DNA of 45,413 nt. Origin: Candidatus Anaerobiospirillum stercoravium (GTDB lineage: Bacteria; Pseudomonadota; Gammaproteobacteria; Enterobacterales; Succinivibrionaceae). The notes under the pieces are model-generated. The model did no database searches. It was not told the origin of the DNA and saw only the letters and a program-made list of their open reading frames with translations. The DNA lies in assembly GCA_019113025.1 (NCBI GenBank), contig DXIF01000160.1, positions 1-45,413 on the forward strand. Direction: 5' to 3'. Below are positions 1-45,413 of this stretch, one piece after another; within the stretch, counting starts at the first letter, position 1; every line of letters begins with the position of its first letter. A program made the translations under genes and the position numbers.

Positions 1-1
1 T

Positions 2-1837
2 CAAGTTCCCGCTCAAATCCAAGTTCCCTCTCAAATCCAAGCTCACGCGCCCCAGCTGAGCGCGCTGCTGGGTAAGAGTACGCGCGCACAGCTTAAAAAC
101 GAGCATCGCCTGTCGTACTTGGGGCTGACCGTCAAGACGCAGGCCGCGCTGGCTGCACCGTCAAAGTCTGATGTTGGGCCGACAGCCGCGGCGCACGAGC
201 GCCACTATGCGCCATATCAATCGGTGCAATCCGGGGGCAATGCTCAAGTGAACGCTTATTGGCAGGGAGCGAACAATCAAGACGCTTGGGCGCAAGAGGC
301 GCAAGCCTATGGCCTCACCCCACCCCAAGCCTCGGAGCTAATTACGCCCAGCTGGGGCGGGACAGTAGCTTCTATTGTTGCTCCCAATAGCGCTCCGAGG
401 GCCGCGCCTGATTTAGCTCCAATGGCGCCGCTCACGCTGCCCAGCACGCGCCCGGCGGCGCTCAGCGCCCCGCAGGTAGGGGCGACGGAGCCTTTGGGGC
501 GCGCGCAGCTTGCGGCCATGAGCGAGGTGCCCGATGCTCAGGGCTATGTGCGCAGCTTAAAGCCCGTGATTGGGCATGCCGGGTCGGTCTATCGTGAGGC
601 GGACTTCGTGGCCAAGACCATTGTCACCATGCGCGCGCTTGACCCTAACGCTTCGATTGCGGTGCTGTACCGGGCGCACTACATTGCGCTCAATTTAGAA
701 AACGCCTTGGTGCAGTATCAGATTCCGTATTGCGTGGTCGGCGAGCAGCGCTTCTTTGATCGCAAGGAAATCCGCGATGTCATGGCTTACATCCGGCTGC
801 GCTGCAATTTGGATGATGATGTCGCCTTCCGGCGCGTGGTCAATGTCCCGGCCCGCAACTTCGGCAAAAAGCGCATGGAGCGCTTGGAGTCATTAGCGCG
901 CTCAGAAAACAGCTCGCTATTTCGCACCTTGCTCAATCACCTAGACGACAAGTTCCTGTGCGCCCGTGCCGAGATTGTGCGCTTTGTCCAAGTGATGAGT
1001 GAGCTGGCGCTCGCGCCTTTGGGCAACCCAGTTGATGACTTTGAGCTCATCGTCAACAACACCGGCTATGAGGAGTGGATCAAGAGCAATGGCGAGGATG
1101 AGCGCTTAGAGAACATCGCAGCGCTCAAGAACTATCTTTATGACTTCCGCAAGAAACAAGACGATGAGGTCAACTTAGCTGACTTCATTGGCAATGTGAC
1201 CTTGATGACCAGCGCCGATGAGGCGCACTTAAGCCGCTCGGTGCGGCTGATGACGGTGCACAACGCCAAGGGCTTGGAGTTTGACTACGTGTTCGTGGTC
1301 TCGCTCAATGAGGCAGTGTTCCCGAGCAAGAAGGCGGTCAACGAGCTCAATGTCGAAGAAGAGCGCCGCTTGATGTATGTGGCCATGACCCGTGCCCAAA
1401 AGCAGCTCATTTTGACTGAGGCCGGGGGCTACATCACGGTGCGTCAAAATAACGATCAGGTCAAATTGCCGCGCGAGCCTTCGCGCTTCCTGCGCGAAAT
1501 CACCCCAGACCTCTATGCCGAGGTGGGCGCGCCTTTCCCATGCTCTAAGCTCCAAGGCGTGGTTAAAAAGAGCGCAGCTACTACGTCATCAGCTTACAGC
1601 TCGCCTGAGGGAGCAACTGACATCCAGGGCAATGACGCTGCCATAAATGCGCAGGCAGGGGGCACTAAGCCTGACTTAGTCGGAGCCAAGGTGTTCCACA
1701 AGATCTTTGGTGAGGGCACGATTCGCACCGTGCGCTATGACCTAGGCGAGTACTGCATCTACTTTGACAAGCTCAAAAAGGAGCGCACCTTATCTTTTAG
1801 CGCTAAGCTCGAGTTCTTAGCTCACACCGAGGAGTAA
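2..1837 (+). CDS. UvrD/Rep/PcrA-family superfamily 1 DNA helicase, C-terminal part (5' end lies outside the window)
   Basis: Frame is open to the left edge (upstream codons QVPAQIQVPSQIQAHAPQLSALLGKSTRAQLKNEHRLSYLG...). Motifs: FFDRKEIRDVMAYIRLRCNLDDDVAFRRVVNVPARNFGKKRMERL, VRLMTVHNAKGLEFDYVFVVSLNEAVFP, EERRLMYVAMTRAQKQL. PcrA/UvrD-like C-terminal GAKVFHKIFGEGTI. Confidence 0.93.
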   Translation, partial: QVPAQIQVPSQIQAHAPQLSALLGKSTRAQLKNEHRLSYLGLTVKTQAALAAPSKSDVGPTAAAHERHYAPYQSVQSGGNAQVNAYWQGANNQDAWAQEAQAYGLTPPQASELITPSWGGTVASIVAPNSAPRAAPDLAPMAPLTLPSTRPAALSAPQVGATEPLGRAQLAAMSEVPDAQGYVRSLKPVIGHAGSVYREADFVAKTIVTMRALDPNASIAVLYRAHYIALNLENALVQYQIPYCVVGEQRFFDRKEIRDVMAYIRLRCNLDDDVAFRRVVNVPARNFGKKRMERLESLARSENSSLFRTLLNHLDDKFLCARAEIVRFVQVMSELALAPLGNPVDDFELIVNNTGYEEWIKSNGEDERLENIAALKNYLYDFRKKQDDEVNLADFIGNVTLMTSADEAHLSRSVRLMTVHNAKGLEFDYVFVVSLNEAVFPSKKAVNELNVEEERRLMYVAMTRAQKQLILTEAGGYITVRQNNDQVKLPREPSRFLREITPDLYAEVGAPFPCSKLQGVVKKSAATTSSAYSSPEGATDIQGNDAAINAQAGGTKPDLVGAKVFHKIFGEGTIRTVRYDLGEYCIYFDKLKKERTLSFSAKLEFLAHTEE

Positions 1838-1968
1838 AGCCTCGGTTCCCGGAGTAAAGCCCTATCGATCTGAGTAAAGCCCCATCGCCCTGAACTGTTC
1901 CCTCTATGGTGCACCCGTGCCATTTTGGTGCTATCTACTCAGTTTGATTTAAGTCCCGCGCTGGGGCT

Positions 1969-2412
1969 GTGCTACCATGGCCTAGGTTTTTGCGGTCATT
2001 TGTGCGATTGCACAAAGCACACATTGAGCTCAGTCAGAGAGGTGGGGAAGTGGTGAGAAAGCACAAGAGCGTTGCGGCTAGTAGCGCAGCGCCGGGGACG
2101 GGCGCTGTGAGTGCAACTGAGGTTGAGCAAGCGCAGTACGCAGCGCAGTTTGCGCAGTTAGATCGCGAGGCGTGGTACACCCTAGGAGCGGCGCTTTTGA
2201 CGACGGTAGTGTTCTGGGGCGCGATTTTCCTGACCCATGACAGCGCTCTCACCGTGGGCTATATGCCACTGTGGTTTGTTTTAAGCTGCCTTGGGGGCTA
2301 TGTCTTTTCGGTGGTAATCGTCATTGCCCTAGTCAAATTCTGCTTAAAGCCATGTCAGCTTAAGGTCAAGTCCTATCATGAGCTGCATGAGAAATCACAG
2401 GGGGAGCACTAG
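1969..2412 (+). CDS. yhdT: YhdT family (DUF997) small membrane protein; true start probably a GTG near 2050
   Basis: Two TM segments (AWYTLGAALLTTVVFWGAIFLTHD..., LWFVLSCLGGYVFSVVIVIALVKFCLKP). Sits directly before panF as in E. coli yhdT-panF. Confidence 0.75.
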   Translation: MLPWPRFLRSFVRLHKAHIELSQRGGEVVRKHKSVAASSAAPGTGAVSATEVEQAQYAAQFAQLDREAWYTLGAALLTTVVFWGAIFLTHDSALTVGYMPLWFVLSCLGGYVFSVVIVIALVKFCLKPCQLKVKSYHELHEKSQGEH

Positions 2413-2413
2413 G

Positions 2414-3979
2414 ATGCAACAGATTCTGTCCTTAGTGCCGATTGGCCTGTTCTTTGTAGTCTTGCTCTTGGTGGGCTACGTGGTGTCCTATCAGGCCAAC
2501 CGCGCTACCTCCTTTAAAAAAGAGTACTTTCTGGGTTCGCAGAATCTAGGCGGCGTGGTCTTGGCCATGACCTTGGTGGCGACCTATGGCTCAGTCTCAT
2601 CCTTTGTCTCAGGCCCGGGCGTGGCGTGGAACCTAGGTTTAGGCTGGGTAGTATTTGCGGCACCGCAGATTATCACCGGCTTTTTAATCTTAGGCGTGGT
2701 GGGTAAGCGCATGACCATTTTGGCTCATCGCACTGAGAGCCTCACGGTCATCGATCTGCTATTTGAGCGCTTTCAGTCTCGCCTCGTGGCCTTGCTCTTG
2801 GCGTTGATGCTCATCATATTCTTCTTGGCTATGATTGTGGGCCAATTCATTGGTGGCGCGCAGATCTTTGCTGGTCTCACCGACATTGACTACAGCCTAG
2901 GCCTCATCATCTTTGCCTTGGTGACGGTGCTCTACTCCTCAGGCGGTTTTCGCGCCGTGGCCATCACCGATGCCATTTGCGCCATCTTGATGCTCACCGG
3001 CATGTTCATCTTAGGCTACGTCATTGTGCACGATGGCGGCGGCATCGAAAACATCATGGCGACCTTGAGCACGGTCAATATAGATGAAGCCACGGGTGTG
3101 AGCCGCAACCTTGAGTTTAACGCGGGCGGAGCGCTGCCGTTGGGCTTGCTTTTTAGCGCGTGGATCTTAGTGGGCTTTGCCACGGTGGGCTTGCCGCAAT
3201 CGCTGGTGCGCTGCATGAGCTACAAATCAAGCCATGAGCTGCACAAGGCCATGATCATCGCCACTGTTATCTGCGGTGCGCTCATGATTGGCATGACCAT
3301 GCTGGGCGTATTTGCGCGTGCGGTGATCCCGGATTTACCGCAAGGTGGCACCGATGCGGTCATCCCGACCTTGATTGCGCACAAGATGCATCCTTTAGTG
3401 GCAGGCGTGACCATCTTAGGCCCGCTGGCGGCCACCATGAGTACGGTCAGCTCCTTACTTATCGCCTCAGCCTCGGCCATTATTCGCGATTTGTTTAAGG
3501 CGCTGCGCCCGCAAGCTGAAGCTCATAAGGACAGAGGCCAGAGCGACAATGCCATCGCCGATGCGGTCAAGCCCGCGTTGAGCTACCACGAGAAGATCAT
3601 CATCAAGGGCGCGACCTTGGTCATGGGTGTCATCGCCATTGTCTTAGCACTGTTCCCGCTTGATATCGTGGTCTGGGTTAACCTCTTTGCCTTTGGTGGC
3701 CTCGAGAGCGCCTTTGTCTGGCCGGTGGTCCTAGGCCTGTTTTGGCGCAAGTTTAACACCTGTGGCGTATTGTGCTCGCTAGCAGCCGCCCTAGGGGTGT
3801 ACACCGCCTGCTCGGTGTTCAAGCTCTCGTTCTTTGCCTGCCATGCCATTGTCCCAAGCCTTGCCGCAGGCCTGATCGGCGCCTTAATCGGCACTTATCT
3901 GGGAGCGGCGGTACTAGGCCAGCGTATGAGCCGTCGCACCCACGACATCTTCTTCCCGCACCGCCCATGGCGCGAGTAA
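2414..3979 (+). CDS. panF: Sodium/pantothenate symporter PanF (SSS family)
   Basis: ATG at 2414 (MQQILSLVPIGLFFVVLLLVGYVVSYQANRATSFKKEYFLGSQNLGGVVLAMTLVATYGSVSSFVSGPGVAWNLGLGWV); SSS-family sequence throughout; yhdT context. Confidence 0.9.
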   Translation: MQQILSLVPIGLFFVVLLLVGYVVSYQANRATSFKKEYFLGSQNLGGVVLAMTLVATYGSVSSFVSGPGVAWNLGLGWVVFAAPQIITGFLILGVVGKRMTILAHRTESLTVIDLLFERFQSRLVALLLALMLIIFFLAMIVGQFIGGAQIFAGLTDIDYSLGLIIFALVTVLYSSGGFRAVAITDAICAILMLTGMFILGYVIVHDGGGIENIMATLSTVNIDEATGVSRNLEFNAGGALPLGLLFSAWILVGFATVGLPQSLVRCMSYKSSHELHKAMIIATVICGALMIGMTMLGVFARAVIPDLPQGGTDAVIPTLIAHKMHPLVAGVTILGPLAATMSTVSSLLIASASAIIRDLFKALRPQAEAHKDRGQSDNAIADAVKPALSYHEKIIIKGATLVMGVIAIVLALFPLDIVVWVNLFAFGGLESAFVWPVVLGLFWRKFNTCGVLCSLAAALGVYTACSVFKLSFFACHAIVPSLAAGLIGALIGTYLGAAVLGQRMSRRTHDIFFPHRPWRE

Positions 3980-4044
3980 CGGGTTCACTGGAGTTGCGCG
4001 AGTATCGCGCTGGTTGTGAGCCTGATTGGAAGCGTAGAGGATGC

Positions 4045-5124
4045 TCATTGCGGCGGCACGTCGATGATAATGAAGCCTTGAGCTTGCGCATAGGTGAGGA
4101 GTGCATGGTTCAAGGCGCTATATGCCATGTGGTTGGGACAATAGCAGTAGCGGCTGTCGCGGTGCGCTAAGTAGCCTTGGTACACCAAGAACTGAATCAG
4201 CCCTTGGGTTGAGGTAAGCGGTTGGGGCCACGGGTCAAGCATCATGAAGCCGCCTAAGATCTGCTCGATGGTGCTCATGTCAGGATGGTTCTGCGCCAGT
4301 ACCGCTTGCAGCGCGGTGGTGCTGGCTTTAGGCCAATTATACGCAAAGTGCGGAGTACTGGGCCCCGTTTGGCTTAAGAAGCGCTCAAGTGCAGCTGGGG
4401 CATAGAGCTTGGTTGGGGCACGCGGGCTCAAGCGCCAGCCGCCGTAATGGGTTCTTAGTTGAGCTAAGAGCTGTTTGAGCGTGAGCTGCAGGCGCTGAGC
4501 GGCGGCGCTCAGGGGCGCGGCATAGTAATGGGTCAGCTCGTCTGCGCTCAGTCCTACCAAGGCGCTAAAGTCGGGGTTGTCGTTAACGCTGAGCGTATAT
4601 CTCAAAGCTAAGGACGGCTGAAACGGGGTGTAGCTTAAGATCAGGGCAAAGCGGACCTGGTTCAGGGAAAAGAGCCAATGAAGCAAGGTGGTGCACAGAT
4701 CTGATAACTCGGCTGCGCCCAGCTGCATCCACAGCGGAATATCCCCGACGTCGAGCAAGAACGTAAGTTCGTGCTGATCCGAGAGGTCGGATAAGCGTAA
4801 CAACAAATCTTCCAAGTTGCGCTCAGACTCCCATGCCGCAACTTGCGGCAATCCGGCGTGGCTATAGGCCCGAATGAGCTCAGAGCGCCAAGCGCGCTCA
4901 TAGGTATTGGGCGCTTCGGGCGTGCAGTTTTGTGTTACATCACCCAGGTTGAGCCTAATCACCGGGCAGGGATGCGTGCTTTGGGCAAAGAAGGCCTCAA
5001 GTTGAGTGAGCAGGGGGCTGGGTTCTAAGCAGGGCGGACAGTGCAAAGTAGCATATTCGTAGTAGTGAACTAAATGCTCCAGCAACTTCGTCTGAGCTGC
5101 GCTGAGTTCGGATAAATTGATCAT
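4045..5124 (-). CDS. Uncharacterised protein resembling the AAA-ATPase-like family (PF09820-type) with degenerate nucleotide-binding motifs
   Basis: HYGGWRLSPRAPTKLYAPAALERFLSQTG resembles the YDGYRFS...VYNPWSVLNFL signature. PLLTQLEAFFAQ and LTFLLDVGDIPLWMQL occupy the expected P-loop and Walker B positions but lack the catalytic residues. Confidence 0.5.
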   Translation of the reverse strand: MINLSELSAAQTKLLEHLVHYYEYATLHCPPCLEPSPLLTQLEAFFAQSTHPCPVIRLNLGDVTQNCTPEAPNTYERAWRSELIRAYSHAGLPQVAAWESERNLEDLLLRLSDLSDQHELTFLLDVGDIPLWMQLGAAELSDLCTTLLHWLFSLNQVRFALILSYTPFQPSLALRYTLSVNDNPDFSALVGLSADELTHYYAAPLSAAAQRLQLTLKQLLAQLRTHYGGWRLSPRAPTKLYAPAALERFLSQTGPSTPHFAYNWPKASTTALQAVLAQNHPDMSTIEQILGGFMMLDPWPQPLTSTQGLIQFLVYQGYLAHRDSRYCYCPNHMAYSALNHALLTYAQAQGFIIIDVPPQ

Positions 5125-5190
5125 AGCACTATCATTCTTTGAGCTTGCTTTAAGGCAGTGAGCTGGGGGCCTGAGTTTTCCTGAGTGGAC

Positions 5191-8100
5191 TTAGCTGACG
5201 GGGCCATGGGGCGTGCCGCGCCCTGCCAGCACCACTAAGTAGCAGTAGCCGCGCGCGGCGACCTCCGGGGCCCAGTATGGGGCAAAGAGCGTGACGTTGA
5301 GGCGTGCGGCGAGCGCTGCCCGCAGCTTGGCGTCAGATAAGTCAAGCTCCTCTTGCTTGAGCCCTTGCAGCTGTGGGGTAAAGCTTTGCTGTTGGGCGAT
5401 GGCATCTTGCAAGCGCTTGATGTCAGCTTTGACTGTATCCTCGTAGGTCCAGACCACGATAGTGCTGACAAACAGGCCTGTGAGCGTGGCCACATGGTGC
5501 GCCTGCATCTGGGCTCTAATCTTACTTTTGGCTGAGAGGCGGCCAATGGTGATTAAGGGGGCACTTGCTTGGGCTCCGTATTGTGCTCCGCAGCCGTAGC
5601 CGGGGCGCAGGGCTTGAGCTGAGGTTTGTGCTTGCGCTTGGTGCTGGATGTAGCAGTGGTCGCCTTGGGCTACGATCAGCACGGGATCGTGCACTTTGAC
5701 GTGGCGGGCGATGTAATCATTTATGCCCGCGCGCGCGGCGCTGGCATTAAAGGAGATGACGTAGTTGTCGACACTATCGTCGTTTTCGCTCCAGAGCAGC
5801 TGACTGTCTGGGGTAATGAAGCGCCGGTTCTCGTCTAAGGCGCGTTCCCGCTCGCCATAGTAGAGATAAAGGTACTTGCGGGCCCGGGTATAGGCCACGT
5901 AGTACAGGCGCCGCTCTTCAGCCAGATCTGCTTGTTCGTCCGCGCTCAGGGGCAGGTTGTAGGCGGCCCATTGCTCTTGCTCGTTTGAGTCATAGCGGCC
6001 CTTGCTAAAACGTAGCTGCCCGGGCTCCGGCTTGAGGTAGTCGTGGCTCATCAGGGGCAAGTCGGCACTGCTCGGAGGAATCAGCACCAAGTCGTACTCA
6101 AGGCCCTTGACCTTGTGCATGGTCGAGAGGGTCAGGCTGACGCGCTGATGGTGGACTAAGTGTTGCCCCGCCATGCTCTCATAGAGCTTGTAGCAATGGC
6201 CGCCATCGTCGCGCGTCAGCAAGTCAAGGTAGTACTCTAAGAGGTCGGTCCAAGTGTAAGTGATGCCGGAAATCATGGTCGCGTTAAAGCTCAGCGCAAG
6301 GCAGTAGGCCATATCAAGCTTGGCTTGATCCCAATTGGGGTAGCGCTCCATCAAGCTCTGGGTTAGGAGCTTGAGCGCGGTGGCACTGTCCTCGTGCGTC
6401 AGCGGCTGCAGCTGCGCATAAAGCTGCTCCAGCGGGGCATGGAGGGGGAGCGCCGCTGCGGTCAGCTTGGTGGTCACTGGGCCGAGCTTGAGCTCATGTG
6501 CGCCTTGGGCCTTGATGAAGTGAGCGAGGGCGTAGTACTCGCGCTCACGCCATAGAGCAATGCTGCTGGAGCCTTGCACCCGCACTTCGACCTGAGCCAG
6601 AATTTCCGGAGGCAGCGCCTGCACTTGTTCTAGGGCGCGGTAGACCTCATTATTGGTTCTAAAGAAGAGCGCCAGGCTTGTAATGCGCAGGTACTTGCTT
6701 TGCAGCAAGAGCTCGTCGGCACTGTGCGGACGCGGCACCGCTGGAATCGCCTCTGGGGCGGGCGCCTCTTTAGAAGCTTGTGGCGCGTACGCCTCCTGAG
6801 GATGAGCTGCTTGCTCTGTTATGCCCTCGACCGTGCGCGCGACTTGGGTTGGGGGCTCTTGCTGTGCACGTTGGGCCGCGGCGCTGTTGGCGCTGAGCGC
6901 AGCGGCAGCGAAAATGAGCTGTTCATAGCGCTCGCAGGCGGCACTGTCTTGCAGTCCTAATTGCGCCGCCGCTTCTTGGGCGAGGAGCTGGGCCTTCTCA
7001 TTGCTCTTTTTGACTAGGCCGCTGATGATATTGCTCAGGTCTTGGGCCCAGTAGCGTACGCGCCGCTGTTGGCGCTGTGCTTGGTAGATCGCCGCGTTGG
7101 TGACATCAAATAAGGCGCAGTAGGCGGTCTTCTTAGGCGCATATTTCTCCAAAAGCGGGGCGCTGTGCGCGGTGTACTCGGGATTGAGCGCATAAGGCTC
7201 AGCCCGGGCGAGAATCTTAGGAAAGGAGCGGTAGTTGAGCTTTAGGCTCAAGGTGGTAGGCTCAAACAAGCGCGCTAAGTCGCGATAGTAGGGCTCAGGG
7301 CCTAGGCAGGCGGCGTACTGCGCGGCGCTGATGCTGCGGCTGCCGGTAGCATTGGGGTCTTGCAGCATATTGGCGACGCGGTTAAAGCCGTAGATACTTT
7401 GGTTGATATCGCCAATGGTGAAGAGATAGAGCGGGGTGCGGTAGCACTGCTTGAGTAGGTGTAAGAGCTCCAATCTTGCGTGGGTAATGTCTTGGAACTC
7501 ATCGATCATGATGTAGCGCAAGGCGCCAAAGCGCTTGATAAAAAGCTGCGGCTGGGCCTTGAGCTGGGTGATCAAGGTGCATTCCCACTTATTTGGGTCG
7601 ATGTCATTGAGGGCGTTCCCGAGGCAGACCTTGGCGAGGCTATGGAAGGTAAAGATCGCAAGCTTGCGCCCAATCTTGCGCAGCCCCAAATTGGTAAAGA
7701 GCCGGTCTAACCTGGTCTTGAGCTCGACGACCACGGCACGGTTGTAGGCCAAAATCAGCACGGACTCAGGGGCGACATGCTCTTGGTAAATCAGGCGCAC
7801 GCAGCGTAGCGCCAAGAGGTGGGTCTTGCCGGAGCCTGGCCCTGCCATAACATTGAGGCTGAGGTCGACCGGGCTTTGGTAGACTGCCCATTGCTCGGGA
7901 TTAGCGCGCAGCTTCTCCTCTTCCAAGGCGAGGTTGGAGGCGGTGATTGCGCTTAAGATCGAGCTGTTGGCATCGGAGAAGTTACCGATGTGCTTGATGT
8001 AGTCGCCGTAATCTTGGGACTTAAAGAACTCCTCGATAAAGAGACGGCGCTTGTCGTCGCTCACCTCTTGGCAGTAGACCTGCATAAGCGCGAGGCGCGC

Positions 8101-11100
8101 GCGCTTGAATTGTGCCAGCAGCTCAAATTGCTTGCGCCGCTGGAAGAAAGGCGACTCAAGGTTCGGTGCGCTATCAAGTGGCCGTGCAACGCACTCCTCT
8201 GTTACCGTAAGCTCATAGCCATGGCTAATCATAGCTGAATGGCGCACTAAGCCCACCGCCTGCAAAAAGGCTAGGAGCTGGGAAAAATAGCCATAGGTGT
8301 TGAGTTCGCGACTGAGCTCCCAGTACCATTCGCGCACCTGAGCGCGTGATTGGCTCAGCTCGTAGTTATTAAGCAGCGCGTCGCTGGACTCATGGCGCAG
8401 TCCCAGAGCAAATACGATTTCGGCCCAGTTGTTGAGGTAGGTTGGCGCGGTCAGTTCGGGCGCGACCTGTTCGGGGCCGGTGCTATCTTGAGCACTATCA
8501 TCTGGGGTGACGTCGGTGTTTTCGGCAAGGCGGGCAAAGGTCACCGCGGTGGTGGTGACCGGGTTTAAGCCTTGAGTGCGGTTGAGCTCGGTTAATAAGT
8601 GCCAGCTGTCTTCATAGAGCAGGTCGAGCAAAAGATAGAAGGATTCGCTCCAAGTCTTGACCACTAAGGTCGCAGGAGTGGTGTCATTTTCTGAGGCGAC
8701 CTTGGTGAGCTTGACGTGGGGCATGAGCTGCAACAGTGCGCTCACGCCTGACTTCACGTCTGGAAGCAGATGGTGCTCTAAGTAGGTGTTAAGGTCGCGT
8801 TTGCGCGCGCCTTGGCCGGTGAGCCATGGCACCGCTGGATTCCCCTCAAGGCCAATATCGCCCTCGACCATAAACTCATCGGCATAGGGCGCGATGAGCT
8901 CACGTAAGGTGGTAGTGAGCCAATTGTTGGTAAAGCCTAAACCCGGATAGTCCGGCAGCGGCTCGCGCCTACGCTCATTAGTGCTGTCATCAAAGCGCTC
9001 AAAGGTGGCGGCCTCTGAGCGGCGCTTGATTTCAGCGCGGAAGTCTTGGTACGAGCGCTCTAAAATCAGGGCGCACAGGCGCAAGGTAAGGTTTAAATGC
9101 GGCAAGACCGGCGCGGTCAGCTCAGGCGTAGTCACGGCGCGGCTGACGTAGTATTGCACCTCCGCTTGGTTAAAGCGCCGGGCGTAATCGACGCTGTGGC
9201 CCAAGTTAAAGCTCAGGCTAAAAGGCAGGTTGAGATTGAGCGCGCCAGCGGCCATCAGCTCCAAAAGCGCATTGATCGTGCTGCCAAGGCTCAGGCGCTC
9301 TTTGAGTGGGGTATTGTGATTGCACTGCTGCAAGAAGTATTGCAGGTCAAAGATCAGCGCGACGTGCTCGGGCAAGTTAGTGTCTGCTTCGTTGGCTTCG
9401 TTTGCTTCATCGGTGGCGCGGCAGGCTTGATCGAAATCATTAAGCTGCGCTTGCAGTACAGTGATGACGCAGTTGAGCGCCAATTGTTCGCGCGCACTCA
9501 GGCGCGTGCTCGGGGCGGCATTGCGCGCCTCATTGGGGGCGAAGCTGAAACCTTCACGGTTACGTAAGAGCTGAGTAAACGGGGTGCGCACTAAGGTCAG
9601 CTGCAACGGGCAGGGAGCCCGAAAGCCCAGCTTGATGCGCCCGAGGTCTTCTAAGTGGTAGAAGAGCAAGGTGCTGTTATGGGCTAGGGCCTTATTGCTG
9701 ATGTTCTCGGGGTCGCTCGGAGCCAAGACTTGGGAGACATCACGGGCAAAGAGGTCGGAGGGCACCACTACCGGCTCAGTGAGCGCTGCGCTCATAGGGC
9801 CAAAACGGCTGACATAGGTGCGCACCAAGTCATCAGCTAGCATCAGGTGATCCCAGCTGATTAAGGACTTGTTGAGGCGCTCCATCGCCTTGTCAAAGTC
9901 CTCTTGATGGTACAAGCAGAGCGCGGGCAGCAGCGCGCGCGCCCCGGTTACCGGATCTTGCGGGAAGGCCGCTTCGTATTGGGCTTGCGATCTCCCGGCG
10001 CGTCCCACCTCTTGCAGGTAGTCCTCGAACACCGCAGAGGGCTCAGCATGGAGCACGTAGTGGATATTCGGCAGATCCATGCCCATGCCAAAGGCCTTGG
10101 TGGCACAGAGCAAGTACAGGGGCTGATTGCTTGACAGCAGGCTTTGCTCCAAGGTCGAGCCGCTGCGCTCATTGAGCGCCGCTTGGTCGTTAAACCACAG
10201 GGCGCTCTGGCTTTTAACCTGGGCGGCAATGGCGCGCTCTAAGTTTTCCTGGTAGCGTGTAAAGACGTGCTCCCGGGCGCGGGCGCTCATCTGGGCATGG
10301 AAAAATCCCACGTGCGCAGCGAGCTTGAGGATCGGATCATCCGGATCAATCACCGCGACATCGCAGCACAGATCATGAAGCTTGTTCGGGCGATAGGAAA
10401 AGGAGTTCTCATCGGTTAAAGCGGCGCTCAGGCGCTGCTTAAGCGCCGAATCGGACGCAAAGAGCTCCGTGGGGCTTGCCTCTTGGGCATAGCGCTCGTT
10501 TTCTTGCACTTCGACCGCGGCGCCGAAGGAGCTCGCAGCCTCCTCTTCTTGCGCCGCTTGGTCCATCGCCGCCAATAGCTCGGTGAGCTTGCGCTCCAGC
10601 TCCGTGGTCGGCTCGTTAGGATCGCTTTCAGGGGCTAGGTTCGAGGCTGAGTTTGAGGCGAAGTTCGCGGCAAAATCCGGGGCGAAATCCGTTGACCCCA
10701 GCTCTATGGAGCTCAAGTAGGACGGTTGGTCGTCGAGTTTGCGCAAGACCTCGGGCAAAGGCTCAGGCTCAAACTTGAAGTCAGGATGACGCTGCTGGTA
10801 GTGATAGAGGTAGTTTAAGTGCGCCGCATAGCTCTCTAAGGCTACGCACAGGGCTTCGGTGCTGTGGCGCAGCTGGCAGAAGACCAGCATGCGGCTTTGT
10901 TCAAAGTCGATGTGCTCCTTGCGGATAAAGTCGATGATGGCAGCGACGCGCGCGTGCAAGTCACTGGGCACTTCTTGGGTCGAGAGGCCGATGTGCGGGC
11001 GAATCGGGTTGTAATTGGTGCCGATCTCGCCTAAGAGCAGGTGCTCGGGGCGCAGGTATTGCTCCAGATCGGTCACCACTTGAGTGGTCATAGTCGCCGA

Positions 11101-14100
11101 GCACATGATGACGTTAAAGTCGTACTCAGAGCGCAGCTGGGCGATGAGCTGCGCGGCGTAAATGTAGTCGGGGCGGAACTCCTTACCCCATTGGGAGATG
11201 CAGTGGGCCTCGTCGAAGATAAAGAACTCGCCTTGCTTGCCATCTTGCTCATAGCGCTCGGTGAGCAGCTTTACAAAGTAGCGGCTGCGCAAGCGCTCCG
11301 GGGTGATGTAGAGCAAGGTGGTGACGCCACTTCTGATGCGCTCTAACACTTGGCGCGTTTCATAGCTGGGACGGTCCGAGGACAGATAGTCAACGCTCAA
11401 ATAGTTCTTAGCGCGCAGCGCTCTGACCTGATCGACCATGAGCGCGCGCAGAGGCGTGATAACCACACTCAAACGCCCCGAGTAAAAGGAGCGATACCAC
11501 GCCGGACCTTGGAATAGCACCGACTTGCCGCCACCGGTGGGCAGGGAAATCAAGGCGTCAGCCGAGCGTTTAATCAGCGGCGGTAAGGCTGTGAGCTGAT
11601 AGGAGCGCCACTCATGGCCCCCGATAAACATATGGGAGATAGCGCGCAGCGCCTTGGTCAGTTCAAGCTGCCCGGCCTCATCGTTGCCCTCAAGGCGCGC
11701 CAATACCTCCGCCCCTTGCTGCGGATTGAGTAAGAGGGGGCTGTGTGCTGTCACCACAGCGCTGGGGACCGCAGCTTCCTCCGCGTGCGGCACGCTCTCA
11801 GGGGCTAGCTCGGGCTCATTGGCCGCGATTACTGGGGACGGGGCGGTTTGCGCTAAGTGCTGGGCCATGCTCTCTAAAGAGGCCAAGGCCGCAGCGGTCT
11901 CGGTCGTGGCGCTAAAGAAAGGCTGCGCCAACTCTTGGGCGCGCAATTTGTCGGCGCGGCTGGCAAAGGGCTTGAGATAGCACGGGAGAAGACGCACTAG
12001 ACTGTCAAGGTCACTAGGCGTCTCCCAGCCCTCATTGAGCGCCGGTTCTAAGAGGTAATAGTGAAATTGATTAATGCGCCCACCCAGCTTGAGATAGAGC
12101 GCGGTGCTAAGACCGTGTACTAAGATCAAGAGCAAGGCTTGGTCGGCACGCGTGCCCCCGGCGCGCAGCGCCGCCTGAAGCGTCGTTAGGTGCGCACTCA
12201 AGCCCCCTAAACCTAAGTGATAGAGGCTACGTTGGACGCTCTGACCGGCACTGAGCTCAACTAAGTCCTGATGGGCGTTGAGCTCAAGGCTATTGATCAC
12301 GATGAGCGCGCCTTCAGGGAGCGCGGCGAGAACTTGGTCGGCGTCGCTGGTTGGGGCCTTGGTGTCAGCGCACAGAAAGTCGGGCTCTAAGGCGCTGAGG
12401 CTTAAGAGCTGGATGCGGGCGGAAAGCTCGGGGTAATGGGCGTCAAGATAGGCCTTAAGTGGCGCGACATCGCGCTCGTACTCGATGAGATAGCATAGCG
12501 GCTGCTCTGGGTGTAGGGCTGCAAGCTGCACTAAGAGCGCTACTTGCGCGGCAAAATAGCGCGCCCGCACCCGACTGCGATAGCTGCAGCGGGCGGCCAA
12601 AAGCCCGGGATCGGCGCTGCCTTGCTCTAAGTCGCGCGCTAAGGCGCTGGCAGCCTCAGGTAGCGCTTCAGCGGGGGCGTTAGTGCCTGAAGGCGGCTCT
12701 GTGGTGCTGACATAGTTGAACAGCGGCAGCTCGCCTGCGTTCTCATCCCAGATTGCGGGAGTGAGCTCCATGCTCTCCACTGAGGCGCAAGCGCTCCAGA
12801 GCGCGCGCTGCGGCGCTGCTGCCATGGTGTAGAGGTTGATGGTGCCATCCAGCAGCCGGGTGAGGATGACGCGCGGCTCGACCTCGTTCTCTTCCACGTT
12901 TTCGGCCGCGTGCTCGGTAGCGTGCTCGGCCGTGGCCGAGGTTGTGTCGCCGTGCACTTGCAGTAAGCGGTGCGCGGTGGCGCGGCTTAAGACATTAAGC
13001 TGCTCACTATATTGCTCTAAGGCGAGCGTCAGATCCTCCTGGCCTTGCTGCTGGTAGTCATAGGGATTGAGTCCCAGCGCTAGGGCGTGGGGCATCAGGC
13101 TGTCGTTTTCGAGCTCCTCCGTGGTGCCCACCAAGAGTACATGTCGCCCCTTAAGCTGCGCGGGCGTTAGATTATCCAACGCATTGAGCTCGTCCCATGC
13201 GGTAACGGGAAAGCCAGCCGCCGCTAAGTCCGCTGCGCTTACTACCAAGGCACGTAGCGCCTTAAGCTCGGCGGCGCTGAGGGCTAAGCTGGAGGTGGTA
13301 GTGGCGCCTAGGGCCGTGGCGATGGGAGCGCGGGCCGGGGGCGGCAGCGCGCTGAGCGCGACTAAGCCCGGGGCGCCCTTGAGCGCGAGGCGTAACAGCT
13401 CATAAAGCGCGGGGGCCGCAGGCTCCAACAGCGGCAGGGCGCTTTTGATCAAGTACATGCGGTCATGAGGTGCGGTGGCACTCAGGTCGCTCAGCGTCAG
13501 CGGGGCGAGCTCTTGCTCCCGGCGCGCACGCGCCCAGTCTTCAAGGCTGAGGACCGGAGCGGCGGGAACCGTGGCTAAAGCCGAGCTGGGGCGCAGCGGT
13601 GTCAGCGCGGCAAGTTTAGGCGCCAGCTCGGGCGGGCCCAAGAACAGGTAGGAGCCTAATTCCTCTGACAGGTGGCTAAGGGGGCAACCGACCTTATGGG
13701 CTAAGGTCAGGGTAAGGGGGAAAATCCATGGTTGCACGCGCGCGGCACGCTGGTACAGACGCGTTGGCAGCAGGACCATGAGCGGGGCAAAGTCCGGGGC
13801 ACTTAAGGTGGCGACAGCGCTTAAAAGCTCACTTGAGGCGTTAGCAAGGAGCGCGGTACTAAGTGCCGGGCGCTGGGCGCGCACCTCCTTATCGCTTAAG
13901 GCACAGCACAGCGTGAGGCAGGCAGTGGCAAGCGCACGCTTTTCCTCGGGCAAATGCCACTGCGGCGCCCAGTCATACGTGGGCGTCAAGCCTAAGAGCT
14001 CAAGGCTGCCGCTGAGGTACTCATCAGTTAAAACCGCGGTGAGCGGCGCGATGATGGGCCCGAGTTCTTGGGCGCAAAAGGCTGTAAAATGCGGGTTGGT

Positions 14101-17100
14101 CTGAAGTAAGCTTGCATGCGCCAAGCGTAGCGGCTGCGGCAGTAAGGCCAAAAGCTCGAGGCTGTCTTGGTTGGTGCCATCAAGCTCCATTAAGGCCTCG
14201 GGGCTGATAATTTGGCTTAAGGCGGTACTTAGAGCTTGCGCCGTATGAGGCTGAGCGCGCCACGCGCGCACCCAGCTTAAGACCGTGGCGTTGCTGCTCT
14301 GAGTTTTGATGAGCCCGGCCAGCAAGGATGCCAATACTGGTAGGTCAGCGGCTGTCGGCTGCTCAACCCAGCGCCCAAAGGCTACTTGATGCTGCAAGAG
14401 GCAGCGGCTGGCATAGCTGGGGCTCAGCAGGAGCAGGGCGCGTAGCGCATCGGGCTCTTGGTGCTGGAGCTTAAAGCTGACCATGCTCTCTAACATCGAA
14501 CCTAAGACATTGGGCTTACCCCCAAGGCTAGGCCGCTCTTGCGCTTGCTGCAAGATCGGTCGCAAATCTGCTGAGAGCGCGAGCAGTGCGTCCCCCAAAG
14601 CGCCGGCGACCGCACCAAAGTGCCGCCCTAAGATCATGAGGTTGGTTACCACCAAGCCTAAGCGCTCCGCATCGGTTTGCTTCAGTAACTGGGCGTAGAG
14701 CTCAGGCTCAACTGCGGCACTCAGCTGCAAGAGCTGGTAGATAGTACTAAGCTCACTCTCCGTGTAATCCATGAGATTTAAGGACAGCCCCGCCTGGCAC
14801 AGCGCCAGGAGCTGCTCGCGGTCGCGCGCCGTGGGTTTGGTTATAAGGGCCATTAACGCCGTGATTTGCGGCAGCGGTAACTGCGCTAAGGTCGATGGGG
14901 GCAAGAGCTCCCAGCAGGTGCGCCGGGCGCTCTTACTTTTGGCATGCGTCCAGAGCGCCGCGCACCAAGTGCAGTCAGCCTCAGCGGTGCTTAGCGCCGC
15001 GGCCACGGTGGCAAGCCCCACGCTATGAACCAAATAGAGCCACGCCGCTAAGGCCTCAGGCTGAGCGCTCAAGGCGCGCGAAAATGGGCGCACCTCGTTG
15101 GTAGCGTTTTCAGGGGACGACAGCGGCACCAAGCGCAGCGCTTGGGCTAGGGTCTTGAGCACCAAGTTAAGGGCGCGCGCGTCGGCGCGCTGCAAGTAAG
15201 AGCTGAGTGTCACTTGTTGGGTACTCAAGAGCGAAGTAAGCGCGGATGCAAGCGTCGCTAAGGCGTGGCCGCTGAGCTTAAGTAACAGCTTATGGGCTTG
15301 TGTCCACAGCGCCTCAAGCTCAGGATGGACGAGGGCCGCTGCTAGCAGCGCCGCTAAGCGCTCTGGGTCTGCCTCCGCCGCGGGCGCCTCCGGCTCAGTT
15401 AGCGTGGTGAGCAAGGCCGCGCCCCAGCAGGCGGCGCGCTCGGGCGCGCTGGCGCTCAGAGCACTCAACCAGCGGGTCAGCAGGGGGCCATCCAGCGCGG
15501 CGCTGAGGCCGCACAGCCACGCTGCCTCAGGCTGTGCGGGAAGCTGCTTACTTAGCGCGCTAAGTAGTGCTGCTTGATCCTCGGGATTGAGCTCAGTCAG
15601 GCCCGCGGCGATGAGCTGAGGATGCGCAGTTAAGAGTGCGCTGAAGCGCTCCGGTTGAGTCTGATAGGCTGAAAGCAGGGCCGCGGCAGCCGCGGTGGCG
15701 GTTGCGGCGGTTGCGCTCGGCGGATTGCTGGGCACGGTGCTCGGCGCTGCGCTCAGCGCCGCGCTAATTTGGGCCTCAAGCGCGTCTAGGTCAGAGCAGC
15801 ATGGGACGAGTTCGCTGTAGTCGTGACCAAGCGCAGCATAGGTGCGCTCAGGGGTGAGGCTCAGCTCTGAGGTAAAGAGTGCTAATAGCGCGCGCTCGGG
15901 GGCGAGCTCGGCCAGAGCGGCCGCAAAGTCAGGGCCGCTGGCGCTCTGGAGTACGCTGCTTAAGCCCAGATAAGCGGCGACGACGCTGAGCTCGCAACTT
16001 AGGGCCTCAGTGCCGTGCAGCTGCTGAATTAAGGTGTGCAGGGCATGCCCGCGCTCGCTGCTGGGGGCGGGGCGTAACAGTGCGCCCAGGTAGCTATGGA
16101 GCAATTGCTCGCAGCATAGCAGCAAGTGTAGCTGCGGATTATGGGCGTCGTGCTGTGCTAGGTGGTACAGCGTCGCCGCGCTTAAGGCCGCTATGATATG
16201 GGGCAAGACCTGAGGCTTTGCTCCTAAGTAGGAACCGAGCTCGCCTGCCCTCAGCTGATGCTTAAGCTCAGTTATGGACGCTAAGGTCAGGGTGCTCAGA
16301 GGCAAATGGGCGCCGACGGCACTAAGCCACATCGTTCCGGGCTGCTGTAAGTAGTGCTGGCAGGCGCTCAGGGCACCGGTGAGCGCGGACAGATCTGGGG
16401 CCACCGTGGCGTTGGGCGACGGAGCTAAAGCAGCGCTTAGTACCTTAAGCCACGGGCTGGCGACGATGAGCTGGGCTTGATCGGCGCGTTGGCGTGCGTG
16501 ACTGCTATTGCGGGCGATGCTCAGGGCCGCCACCGCCATAAGGTCGAGATAATCGAGGCGACTTGCAGCCACACATTGGGTTAGCAGCTGCGCTGCTTGC
16601 GCTAGCAAGGTAGAGCTGGGCGTCGCCCGATGATATATCTGGATAAAGGCACTGTTGTAGGCCGCTAATAGCGCTAACAGCTCGTAGCGCTCAACCGCGC
16701 TGATGGGGCGCACGCCCACCACACACAGGCTCTCGCCTTGGGGCATGAGCTCAAAGAGCACAGGCTGCGCCACGCTATCTATCTGGGCTAAGTTGGGAGC
16801 GCTGGGATCTAAGCTTGCAGGGGTGCTGGTTAGGCTGATGGTGGCATCATGCTCGGCGCTGGGGGCAATGCTACTAGGCGTAAAGCTCGTAAGGCGTGCG
16901 CGCTCAACCTCGTTTAAGGCCCAGAGGGGCGTGGCGATGGTGCCTAAAGGCTGGTTTGATGCCGCATCAGGGACGGTTATGGTTAACAGGCCCAAGTGCA
17001 GCGTCGGGAGGACGGTTGGCAGCTGGCGCTGCAAACTCAGGGCGCGCTCACTGCACTGAAGACTCAGCGCGCTCCACGGGGCACAGGTGATGGGATCGCG

Positions 17101-17217
17101 TCCAGCGCTTTGAGCTTTATGCCAACGCGCGGCGACGGCGCTCAGCGCCGCAGCAGCAGGGGTGAGGTGCGGCGCGCGGCCCTGTGGTGCGTCCTGCGTG
17201 CTCAATTGGTCTTGCAT
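5191..17217 (-). CDS. Giant 4008-aa dual helicase: long Ala/Leu-rich N-terminal region, RecQ-like SF2 core, UvrD-like SF1 core
   Basis: RecQ-like: ALISLPTGGGKSVLFQGP, FFIFDEAHCISQWGKEFRPDY, MCSATMT, AFGMGMDLPNIHYVLHAEPSAVFEDYLQEVGRAGRS. UvrD-like: NVMAGPGSGKTHLLALRCVRLI, YIMIDEFQDITHARLELLHLL, TIGDINQSIYGFNR, STMHKVKGLEYDLVLIP, EERRLYYVAYTRARKYLYLYYG. One uninterrupted ORF. Confidence 0.92.
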   Translation of the reverse strand: MQDQLSTQDAPQGRAPHLTPAAAALSAVAARWHKAQSAGRDPITCAPWSALSLQCSERALSLQRQLPTVLPTLHLGLLTITVPDAASNQPLGTIATPLWALNEVERARLTSFTPSSIAPSAEHDATISLTSTPASLDPSAPNLAQIDSVAQPVLFELMPQGESLCVVGVRPISAVERYELLALLAAYNSAFIQIYHRATPSSTLLAQAAQLLTQCVAASRLDYLDLMAVAALSIARNSSHARQRADQAQLIVASPWLKVLSAALAPSPNATVAPDLSALTGALSACQHYLQQPGTMWLSAVGAHLPLSTLTLASITELKHQLRAGELGSYLGAKPQVLPHIIAALSAATLYHLAQHDAHNPQLHLLLCCEQLLHSYLGALLRPAPSSERGHALHTLIQQLHGTEALSCELSVVAAYLGLSSVLQSASGPDFAAALAELAPERALLALFTSELSLTPERTYAALGHDYSELVPCCSDLDALEAQISAALSAAPSTVPSNPPSATAATATAAAAALLSAYQTQPERFSALLTAHPQLIAAGLTELNPEDQAALLSALSKQLPAQPEAAWLCGLSAALDGPLLTRWLSALSASAPERAACWGAALLTTLTEPEAPAAEADPERLAALLAAALVHPELEALWTQAHKLLLKLSGHALATLASALTSLLSTQQVTLSSYLQRADARALNLVLKTLAQALRLVPLSSPENATNEVRPFSRALSAQPEALAAWLYLVHSVGLATVAAALSTAEADCTWCAALWTHAKSKSARRTCWELLPPSTLAQLPLPQITALMALITKPTARDREQLLALCQAGLSLNLMDYTESELSTIYQLLQLSAAVEPELYAQLLKQTDAERLGLVVTNLMILGRHFGAVAGALGDALLALSADLRPILQQAQERPSLGGKPNVLGSMLESMVSFKLQHQEPDALRALLLLSPSYASRCLLQHQVAFGRWVEQPTAADLPVLASLLAGLIKTQSSNATVLSWVRAWRAQPHTAQALSTALSQIISPEALMELDGTNQDSLELLALLPQPLRLAHASLLQTNPHFTAFCAQELGPIIAPLTAVLTDEYLSGSLELLGLTPTYDWAPQWHLPEEKRALATACLTLCCALSDKEVRAQRPALSTALLANASSELLSAVATLSAPDFAPLMVLLPTRLYQRAARVQPWIFPLTLTLAHKVGCPLSHLSEELGSYLFLGPPELAPKLAALTPLRPSSALATVPAAPVLSLEDWARARREQELAPLTLSDLSATAPHDRMYLIKSALPLLEPAAPALYELLRLALKGAPGLVALSALPPPARAPIATALGATTTSSLALSAAELKALRALVVSAADLAAAGFPVTAWDELNALDNLTPAQLKGRHVLLVGTTEELENDSLMPHALALGLNPYDYQQQGQEDLTLALEQYSEQLNVLSRATAHRLLQVHGDTTSATAEHATEHAAENVEENEVEPRVILTRLLDGTINLYTMAAAPQRALWSACASVESMELTPAIWDENAGELPLFNYVSTTEPPSGTNAPAEALPEAASALARDLEQGSADPGLLAARCSYRSRVRARYFAAQVALLVQLAALHPEQPLCYLIEYERDVAPLKAYLDAHYPELSARIQLLSLSALEPDFLCADTKAPTSDADQVLAALPEGALIVINSLELNAHQDLVELSAGQSVQRSLYHLGLGGLSAHLTTLQAALRAGGTRADQALLLILVHGLSTALYLKLGGRINQFHYYLLEPALNEGWETPSDLDSLVRLLPCYLKPFASRADKLRAQELAQPFFSATTETAAALASLESMAQHLAQTAPSPVIAANEPELAPESVPHAEEAAVPSAVVTAHSPLLLNPQQGAEVLARLEGNDEAGQLELTKALRAISHMFIGGHEWRSYQLTALPPLIKRSADALISLPTGGGKSVLFQGPAWYRSFYSGRLSVVITPLRALMVDQVRALRAKNYLSVDYLSSDRPSYETRQVLERIRSGVTTLLYITPERLRSRYFVKLLTERYEQDGKQGEFFIFDEAHCISQWGKEFRPDYIYAAQLIAQLRSEYDFNVIMCSATMTTQVVTDLEQYLRPEHLLLGEIGTNYNPIRPHIGLSTQEVPSDLHARVAAIIDFIRKEHIDFEQSRMLVFCQLRHSTEALCVALESYAAHLNYLYHYQQRHPDFKFEPEPLPEVLRKLDDQPSYLSSIELGSTDFAPDFAANFASNSASNLAPESDPNEPTTELERKLTELLAAMDQAAQEEEAASSFGAAVEVQENERYAQEASPTELFASDSALKQRLSAALTDENSFSYRPNKLHDLCCDVAVIDPDDPILKLAAHVGFFHAQMSARAREHVFTRYQENLERAIAAQVKSQSALWFNDQAALNERSGSTLEQSLLSSNQPLYLLCATKAFGMGMDLPNIHYVLHAEPSAVFEDYLQEVGRAGRSQAQYEAAFPQDPVTGARALLPALCLYHQEDFDKAMERLNKSLISWDHLMLADDLVRTYVSRFGPMSAALTEPVVVPSDLFARDVSQVLAPSDPENISNKALAHNSTLLFYHLEDLGRIKLGFRAPCPLQLTLVRTPFTQLLRNREGFSFAPNEARNAAPSTRLSAREQLALNCVITVLQAQLNDFDQACRATDEANEANEADTNLPEHVALIFDLQYFLQQCNHNTPLKERLSLGSTINALLELMAAGALNLNLPFSLSFNLGHSVDYARRFNQAEVQYYVSRAVTTPELTAPVLPHLNLTLRLCALILERSYQDFRAEIKRRSEAATFERFDDSTNERRREPLPDYPGLGFTNNWLTTTLRELIAPYADEFMVEGDIGLEGNPAVPWLTGQGARKRDLNTYLEHHLLPDVKSGVSALLQLMPHVKLTKVASENDTTPATLVVKTWSESFYLLLDLLYEDSWHLLTELNRTQGLNPVTTTAVTFARLAENTDVTPDDSAQDSTGPEQVAPELTAPTYLNNWAEIVFALGLRHESSDALLNNYELSQSRAQVREWYWELSRELNTYGYFSQLLAFLQAVGLVRHSAMISHGYELTVTEECVARPLDSAPNLESPFFQRRKQFELLAQFKRARLALMQVYCQEVSDDKRRLFIEEFFKSQDYGDYIKHIGNFSDANSSILSAITASNLALEEEKLRANPEQWAVYQSPVDLSLNVMAGPGSGKTHLLALRCVRLIYQEHVAPESVLILAYNRAVVVELKTRLDRLFTNLGLRKIGRKLAIFTFHSLAKVCLGNALNDIDPNKWECTLITQLKAQPQLFIKRFGALRYIMIDEFQDITHARLELLHLLKQCYRTPLYLFTIGDINQSIYGFNRVANMLQDPNATGSRSISAAQYAACLGPEPYYRDLARLFEPTTLSLKLNYRSFPKILARAEPYALNPEYTAHSAPLLEKYAPKKTAYCALFDVTNAAIYQAQRQQRRVRYWAQDLSNIISGLVKKSNEKAQLLAQEAAAQLGLQDSAACERYEQLIFAAAALSANSAAAQRAQQEPPTQVARTVEGITEQAAHPQEAYAPQASKEAPAPEAIPAVPRPHSADELLLQSKYLRITSLALFFRTNNEVYRALEQVQALPPEILAQVEVRVQGSSSIALWREREYYALAHFIKAQGAHELKLGPVTTKLTAAALPLHAPLEQLYAQLQPLTHEDSATALKLLTQSLMERYPNWDQAKLDMAYCLALSFNATMISGITYTWTDLLEYYLDLLTRDDGGHCYKLYESMAGQHLVHHQRVSLTLSTMHKVKGLEYDLVLIPPSSADLPLMSHDYLKPEPGQLRFSKGRYDSNEQEQWAAYNLPLSADEQADLAEERRLYYVAYTRARKYLYLYYGERERALDENRRFITPDSQLLWSENDDSVDNYVISFNASAARAGINDYIARHVKVHDPVLIVAQGDHCYIQHQAQAQTSAQALRPGYGCGAQYGAQASAPLITIGRLSAKSKIRAQMQAHHVATLTGLFVSTIVVWTYEDTVKADIKRLQDAIAQQQSFTPQLQGLKQEELDLSDAKLRAALAARLNVTLFAPYWAPEVAARGYCYLVVLAGRGTPHGPVS

Positions 17218-17303
17218 ACGAAAAGCCTCACCTCAAAAAGTCTCTGCTTGCTACTTGCTCGCCCCATTGTAACCTATGAGCCGTGGGCGTGCGCTCAAGC
17301 GCA

Positions 17304-17337
17304 AACTGCCCCAAGCCCTAAGGGGCTTGGGGCAGTT
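17304..17337 (-). terminator. Perfect 15-bp stem, 4-nt loop hairpin between galU and the giant helicase gene
   Basis: AACTGCCCCAAGCCC-TAAG-GGGCTTGGGGCAGTT, downstream of the galU stop. Confidence 0.7.
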
Positions 17338-17382
17338 GTTAGTAGAGGTGTCTGCTAGGTCGACCCCTAGGGTGGCTGAGTG

Positions 17383-18333
17383 CTATTGCGGCTGGGTGCT
17401 CGGGGCGTTCTCTTGCGCTTCAATCTCGGCGACACGCTGCTTTAAAAACTCAATGATGTGCGGGCCAATGTCCGGGTGGCGAATCGCGGCATCGATAAAG
17501 GTCTCGGCGTAGCCTTCCTTATTGCCGCAATCGTGGCTGCGTCCGACTACCGCGTAGGCGTTAACGCTTTCGATGTTCATCAAGAGATCGATGGTGTCGG
17601 TAAGTTGGAACTCACCGCCAGCGCCCAGCGGAGTGCGCTTAAACAGTGGCCAAATCTCGGCCGGGAGTACATAGCGGCCCACTACCGCGTAATCTGACGG
17701 CGCTTCCATGACCGCCGGCTTTTCCACGATGCTCTTGATCGCGACATCTTGGCCCGGCTTGATGTCGGCGCCACTTAAGTCGACGATACCGTAGGAGATG
17801 ACATCCTCATGCGGTACACGCTCGACCATGATTTGGGCCACGCCCGTTTCCTCAAAGCGCTTGACCATGGCGGCAAGATTGGTGGTATGCGGATCGGCTA
17901 AATGGGTGTCGATCACAACGTCTGGCAGCAGTACCGCAAAGGGGTTCTTGCCCACAATTGGGTAGGCGCACATGATGGCGTGCGCTAAGCCCTTGGCCTC
18001 GCCTTGGCGCACGTGCATGATGGTGACATCCTTTGGGATGATGTTTTGCACCTCAGACAAGAGCTGGCGCTTAACACGCTTTTCCAAGGTGGCCTCGAGT
18101 TCAAACGAGGTGTCGAAATGGTTTTCGATCGCGTTTTTAGAGGAGTGGGTGACCAAGACAATGTTCTTAATGCCTGCGGCCACCGCTTCATTGACCACGT
18201 ATTGGATCAGCGGGCGGTCAACTAAGGGCATCATTTCCTTAGGAATGGCCTTGGTGGCAGGTAACAGACGCGTCCCCAGTCCCGCCACCGGAATAATGGC
18301 GTACTTGATGTTGCCATAGTTCATATCAGGCAT
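17383..18333 (-). CDS. galU: UTP--glucose-1-phosphate uridylyltransferase
   Basis: [45 protein letters not shown]; start at [12 protein letters not shown] (18333). Confidence 0.93.
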
Positions 18334-18589
18334 AAGAAAATCCTTACTTCCAAAGCCCGCTTGGGGCACAGCGCAAGGCCAACCTAGGGCCCCAGGCTTG
18401 GGCACTGGGCTTGAGTTGGGCCTTAAGCTCACTAGACTCAAATTAGATGCAAGCCTTATAGTTAGCCGCTTGCAGCGCGTTCTTGTTACAGTACCGCGCC
18501 CCTGTCGGCATTGCAAGAACGCAACGGTAATTTGTATAGCGTGGGCACAGAAAAAGTGAAGCGTTACAGTGAGGGCGCAAGATGCGCCA

Positions 18590-18610
18590 AGCCCCGCCGG
18601 GGGCGGGGCT
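18590..18610. terminator. GC-rich hairpin downstream of yciB
   Basis: AGCCCCGCC-GGG-GGCGGGGCT, 9-bp stem; no strong U-tract. Confidence 0.4.
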
Positions 18611-18657
18611 GAGCAAGGAAAGAGGCCTAATGTGAAGTCTAGGAGGCAGCTTGCGCC

Positions 18658-19323
18658 TTACTTGTCTTTGGAGTCAAACTCGGGATTGCTGTCTGCGGCG
18701 CTTTGAGCTTGTGCGGGTTCAGGGACCGCTTCCTTGGCGTCATCTTTGAACGCGGCGAGCATCTCCGGGTAGCGGCGCATTAATACGAGGATTAATACGA
18801 CCGAGAAGACAAAGTTTAAGATGGCATTGCCAAAGGTTTTGTAGTCAACCCAGAGCGACTCGGCAGCCTTGTCGTCGATGCCAAAGAGGGCTGGTAAGTA
18901 GAAGGCGATGATGACGTTGAGGCCCGCGGCAAAGATAAAATAGCCCATAAACGAGGTGCCGAGCTTAAGCCAGATGTGATCAGGCAGCGGCACTTCACGC
19001 CCAAAGAGGTAGGCAAAAGGATTGCGGTGCACCACGTGTTGGCAAATGAAGATGGTAGCGGCCAAGATGAGATTGACGACCGTGACCTTCCATTTGATGA
19101 TGACCGGATCGTTGAGCAAGATGGTGGGCACGCCAAAGAGCAATACCGCCGCGGTCAAAAAGATCTGCATGCGCGAGACCTTATGATAGAGCGCATATTG
19201 CACGATAAAGGAGACAAGGCAGCAGCCAATGATGACGCCGGTAGCTAGGATGAGGTCAGAAGACAGACGATAGGTGATAAAGAACGCTAAGGCTGGACTG
19301 AAATCAAGGATCTTGGCAAGCAT
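18658..19323 (-). CDS. yciB: YciB / inner-membrane septation protein A family
   Basis: MLAKILDFSPALAFFITYRLSSDLILATGVIIGCCLVSFI...; VNLILAATIFICQHVVHRNPFAYLFG; YCIB-type multi-TM layout. Confidence 0.85.
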   Translation of the reverse strand: MLAKILDFSPALAFFITYRLSSDLILATGVIIGCCLVSFIVQYALYHKVSRMQIFLTAAVLLFGVPTILLNDPVIIKWKVTVVNLILAATIFICQHVVHRNPFAYLFGREVPLPDHIWLKLGTSFMGYFIFAAGLNVIIAFYLPALFGIDDKAAESLWVDYKTFGNAILNFVFSVVLILVLMRRYPEMLAAFKDDAKEAVPEPAQAQSAADSNPEFDSKDK

Positions 19324-19445
19324 GCTCTCTCGCTTCCTTGCAGGGCAAGGCACAACAAAATCACTGGGAGTACCTAGGTTTTAGGGCACCCAAACTACCA
19401 TTATGCCAAAGATGGCGCGATTATGCCAAAGTTAGCACGGCGCTG

Positions 19446-20885
19446 TCACTCAATTTGCGGCAGCTCCTCCCAGCTTGAGGTGTAGCGCGGCGAGAGCGCC
19501 TTTTGGTGGGTGAAATTGCGCTCATGCGTAGTGCCTTGCGCCGCCAAAAAGATATGGTGCGCGCTGCCCTGACGGTTTATGTGATCGATCGCGGCCATGA
19601 GGCGATCGGAGCGCTCTTGGGCGCGCAGATCTGGTTGCTCCAATAAGTCCGCTTGGTAGGTGCGGCTTGCGCACAGGCCCCCTAAGATAATGCCCGCCTT
19701 GCTGTAGTGGTAGCCGGGCAAAAAGATTTGCTCCAGCAAGTTGGTGGCATAGCTCAAGAGCTCGCGCGTGTCGGCGCTGGGGACTTTAAGGCGCACACTT
19801 TGCGCGCCGCGGTATTGCACCGCGTCATAGTAGGAGGTACGAATAAAGACGGTCAGCTCGCGGCAGTATTGCTGCTGAAGGCGCAACTTGTGGCAAGCGG
19901 CGGCGAGGTAATTGGCGATTGCTTGGTGCAGCTGCTCTTGGGTGGTCAGGCGCTCAGTATAGGAGCGCGACCACATGATCTGATAGCTGGGGGCGCGGCG
20001 CGGATGATCAAAGGAGCTGGCAATCGGAGTGCTCGTAGCAGATGAGGTGCTAAGCGTTGGTGCGGTACTAAGTGCCGGTGCGGTGCTGGGGGCAGTGCTA
20101 ACAGCAGTGCTGGAAGCAGTGGGATTAGGGTCACCCTCATCGGCTAAGGCGCTGATATTGTTGAGCTCGGCTACGGTGCGCGCGAGAACCACGTTATAGC
20201 GGCGTTTGATCTGCGTTTGATTCTGGGCCGCAAGCTGCGCGGCGGTGGTGATGCCCTCATCGTGTAAGCGCTCGGTGAGGCGCCGTCCCACGCCCCAGAC
20301 CTCTGCAACGGGGGTACGCTGAAGTAGGGATTGGCGCGGCAGGTCTTGGAGCAGCGAGTAGATGCCGTAGGTGGTGGCGCGCGCGCTTTTAGCGTGGTGA
20401 TTGGCCAATTTGGCGAGGGTTTTAGTTCTTGCGATGCCAATGCCGACCTTGATGCCGACCAAGGTCGCAATGGCGTTGCGAATCTTGACCGCGTGGGCGA
20501 GGGCCTCGTTTGCGGTGAGCTCAGTAAAGCTCAAAAAGGCCTCATCCACTGAGTAGATGGCGCAGTGCTCACTGAGCTGCTCTAAGATGGTCATGACCCG
20601 GCGCGAAATGTCACTGTACAGCGCGAAGTTGCTGGAAAAGCACACGATGTGGTGACGTCTAATTAAGTGGCGGATCTTGAAGACCGGAATGCCCATCTGG
20701 ATGCCTAAGGCCTTGGACTCATAGGAGCGGGCGATGACGCAGCCGTCGTTGTTGGACAGTACCAGCAAGGGCCTGCCCTCTAAATCGGGGCGAAAGAGGC
20801 GCTCGCAGCTGCAAAAGAAGTTATTGCAGTCGACCAAGAGATAGACTTGGGCAAAGCGATAGGTATCGGGATCGTAGTACTGCAT
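19446..20885 (-). CDS. umuC: UmuC-type Y-family DNA polymerase with a low-complexity insertion
   Basis: YLLVDCNNFFCSCERLFRPDLEGRPLLVLSNNDGCVIARSYESKALGIQMGIPVFKI; YSVDEAFLSF; KVGIGIARTKTLAKLANHHAK. Confidence 0.93.
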   Translation of the reverse strand: MQYYDPDTYRFAQVYLLVDCNNFFCSCERLFRPDLEGRPLLVLSNNDGCVIARSYESKALGIQMGIPVFKIRHLIRRHHIVCFSSNFALYSDISRRVMTILEQLSEHCAIYSVDEAFLSFTELTANEALAHAVKIRNAIATLVGIKVGIGIARTKTLAKLANHHAKSARATTYGIYSLLQDLPRQSLLQRTPVAEVWGVGRRLTERLHDEGITTAAQLAAQNQTQIKRRYNVVLARTVAELNNISALADEGDPNPTASSTAVSTAPSTAPALSTAPTLSTSSATSTPIASSFDHPRRAPSYQIMWSRSYTERLTTQEQLHQAIANYLAAACHKLRLQQQYCRELTVFIRTSYYDAVQYRGAQSVRLKVPSADTRELLSYATNLLEQIFLPGYHYSKAGIILGGLCASRTYQADLLEQPDLRAQERSDRLMAAIDHINRQGSAHHIFLAAQGTTHERNFTHQKALSPRYTSSWEELPQIE

Positions 20886-20896
20886 AGCTCAAGGCG

Positions 20897-20940
20897 GTTA
20901 CGGCAATGTTACGGCAATATTACTACCATGTTACTGCAAT
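20897..20940. repeat. Four 11-nt direct repeats immediately upstream of umuC
   Basis: GTTACGGCAAT / GTTACGGCAAT / ATTACTACCAT / GTTACTGCAAT. Confidence 0.8.
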
Positions 20941-21209
20941 GATGTTGCGGGGGCGCAAGGCAGCGGTTGAGGCACGGATGCCGCGTGCGGCGCTGATGGC
21001 TTAAATGCCTTAGATTAAACATATTACGTTAGCCCCCAGCGGGCAAATGCGTGATCTGTGGGCGCAAAATAGGGCGTTTTGAGCGTTGGTGGGGGTGGCA
21101 CTGTTATACTGAGCGCTAGTCGGTGCTGGTGCACTTGATGCAATAAAGGTTGTTAGCTTACTAACTGATGCTTGTTGTCAGAACAGACCTTAACAAAACT
21201 TGCTGAAAA

Positions 21210-24200
21210 ATGGATGGAAAAGCCGGTACGCCGCAACAGGATGGTACTCTGCCGCACGATTTAGACAGAGCCACTGAGCAGAGTTCGACTCAGGCGGGGG
21301 GCAAGTCCACTGTGACTGCCCTTAAGACGAGTGTTGCCCCTACCTCAGCTGCGGGCGCCGCTGAGGCGCAAGGCGCCACCGGCAAGAGTAGTGGTCGCAG
21401 CAGTGGTCGCAGCAGCACAAACGCAGCCGTCAAGCCGGGCGGCGTGCGCCGCTTTAATGCGTCCGCCTTGTCCGGTCGCACCGCTGCGATTGTGCGCGGG
21501 CAATTGCGCCCGCCTAAAAGTGGCAGTATTGAGCCGCCGACTAAGGCGCCGTCGCTCATGACCTTTACCCCCGCGCAAACGGTGGCAGCGCTGGCACAAT
21601 TTGAGTCGACCTTTGATCCAAACCAAGAAGAAAATCAAGGCGTGCTCGCACAGGCGGTCCCGGCACAGCTGGATCTGCCCGAGTGGCATAAATTTCAAGG
21701 CGTGATTGCGCGCGCGCGGGCGCGCGCCATGCAAAAGCATGTCTTAATTGACCACGCTGATGAGTCTGATTATCAGGGCAGCTTGCTCGATAAGATCCAA
21801 ACGCTCAAGTCCAAGATTCAAAGCCATGTGGTGGCCCAAGAGGCTGAAGGCAAGTCTACGACTACTATTGGCGAGCAATTGCAAGCGGGGCAATTAGCCG
21901 AACAAGAGCAAGAACAGGCGCAGCAGGCCGCCGAGCAAGCCGCTGTGCACAGCGCAGCGCAGGCGCAGCGCTTAGCGGAGCTCCAGGGGGGCTTGCATGT
22001 GCTCACCATGAGCAGTGCCGATCTGACTTCCACTGAACCCTCTTGCGTCGCGGCGCAAGCCGATCAATTTGAGCGCAGCGTTGATACCTTAGTCCTGGCC
22101 TTAGAGCGCGATCATGCCCGGGCCCAAGAAATCCCCGCTCCGGTTGATCCGAGCGCGCGCAGCGTCGATATTCCGCTGACCCAAGACTTTGTGCGCGCGG
22201 CGATGGCTCCGTTGTCGTGTCCGGATTTAGACCATACCAAGAGCTGCGCGCTGGGCACATCTTACTTGCAGCCGCCGATGCTGCAAGATAGCCCCGTGCC
22301 TTACAGTAATGCTGAGGAGCAGGGCGCCGCGCCAGCTGCAAGCTCGTTGCGCGAGGTGGCGCTTCATGCCGCTACCTTTAGCCATGATGGCCCGGTGCCT
22401 GAGGGCTTAGCGCACGATACCGCCTTAGCTCAAGTGCTCAAGGACGAGGCGCTGCGCCCGTATCAGACGGTGCCGCCGTCGGAGGGCACCAGCCTGTCCG
22501 AAGTGCTGCTGGGCAAGGAGTTGGAGCCAAACGTTAGTGCCGGCACTAGCGGGGCGGCTAGTGTCGGCACTAGTGGGGCGGTTAGCGCGGGCTCTAACGC
22601 GGCGGTTAACGCGGACGAAAGCGCCCATGCGGCGGATAGCGCCTCCCCTGAGGTTTATGCCGATGAGGCTGGGGCCGAGGAACCACATAGCTCCTATCGC
22701 GGCGGCTATTTGCCGTGCTATGTGCTCTATGACTTTGCTCAAGATCGCTTCTTGCTCGATGAGGGCTCCTGCCGCCTCTTAGGCCTGACCTATACCGGTG
22801 ATTGGGTGCCGCATGCCCTGATTGAGCAGCAGGTCGAGTTTATCGACAAAGATGCCATGCTCAGCATTTTGTTTGATGCGAACGCAGGCTCAGCGCTCTT
22901 TTCCCATATTCGCATCTGCCAAGGCTCGCACCAAGGCGAGCGCTTGTTCTTTTCGGGCTCGGTGGTGTTGCGCGATGACACCGGCATTGCGCTCTTGGTC
23001 TCGGGCTACTTTGCCCGGATTCAGGCGGACTTTATTGAGTATCTAGCCAAGATCAAAAAGCACTCTTCGGCCTTTGATATCGACGCTTACACCGGCGAGA
23101 TTCATTATGGCGCTGCGATTTACCAGATTTTGGGCCTGCGCCCAGAGGAAAAGCTGCCACGCTCGCTCATCGAGTTTGAAAAGCGCTATATCCACCCCGA
23201 TGATTTACTGATTTACCGCAAGCAAGGCGATGTCATCTCAAGTCCAAGCCTCGGCGACTACTATGAGAGCATCTTTCGTTTAAAGCACCGTGGTGGTTAC
23301 TACATCTGGTGTATTGATCGCGGTTTGGTGGTTGAGCGCAAGCGCTCGGGCCGGGCCTCGCGCATTATCGGTACCACCACCAATATCGACGTGGTGCGCT
23401 CCAACTTCGAGCGCTTAAAGCGCACCATTTACCAAGACCCATTGACGGGGCTGCACAATCGGCTGTACCTCAACACGCGCAATAAATTCTTCACCATGGA
23501 GGAAAGCCAGCCCCTGTCCTTGGTCTATGTTGATATCTCAGGCCTCAAGGTCATCAATGACTACCTCGGCCACGCCAAGGGCGATGCCTTGGTTAAGCTC
23601 GCCGTCTCGGTGCTCTCACAAGATATCTACTTAGACCATGAGCTGGTGCGCCTGTCCGGCGATGAGTTCTTGCTCATCTTCCCATGCTGTGGTGCCGAGC
23701 AATGTGCCGCGCATATGGAGCGCTTTATCTCAGACTTACATGCGCGCAATGCCGCGCACGAGTTCCCACTGCCCGTCTTTATGGGCTATGGTATTGCCAC
23801 CTTAAATGAGATTGACGACGGCGATACCTTTATGCGCTGTGAGCAGCGCGCTGATGAGCGCCTCAAACGCTACAAGCAGCAGCATCACGATGAAATTTAT
23901 GCCGCGCTGCGCTCCTTTGTCGAGGAAATGCTCGGCTACAGCATCGATTTGACCGACAATCGCGTGCTCGATTACATCGATCAGCCCGGATCGCCCCCGG
24001 CTACTGTGGCGAAACTTAGTGCCGCGCCGCTATCTGAGCCGGTGGCCGAGCCCTTAGTTGAGCCTGGAGCTGATGCGTCGGCGGTGCGACCGTCGCTTGA
24101 CGCGGCGGCTGCGCCGGAGCAGGACCGGGCAGCGGACGCGGCCGAAACGGTGTGCGAGTTGGACCCCAGTGCCCCTGACCCTGAGGCTGAGCTTGGGGCG

Positions 24201-24374
24201 GAGCGCGCTGCGCTGGAAGCTGGAGCCGGGGGTGGCGCGGAGGGCTATCAGGTCTTCACCGGCTCGGTGGGCGCACAAGGCAGTCAAGTGCCCTTAACGC
24301 GCCAATATCCTAATTCGGCATTATTTACCAGCGCGCGCCTGAGCGCCAAGGAGCAAGGAGAACAAGATGACTGA
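21210..24374 (+). CDS. PAS-domain and GGDEF-domain protein (putative diguanylate cyclase) with a ~450-aa low-complexity N-terminus
   Basis: PAS-like FDIDAYTGEIHYGAAIYQILGLRPEEKLP...IHPDD...GGYYIWCIDRGLVVER; GGDEF-like DPLTGLHNRLYLN...SLVYVDISGLKVINDYLGHAKGDALV...VRLSGDEFLLIFP. Confidence 0.88.
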   Translation: MDGKAGTPQQDGTLPHDLDRATEQSSTQAGGKSTVTALKTSVAPTSAAGAAEAQGATGKSSGRSSGRSSTNAAVKPGGVRRFNASALSGRTAAIVRGQLRPPKSGSIEPPTKAPSLMTFTPAQTVAALAQFESTFDPNQEENQGVLAQAVPAQLDLPEWHKFQGVIARARARAMQKHVLIDHADESDYQGSLLDKIQTLKSKIQSHVVAQEAEGKSTTTIGEQLQAGQLAEQEQEQAQQAAEQAAVHSAAQAQRLAELQGGLHVLTMSSADLTSTEPSCVAAQADQFERSVDTLVLALERDHARAQEIPAPVDPSARSVDIPLTQDFVRAAMAPLSCPDLDHTKSCALGTSYLQPPMLQDSPVPYSNAEEQGAAPAASSLREVALHAATFSHDGPVPEGLAHDTALAQVLKDEALRPYQTVPPSEGTSLSEVLLGKELEPNVSAGTSGAASVGTSGAVSAGSNAAVNADESAHAADSASPEVYADEAGAEEPHSSYRGGYLPCYVLYDFAQDRFLLDEGSCRLLGLTYTGDWVPHALIEQQVEFIDKDAMLSILFDANAGSALFSHIRICQGSHQGERLFFSGSVVLRDDTGIALLVSGYFARIQADFIEYLAKIKKHSSAFDIDAYTGEIHYGAAIYQILGLRPEEKLPRSLIEFEKRYIHPDDLLIYRKQGDVISSPSLGDYYESIFRLKHRGGYYIWCIDRGLVVERKRSGRASRIIGTTTNIDVVRSNFERLKRTIYQDPLTGLHNRLYLNTRNKFFTMEESQPLSLVYVDISGLKVINDYLGHAKGDALVKLAVSVLSQDIYLDHELVRLSGDEFLLIFPCCGAEQCAAHMERFISDLHARNAAHEFPLPVFMGYGIATLNEIDDGDTFMRCEQRADERLKRYKQQHHDEIYAALRSFVEEMLGYSIDLTDNRVLDYIDQPGSPPATVAKLSAAPLSEPVAEPLVEPGADASAVRPSLDAAAAPEQDRAADAAETVCELDPSAPDPEAELGAERAALEAGAGGGAEGYQVFTGSVGAQGSQVPLTRQYPNSALFTSARLSAKEQGEQDD
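22533..22604 (+). repeat. 24-nt (8-aa) tandem repeat inside the first GGDEF gene, three full units
   Basis: GTTAGTGCCGGCACTAGCGGGGCG / GCTAGTGTCGGCACTAGTGGGGCG / GTTAGCGCGGGCTCTAACGCGGCG, encoding VSAGTSGA-ASVGTSGA-VSAGSNAA. Confidence 0.8.
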
Positions 24375-25839
24375 TGCGCCATTTTCCCCGCACAGAGGGC
24401 CTGCGGCTCCGGGCTATTACGAGGATGAGGCGCAGCTGATCTTAGGTGATGAGCGTCCCGGCTCCAGTGCGCGCGCCTTTTGGATCTTTGATGGTGAGAC
24501 GCGCCAATTCCTCTTTGATGCGCAAGCAGCGGCCTATTTTGGCTTGAGCGAGCCGCGGCAGTGGATTGATGAGGCTCAGGTGCTGCAATACCTCACCATG
24601 CGCAATATCGAGCGCTACTATCGTGTCATGGACACGCGCGATATGGGCTCGATTATTTTTGAGGACATCGAGTTTACCCGCGGTCCGCATGCCGGCGAGA
24701 GCTTTGTTATCAATGGCTCGGTGCTCGCGCGCTTTCCCGATAGCAAGGTGCGCTATGCTACCGGCTTCCTCACCAAGAGCGATAGCTCCTACTCTGACTT
24801 CATTGTGCGCGAGATCTCGGGCGATGGCTTCTTCTCGTGGGACTGCGTGAGTCAAACCTTGCACATGTCCAAGGCCTACACCGACTTATTAGGCTACAGC
24901 GCAGAAGAGTTACCGCAGACCATTGATGAGTGGAGCACGCTGGTCCACCCAGATGATCGCGACATCATCGACGTGCAGCGCCATATCTTAGCGTGTCCTG
25001 ACTTTGGCGACAGCTTTGAATATTGCGCCCGCATGCGCCACAAGAACGGCTCGTACATCTGGTCGATTGGCCGTGGCATCGTGGTGCGCCGTCACCCTGA
25101 TGGCAGCGCCATTTCGATGCTGGGCACCTTCTCGGATATCAACCTGGTGCAAGATAACTTCGAGAACATCAAGCAGCTGCTCTACACCGACACCTTAACC
25201 GGCTTAAAGAACCGCTCCTTCTTCCAGCAGCATTTAGCGCGCTGGACCGATCCGGACATTCGGCCAGTCTCGGTGATTTACGCCGATGTCACGGGCCTGA
25301 AGATCACCAACGATGTCCTAGGTCACGCTGACGGCGACATCTTGCTTTTGACCGTGACTGAGGTGCTCAACACCGTCATTGAGCGCCCGTGCGACATCAT
25401 GCGCCTTGCCGGCGACGAGTTTTTGAGCATCATGCCCCAATGCTCGTGGGAGGAGTGCAATGAAATCGTGGCGCAGCTGCGCGCCTATGTGCGTACCCAC
25501 AATGCCTTAGAAGGCGTGATGCCGCTCTTTGTCGGCTTTGGCTGCGCCACCCTTGGCGAGCAGGCTAATGACACGTTGCAAAGCACGATTGAACGTGCCG
25601 ACGTGCGCATGCAGGCGCAAAAAGAGCGCGAGCGTAAGGACAATTACCGCGCGCTCAAGGCGTACTTAGAGCGCAGAAAAGGCCGCCCGGTCTCGATGCG
25701 CGACGGACGCCGACTCAATTACTTAAGCAAGGAAGAGCGCGCCGCGCGGGCGCACAATTCGCAGTTGGCGGCCGACGCAGCTAAGGCGGAAGCCGCGCAG
25801 CGCGCGGCACCTGCGTCCGATGGCGCGCCTGAATCCTAG
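24367..25839 (+). CDS. PAS-GGDEF protein, tandem paralog of the preceding gene
   Basis: PAS: GDGFFSWDCVSQTLHMSKAYTDLLGYSAEELP...VHPDDRD...GSYIWSIGRGIVVRR; GGDEF-like DTLTGLKNRSFF...VIYADVTGLKITNDVLGHADGDILL...MRLAGDEFLSIMP; 8-nt overlap with the upstream gene. Confidence 0.9.
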   Translation: MTDAPFSPHRGPAAPGYYEDEAQLILGDERPGSSARAFWIFDGETRQFLFDAQAAAYFGLSEPRQWIDEAQVLQYLTMRNIERYYRVMDTRDMGSIIFEDIEFTRGPHAGESFVINGSVLARFPDSKVRYATGFLTKSDSSYSDFIVREISGDGFFSWDCVSQTLHMSKAYTDLLGYSAEELPQTIDEWSTLVHPDDRDIIDVQRHILACPDFGDSFEYCARMRHKNGSYIWSIGRGIVVRRHPDGSAISMLGTFSDINLVQDNFENIKQLLYTDTLTGLKNRSFFQQHLARWTDPDIRPVSVIYADVTGLKITNDVLGHADGDILLLTVTEVLNTVIERPCDIMRLAGDEFLSIMPQCSWEECNEIVAQLRAYVRTHNALEGVMPLFVGFGCATLGEQANDTLQSTIERADVRMQAQKERERKDNYRALKAYLERRKGRPVSMRDGRRLNYLSKEERAARAHNSQLAADAAKAEAAQRAAPASDGAPES

Positions 25840-25846
25840 CTTTTGC

Positions 25847-25868
25847 GCCGCGCCCGCTCGGGCGCGGC
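25847..25868. terminator. Hairpin between convergent GGDEF and larE genes
   Basis: GCCGCGCCCG-CT-CGGGCGCGGC. Confidence 0.5.
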
Positions 25869-25899
25869 CCTGCGTCCTAGCAGCCCCGCGGGCCGACGG

Positions 25900-26784
25900 T
25901 TAGTGGGGGTCAGGCTGGGCGGGGGCGTGTTGGAGCGCCTTGTCCATGCTGCCGGAGGCAAAGCCCTCGAGATCTAAGGTGTAGTGATCGTAGCCCTCCA
26001 GGCGCTGCAGGATCGGGAGAATGAGCGCGCGGTACTCAACAGCGCGACTTAAGGCGTCGGGGTCAAGTTCAAGACGCAACAAGCGCGCTTGCGGGTACGC
26101 GCGGACCCGCACATTGGAAAAGCCCAGCTGATGGAGCTGCGCCTCGGCCGCGCCCACTTGGGCTAAGGCCTCTGCTTTGAGCTCGGTGCCATACGGAAAG
26201 CGGGTGGCCAGGCACGGACTCGACGGCTTATGGGCAATGTTCAGCCCGAGCTCCTTGAGCATGCCCCGTACTTGGGCCTTGGTGATGTTGGCCGCAGCCA
26301 GCGGACTTTTAATGTCGAGCTCTGTTAAGGCTTGCAGCCCCGGGCGATACTGTTTTTGATCGTCAGCATTGGAGCCGTCGATGACCACGGTGCAGCCCAG
26401 CTCGTGCGCGCGCTGCTTGAGCGCGCCCATCAGCGCCTTTTTGCACAAGTAGCAGCGATTGACCGGGTTGTGGGCAATGAGCGGAAGTTCATCGAGCGTG
26501 AGCACCTCGTGCGGAATGTTAAAGGACTGCGCGAGGTCTTGGGCCTCCTTGAGCTCGTGGCTAGGGTGCATGGTGGTGCTCACGGTAAAGGCCACCAAGC
26601 CCCGGGGCAAGGTGCCATGCTTGTGGCGCAAGCCTAAGAGCACCAAGAGCAAGGTGCTGTCGACGCCCCCGGAAAAGGCTAAGGCAATCTTCTCTGCGTT
26701 GAACTTTGAGAGCTCAACCTCCAGGCGCACCTGAGCCGCCTGCAGCTCCTCAGGTGGCAGCTCAGGGAAATTAGCGCTGTGCAT
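25900..26784 (-). CDS. larE: ATP-dependent sulfur transferase LarE (NPN cofactor biosynthesis), three-cysteine type
   Basis: PP-loop KIALAFSGGVDSTLLLVLLG; NRCYLCKKAL; SSPCLATRFPYG; adjacent to larC/larB. Start MHSANF at 26784. Confidence 0.9.
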   Translation of the reverse strand: MHSANFPELPPEELQAAQVRLEVELSKFNAEKIALAFSGGVDSTLLLVLLGLRHKHGTLPRGLVAFTVSTTMHPSHELKEAQDLAQSFNIPHEVLTLDELPLIAHNPVNRCYLCKKALMGALKQRAHELGCTVVIDGSNADDQKQYRPGLQALTELDIKSPLAAANITKAQVRGMLKELGLNIAHKPSSPCLATRFPYGTELKAEALAQVGAAEAQLHQLGFSNVRVRAYPQARLLRLELDPDALSRAVEYRALILPILQRLEGYDHYTLDLEGFASGSMDKALQHAPAQPDPH

Positions 26785-28288
26785 AGAGTTCTCCTTTGAC
26801 GATCGCCTCAACTTCCTTGAGCGGACGGCCGCAAGTGGCTGCCAGCTCCTTTAGGCTGTCAAATTCGACGTAGTCGACGCTATAGGCGCCCAGCTCCGGG
26901 TCGAGCTCACAGTGCTTGGTGCTCACAGGCCCCAGGCTTGAGTTAAAGGTGCCTTGGCGGCGCTGCATGATGTAGCGCTCGTGGCGGGACAGGCGCACGC
27001 CAATGGCGCTGGTCTCCGTCAAGATGAGGGTCACCAGGGGCTTGACCTGCGCTTCATGGCACAGCACGCACAGCTCAAAGCCGGGGCGATTTTTCTTCAT
27101 GATGAGGGCGCGCAGGCTGACGTCCACCGCGCCTGCGGCGCTCAGGCGCTCAAAGAGCGTGCCCATCAGCTCGCCGCTTAAGTCGTCGATATTGCTCTTA
27201 ATCTCGACAATGCTGTCGCGATACGGTGACGGGGTGCCGCCTGCGCCACCTGCTGCGCTGTCTAATGCTGCGCCTAATGAGGAACCTGATTTGCTGGCAT
27301 TCGTTGGGGTGGTCACCTCATGAAGCACGGTGGCGCGCACAAAACTTGGCTTGTCATAGTTGCGCTTGCCCGCACCGTAGCCCACTGCGGCAAAGGTCGT
27401 GAGCGGGGCGGGTTCAAATTTGCACTCTAAGGCCGCGAGCATGGCCGCACCGGTCGGGGTCACCAGCTCGCCATAGCAGCGCCCGGTGACCATAGGGAGC
27501 TGATGGGCAGCGCAGATATTGGCCACCGCCGGGACCGGAATGGGCAGTAGGCCATGTTGGCATTGCACCTCACCATAGCCCTCGCCTAAAGGCGTAGCGT
27601 AAGTCTGCGTGATGTTTAAGTCGGTGACGCACACGGCAAAGGCCAAGATATCGGCGATGGAATCAAGCCCGCCCACCTCATGGAAGTGGACTAAATCAGG
27701 GGAGGTGCCATGGGCCTTAGCTTCAGCCGCGGCAATAATGGTGAAGACCTTGATTGCCAGCTCTTGGGCTGCTGGTACGGCGCTGGAGTGCTTAATGAGC
27801 GCGACCACATCGCTTAAGGCGCGATGATTATGGCTGTGACCATGCTCATGGCTATGGTCATGGTCATGGCCGTGCTCATGGTAGTGCGCGTGCTCATGGC
27901 TGTGGCTGTGCTGAGACGCCGCTGCCGGTTGTAGCTGCGCGGCGCTGGTTAAGAGCTGCGCGCTTGAGAGCGGGGCCTTGATGGTGAAGGTGGGAGCCGG
28001 GGCCGGGGGCGCGGATGGTACTGTGGTATGGGGCTTTGCTTGTCCGTAGCGGTCGGGATGGAGATAGGCTAGGTCGGAATCGTAGTTGTCTTGGTCGAGT
28101 TTGACCGTAAAGTCGCGCATGCTGATGCTCGCTTTCGTGACCTGCTTTTGTTCAATGCTAAAGCCGTTAAGCGGCAAAGTGCCTAAGACGCGCTTTACCT
28201 CAGCAAAGCTAGCGCCCGCGTCGAGCAAGGCCGCGACCATCATGTCGCCGCTGACACCGCGTTGCACATCTAAACTCAAAATCGCCAT
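26771..28288 (-). CDS. larC: LarC, NPN cofactor nickel insertase, single full-length ORF with a His-rich loop
   Basis: MAILSLDVQRGVSGDMMVAALLDAGA; HFHEVGGLDSIADI; GRCYGELVTPTGAAMLAAL; IVEIKSNIDDLSGELMGTLFERL; start at 28288. Confidence 0.92.
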   Translation of the reverse strand: MAILSLDVQRGVSGDMMVAALLDAGASFAEVKRVLGTLPLNGFSIEQKQVTKASISMRDFTVKLDQDNYDSDLAYLHPDRYGQAKPHTTVPSAPPAPAPTFTIKAPLSSAQLLTSAAQLQPAAASQHSHSHEHAHYHEHGHDHDHSHEHGHSHNHRALSDVVALIKHSSAVPAAQELAIKVFTIIAAAEAKAHGTSPDLVHFHEVGGLDSIADILAFAVCVTDLNITQTYATPLGEGYGEVQCQHGLLPIPVPAVANICAAHQLPMVTGRCYGELVTPTGAAMLAALECKFEPAPLTTFAAVGYGAGKRNYDKPSFVRATVLHEVTTPTNASKSGSSLGAALDSAAGGAGGTPSPYRDSIVEIKSNIDDLSGELMGTLFERLSAAGAVDVSLRALIMKKNRPGFELCVLCHEAQVKPLVTLILTETSAIGVRLSRHERYIMQRRQGTFNSSLGPVSTKHCELDPELGAYSVDYVEFDSLKELAATCGRPLKEVEAIVKGELYAQR

Positions 28289-28316
28289 GAAATCCTCCTT
28301 AGCTGGTGCTGCTAGT

Positions 28317-29102
28317 TTAGCGCGCAAAGTGGTGCTTGGCGTCCCCGTGCACCGCCAAGCGATTGATTTGGCTTGCAATAAAAGCCGCGCCAAAGCCGTT
28401 GTCGATATTGACCGTGGCTACCCCATTAGAGCAGGAATTGAGCATGGTTAAAAGCGCCGCCAGACCATGGAAGTTGGCGCCATAGCCCACTGAGGTGGGC
28501 ACTGCGATGACCGGGTTGCCCACCAAACCTCCGATGACGGAGGCCAGGGCCCCTTCCATGCCTGCTACTGCAATGGTGCAGTTGGCCGCCTGAATGGTCT
28601 CGACCTTTGAGAGCAAACGGTGTAGGCCCGCCACGCCCGCATCGTAGATGCGCTCAACCTTGGCGCCAAAAAATTCGCACACTTGCGCCGCTTCCTCGGC
28701 GACCTTGATGTCGGCCGTGCCCGCGGTAACCACGCAAATCATACCTTCGCCGCTTTTACCCCGGCGGTCCGGACTTTGGGTTGAGATGATGGCGCTAATC
28801 GGGTCGTAAAAGAGCTCAGGACTGGTGATTTTTGCTTGCAGCAGCTGCGCTTGCTCCTGACTGCAGCGGGTGCCGAGAATGGCGCCTTCGGTTGTAAGTA
28901 AGTGCTGGAAAATCGCCACTAAATGCTCATCGGCCTTACCTTGGCAAAACACCACCTCGGCCATGCCGGTGCGCAAGTGGCGGTGGGTGTCGAGCTTGGC
29001 ATAGCCTAACTCTAAATACGGGGCGGCTTTGAGCTGGGCCTTGGCCGCGTCAATTGAGAGGGTGCCAGCTTTAACGTCGTGCAGCAGGGCATCAAGATCC
29101 AT
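28317..29102 (-). CDS. larB: LarB, nickel pincer cofactor biosynthesis carboxylase/hydrolase
   Basis: GYAKLDTHRHLRTGMAEVVFCQGKADEHLVAIFQHL...; VVTAGTADIKVAEEAAQVCEFFGAKVERIYDAGVAGLHRLL; NPVIAVPTSVGYGANFHGLAALLTMLNSCSNGVATVNIDNGFGAAF. Confidence 0.92.
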   Translation of the reverse strand: MDLDALLHDVKAGTLSIDAAKAQLKAAPYLELGYAKLDTHRHLRTGMAEVVFCQGKADEHLVAIFQHLLTTEGAILGTRCSQEQAQLLQAKITSPELFYDPISAIISTQSPDRRGKSGEGMICVVTAGTADIKVAEEAAQVCEFFGAKVERIYDAGVAGLHRLLSKVETIQAANCTIAVAGMEGALASVIGGLVGNPVIAVPTSVGYGANFHGLAALLTMLNSCSNGVATVNIDNGFGAAFIASQINRLAVHGDAKHHFAR

Positions 29103-29149
29103 GTCTAGTTCTCCCAGATTTAGTTTGGGCTAGGGGTTAAGGTATTGGG

Positions 29150-30103
29150 TTAAGGCAATTGGTTGCGGTCATGGGTTAGATGGCAGCGCAGGGCATGCCC
29201 GGCCGCGATGAGTTGGAGCTCCGGTGCCCGCTTCAGGCACTCTTCCGTGGCCTGAGGACAGTTCATGAGCCACGGGCAGAGCTTAGCTTGCTGCATCGGA
29301 CAGGTGAGGGTGGGGGCGCCGTTTTGGTTGGGCAGCTGGTTGCTGTGACCTGCCAAGACCTCCGCTGCTTGTTTGAGGCTTTGGACATAGGGGTGACAGA
29401 GCTGGTCGGCGGGGCCTTGCTCTAAGATTTGGCCCTTAAACATCACCGCGATCTCTGGGCATAACTCTTGGGCGCTGGTCAGGTCATGAGTGATAAAGAG
29501 TACGCTCATGCTCGATGCGGCTACCGCGTTCTTGATGACCGTAAGGCAGATGTGCGCCGACTCGGGATCTAAGGCCGAGGTGATTTCATCGCAGACGAGG
29601 AGCTGGGGCTGGAGCGCCAAGCTGCGGATAAGGTTTAAGCGCTGAAGCTGCCCGAGGCTGACCTCGGCGGCGCGGCGCTCCAGCAACTTGGGGTCAAGCT
29701 GCACCTCGTGCATCAGCGCCAGCAGCTGCTGGAGGGCCGCGCTCTTGGTCAGACCTTTGAGGTTGAGCAAAGGCGTGAGCGCATATTGCTGCAGCGACAT
29801 ATGTGGCGCGATCGCGCTGCTAGGGTTTTGGTAAAGGTACTGCATCTGCGCGTAGTAGCGTTGCAGCGCGGGGCCTGAGAGCTGGGAGAGGTCTTGGCCT
29901 AGGAAGCGCACCGTGCCGCTAAAGGGCACGGTGCGGGTCAAAAGGCGCGCCAGGGTCGTCTTGCCACAGCCTGATTGTCCCAACAGGCCGAGGATGTGCC
30001 CCGCTTGTAGCTCAAGCGTGAGCTGGTTTAAGGCCGGCAGCAGCTTGCCGGAGGCGAGGCGATAGTGCACGCTCACCTGCTCATAACTTACTACCGGGGG
30101 CAT
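29150..30103 (-). CDS. nikE: ABC transporter ATPase, NikE/OppF-like
   Basis: GLLGQSGCGKTTLARLL; EVSLGQLQRLNLIRSLALQPQLLVCDEITSALD; position in nik-type cluster next to lar genes. Confidence 0.75.
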   Translation of the reverse strand: MPPVVSYEQVSVHYRLASGKLLPALNQLTLELQAGHILGLLGQSGCGKTTLARLLTRTVPFSGTVRFLGQDLSQLSGPALQRYYAQMQYLYQNPSSAIAPHMSLQQYALTPLLNLKGLTKSAALQQLLALMHEVQLDPKLLERRAAEVSLGQLQRLNLIRSLALQPQLLVCDEITSALDPESAHICLTVIKNAVAASSMSVLFITHDLTSAQELCPEIAVMFKGQILEQGPADQLCHPYVQSLKQAAEVLAGHSNQLPNQNGAPTLTCPMQQAKLCPWLMNCPQATEECLKRAPELQLIAAGHALRCHLTHDRNQLP

Positions 30104-30831
30104 GGGCTGGCCTCCGGCGGGGTGGTTTGTTGCGGCGTGATCGTGCCGTCATGCAAGATGTAGCTGCGCTGGGCCATAAAGTGCGCTTCATCGGGATGAT
30201 GGGTGACAAAGAGCAAGGCAAAGCCTAGTTCCTGTTGCAGCGCTTTGAGCTCAGTTAATACCGCTAAGCGGGTGTTGAGATCTAAGGCGGAGGTGAACTC
30301 GTCGGCTAAGATGAGCTTAGGCTTGAGAATGAGGGTGAGCGCCAGCGCCACGCGTTGGCTCATGCCCAGCGAAAACTCATAGCTGTACTGATGCAAGATG
30401 CGCTCAGGATAAGCCAGTTCCAAGCGATAGAGCAGGTCAAGCGCCGCGTGCGTGATGTCGGCCTTACTGCGCCCCGGTTCATGGGCGCGTACCGCCTCGA
30501 TAAAGTGGCTTAGCAGCTTTTGGCGTTCATCGAAGTTTTCGCTGATGTTTTGCCCCATGAGCGCCAAGCCCGGACCACGCAGTGCGCGCCATTGCTGGGG
30601 CTTTAAGTGCCGGAGGTCGTGGCCTAAAAACTTCATTTGGCCTGCTACGGTGAAACGCTGTTTGGGCAGCAAGCCGCAGATAGCCTTGAGCAAGGTGCTT
30701 TTGCCTAGGCCCGAAGTGCCGAGCAAGGCCACGGACTCCCCGGCGTGCACCGTTAGCATCACGTCGTGCATCAGCACTTGCTCGTTAGTGCTGATGCTCA
30801 TAGCCGTAAGTTGCAGCAGCGGCTCAGTCAT
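30091..30831 (-). CDS. nikD: ABC transporter ATPase, NikD/OppD-like
   Basis: MTEPLLQLTAMSIS...SVALLGTSGLGKSTLLKAICGLL; FSLGMSQRVALALTLILKPKLILADEFTSALD. Confidence 0.75.
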   Translation of the reverse strand: MTEPLLQLTAMSISTNEQVLMHDVMLTVHAGESVALLGTSGLGKSTLLKAICGLLPKQRFTVAGQMKFLGHDLRHLKPQQWRALRGPGLALMGQNISENFDERQKLLSHFIEAVRAHEPGRSKADITHAALDLLYRLELAYPERILHQYSYEFSLGMSQRVALALTLILKPKLILADEFTSALDLNTRLAVLTELKALQQELGFALLFVTHHPDEAHFMAQRSYILHDGTITPQQTTPPEASPCPR

Positions 30832-32449
30832 GGACGCGCACCTTATCGTCGATGAAGTAGTGGTCAAAGCTGTAAAGGTGTAGGTGGTTAAGCTTGGAGC
30901 TTGCGACCTCATTGATTTCGATGTGGTTGATGAAGAAGGCCGCCACGTCGGATTTAAGCTCGGTGAGCAGATCCTGCGTCAGCGCTTGGCGCCCCTCTTG
31001 ATCAAAGGTCTGGGCCATGGCACTCAACAGCTGTTCAAGCTTTGGACTGTGGTAATGGCCAAAGTTGGCATCGCCTGCGCTGTGGAAGCGGCTGTTCATA
31101 AAGACGTACGGGTCACCCGTGGGCAGTGTGCTGTCGTTGGCGCTAAAGAAGTCAAAGTCCCCGGAGGCCATGATGGCCGGTAAGTTCTCGGCCGGGAACA
31201 AGTTGAGCTTGACCCCCAAGGCGGCAAAGTCTTGCTGTAAGCATTGCGCGATCAGGGCGCTGTCAGCCGAGCCATGGTCGGCTTTGAAGTAATAGTCAAA
31301 GCTTAGCTCCTGCCCGTGAACGTCGCGGGTGCCATCGCCATTGTGGTCGACAATGCCCGCATCATCCAAGATTTGCTTGGCTTGGGCGATGCGATAAGGA
31401 TTGCTCGGGGCAAAGCCCTGGACGAAGTTTGGGGCAATCAGGCTGGCTGCGGGCATGCCCCCAATCAAAGACACGATTTGCTCGCGGTTGATCGCAAGGT
31501 CTAGGGCACGGCGAATCTGGTCTTGGGCCAAGAGCTGATTTTCATGGTTGATATAGACTATGTTGGTGCGCGGGCTGATGCGCCTTTTGACGACATAGTC
31601 GGGATTGTCGACAAAAAGGGGCAAGGTCGCAAAGTTGACTGTGGCAATGAGGTCAACTTGCCCTGATTGCAGCGCGAGGCTGCGCGATTGCTCCTCAGGC
31701 AGATACAGGAACTCTAGTTCCGGTATTAAATCTGCGCTGCCCTTGCGATAGTGCGGGTTGGCGCGCACCGTGACGCTTTGGTTGGGGGTAAAGGCCGTGA
31801 CTTGGTAGGGGCCAGTGGTAATCGGGTGCACGATGGTGACATCAGGCCAAGCAGCATCGTCCGTGCTGGGCAGAGCGTCTTCGGGCAGCTTGATCAGAGC
31901 AAAAAGCGGCTCGCACAGATTGTAAAAGAGCTCCGGCACCGGCTCTTTCGTGGTGATGGTAAGCTCAGTGGCGCTCTCAACCGTGATGTGGTCGAGCTTG
32001 AAGTATTGCGGCGCGCGCGGATTTAAGGCCATGACGCGCTCAAGATTGTTTTTGACATCAACGGCGGTCAGCGCGGTACCATCGCTAAAGGTGAGGTTAG
32101 GACGCAGCGTGATGCGGTAATTGAGCGGGTCAATTACCTCATAGTCTTGGCATAGCCACGGCTCCAAAGCGCCGTTATCGCTCAGGCGCAGCAAGGTTTC
32201 CCCCGCGCCCACGCGCACTAAGACCCACGCGTCGAACATATTCTTGGGGTCAAGCGAGCCCTCTAAGTAGAAGATCCCGGCCTTGATCGCCTCAACCGGC
32301 GCGCTTTGCTGCGCTTGTGCGCTGATTTGTTCGTCATGCTGCTCGTGGGGCGAGCAAGCGCTAAGGGTGAAAGCACTGAGGGCGCAGAGCGTTACGGCGC
32401 TCAAGGCGCTCAAGGCGCGGGCAGGCAACGGCGATTTTGGGGTAAACAT
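30824..32449 (-). CDS. nikA: Substrate-binding lipoprotein, NikA/DppA family (probable nickel)
   Basis: Lipobox TLSAC; LRPNLTFSDGTALTAVDVKNNLERV; ITTGPYQVTAFTPNQSVTVRANPHYRKG; DLAINREQIVSLIGGMPA. Confidence 0.75.
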   Translation of the reverse strand: MFTPKSPLPARALSALSAVTLCALSAFTLSACSPHEQHDEQISAQAQQSAPVEAIKAGIFYLEGSLDPKNMFDAWVLVRVGAGETLLRLSDNGALEPWLCQDYEVIDPLNYRITLRPNLTFSDGTALTAVDVKNNLERVMALNPRAPQYFKLDHITVESATELTITTKEPVPELFYNLCEPLFALIKLPEDALPSTDDAAWPDVTIVHPITTGPYQVTAFTPNQSVTVRANPHYRKGSADLIPELEFLYLPEEQSRSLALQSGQVDLIATVNFATLPLFVDNPDYVVKRRISPRTNIVYINHENQLLAQDQIRRALDLAINREQIVSLIGGMPAASLIAPNFVQGFAPSNPYRIAQAKQILDDAGIVDHNGDGTRDVHGQELSFDYYFKADHGSADSALIAQCLQQDFAALGVKLNLFPAENLPAIMASGDFDFFSANDSTLPTGDPYVFMNSRFHSAGDANFGHYHSPKLEQLLSAMAQTFDQEGRQALTQDLLTELKSDVAAFFINHIEINEVASSKLNHLHLYSFDHYFIDDKVRVHD

Positions 32450-33309
32450 TAGGACTTTCTCGCAGGGCGATAGCTGAGTGCTAACAAATTGCAGCACAGG
32501 GCGCTCACGAAGATAAAGATTAAAGGACCTACTAATAAATGGGGCGCACTTTGCAAGTAAGGCTGGCTCTCAAAGAGCATCGAGCCCCACTCCGGGATGG
32601 GGGGCTGGGTGGCTAGGCCTAAAAACGACAAGGTGGCTAAGGCCAAGATGGCGGCGCTCAAGTCGAGTAAGGCGGTGAGCATAAGCTGCGCTTGAAGCTG
32701 GGGCATCAGATAGTAACGTACGAGCTGCCACATGTTTTCCCCGGCCAAGCGCGCCGCTTGAATATACTCTTCTTGGAGGATGACGTGCGCCCGGTTGTAG
32801 CTAAGCTGCGCAAAGCGCACCCACCAAAACAGGGCCAAGGCCAAGATGCTGTGGGTAAGGCCCACTCCTAGCATGCCCACTAGTAAGATTACCGCTAATT
32901 GCTGGGGAAAGGCCATCAGGACATTGACCACGGTGGTAAAAGCGCGCGCCACGCGCCCTGAGTACAGGGCCGCCGCAAGACCAATGGTGGTGCCCACGAT
33001 TGAGGCGCCGCCAATCAGGACCGCGGCCAAGGGCAGTGAGTAGTACGAGCCCCAGAGCAGGCGGCTTAATTGGTCGCGTCCTAAGCGATCGCAGCCGAGC
33101 CAATGCTCAGCGCTCGGGGCCGCAAGGCTCTGCCTGATGTCCATGGTGTAGGGGTCATAACCAGTGAGCAGCCCGTACCATACCGGGCCGGTCAGCACGA
33201 GGGTAAAGAAGGTAAGAGTGAGCCCCAAGATCAGGTTAAAGCTGAGGTTAAAGTGGTTACGCGGACGCTGCGGCACCACAGCGGGCGCGGTCATAACTGA
33301 CTTAAGCAT
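32449..33309 (-). CDS. nikC: ABC transporter permease, NikC/DppC-like
   Basis: AAPSAEHWLGCDRLGRDQLSRLLWGSYYSLPLA; LDLSAAILALATLSFLGLATQPPIPEWGSMLFE. Confidence 0.8.
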   Translation of the reverse strand: MLKSVMTAPAVVPQRPRNHFNLSFNLILGLTLTFFTLVLTGPVWYGLLTGYDPYTMDIRQSLAAPSAEHWLGCDRLGRDQLSRLLWGSYYSLPLAAVLIGGASIVGTTIGLAAALYSGRVARAFTTVVNVLMAFPQQLAVILLVGMLGVGLTHSILALALFWWVRFAQLSYNRAHVILQEEYIQAARLAGENMWQLVRYYLMPQLQAQLMLTALLDLSAAILALATLSFLGLATQPPIPEWGSMLFESQPYLQSAPHLLVGPLIFIFVSALCCNLLALSYRPARKS

Positions 33310-34402
33310 GGGCGACCTCGCTGAGGGTGCGGCGGCTAAAGCGCTTGGTGCACAGAGCCACCGCGGCGTTTAAGCCGGTAAAGATTAAGACGCTGTAGAG
33401 CACATAGGCCACGATGAGATAGAGGTCGCGATAGGTGATCGCCTCCAAGGCGATAAAGCCGAGGCCATGCAAGGAGAAGATGCGCTCAATTACGACTGTG
33501 CCGCACAATAAATGACCGATGCTCAGGCTCAGTAAGGGCAGCAAGCTGGTGGTGGCGCGGGGCAGCACGTGGTGCGTGAGTTGGCGCGTCAGGCTAATGC
33601 CGCGGGCACTAAGGGCCGTAAGATAAGGTGCGCGCAGTTCACTTAAGATGACGGTGCGCACTTGGCGCAGGTAAAAAGCCACTAAGGGCAGAGCAAGGCA
33701 CAGCGCCGGGGCGATGAGGTCTGCGCTGCGGCTCGGACGTAACGTGGTGATGATTCCTAATTTGACGCCAGCAAGATAGAGCACCAAGAGGGCTAACAAG
33801 AAGCTAGGTGCCGACAGCACCAAGATGCTCAGGCCATGGCAGAAGCGATCGATGATACCGTGCGGTTTTAAGGCGCAGTAGATGCCAAGGGGCAGGGTCA
33901 GCAGCATCAGGAAGGCAAAGGCTAGGGTGCACAGAGGCAAGGATACCGCCAAGCCCTCGGCCATAATGGTGCTGACCGGGCGGCCAAAGTGGCTGGATAG
34001 CCCTAGATTGCCTTCGGTGAGGACGCCGCTAAGCCACATTAAGTATTGCTCGGCTACTGGTAGGTCCAGACCAAGCTTTTGGCGTAAGGCCGCGATGACT
34101 TCATGCGAGGTCACGCCCATTGGCTGCAAGTTGTTAAGGGCGGCATCACCTGGAGCTAGCAAGGTCAGGGCAAAGGTGGCCCCGCTTAATAGCAGTAACA
34201 GTAAGGTCAGGGCCGCGAGCTTACGCGCAAGCTTGATCCCAAGCCGCAGCGCCACGTGTAGGGCGCGCGGCAGCGTGCGCGCCAGCGGGCGCGGCAGCGC
34301 GGCGTGCGCTAAGGGGACTGCTGTTTGGTGCGCTGCTTGATGCACGGCTAGGTGCGGAGCTGAGTGCGGCGACGGTGGCAGCACTTCAGTGGGCGTTGGC
34401 AT
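33302..34402 (-). CDS. nikB: ABC transporter permease, NikB/DppB-like, with a His/Pro/Ala-rich N-terminal extension
   Basis: YLMWLSGVLTEGNLGLSSHFGRPVSTIMAEGL; LPRATTSLLPLLSLSIGHLLCGTVVIERIFSLHGLGFIALEAITYRDLYLI. Confidence 0.8.
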   Translation of the reverse strand: MPTPTEVLPPSPHSAPHLAVHQAAHQTAVPLAHAALPRPLARTLPRALHVALRLGIKLARKLAALTLLLLLLSGATFALTLLAPGDAALNNLQPMGVTSHEVIAALRQKLGLDLPVAEQYLMWLSGVLTEGNLGLSSHFGRPVSTIMAEGLAVSLPLCTLAFAFLMLLTLPLGIYCALKPHGIIDRFCHGLSILVLSAPSFLLALLVLYLAGVKLGIITTLRPSRSADLIAPALCLALPLVAFYLRQVRTVILSELRAPYLTALSARGISLTRQLTHHVLPRATTSLLPLLSLSIGHLLCGTVVIERIFSLHGLGFIALEAITYRDLYLIVAYVLYSVLIFTGLNAAVALCTKRFSRRTLSEVAHA

Positions 34403-34463
34403 CTGGTTGCTCCTTGCTCTGTGATCTTAAAGTGTAATGGATCTTACGGGTTTAGGCTGTGAG

Positions 34464-35381
34464 CTAGAGCCCGACCGTGAGGGTGAGCACGTGCGTGGCA
34501 AAGCCTAAGATTAGGGCGCTTAACACCACAAAGAGCAGGTAATAGCAAAAGTGCTTGAGGCCAAGCACCGCTTTGAGCGCGGCGAGATTGTTGATCTTGG
34601 TGGCAGGCCCTGAGATCATGAACGCCACCGCCGCAGCCTTGGACATGCCGGACGCGAGCCACATGACGAGAATTGGGATGGTGCCACCGCCACACATATA
34701 AAGCGGCACGCCTAAGGTGGCTGCATAGAGGATGCTCATGGGATTGCCCTTACCTAGTACTTGGGCGATGGCATCTTGCGGAATGTGAATTGAGAACAGG
34801 GCCGAGAGCAACATACCGGCGATGAAGTAAGGCAAGGTGGCCTTGAGGTTGCGCCCGACGTTTTTGAGGTAGCGCATGACTAGGTTCGGGTCGGTATCGT
34901 TATTGCGTCCCGGGCCAAAGCTAGTGAAATTGAAAAATGCTTTGTTGTTAAAGCAGTATCTGAGCAGAAAGCCTGCCGCGAGCGCCATGATAAGGCAGGT
35001 GACGATGCGCAGGGTGAACACAGTAGGGCCAAGGGCCAAGGAATAGGCAATCAGTTGCGGGTTTAACAGCACGGAGGCCACCATAAAGCAGCCCAAGTAG
35101 TCTTGGCGCACGCCTTGGTGATAAAGCGCTGCCACTAAAGGCAGCGTGCCATACATGCAAATAGGGGAGGCAAAGCCCAGTAAGGCGGCGATCACAAGAC
35201 CTAACAAGCCCATGCTGACGCCTACCTGCGCGGTCAACAGGCGCTTTAACTGATCTTTACCAAATACCGAGATGGCCGAGCCTAGCAGCGTGCCTAGGAC
35301 ATAAAACCAGAACAGCTGCCGTACTTGGATATCCAGGTAGTAGTACAGGTAGATCGCTTCACGCTCGATTAAGTCTAGCAC
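34464..35381 (-). CDS. Permease of the YraQ/ArsP (DUF318) type
   Basis: Multi-TM; repeated P-x-Y/M-C-type signatures GFASPICMYGTLPLVAALYHQGV and GVPLYMCGGGTIPILVMWLASGM. Confidence 0.65.
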   Translation of the reverse strand: MLDLIEREAIYLYYYLDIQVRQLFWFYVLGTLLGSAISVFGKDQLKRLLTAQVGVSMGLLGLVIAALLGFASPICMYGTLPLVAALYHQGVRQDYLGCFMVASVLLNPQLIAYSLALGPTVFTLRIVTCLIMALAAGFLLRYCFNNKAFFNFTSFGPGRNNDTDPNLVMRYLKNVGRNLKATLPYFIAGMLLSALFSIHIPQDAIAQVLGKGNPMSILYAATLGVPLYMCGGGTIPILVMWLASGMSKAAAVAFMISGPATKINNLAALKAVLGLKHFCYYLLFVVLSALILGFATHVLTLTVGL

Positions 35382-35423
35382 CTTTGCCTCCCTTGCCCTT
35401 GTGCTATCTCGGGCTGGTGGTGA

Positions 35424-36437
35424 TTACTTATCTAAGGACACCAGCTGATAGTTCTTTTGGCCTAAGCCCATCTTCACGGCGTGATCTAAGATGTGGGGGC
35501 CTTGACGGCTTTCCATACGCTCGATGAGTGAGGCGCCATCCGGGGCTTGGTAAACCAAATCAACGCAGGCTTGGTCTAAGGCGACAGGGTCAAGTGATGC
35601 CAAGATACCAATGTCATGCATATCGACCGGAGCAGGGTCACCATCGCAGTCGCAGTCAACCGACATATTGTTCATGACCGAGATGTAGAGCATCTTCTCG
35701 CCCTGGTCGAAGTAGTCGCTGACGGCGTCAGCCGCTTCGGCCATCGACTCGATGAACTCAACATGCTCTGGGGTGTCAATTGGACCGTAGGCGCCCCACT
35801 CGAACTTATCGGTGTGACCTGCGGTGTGAATCAGATTCTTGCCCTCTTGCGAGGCGACACCAATTGAGATGTTCTTGAGCGCGCCGCCTAAGCCGCCCAT
35901 GGCGTGGCCCTTAAAGTGAGTCAGTACCACCATGAAGTCGTAGTTGGCAAGATGGCTGCCTACCCGGTCGGATTTTAGGTGCACTCCGCCGGTAACCGGG
36001 ATCTCCATCGAGCCCTCTTCGTCCATGATGTCGACGGGCGCAATGGCATCAAAGCCGTGATCCTTGATGACCTGGCGGTGGGCCAAGGTCGACGAGCGTG
36101 AGCCGCCGTAGGCGGTATTGCACTCAACGATGGTGCCATCAAACTTTTGCACTAAGTCCTTGATGAGCTCAGGGGCTAAGTGATTGTTGTTACCAGCCTC
36201 ACCGGTCGAGAGCTTGAAAGCAACCTTGCCTGAAGGCACGCGCCCTAAGGCCTCGTAGGCGGCCATTAAGCCTGCAGGGCTGATGTCCTTGGTGAAGTAA
36301 ACCACAGGAGCTGAGCTCTCAGTGACCCGGTGCTCGAGCTTTGAGAAGTCGATGTCAGCGGCTTGCGCAGTCGAGCCCATGACGCCGCTTAAAGCCAGAG
36401 CCATGAGCGTGGCTTGAGCTAATTTCTTGAGTTGCAT
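35424..36437 (-). CDS. DUF362-domain protein with a Sec-type signal peptide; first gene of the lar/nik operon
   Basis: MQLKKLAQATLMALALSGVMGSTAQA/ADIDF; YDFMVVLTHFKGHAMGGLGGALKNISIGVASQEGKNLIHTAGHTDKF; SVDCDCDGDPAP...DIGILASLDPVALDQACVDLV. Confidence 0.8.
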   Translation of the reverse strand: MQLKKLAQATLMALALSGVMGSTAQAADIDFSKLEHRVTESSAPVVYFTKDISPAGLMAAYEALGRVPSGKVAFKLSTGEAGNNNHLAPELIKDLVQKFDGTIVECNTAYGGSRSSTLAHRQVIKDHGFDAIAPVDIMDEEGSMEIPVTGGVHLKSDRVGSHLANYDFMVVLTHFKGHAMGGLGGALKNISIGVASQEGKNLIHTAGHTDKFEWGAYGPIDTPEHVEFIESMAEAADAVSDYFDQGEKMLYISVMNNMSVDCDCDGDPAPVDMHDIGILASLDPVALDQACVDLVYQAPDGASLIERMESRQGPHILDHAVKMGLGQKNYQLVSLDK

Positions 36438-36492
36438 AACCACATCCTAAGATTGTTGTTAGGAAATTGTCCGTTTGAGGTCATTGAGTCGC

Positions 36493-36550
36493 AGTTTGAC
36501 TAACTTCGGTCGCGTAAGTTTTGGCGCGTAAGTTCGGTCGCGGTCAAACT
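36493..36550. promoter_or_regulatory. Three 14-nt iterons enclosed by an 8-bp inverted repeat, upstream of the DUF362-lar operon
   Basis: AGTTTGAC-[TAACTTCGGTCGCG][TAAGTTTTGGCGCG][TAAGTTCGGTCGCG]-GTCAAACT. Confidence 0.7.
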
Positions 36551-36566
36551 TTGGCTCAGTCTCACT

Positions 36567-36866
36567 CTAAAACAAGAGCGCGGCGCGGTGGGGGATGAGA
36601 GAGAATCGGGCAAGGATTAGAGAAAAAGTGCTAAAGATCCGCGCCCGTAGGGGCGCGCTCGCGCTGCCTGAAGGCACACGGCCTAGGGCCTCATAGGTGG
36701 CCATTAGACCTTGGGGGCTGATATCCGAGGTGAAGTAGACCGTAGGCGCGCTCGCGGCGCTGACGCGGTGCTCAAGCTTGAAAAAGTCAATCTCCGCGGC
36801 ACTGACGCTGCCGCTTAAAGCTACCGCCGCGATTGCGGCATATAAGTGCTTAAGCTTCATAGCCAT
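36567..36866 (-). pseudogene. Truncated DUF362 paralog (signal peptide plus ~45 residues only)
   Basis: MAMKLKHLYAAIAAVALSGSVSAAEIDFFKLEHRVSAASAPTVYFTSDISPQGLMATYEALGRVPSG aligns to the adjacent DUF362 N-terminus, then switches to unrelated SASAPLRARIFSTF... Confidence 0.8.
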
Positions 36867-37432
36867 CTCCTAAAGTTGTGTTAGGCGTAAGACGCCAGAC
36901 TTTACTGTACCAGCCTCAAGGGGGAGTGCTGGGCTAGGGAGATAAATGAGCAAGCTTTTGAGAAAAAGGGTCAAGGGGGCGGGCGCTGCTTTTCGTTAGA
37001 ATGAAAGCAGTAGCAAAACAAGTGTCCAAGTTTTTTGCACAGGTGCAATACTCGGAGGCAAAGCCTCTCGGTGGCTAAATTCCTTGTTCCGAGCGCTTTA
37101 CTGGGTAGCCAACACCTCCAACTCGAGGATTCAGGCGTTCAAATTTTTGGACATTAGTTTTGTCACCGCTTCCAATGCGCCCCTTGCTGGAGCGAAGACG
37201 CAGGGCGTAGCGCTGGGTATGGCTGCTGCCAAGGTGCGGCCGCGGCGCCGCCTCGGCGTTGGGGGCGCGCTCGCAGCCCGTGCCGGGTGCTTGGTGCCCA
37301 ATCTTTGCTTTTGTGGCATTTGCCCCTTGCGTCTTACGCTCAGGCGGGCTATATCTGTTAAGAGCAAAGTGGTCACGTTAAGGCGTGGTGCCTTGGCGTG
37401 AGTACAGGACATGAGAGGCTTGAGGAGTGCCT

Positions 37433-38440
37433 ATGTCTGATTTAAACCAAATCTTTAGTGCTGCAGGGAGCCCAGGTGGCGCCGATGCCATCGATATGGC
37501 TCGTTTGTCCCATCGTACCGATGATACTGCCGCCCCTAAGGTTTACTTTACCCGTGAGATTACCCCGAAGGGCTTGCTTGCCGCTTACGAGGCCCTAGGC
37601 CGCGTGCCATCGGGCAAGGTTGCCTGCAAGTTATCCTCTGGTGAGGCTGGTAATAAGCACTATTTGCAACCGGCCTTGATCAAAGACTTGGTGCAAAAGC
37701 TTGAGGGTACGATTGTTGAGTGCAACACCGCCTATGAGGGCGCGCGTTGCCAAAGTGCCGACCACTGGAAGGTTATCAACGACCACGGCTTTACCGCGAT
37801 TGCTCCTTTTGACCTTATGGATGAAGACGGGGAAATGAAGCTCCCGGTTAAGCACGGCAAGTACTTATCCTACGATGTAGTGGGCGATCACTTAAGCCGC
37901 TATGACTTCATGGTCGTGCTCTCGCACGCGAAGGGTCACGCCATGGGGGGCTTTGGCGGCGCGCTCAAGAACATCTCCATTGGTGTGGCTTCGACCCACG
38001 GTAAGGGCTTAATCCACACCGCCGGCCGCACCGATAAGTTCGGCGCCTTTATGACTGAGGCCAACGGTGCCTTCCTTAGCATCGAGAGCCCAGAGCACAA
38101 CCAGTTTATCGAGTCGATGGCCGAGGCCGCGAGCGCCGTCTATGACTACTTTGACCAGGGTCAGCGCATGCTCTTTATCTCGGTAGTCAACAACCTCTCG
38201 GTTGACTGCGATTGCGACGGCAATGCCGCCCCACCATGCATGCGTGATATCGGTATCTTAGCTTCGTTAGATCCTGTCGCCATCGACCAAGCCTTTATCG
38301 ACTTAGTAAACCTCGCTCCAGATAACGGCCCTATGCTCGAGCGTATCCACAGTCGCAATGGCACCTTGATCCTAGATCGGGCCCAAGAGTTGGGTGTGGG
38401 TAAGAAGCATTACCAATTCATCGACTTAGATCGCGCTTAA
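37433..38440 (+). CDS. DUF362-domain protein without a signal peptide (cytosolic paralog)
   Basis: YDFMVVLSHAKGHAMGGFGGALKNISIGVASTHGKGLIHTAGRTDKF; SVDCDCDGNAAPPCMRDIGILASLDPVAIDQAFIDLV; no hydrophobic N-terminus. Confidence 0.85.
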   Translation: MSDLNQIFSAAGSPGGADAIDMARLSHRTDDTAAPKVYFTREITPKGLLAAYEALGRVPSGKVACKLSSGEAGNKHYLQPALIKDLVQKLEGTIVECNTAYEGARCQSADHWKVINDHGFTAIAPFDLMDEDGEMKLPVKHGKYLSYDVVGDHLSRYDFMVVLSHAKGHAMGGFGGALKNISIGVASTHGKGLIHTAGRTDKFGAFMTEANGAFLSIESPEHNQFIESMAEAASAVYDYFDQGQRMLFISVVNNLSVDCDCDGNAAPPCMRDIGILASLDPVAIDQAFIDLVNLAPDNGPMLERIHSRNGTLILDRAQELGVGKKHYQFIDLDRA

Positions 38441-38468
38441 TCGCGTCTTGCCGACGCGCTCGCGCGGC

Positions 38469-38505
38469 GCCCCGCCTGGCAGGCCTCAGGGCTGCCCGGC
38501 GGGGC
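38469..38505. terminator. GC-rich hairpin 3' of the cytosolic DUF362 gene
   Basis: GCCCCGCCTGGCAG-loop-CTGCCCGGCGGGGC with one mismatch. Confidence 0.45.
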
Positions 38506-38530
38506 CGCCTTCTCCGCCGCCATGGCGGCG

Positions 38531-38576
38531 CCAAAAACAAGCGGCTGGAGGAAAACCTCCGGCCGCTTGTTTTTGG
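38531..38576. terminator. Long, probably bidirectional terminator between convergent DUF362 and ilvD
   Basis: CCAAAAACAAGCGGCTGGAGG-AAAA-CCTCCGGCCGCTTGTTTTTGG, 21-bp stem with one G-T pair and A/T tracts on both flanks. Confidence 0.85.
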
Positions 38577-38649
38577 GGGCCCAGCTATGAGACTGGGCGC
38601 TGGGCCTGCGGGCTTTGTTTTGCCCGCAGGCTTGTGAGCGCAGCTAAGC

Positions 38650-40488
38650 TTAGCGCAGCTTGGCTAAGTCGCGCACGCCGCCCTTGTCGGCCGATGCCGC
38701 TAAGGAGGCATAGGTCTTCAAGGCGGTGGAAACGACACGATCGCGGTGGGCGGGCTGGTAGGCATAGCTGCCGCGCTGCTCCATTTGGGCCTGACGCTCT
38801 TGGAGCTCGTCCTCATCGACCGTAAGCGCGATGACACGATTAGGAATGTCGATCTTGATCATGTCGCCATCCTTGACCAAGGCGATGGTACCGCCGTTAG
38901 CGGCCTCAGGGGAGACGTGACCAATCGACAGACCCGAGGTGCCACCGGAGAAACGGCCGTCGGTGATTAAGGCGCATTGCTTGCCCAAGCCCATCGACTT
39001 TAAGTACGAGGTTGGGTAGAGCATCTCTTGCATGCCTGGACCGCCCTTCGGGCCTTCGTAGCGGATGACTACGACATGACCGGCCTTAACCTTGCCCGAT
39101 AAGATGCCGTCTACGGCCTCTTCTTGCGACTCAAAGACAATCGCTGGGCCGACAAAGGTCAGAATCGAGCTGTCGACACCGGCAGTCTTCACGATGCAGC
39201 CGTCTTGAGCTAAGTTGCCATAGAGCACAGCTAAGCCGCCGTCTTGGCTGTAGGCGTGAGCCTTATCGCGAATGCAACCTGCCACGCGGTCTTGGTCGGC
39301 CGCCTCAAAGAACTTGTTCTGGGAGAACGGCTTAATCGTACGGACGCGGCCTGGGGCGGCAAGGTAGAACTTCTTAACCTCAGGGTCGGAAGTCAGGTCG
39401 AGCGCGTACTGCTTAAGTTGCTCGGCCATGGAGCATTGCAGCACGGTGCGGCAGTCATGGTGTAACAGGCCCGCTTTATCCAGCTCATGTAAGATTGACA
39501 TGATGCCACCGGCGCGGTGCACATCCTCGATGTGGAAGTCTGGGGTCGATGGGGCGACCTTGCACAGGTGCGGTACGTGGCGCGATAAGCGGTCGATGTC
39601 GGCCATGGTGAAGTCCACCCCGGCCTCACAGGCGACGGCTAATAAGTGCAGCACGGTATTGGTCGAACCGCCCATGGCGATATCAAGCGACATGGCGTTT
39701 TCAAAAGCGTCCTTAGTCGCAATTGAGCGTGGTAACACTGAAGCGTCTTCGCCCTCGTAGTAGGCCTTGGCGAGTTTGACGATGAGTTCACCGGCCTTAG
39801 TGAAGAGGTTTTGGCGCAGCTCATGGGTGGCGACGATGGTACCGTTGCCCGGCAGCGCTAAGCCTAAGGCTTCGGTTAAGCAGTTCATCGAGTTGGCGGT
39901 GAACATGCCTGAGCACGAGCCGCAAGTTGGGCAGGCGACGCTTTCAACGGCATTGACCTCTTCGTCCGTGACCTTAGGGTCAGCTGAGACGATCATGGCG
40001 TCGATCAGGTCTAATTTGTGGTGACCTGGGAGCACACCAGCTTCCATCGGGCCGCCGGAGACGAAAATGGTTGGGATATTAAGGCGCATGGTGGCCATTA
40101 ACATGCCTGGGGTGACCTTATCGCAGTTGGAGATGCACACTAAGGCGTCAGCCTTGTGGGCTTGGCACATGTACTCAACGCTATCGGCGATGATTTCGCG
40201 GCTTGGCAGCGAATAGAGCATGCCCGAGTGGCCCATGGCGATACCATCATCAACGGCGATGGTGTTGAACTCCTTGGCCACACCGCCTGCGGCCTCAATG
40301 GCCTTGGCGACTAAGGCGCCGACTTCCTTTAAGTGGACGTGGCCTGGGACAAACTCGGTAAAGGAATTGGCGATGGCGATGATAGGCTTGCCAAAGTCCT
40401 CATCCTTCATGCCGGTGGCCTTCCACAAGGCGCGGGCACCGGCCATCTTCTTGGTTTCGTAGGTGACACTCGAACGATATTTAGGCAT
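38650..40488 (-). CDS. ilvD: Dihydroxy-acid dehydratase
   Basis: [111 protein letters not shown]. Confidence 0.97.
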
Positions 40489-40581
40489 AAAAATCCCACT
40501 CCTGAAAATAGTAAAAAAAGGCCCCCTAAGGAGCCTTTTAAGGCCCATCCCGACCACGAGATGGGCAAGGCTTAATTATTC

Positions 40582-41520
40582 TTACTTATTGACTGGAGTG
40601 AGCCAGCCCCACTTGTCTTCAATCTTGCCTTGAACCAAGTTAAAGAAGGTTTCTTGCAGCTGCTTGGTGATTGGGCCACGCTTACCGGCGCCGACATCGA
40701 TGCCATCGATCGAGGCAATTGGGGTGATTTCAGCGGCGGTACCGGTGAAGAAGGCTTCATCGGCTAAGTAGCACATCTCGCGCTGCATCTTTTGCTCATA
40801 AACTGGGATGCCTAAGACATCGCGAGCTAACTTGACGATGGCGTCACGAGTGATGCCTGGGAGCAGACCGTTGGTGAATGGAGCGGTGTAGAGGGCGCCA
40901 TCCTTAACAAAGAAGACGTTCTCACCCGAGCCCTCGGAGATAAAGCCGTCGGTGTCTAAGGCGATGGCCTCGACGTAGCCGTTTTGCTTGGCCTCGTTGG
41001 AAATTAAGATCGAGGACAGGTAGTTACCGGCAGCCTTAGCCTCGGTTGGGATGGTGTTAGGAGCTAAGCGGTGCCAGCTGGAGACGCCGACCTTAACGCC
41101 CTTCTCTAATCCTTCTTCGCCTAAGTAAGCACCCCATGGCATGGCCGCAACCATGACCTGAGCTTGCGAACCCTCTGGGAAGTGGACGCCTAAGCCGACA
41201 TTGCCCATGAAGATCAATGGGCGGATATAGCCCGAATCAAGGCCGTTTTCGGAGATGATATCACAGCAGGCCTGCTTGACTTGCTCCTTGGTGAATGGAA
41301 CAGGGAAGCGGTAAATCTTAGCGGAGTTGAACAGGCGGGTGATGTGCTCCTCTAAGCGGAAGACGCATGGGCCCTTTGGGGTCGAGTAAGCACGAATACC
41401 CTCGAACACTGCGGTGCCATAGTGTAAGGCGTGAGACAGGACGTGGACCTTAGCATCCTCATAAGGGACCATCTTGCCGTCCATCCAGATGTACTTAGTT
41501 GGGGTGTTGTTTAAGCTCAT
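40582..41520 (-). CDS. ilvE: Branched-chain-amino-acid aminotransferase
   Basis: YIWMDGKMVPYEDAKVHVLSHALHYGTAVFEGIRAYSTPKG; EAKAAGNYLSSILISNEAKQNGYVEAIALD; SEGSGENVFFVKDG. Confidence 0.96.
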   Translation of the reverse strand: MSLNNTPTKYIWMDGKMVPYEDAKVHVLSHALHYGTAVFEGIRAYSTPKGPCVFRLEEHITRLFNSAKIYRFPVPFTKEQVKQACCDIISENGLDSGYIRPLIFMGNVGLGVHFPEGSQAQVMVAAMPWGAYLGEEGLEKGVKVGVSSWHRLAPNTIPTEAKAAGNYLSSILISNEAKQNGYVEAIALDTDGFISEGSGENVFFVKDGALYTAPFTNGLLPGITRDAIVKLARDVLGIPVYEQKMQREMCYLADEAFFTGTAAEITPIASIDGIDVGAGKRGPITKQLQETFFNLVQGKIEDKWGWLTPVNK

Positions 41521-41561
41521 GATTAAACTCCTACGTCGCCGCTCACGTAACGTCCTAGACC

Positions 41562-41747
41562 CTAGATGGCGCCTGAGCCTAAAGCTAAGCTCATGCTGAG
41601 CTTACAGCTTCGTCTTAAGTTTGCCATCTGACGTAGCCTACGCTTCTGAGCCTTGCCCAGAGGTGGCGTAGCAATGAGTACAAGGGCACCGCTCATTGCT
41701 GGGAGCAGCCAAAATTAAGCCTTAATAGTTTTGAAGCGTAGCTTCAA
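41562..41747 (-). promoter_or_regulatory. Structured ilvE leader with possible leader ORF (candidate attenuator)
   Basis: Inverted repeats TTGAAGC/GCTTCAA (41731-41747), AGCAATGAG/CTCATTGCT (about 41670-41700) and TAAGCTCA/TGAGCTTA (about 41584-41609); 44-codon ORF MSGALVLIATPPLGKAQKRR... at 41562-41696. Confidence 0.35.
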
Positions 41748-42068
41748 TAAAATTCATGATAGCGCGATCGAGGCAAGCTCTGGGGTGGGGCCCGCAGCTG
41801 CATTAGCTTGGTGCGCCCTAATGCACTATATGCCGCCGCGCAAAGTCGCACGGCGCGCTGCTATTGGTACCTAGTTTGCCCTTTATTTGCGCTTATTTAT
41901 GGGATCGTGCTGCCAGTTACCTGTACGGCGCGCGCCGCAATGATGCTGGCAGATGTTGGTATTGAGCCCCGCTTTAGTGCGTTATCGTGCACTTTTGCGG
42001 GGCGGAGCCTGGGCCGGTGGGTCTTGCCCTCGGGCCTGAGTCGCGGTGCGGGCTGTGAGCGCGTACCG

Positions 42069-42135
42069 CTAAACGTGCACTACCTAAGCGTGCACTGCTA
42101 AACGTGCACTGCTAAATGTGCACTGTTAAGCGTGC
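42069..42135. repeat. About five copies of a 14-15 nt tandem repeat overlapping the 3' end of the BASS gene
   Basis: ctaaacgtgcacta / cctaagcgtgcactg / ctaaacgtgcactg / ctaaatgtgcactg / ttaagcgtgctta. Confidence 0.8.
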
Positions 42136-43121
42136 TTAGCCGCGACCTTGGTCTCAGCGGTTGCTGCCGCCTTGGTGGCTTGGGCTGGTTCGTCCTCATC
42201 CTTCATATTGGCAAAGATGGTGGCGAGGATTGGGCCCGAGATGTTGTGCCAAACCGAGAAGATGGCCGAAGGCACGGCCGATAATGGGTCGAAGTGTGCC
42301 ATGGCCAGAGCGACGCCTAAACCGGAGTTTTGCATGCCCACTTCAATGGAGAGCGCCTTGCGCTTCTTGAGGTTCATGCGCAGCGCCTTGGCTAAGACAT
42401 AGCCTAGGGCTAAGCCCAAGCAATTGTGCAAGATGACTACCGCGAAGATTAACAGGCCGGTCTGGGCGATTTGATCACGGCTGACTGCAACTACGGCGAC
42501 CACAATGGCGATGATGGCGGCAACCGAAACTAAAGGCAGAGCCGAAACGGCGACGGCTAAGTGCTTGCCGAAGAATGCGTTGACCACGACACCGGCGACG
42601 ATCGGCAGAATTACGATGTTGATGATCGACAGGAACATCGCCATCGGGTCAACCTCAACCCATTGCTGTGCAAAGAGGAAGATCAAGGCTGGGGTGACGA
42701 TTGGGGCCATGACCGTGGTGCAAGCCGAGATGGTGACAGAAAGCGGAACATCACCACGGCTTAAGAAGGTCATGACGTTGGAGGCGGTACCGCCCGGGCA
42801 GCAGCCGACCAAGATTACGCCTACTGCAATCTCCGAAGGCAGGCTTAACACCACGCACAGACCATAGGCTAACAGCGGCATGATGATGAACTGGCCGAGG
42901 ATACCAATCAGCACATCCAGTGGGCGCTTGACCACTTCCGAGAAGTCCTTGGCCTTTAAGGTCAGGCCCATGCCGAACATCACGATACCAAGCAGAATGC
43001 TGATGTAAGGGGCAAGGAAGGTGAAAGCAGCCGGGGCCATAAAGGCGATCACGGCGGCGACAATGACCCACAACGCGAAGGTCTTGCCAAAGAAGGCACT
43101 CAATTTAGCTAAGGTCTGCAT
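42126..43121 (-). CDS. Bile acid:sodium symporter (BASS) family transporter
   Basis: GIVMFGMGLTLKAKDFSEVVKRPLDVLIGILGQFIIMPLLAYGL; GVILVGCCPGGTASNVMTFLSRGDVPLSVTISACTTVMAPIVTP; EVGMQNSGLGVALA. Confidence 0.93.
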   Translation of the reverse strand: MQTLAKLSAFFGKTFALWVIVAAVIAFMAPAAFTFLAPYISILLGIVMFGMGLTLKAKDFSEVVKRPLDVLIGILGQFIIMPLLAYGLCVVLSLPSEIAVGVILVGCCPGGTASNVMTFLSRGDVPLSVTISACTTVMAPIVTPALIFLFAQQWVEVDPMAMFLSIINIVILPIVAGVVVNAFFGKHLAVAVSALPLVSVAAIIAIVVAVVAVSRDQIAQTGLLIFAVVILHNCLGLALGYVLAKALRMNLKKRKALSIEVGMQNSGLGVALAMAHFDPLSAVPSAIFSVWHNISGPILATIFANMKDEDEPAQATKAAATAETKVAAKHA

Positions 43122-43456
43122 AGAGCCTCCAGTCATCATGTGTCGACCGCCGGTGCTTAAGTCTGTTCCTGTTCCTCTTGCTACCAGTGCGGAACGAGGA
43201 GCGGAACGGTGAACGAAACGATGAACGCATCTATCCCGGCGGCAGCGCGCCCGTTTTCTTAAAAGAAAACTCCGGCAGGCCCAGTGCTGAGTTGGGCTTT
43301 GCTGCAGGTGGGGCGAGCCTACGATGACTTAATCAAGAAAACAGAAAGCTGAGGCCGCGCTCGTAAGCTGGGCCCGATATCAGCTGGGGTGAAGCAGGCT
43401 AGGCTCAAGGTGTATCCCGAGGCCACCCCTCAAGATCACTTAATCAGGTTCTCACT

Positions 43457-43487
43457 GATCCTAGATGAAGGCGCCGAATCTAGGATC
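43457..43487. repeat. Perfect 10-bp inverted repeat in a noncoding region
   Basis: GATCCTAGAT-gaaggcgccga-ATCTAGGATC. Confidence 0.7.
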
Positions 43488-43890
43488 GGGGGTAACGGAG
43501 TTCCTGCTAGGGCGTGAGGGAGCTTCACCGCAATGCGCCAAGCTGGATCATGAAAGCGCAAGAATAGCAGCGCGTTTCATGAGGCAAAAATGAGGCTTAA
43601 GCCTTATTGCTTGCCGCGTGGCCTCATTGTAGAGAGCCTGTGATGAAGTGCACGTTTGTGCCCCTAATTGATGCACGTAGTACGCATTTCCCAAAATTGT
43701 CGCCTTGGTTGCACCAAAACAAGGCAATTTTAGGAGCATAACAAGCGTTTGCGCGCCCTGATGGGCTGGGATTGGGGCAATTGCGGCTGCTTGCAGTTTT
43801 AGGTAAGCAAACTGTGCGGCGTGGTGACAGCCGCGTTAACGTGACGCGAGGTGACGCAAAGCGGCGGCATGGAGATGGTTTTGAAGGGGG

Positions 43891-44799
43891 CTAGGCGCGG
43901 GTCTTAACTACGATTGGCGCAGTATCATCAATCACTGCCATGCGCGCAGAGCGAATGATGGAGCCCAGATCGCTGTGCTCGGGATCTACTTGGTAGACCT
44001 CGGCCGTGTCATGGTCGACGGTGTTGAGGTAGTACCAAGTATGGGGCAGAGGGATGAGCTGTTCCTGGTCGGTGGTACGCATGAAGGTGATGAAGTCCTT
44101 AATGTTCTTGGTCGGGACTTTAATGCCTTGCGCGATCATCTTGGGTAAGTCGTACTCCCACCAATTGAGCTCAAGCAGGTCGGAGATGACTTCATCGGGG
44201 AAGCGGTAGCCCTTAATGATACCGTGACTGTTCTCACCACCGCCGGTTCCGGCCACAATGGCGTAAGGTGGTACATCGTGTGTGATGATGGAGCCGGCGC
44301 CAATCACAGCACCATGGCCGATGGTGACGTCCTTGGGAAAGATGCAGTGGCAGCCCACCCACACATCGTGGCCAATGGTGATTTTGCTGCTGGCTTCGCC
44401 GTCTGCTTGTAATTGATCGCGGCGTAATGGAATATAACCGGAATAATCCATAAAACTAATATTATGCAAAATTGCGGTTGAGGTGGTGATCTTGGTAAAG
44501 TCGTGCCAGCCAACACCGATTTCGCTGTTATAACCAATGGAGCAATAGCGACCGATAGTGCTGGCTAAGACGGTGGTGTGAAGTGAGCAGTAGGAGTAAG
44601 AGCCGATGGTTACGCGATCGAGCTGGGCATAGGGGCGCAAGTTGACGCCGCGCTCAAACATGAGGTTACGACTAAAGGCCACCCGGTCATCGATGTTGAG
44701 ACCTAGGGGTTTTAACTGCTGACAGACATCATTAGATAGATGAAGTCGCTCCGGTTCAGGTGGAATAAGATTGAATTGTTTTATCGTAATTGAGCTCAT
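43891..44799 (-). CDS. CatB-like hexapeptide-repeat (left-handed beta-helix) O-acetyltransferase
   Basis: VTIGSYSYCSLHTTVLASTIGRYCSIGYNSEIG; KITIGHDVWVGCHCIFPKDVTIGHGAVIGAGSIITHDVPPYAIVAG. Confidence 0.85.
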   Translation of the reverse strand: MSSITIKQFNLIPPEPERLHLSNDVCQQLKPLGLNIDDRVAFSRNLMFERGVNLRPYAQLDRVTIGSYSYCSLHTTVLASTIGRYCSIGYNSEIGVGWHDFTKITTSTAILHNISFMDYSGYIPLRRDQLQADGEASSKITIGHDVWVGCHCIFPKDVTIGHGAVIGAGSIITHDVPPYAIVAGTGGGENSHGIIKGYRFPDEVISDLLELNWWEYDLPKMIAQGIKVPTKNIKDFITFMRTTDQEQLIPLPHTWYYLNTVDHDTAEVYQVDPEHSDLGSIIRSARMAVIDDTAPIVVKTRA

Positions 44800-45007
44800 A
44801 ATGATATTTCTGAATGCTGTTTTTAATTAAAATACTGGCTTGTTGTTAGCTGATTTAGTTGAGATTATGCTTAGCTTGCTGAGCTTGAAACCTGATTTTT
44901 AGGCGGGGGTATCGTTGGGTGATGGGTAGTCCCTTGCTTGGGGGCCTATGCTGTTTTTTAATCACTGCCACGTTGTTTGGAGCGTGATATGGTTGTTTTA
45001 ATAAAAA

Positions 45008-45038
45008 TAAGGCGCCAGAAGCAAATGGTGGCGCCTTA
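45008..45038 (-). terminator. Rho-independent terminator for the FabH-like gene
   Basis: On the minus strand TAAGGCGCCA-CCATTTGCTTC-TGGCGCCTTATTTTTATT; 10-bp perfect stem plus U tract. Confidence 0.85.
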
Positions 45039-45060
45039 ACACCATTAGTTAACTTTATTA

Positions 45061-45375
45061 CTAATTGGGATGCGATTGCGTGTAAATTGGTTTGAGACAG
45101 TGCTCGGTGAAGTGATGGTTGGTCTCAATGATGGCGCTAACCGTACCAGGCTCAATCACGAAGTCGCTAAAGCCCCAGTTTAGGCCGACGCCAAAGCTCG
45201 CGTTGAAGATATGGGCCGGATGGTCGAGGTCGTGTAGGTTATGACAAATCGTGGTTAGGGCAGAGGCGGCGCTGGTATTACCATACTGGTCGAGGCTGAT
45301 TAAGACCTTGGCGGGATCGAGCTCAAGGCGCGTTGTAATCGTATTGATAATTTGGCGATTGGCTTGGTGGAAGGT
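45061..45375 (-). pseudogene. C-terminal fragment of a 3-oxoacyl-ACP synthase III (FabH-like), reading frame interrupted at the right edge
   Basis: Minus-strand translation TFHQANRQIINTITTRLELDPAKVLISLDQYGNTSAASALTTICHNLHDLDHPAHIFNASFGVGLNWGFSDFVIEPGTV...; in-frame TGA at 45376-45378 upstream of FHQAN. Confidence 0.75.
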
Positions 45376-45413
45376 TCACTGGAGTGAAATGGGGAGCAGA
45401 ATAAAAACAATGC

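Follow-up and report, generated by a model that had tools for sequence, protein, structure and literature searches.

A giant RecQ-UvrD fusion protein in Anaerobiospirillum: an exceptional member of a family of helicase fusions

Introduction

What is a bacterial cell doing with a protein of 4,008 residues that carries a RecQ-type helicase core, then a UvrD-type helicase core, behind a very long N-terminal region? The gene in question lies in a 45,413-nucleotide stretch of DNA (the window) from Candidatus Anaerobiospirillum stercoravium, a gut bacterium of the Succinivibrionaceae; the window is a whole contig, and its draft genome is 86% complete. The locus holds a real, single gene of 4,008 codons, and this giant is an exceptional form of a fusion family already known rather than a protein of a new category. 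The reading that we prefer, with a probability of roughly one half, is that the product is a single very large accessory enzyme that remodels DNA with two 3'-5' motors, a RecQ-type superfamily (SF) 2 motor followed by a UvrD-type SF1A motor, on an N-terminal scaffold, and that it arose from the family of exonuclease-RecQ-UvrD fusions.

A single gene with two motors

At the base composition of the window, the chance of a frame as long as this one is about log10 P = -66, so the frame is not a product of chance. GC content at third codon positions stays at 0.69-0.76 along the frame, like that of the neighbouring genes, and the GC content by codon position is uniform. The features of the gene and its surroundings are collected in Table 1.

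Table 1. Features of the giant gene and its neighbourhood, in window coordinates
Feature	Position	Strand	Residues	Remarks
DUF997 and panF-like symporter (SSF)	1969..3979	+		One border of variable slot
Downstream companion gene, AAA-ATPase_like (PF09820) homologue	4045..5124	-	359 aa	Worn down, without Walker A or nuclease
Giant RecQ-UvrD fusion gene	5191..17217	-	4,008 aa from ATG	About 441 kDa; no internal stop
Conserved C-terminal tail	5194..5817	-	3801-4008	69-72% identity to nearest species; no family match
UvrD-type SF1A core	5818..7932	-	3096-3800	All motifs intact
UvrD motif VI, YVAYTRARK	5875-5901	-		Motif mapping
UvrD motif V	6091-6129	-		Motif mapping
UvrD motif II, IDEFQD	7483-7506	-		Motif mapping
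UvrD motif I, AGPGSGKT	7822-7845	-		Motif mapping
Conserved linker between motors	7933..9957	-	2421-3095	No RQC, HRDC or Cys4 zinc site recognised
RecQ-type SF2 core	9958..11637	-	1861-2420	All motifs and aromatic-rich loop intact
RecQ motif VI, QEVGRAGR	9991-10014	-		Motif mapping
RecQ motif V, with GMGMDLPN	10063-10107	-		Motif mapping
Variable insert in second RecA domain of RecQ core	10348..10797	-	2141-2290	Alignment and identity profile
RecQ-type aromatic-rich loop, AHCISQWGKEFRPDY	11164-11208	-		Motif mapping
RecQ DEAHC	11200-11214	-		Within aromatic-rich loop; motif mapping
RecQ motif I, TGGGKS (Walker A)	11521-11538	-	1894	Motif mapping
Predicted alpha/beta RecA-like domain without Walker motifs	11908..12588	-	1544-1770	AF2, pLDDT 43-87, best at 1549-1610
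Predicted alpha-solenoid (ARM/HEAT-like)	13843..16689	-	177-1125	AF2 model, about 950 residues
Predicted small beta-rich domain	16705..17001	-	73-171	AF2 model, pLDDT 50-76
Likely ribosome-binding site, GAGGTGAGG	17226..17234	-		8 nt before the giant's ATG; read from sequence
galU-like nucleotidyltransferase	17383..18516	-		Other border of variable slot

The first-pass annotation had described one polypeptide with complete RecQ-like and UvrD-like motif sets, about 1,880 residues ahead of the RecQ Walker A, and no canonical RecQ Cys4 site, and this description holds. The ORF is single and uninterrupted, ORFs of similar length occupy the same locus in three independent assemblies, every classical motif of both helicases was found where it had been placed, and the RecQ Walker A lies at residue 1894. 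The cysteines that follow the RecQ core lie scattered and include no Cys4 zinc site, and the RQC domain gave no match anywhere in the genus, while seven control genomes did give matches.

Motifs I-VI and the RecQ-specific aromatic-rich loop identify the first motor as an SF2 helicase of RecQ type (Pfam DEAD, 4.4e-27; Helicase_C, 1.1e-9), and its first RecA domain is 88% identical to that of the nearest species. Against the full-length RecQ equivalog TIGR01389 the giant scores 169.9 bits, below the cut-off of 640 bits, and the core is thus RecQ-like but not a RecQ orthologue. It shares the SF2 core and the aromatic-rich loop with E. coli RecQ and RqlH-like helicases, but differs from them in lacking an RQC domain or zinc site, in its fusion to UvrD and in a large insert in the second RecA domain. 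The second motor carries motifs Q and I-VI of the UvrD/Rep SF1A helicases and the UvrD_N/UvrD_C pair (Pfam UvrD-helicase, 5.8e-30; UvrD_C, 1.7e-13). Although all SF1A motifs are common to UvrD, PcrA, Rep and the giant, the latter reaches at most 83.5 bits against their NCBIfam equivalogs, whose cut-offs lie above 900, and has a long insertion between motifs IV and V. Both motif sets are invariant in seven homologues, wherever the sequence is complete.

The N-terminal half

In Pfam, NCBIfam and PADLOC nothing matches residues 1-1830 with confidence, and sequence searches of Pfam and PDB with the N-terminal half gave nothing. The structure of this region is described from AlphaFold2 (AF2) models, each of which is based on four sequences and is of modest confidence. 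Most of the extra 1,880 residues are predicted to form an alpha-solenoid, with pLDDT mostly 70-88 over residues 510-1000 and under 50 for much of 264-430. Its structural neighbours include beta-catenin, karyopherins, UNC-45 and the condensin subunit Ycg1 at Z scores of 6-8.8, values that are common for helical folds.

Ahead of the solenoid, the small beta-rich domain is possibly a degenerate OB fold of the cold-shock (CSD) or S1 type. It matches in position the CSD of a Hymenobacter homologue and the two S1 domains of a tandem paralogue in one species (both described below); its likeness to cold-shock domains was judged by eye and from the model only, against an approximate CspA row. No CSD or S1 profile of Pfam matches the N-terminus of the window protein, and S1 matches were confined to the paralogue.

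Between solenoid and RecQ core, residues 1544-1770 may be a dead RecA-like helicase domain, which we treat as a lead only. The top structural matches of this model are XPD/DinG proteins at a Z score of 7.8 (2vl7, rmsd 4.2 over 139 residues), below 8 and from a low-confidence model, and plain Foldseek returned no significant match. Homology to DinG found no support from sequence: hhalign gave probabilities of 0.1-0.2%, much as for shuffled profiles, and an apparent 99.6% match proved to be a one-column artefact. Searched with a profile built from the genus alone, neither Hymenobacter nor Rhodobacter showed the domain. One could go further and picture a machine of three RecA modules, in which a dead XPD/DinG-like domain joins live RecQ and UvrD motors on a karyopherin-like solenoid that evolves fast and senses DNA that is foreign or damaged. 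This would be a bacterial DNA remodeller of a new kind, arisen in a family without recQ; we consider this picture doubtful.

By sequence comparison, the N-terminal half evolves much faster than the motors, yet under purifying selection. Identity to the nearest species is 88-90% in the N-domains of the motors versus 33-57% before the RecQ core, and dN/dS is 0.25-0.44 in the N-terminal half versus 0.08-0.25 in the motor cores, with dS near saturation. Because dN/dS is below 1 throughout, the whole protein is under purifying selection.

Distribution of the giant and the absence of recQ

Homologues occur in six of the ten species of the genus, with open frames of 4,008, 3,973, 3,804, 3,816, 3,174 and 4,383 aa, and the frame is uninterrupted in every complete genus member. 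The giant was not found in the other four (G001, G002, G004 and G008), all of which are drafts, and in G004 the corresponding slot is split across contigs. One carrier, G009, has a second giant in tandem, whose frame is about 3,550 aa long. The N-terminus of this copy (L010 16780-26580, L101, L102) has two S1 RNA-binding domains that are 47% identical to a multi-S1 protein of about 565 aa encoded in the same genomes (presumably ribosomal protein S1); this looks like a case of domain capture. A further copy, in a different Succinivibrionaceae genus (G017; L106 3221-9823), runs off the end of its contig and is at least 2,201 aa long. Its RecQ half has decayed, lacking Walker A and motif VI, while the UvrD motifs are intact, so the two motors are not always both needed.

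A canonical recQ gene above the TIGR01389 cut-off was found in none of 24 sampled Succinivibrionaceae genomes, versus 15 of 16 relatives from other families of the order, which points to an apparent loss of recQ across the family. Five of the six carriers (G003, G005, G006, G007 and G009) have no match to the RecQ model at E<=1e-20 other than the giant; the sixth, G000, keeps a separate RecQ-like helicase of 737 aa. Three of the species that lack the giant (the draft genomes G001, G004 and G008) have no RecQ-type match at all. Since they have neither recQ nor giant, the function of the giant is apparently dispensable.

The wider RecQ-UvrD fusion family

For a census, a profile covering the linker plus the UvrD N-domain was run against 369 genomes of Gammaproteobacteria, 398 of Pseudomonadota and 395 of the phylum to which a Chitinophagales genome belongs; it gave about 8, 14 and 14 open frames of dual-helicase size, respectively. 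All of these are 1,487-1,845 aa long except the window gene. The annotation had stated that smaller RecQ/UvrD fusions are known and had called the present length unusual; the census bears out both points, as frames above 3,000 aa occur only in this genus among the censused genomes. SF2-SF1 fusions of about 1,500-1,850 aa are present in roughly 2-4% of the sampled Pseudomonadota and Bacteroidota genomes, and 24 proteins from the census and the plasmid loci were confirmed to have both cores. No paper on a RecQ-UvrD fusion was found in the openly accessible literature searched, and within that literature the smaller family appears to be uncharacterised.

Like the smaller fusions (for example WP_223295316 from Allochromatium and WP_022275194 from Bacteroides, both annotated as 'RecQ family ATP-dependent DNA helicase'), the giant has a RecQ core followed by a UvrD core in one ORF, with the same motif sets. 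Nearly all of the smaller proteins start with a DEDD-type exonuclease (motifs D.E, GHN..D and D...A), an assignment that rests on motif alignment. No such domain is detectable in the giants, where the exonuclease profile scores no better than on shuffled sequence. The profile does match two proteins that had gone into it, the Hymenobacter protein (1.8e-34) and one encoded upstream of the Rhodobacter fusion (1.6e-33); by phmmer, the Hymenobacter exonuclease region has no match in PDB. The giants also differ from the smaller fusions in having about 1,000-1,600 more residues ahead of the RecQ core and in forming a separate core clade: in the core tree, the giants, the G017 copy, Hymenobacter and Rhodobacter group together with support of 1.0 and stand outside the 1.5-1.85 kaa family.

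The closest core relative outside the Succinivibrionaceae is a pair of proteins from plasmid pHsw1 of Hymenobacter swuensis (WP_044000431 and WP_044000430; 1,421 and 1,302 aa). It has a large N-terminal region, as the giants do, but unlike them it carries a CSD and an exonuclease and is encoded by two overlapping genes, the first with CSD, exonuclease and first RecQ half and the other with the second RecQ half and UvrD. In two Hymenobacter plasmids (L107 8614-8672; L112 6480-6560) the break in the RecQ core falls at nearly the same place, between its RecA domains, with overlapping stop and start codons, of the ATGA type in one of them; the H. cellulosilyticus copy has a seeming frameshift at Walker A. 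In Rhodobacter sp. CZR27 (WP_096787916; 1,774 aa, plasmid) both motors are in one protein, as in the giants, whereas the CSD and exonuclease form a separate upstream gene and there is no giant scaffold. At two loci of the smaller family (L173 7465-11387; L175 294-4234), the exonuclease-RecQ-UvrD gene is preceded by genes for a 554-aa XPB-like helicase and a protein of 754-762 aa with a trace of Helicase_C_3, possibly forming a multi-helicase operon. The polyvalent giant proteins of plasmids are likewise very large and combine UvrD-like with SF2 helicases (PMC5512222), but their SF2 component is SWI2/SNF2 and not RecQ and their context is that of conjugative elements.

Genomic context

In five species (G000, G003, G006, G007 and G009) the giant lies between galU and panF/DUF997, on the galU side; in G005 it is at another location. 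A companion gene sits between the giant and panF in G000, G003 and G009. The window companion is 25-31% identical to its homologues in G003, where PF09820 was matched, and G009; the homologue in G004 also carries PDDEXK_9. In G001, G002 and G008 an unrelated gene of about 800 aa with no Pfam match replaces the giant (L117 5547-8048, L118 3892-6327 and L119 2740-5139), and the panF-DUF997 block is inverted relative to the window. In G006 a 2,121-aa protein with long acidic repeats and no Pfam match is encoded between galU and the giant (L125 8291-14653).

What PADLOC found among 42 neighbours of the giants was limited to two generic mad3 matches and one helicase of Rep/PcrA type. The giant itself was considered as Gabija GajB, PsyrT or DpdF and rejected, because the PADLOC matches span only the generic helicase core and the partners (GajA, PsyrA and the Dpd cluster) were not found among the neighbours. 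A pattern-based scan of viral contigs found no relative of the giant. For the smaller family, a PADLOC survey of 98 neighbours, which has no background rate, gave type I restriction-modification, a type III methyltransferase and several candidate defence genes.

Possible functions

Helicases of the RecQ and UvrD families move in the 3'-5' direction on single-stranded DNA. From this family knowledge we infer the polarity of the giant's motors, and its substrate, stripping activity and cellular role are likewise proposals from the analysis. The ancestor would have been an exonuclease-RecQ-UvrD fusion; in the giant lineage the exonuclease may have been lost or may have diverged past recognition, with the long solenoid and the small possible OB-fold domain built up in its stead. 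The solenoid and small domain are the parts that differ between species and, for that reason, probably form the surface that touches DNA or partners. They may bind single-stranded DNA or partner proteins and place the enzyme on DNA that is branched, stalled or foreign, where the RecQ core would open the duplex and the UvrD core would travel along the freed strand and strip bound protein, with no cutting. Because no nuclease was recognised, unwinding and protein removal, not degradation, are a plausible output. The giant would then supply a DNA-processing activity that is accessory and not essential, in bacteria whose family has no ordinary RecQ. Four species without the giant, the separate RecQ-like helicase of G000, the decayed RecQ half in G017 and the modest AF2 models count against this reading.

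The first-pass annotation had left both genome maintenance and anti-phage roles as possibilities. Maintenance is favoured by the missing recQ and the stable position of the giant; a role in conflict draws support from its patchy presence, the variable slot, the duplication and the relatives on plasmids. Maintenance in its strongest form would make the giant a vertically inherited replacement for the lost recQ, active in recombination and fork repair. The family-wide absence of recQ lends this some weight, as do the conserved position and aromatic-rich loop, but four congeners lack the giant, three of them without any RecQ-type match, and the protein has no RQC domain and a decayed RecQ half in G017, so that we hold such a substitution to be possible but rather unlikely. 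Much the same caution applies to a single-gene anti-phage or anti-plasmid system, in which the fast-evolving solenoid would recognise foreign DNA or a signal from an invader, which the two motors would unwind or block. Such a system would fit presence in six of ten species, a galU-panF slot whose contents vary by species (including the unrelated gene of about 800 aa and an AAA-ATPase/PDDEXK_9 gene), the tandem duplication in G009, the fast-evolving N-terminal half, the plasmid-borne closest outside relatives and, in the neighbour survey without background control, smaller family members that adjoin restriction-modification or candidate defence genes. It fits poorly with one chromosomal position in five species, the lack of a recognised nuclease, dN/dS below 1 everywhere and the absence of relatives from the scanned viral contigs. 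A place in a defence island, in particular, found no support in the context survey, where the neighbours are housekeeping or AAA-ATPase_like genes and PADLOC detected no defence partners.

Two further explanations concern the polypeptide itself. That the ORF is translated or processed to separate scaffold, RecQ and UvrD proteins is suggested by the Hymenobacter homologues split within the RecQ core, but the single uninterrupted frame in all complete genus members makes it improbable. A draft metagenome contig could also owe a fused gene to faulty assembly or gene calling; independent assemblies from other species show the same ORF and the same order of genes, which, together with the uniform codon-position GC, leaves next to no room for this.

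Significance

On the preferred reading of a two-motor accessory enzyme, two mechanistically different helicases are held in one chain, intact across the genus, and the giant would allow a direct test of cooperation between SF2 and SF1A motors. The lineage would also show how a modest exonuclease-helicase fusion may be rebuilt to more than 4,000 residues, with the nuclease dropped and a scaffold gained, in bacteria that lack an ordinary RecQ.

Follow-up and report, generated by a model that had tools for sequence, protein, structure and literature searches.

DUF362 proteins encoded with a nickel-uptake and NPN-biosynthesis operon as candidate LarA-fold users of the nickel-pincer cofactor

A 2024 mBio study reported that about 15% of genomes carry larB, larC and larE without larA and predicted for these larA-less genomes an NPN protein with a sequence and fold of its own (PMC11796402), and a review of Haloferax annotation names the same gap (PMC8305020). 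Which protein might use the nickel-pincer (NPN) cofactor where LarA is missing is a question raised in concrete form by the window analyzed here, a stretch of 45,413 nucleotides on contig DXIF01000160.1 of Candidatus Anaerobiospirillum stercoravium, in which genes for NPN biosynthesis accompany two proteins of the DUF362 family.

A lar-nik operon headed by a DUF362 gene

The gene for the exported DUF362 protein (P0001) heads a minus-strand operon with the order DUF362-ArsP-nikBCADE-larB-larC-larE, in which the gaps measure at most 61 bp and which thus encodes the NPN biosynthesis genes larB, larC and larE together with this DUF362 copy (Table 1). The second DUF362 copy is placed divergently, 983 bp away. 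The operon combines nickel uptake with a complete NPN pathway, and DUF362 occupies the place where the gene for LarA might be expected. LarA is not found in the source assembly; since this genome is only 86% complete, the absence rests partly on the relatives. The source genome and 39 relatives make up a set of 40, of which 11 encode both DUF362 and LarB and 29 encode neither of them; Lar_N is detected in none of the 40. The order DUF362-ArsP-(nik)-larB-larC-larE is kept among the relatives with LarB. In the g3 and g13 genomes it is shortened to DUF362-ArsP-larB-larC-larE in the absence of nik genes; the operon of G004 is split over two contigs, and that of G001 is cut off by a contig end in larB.

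Table 1. Positions of the DUF362 genes, their triads and the operon genes within the window.
Feature	Position	Strand	Remarks
DUF362 protein, exported copy (P0001)	35424..36443	-	Pfam DUF362; N-terminal Sec-like signal by eye; H180/K190/H206 at the LarA His174/Lys184/His200 positions
H-x9-K-x15-H triad, exported copy	35826..35906	-	codons H180 35904-35906, K190 35874-35876, H206 35826-35828
DUF362 protein, second copy, divergent, without obvious signal peptide	37427..38440	+	Pfam DUF362; H171/K181/H197
H-x9-K-x15-H triad, second copy	37937..38017	+	codons H171 37937-37939, K181 37967-37969, H197 38015-38017
ArsP_1 (PF03773) permease	34464..35381	-	follows the gene of the exported copy after 42 bp; most conserved neighbor of the family
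NikB-like nickel/peptide ABC permease	33302..34402	-	
NikC-like permease	32449..33309	-	
NikA-like substrate-binding protein	30824..32497	-	Opp5A_nikA, E 2.5e-79
NikD-like ATPase	30091..30912	-	
NikE-like ATPase	29150..30103	-	
LarB, NPN biosynthesis	28317..29102	-	NF033503, 282.9 bits, cut-off 175
LarC nickel insertase	26771..28393	-	LarC1 + LarC2 + PF01969, E 5e-113; His-rich insert; start probably ATG near 28288
LarE sulfur transferase	25900..26811	-	TIGR00268, E 7e-73

The long His-rich insert of LarC, HSHSHEHAHYHEHGHDHDHSHEHGHSHNH, is a possible nickel store. Elsewhere in the window, positions 5191-17217 hold an ORF of 4008 residues with DEAD/Helicase_C as well as UvrD-type helicase domains, and positions 119-1837 a UvrD-like ORF of 572 residues. 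No structured RNA was found between 34000 and 39000.

Triad conservation and relationship to LarA

In LarA of L. plantarum, His174 is the catalytic residue, Lys184 provides the thioamide tether to NPN and His200 is a ligand of the nickel. An earlier note on this DNA had recognized the same H-x9-K-x15-H pattern in both DUF362 proteins, and on re-translation of the two ORFs its peptides, its codon positions and the spacing of 10 residues from His to Lys and 16 from Lys to His all proved correct. The LarA proteins retrieved for comparison carry this spacing as well (e.g. H176/K186/H202 in L161), as the note had stated. Because 2-3% of shuffled sequences also contain the pattern (2.6% and 2.3% for the two proteins, from composition alone), the bare motif is no more than a lead, suggestive as a feature of sequence and not decisive without other evidence. 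Both window proteins are full-length matches to Pfam DUF362 (PF04015; E 6e-45 and 3e-43, 154.1 and 148.9 bits against a cut-off of 24). When the two window copies are aligned with 84 proteins out of the 80 best related loci, all 86 sequences carry H180, K190 and H206, and it is this conservation that takes the motif beyond chance; the other invariant positions are H176, K178, K202, C264, D290 and R309. All three DUF362 types keep H180 and K190: ferredoxin-inserted DUF362s retain the triad, and the Tat-exported type preserves K178, H180 and K190 with the third histidine moved two residues nearer. Apart from that shift, the conservation across homologs on which the note had made its proposal depend is thus present. 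A further motif, S-V-D-C-D-C, is conserved at residues 261-266 of P0001 and in its relatives and is also found in ferredoxin-type DUF362s, but is absent in LarA and the Tat type; its CxC pair (C264/C266) is a possible extra metal site.

For the comparison with LarA structures that the note had suggested, an AlphaFold2 model of P0001 was built with 15 relatives (mean pLDDT 87.5) and searched against the PDB using Foldseek. The best 17 matches are all LarA-family chains (E 6e-6 to 2e-3, probability 0.99-1.00), separated by a clear gap from the next, unrelated match (E 0.02); the TM-scores against the LarA family are low, at 0.36-0.45. A model of the divergent Tat-type DUF362 (pLDDT 77) likewise has two LarA-family structures, 4nar and 7s91, as its top matches (E 9e-5). 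Judged on its predicted model, and without an atom-level superposition of the triad on holo-LarA, the exported copy meets the expectation of a LarA fold. A blind search of the whole PDB with the DUF362 profile puts LarA chains in the top two places (E 0.009 and 0.13), and hhalign of 118 DUF362 against 10 LarA sequences aligns 199 columns collinearly with H/K/H in register (E 5.5e-5, probability 66%). The hhalign probabilities are weak overall (1.6%, 31% and 66%, and 0.9% when the Tat type is used by itself), the value of 1.6% stemming from a shallow DUF362 alignment that was uninformative. A profile is required for such searches, as a phmmer search of the PDB with the P0001 sequence by itself returned only an irrelevant aminotransferase (E 0.26); sequence searches of the PDB found no solved DUF362 structure.

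Whether the two families share a Pfam clan, a point raised in the earlier note, is answered by clan CL0471, which contains both DUF362 and DUF2088/LarA; the 2024 paper concerned employed DUF362 merely as an outgroup (PMC11770544). The note's inference that DUF362 is a remote LarA relative is accordingly supported by the Foldseek top matches, the triad conservation and the common clan. Since this relationship is already on record, the novelty lies in the cofactor proposal, and no proposal of NPN use by DUF362 was found in the open-access literature. The occurrence of the pattern in shuffled sequences would also permit the view that an unrelated fold carries it by chance, yet LarA structures are the top matches for two divergent DUF362 models, the triad is invariant in 86 sequences, and clan membership and the lar operon point the same way, so that this reading is already contradicted and can be regarded as virtually excluded.

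The likeness to LarA has clear limits in the active site. Matches of both window proteins to Lar_N lie exactly over the triad but below threshold (13.0 and 12.1 bits against a cut-off of 23.3). No His occupies the position of LarA His108; the profile alignment places Ser115 of P0001 there, in keeping with the earlier note, which had been unable to locate an equivalent. H122 is conserved in 83 of 86 sequences but lies 7 residues past S115 and is out of register with His108. The SDxTRP motif of LarA (Asp72/Arg75) is missing, the aligned DUF362 segment being KLSTGEAGN. In the region of the LarA substrate-binding residues Tyr294, Gln295 and Lys298, the C-terminal half of DUF362 aligns only loosely, too loosely to count for or against the likeness.

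Lar_N is also matched by the ferredoxin-inserted DUF362s of L174, L175, L179 and L183, of which L174 exceeds the Pfam gathering cut-off; such a ferredoxin-type protein reaches 27.5 bits against the required 23.3. Some ferredoxin-inserted DUF362s may therefore be misannotated as lactate racemase.

Co-occurrence with LarB and recurring gene neighbors

In order to view the link between DUF362 and NPN biosynthesis beyond the closest relatives, we analyzed 398 Pseudomonadota genomes, of which 37 encode LarB, six Lar_N (all of them LarB-positive) and 29 DUF362. DUF362 is present in 27 of the 31 genomes with LarB and without LarA, in none of the 6 with both, and in 2 of the 361 lacking LarB (Fisher p 3e-35, relatedness ignored). 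Nearly all DUF362s in the LarB-positive Pseudomonadota belong to one Tat-exported type, so that few independent events underlie this count; none of our co-occurrence p-values takes shared ancestry into account, and about three independent lineages are represented. In four genomes (G192, G200, G241 and G479) LarB is present with LarA and DUF362 undetected, which may be due to gaps in the assemblies or point to another NPN client. Four control genomes contain LarB and no LarA (Lar_N). Two of them, Synechococcus elongatus and Haloferax volcanii, also encode DUF362 (detected in Haloferax only at a looser E cut-off); in the other two, Corynebacterium glutamicum and Methanocaldococcus jannaschii, no DUF362 is found. 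DUF362 can therefore not be the sole answer, and other NPN users are needed.

A more differentiated picture emerges in a sample of 269 Lachnospiraceae genomes with a LarB background of 63%. The mixed DUF362 set shows a modest association (LarB in 68 of 89, p 0.001), which resolves into the type without signal peptide: signal-less DUF362 is accompanied by LarB in 26 of 27 cases (p 4e-5), while exported DUF362 in Lachnospiraceae shows no LarB association (42 of 62, p 0.45). This split was made by ORF length and chosen after seeing the table; a looser cut gives 32 of 36 (p 3e-4). Among genomes with close, mostly exported relatives of the window proteins, 27 of 50 lack LarB, and 26 of those 27 also lack LarC, with the triad intact. 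DUF362-bearing isolates among these LarB-less genomes include Bacteroides ilei, Bifidobacterium aesculapii, Bifidobacterium scaligerum, Paraprevotella clara and Odoribacter lunatus, and most DUF362s from LarB-less genomes look like lipoproteins. A strict one-to-one coupling of DUF362 and NPN is thereby ruled out, and because exported relatives occur without larB and larC, NPN use cannot be extended to every DUF362. The exported forms either import NPN, use the pocket otherwise or have lost NPN. Both window copies belong to a lar-linked lineage; as one of them is of the exported type, the claim of NPN use is firmest for the signal-less copy.

These LarB-less genomes lend some weight to a reading in which DUF362 keeps the LarA fold and the Lys/His pocket but binds a ligand other than NPN, which could be a different nucleotide, a cofactor linked to Fe-S or a metal ion, and lies near lar and nik genes by way of a common nickel/redox metabolism. 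The CxC pair, conserved in the subfamily but found neither in LarA nor in the Tat type, could then be a separate metal site. We consider this reading unlikely, given the near-exclusive replacement of LarA by DUF362 in the LarB-positive Pseudomonadota (27/31 versus 0/6) and given that genomes with LarB and without LarA need some NPN user, DUF362 being the sole LarA-fold protein found in them. Gene order also speaks for NPN rather than for shared nickel metabolism, with larB-larC-DUF362 on one strand in the Lachnospiraceae locus L253 and compact DUF362-ArsP-larBCE clusters devoid of nik genes in L268, L270 and L271.

A search for lar genes up to 10 kb away from the 80 best relatives recovered them in Anaerobiospirillum only; wider genome searches revealed other DUF362 types clustered with lar. 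Loci L219-L222, from a second proteobacterial group, share the order Fe-S aldo/keto reductase (Tat), DUF6599, twin-arginine DUF362, NapH/NapG-like polyferredoxin, larC, larB, larE (larC of L219 was missed by the ORF filter, and the DUF362 frame of L221 was seen under locus L206). Tat export is typical for proteins that fold and load their cofactor in the cytoplasm. Further Lachnospiraceae clusters, hand-picked without an exhaustive count, comprise larB-larC followed by DUF362 (L252), larB, larE and larC followed by cbiMQO-like genes (assigned by eye) and DUF362 (L259), a ferredoxin-type DUF362 divergent from larB with 18 bp between them (L255) and an Npun_F2552-like DUF362 close to larC-larB (L261). 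Aldo/keto reductases are found in 23 of the 80 related loci; Fe-S members were identified by Pfam in L236, L251 and the Tat operon, and similar-looking genes are present in L254 and L258.

The neighbor met most often is ArsP_1, which lies directly downstream of DUF362 on the same strand in 41-47 of 80 loci (L051-L130; median gap 9 bp), a translational coupling hinting at an unrecognized transport step tied to DUF362 or NPN. As side observations, ArsP_1 also follows larB-larC in Treponema (L248), in 10 Bacteroidota loci the DUF362 lipoprotein gene has a gene for a B12-receptor-like TonB-dependent receptor about 27 bp away, and in nine other loci DUF362 is found about 33 bp from an ECF S-component (the two arrangements being seen in L106, L064 and similar loci). 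All of these neighbors could be accommodated if exported DUF362 were no enzyme but an extracytoplasmic carrier or scavenger of NPN or nickel and ArsP_1 transported the cofactor or one of its precursors through the membrane, and a carrier would also account for DUF362 in genomes without larBC. We nevertheless regard such a role as improbable: there is no evidence of NPN circulating outside cells, the substrates of ArsP_1 are not established here, and signal-less copies and fused ferredoxins speak for catalysis.

Proposed function and comparison with known families

With a LarA-like DUF362 protein heading an NPN operon and no LarA encoded, DUF362 may be the missing NPN user. We put at roughly 70% the probability that the window DUF362 proteins are LarA-fold users of the NPN supplied by the lar-nik operon; binding and catalysis are inferred, and the inference is strongly backed by the operon in the absence of NPN-binding data. 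By homology to LarA, NPN made by LarB, LarE and LarC would be attached through a thioamide to Lys190, nickel would have His206 as its fourth ligand, and His180 would act as acid/base over the cofactor (Lys181, His197 and His171, respectively, for the other copy). As no His is found at the position of LarA His108, two-base racemization is unlikely, and one-base hydride transfer, i.e. oxidation, reduction or isomerization of a hydroxy compound, appears the most likely chemistry, an inference without an assigned substrate. The recurring partners, namely Fe-S aldo/keto reductases, inserted ferredoxin domains and the NapGH-like polyferredoxin beside the Tat type, fit a redox role. How the Sec-type exported copy would obtain its cofactor is a matter of speculation, in which the adjacent ArsP_1 permease could take part.

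More tentatively, and with somewhat less than even confidence, we suggest that DUF362 ranks among the main NPN clients still missing in the approximately 15% of genomes with larBCE and without larA, forming a second LarA-fold NPN family of one-base hydride-transfer oxidoreductases, rather than racemases, that are coupled to Fe-S or quinone partners and include periplasmic Tat-exported forms. DUF362 would in any case be a concrete candidate for the NPN client, and one for which a LarA-like fold is predicted, the opposite of what was expected for the larA-less genomes (PMC11796402). If true, a large family of unknown function, frequent among gut anaerobes, would gain a cofactor, and the chemistry of the nickel pincer would reach beyond racemization toward redox reactions.

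Among known families, the window proteins belong over their full length to DUF362 (PF04015), which has no assigned function. Resemblance to the NCBIfam family Npun_F2552 (NF052623), also DUF362, is weak, at 106.9 bits for a lar-adjacent Lachnospiraceae protein and 81 bits for the Tat type against a cut-off of 500. With the LarA superfamily (DUF2088, Lar_N PF09861), which comprises racemases and epimerases of lactate, malate, gluconate and other 2-hydroxyacids, DUF362 shares the predicted fold, the spacing and register of the triad, clan CL0471 and the presence of larBCE and nickel-importer genes alongside. In contrast to that superfamily, the window DUF362s score below the Lar_N cut-off and lack both the histidine at the His108 position and SDxTRP; DUF362 proteins are moreover shorter, carry the CxC motif, have redox partners and are often exported, Tat-exported or ferredoxin-fused. 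They form a candidate family of NPN enzymes outside LarA yet with its fold. In the PDB, the DUF362 profile comes closest to LarA-fold members of the single-histidine LarA subfamily of B. wexlerae and S. plurextorum (PDB 9q3j and 9q3k), NPN enzymes with one catalytic His (PMC12611868). This subfamily, still part of DUF2088, keeps His108 and is without His174, whereas DUF362 shows the reverse.
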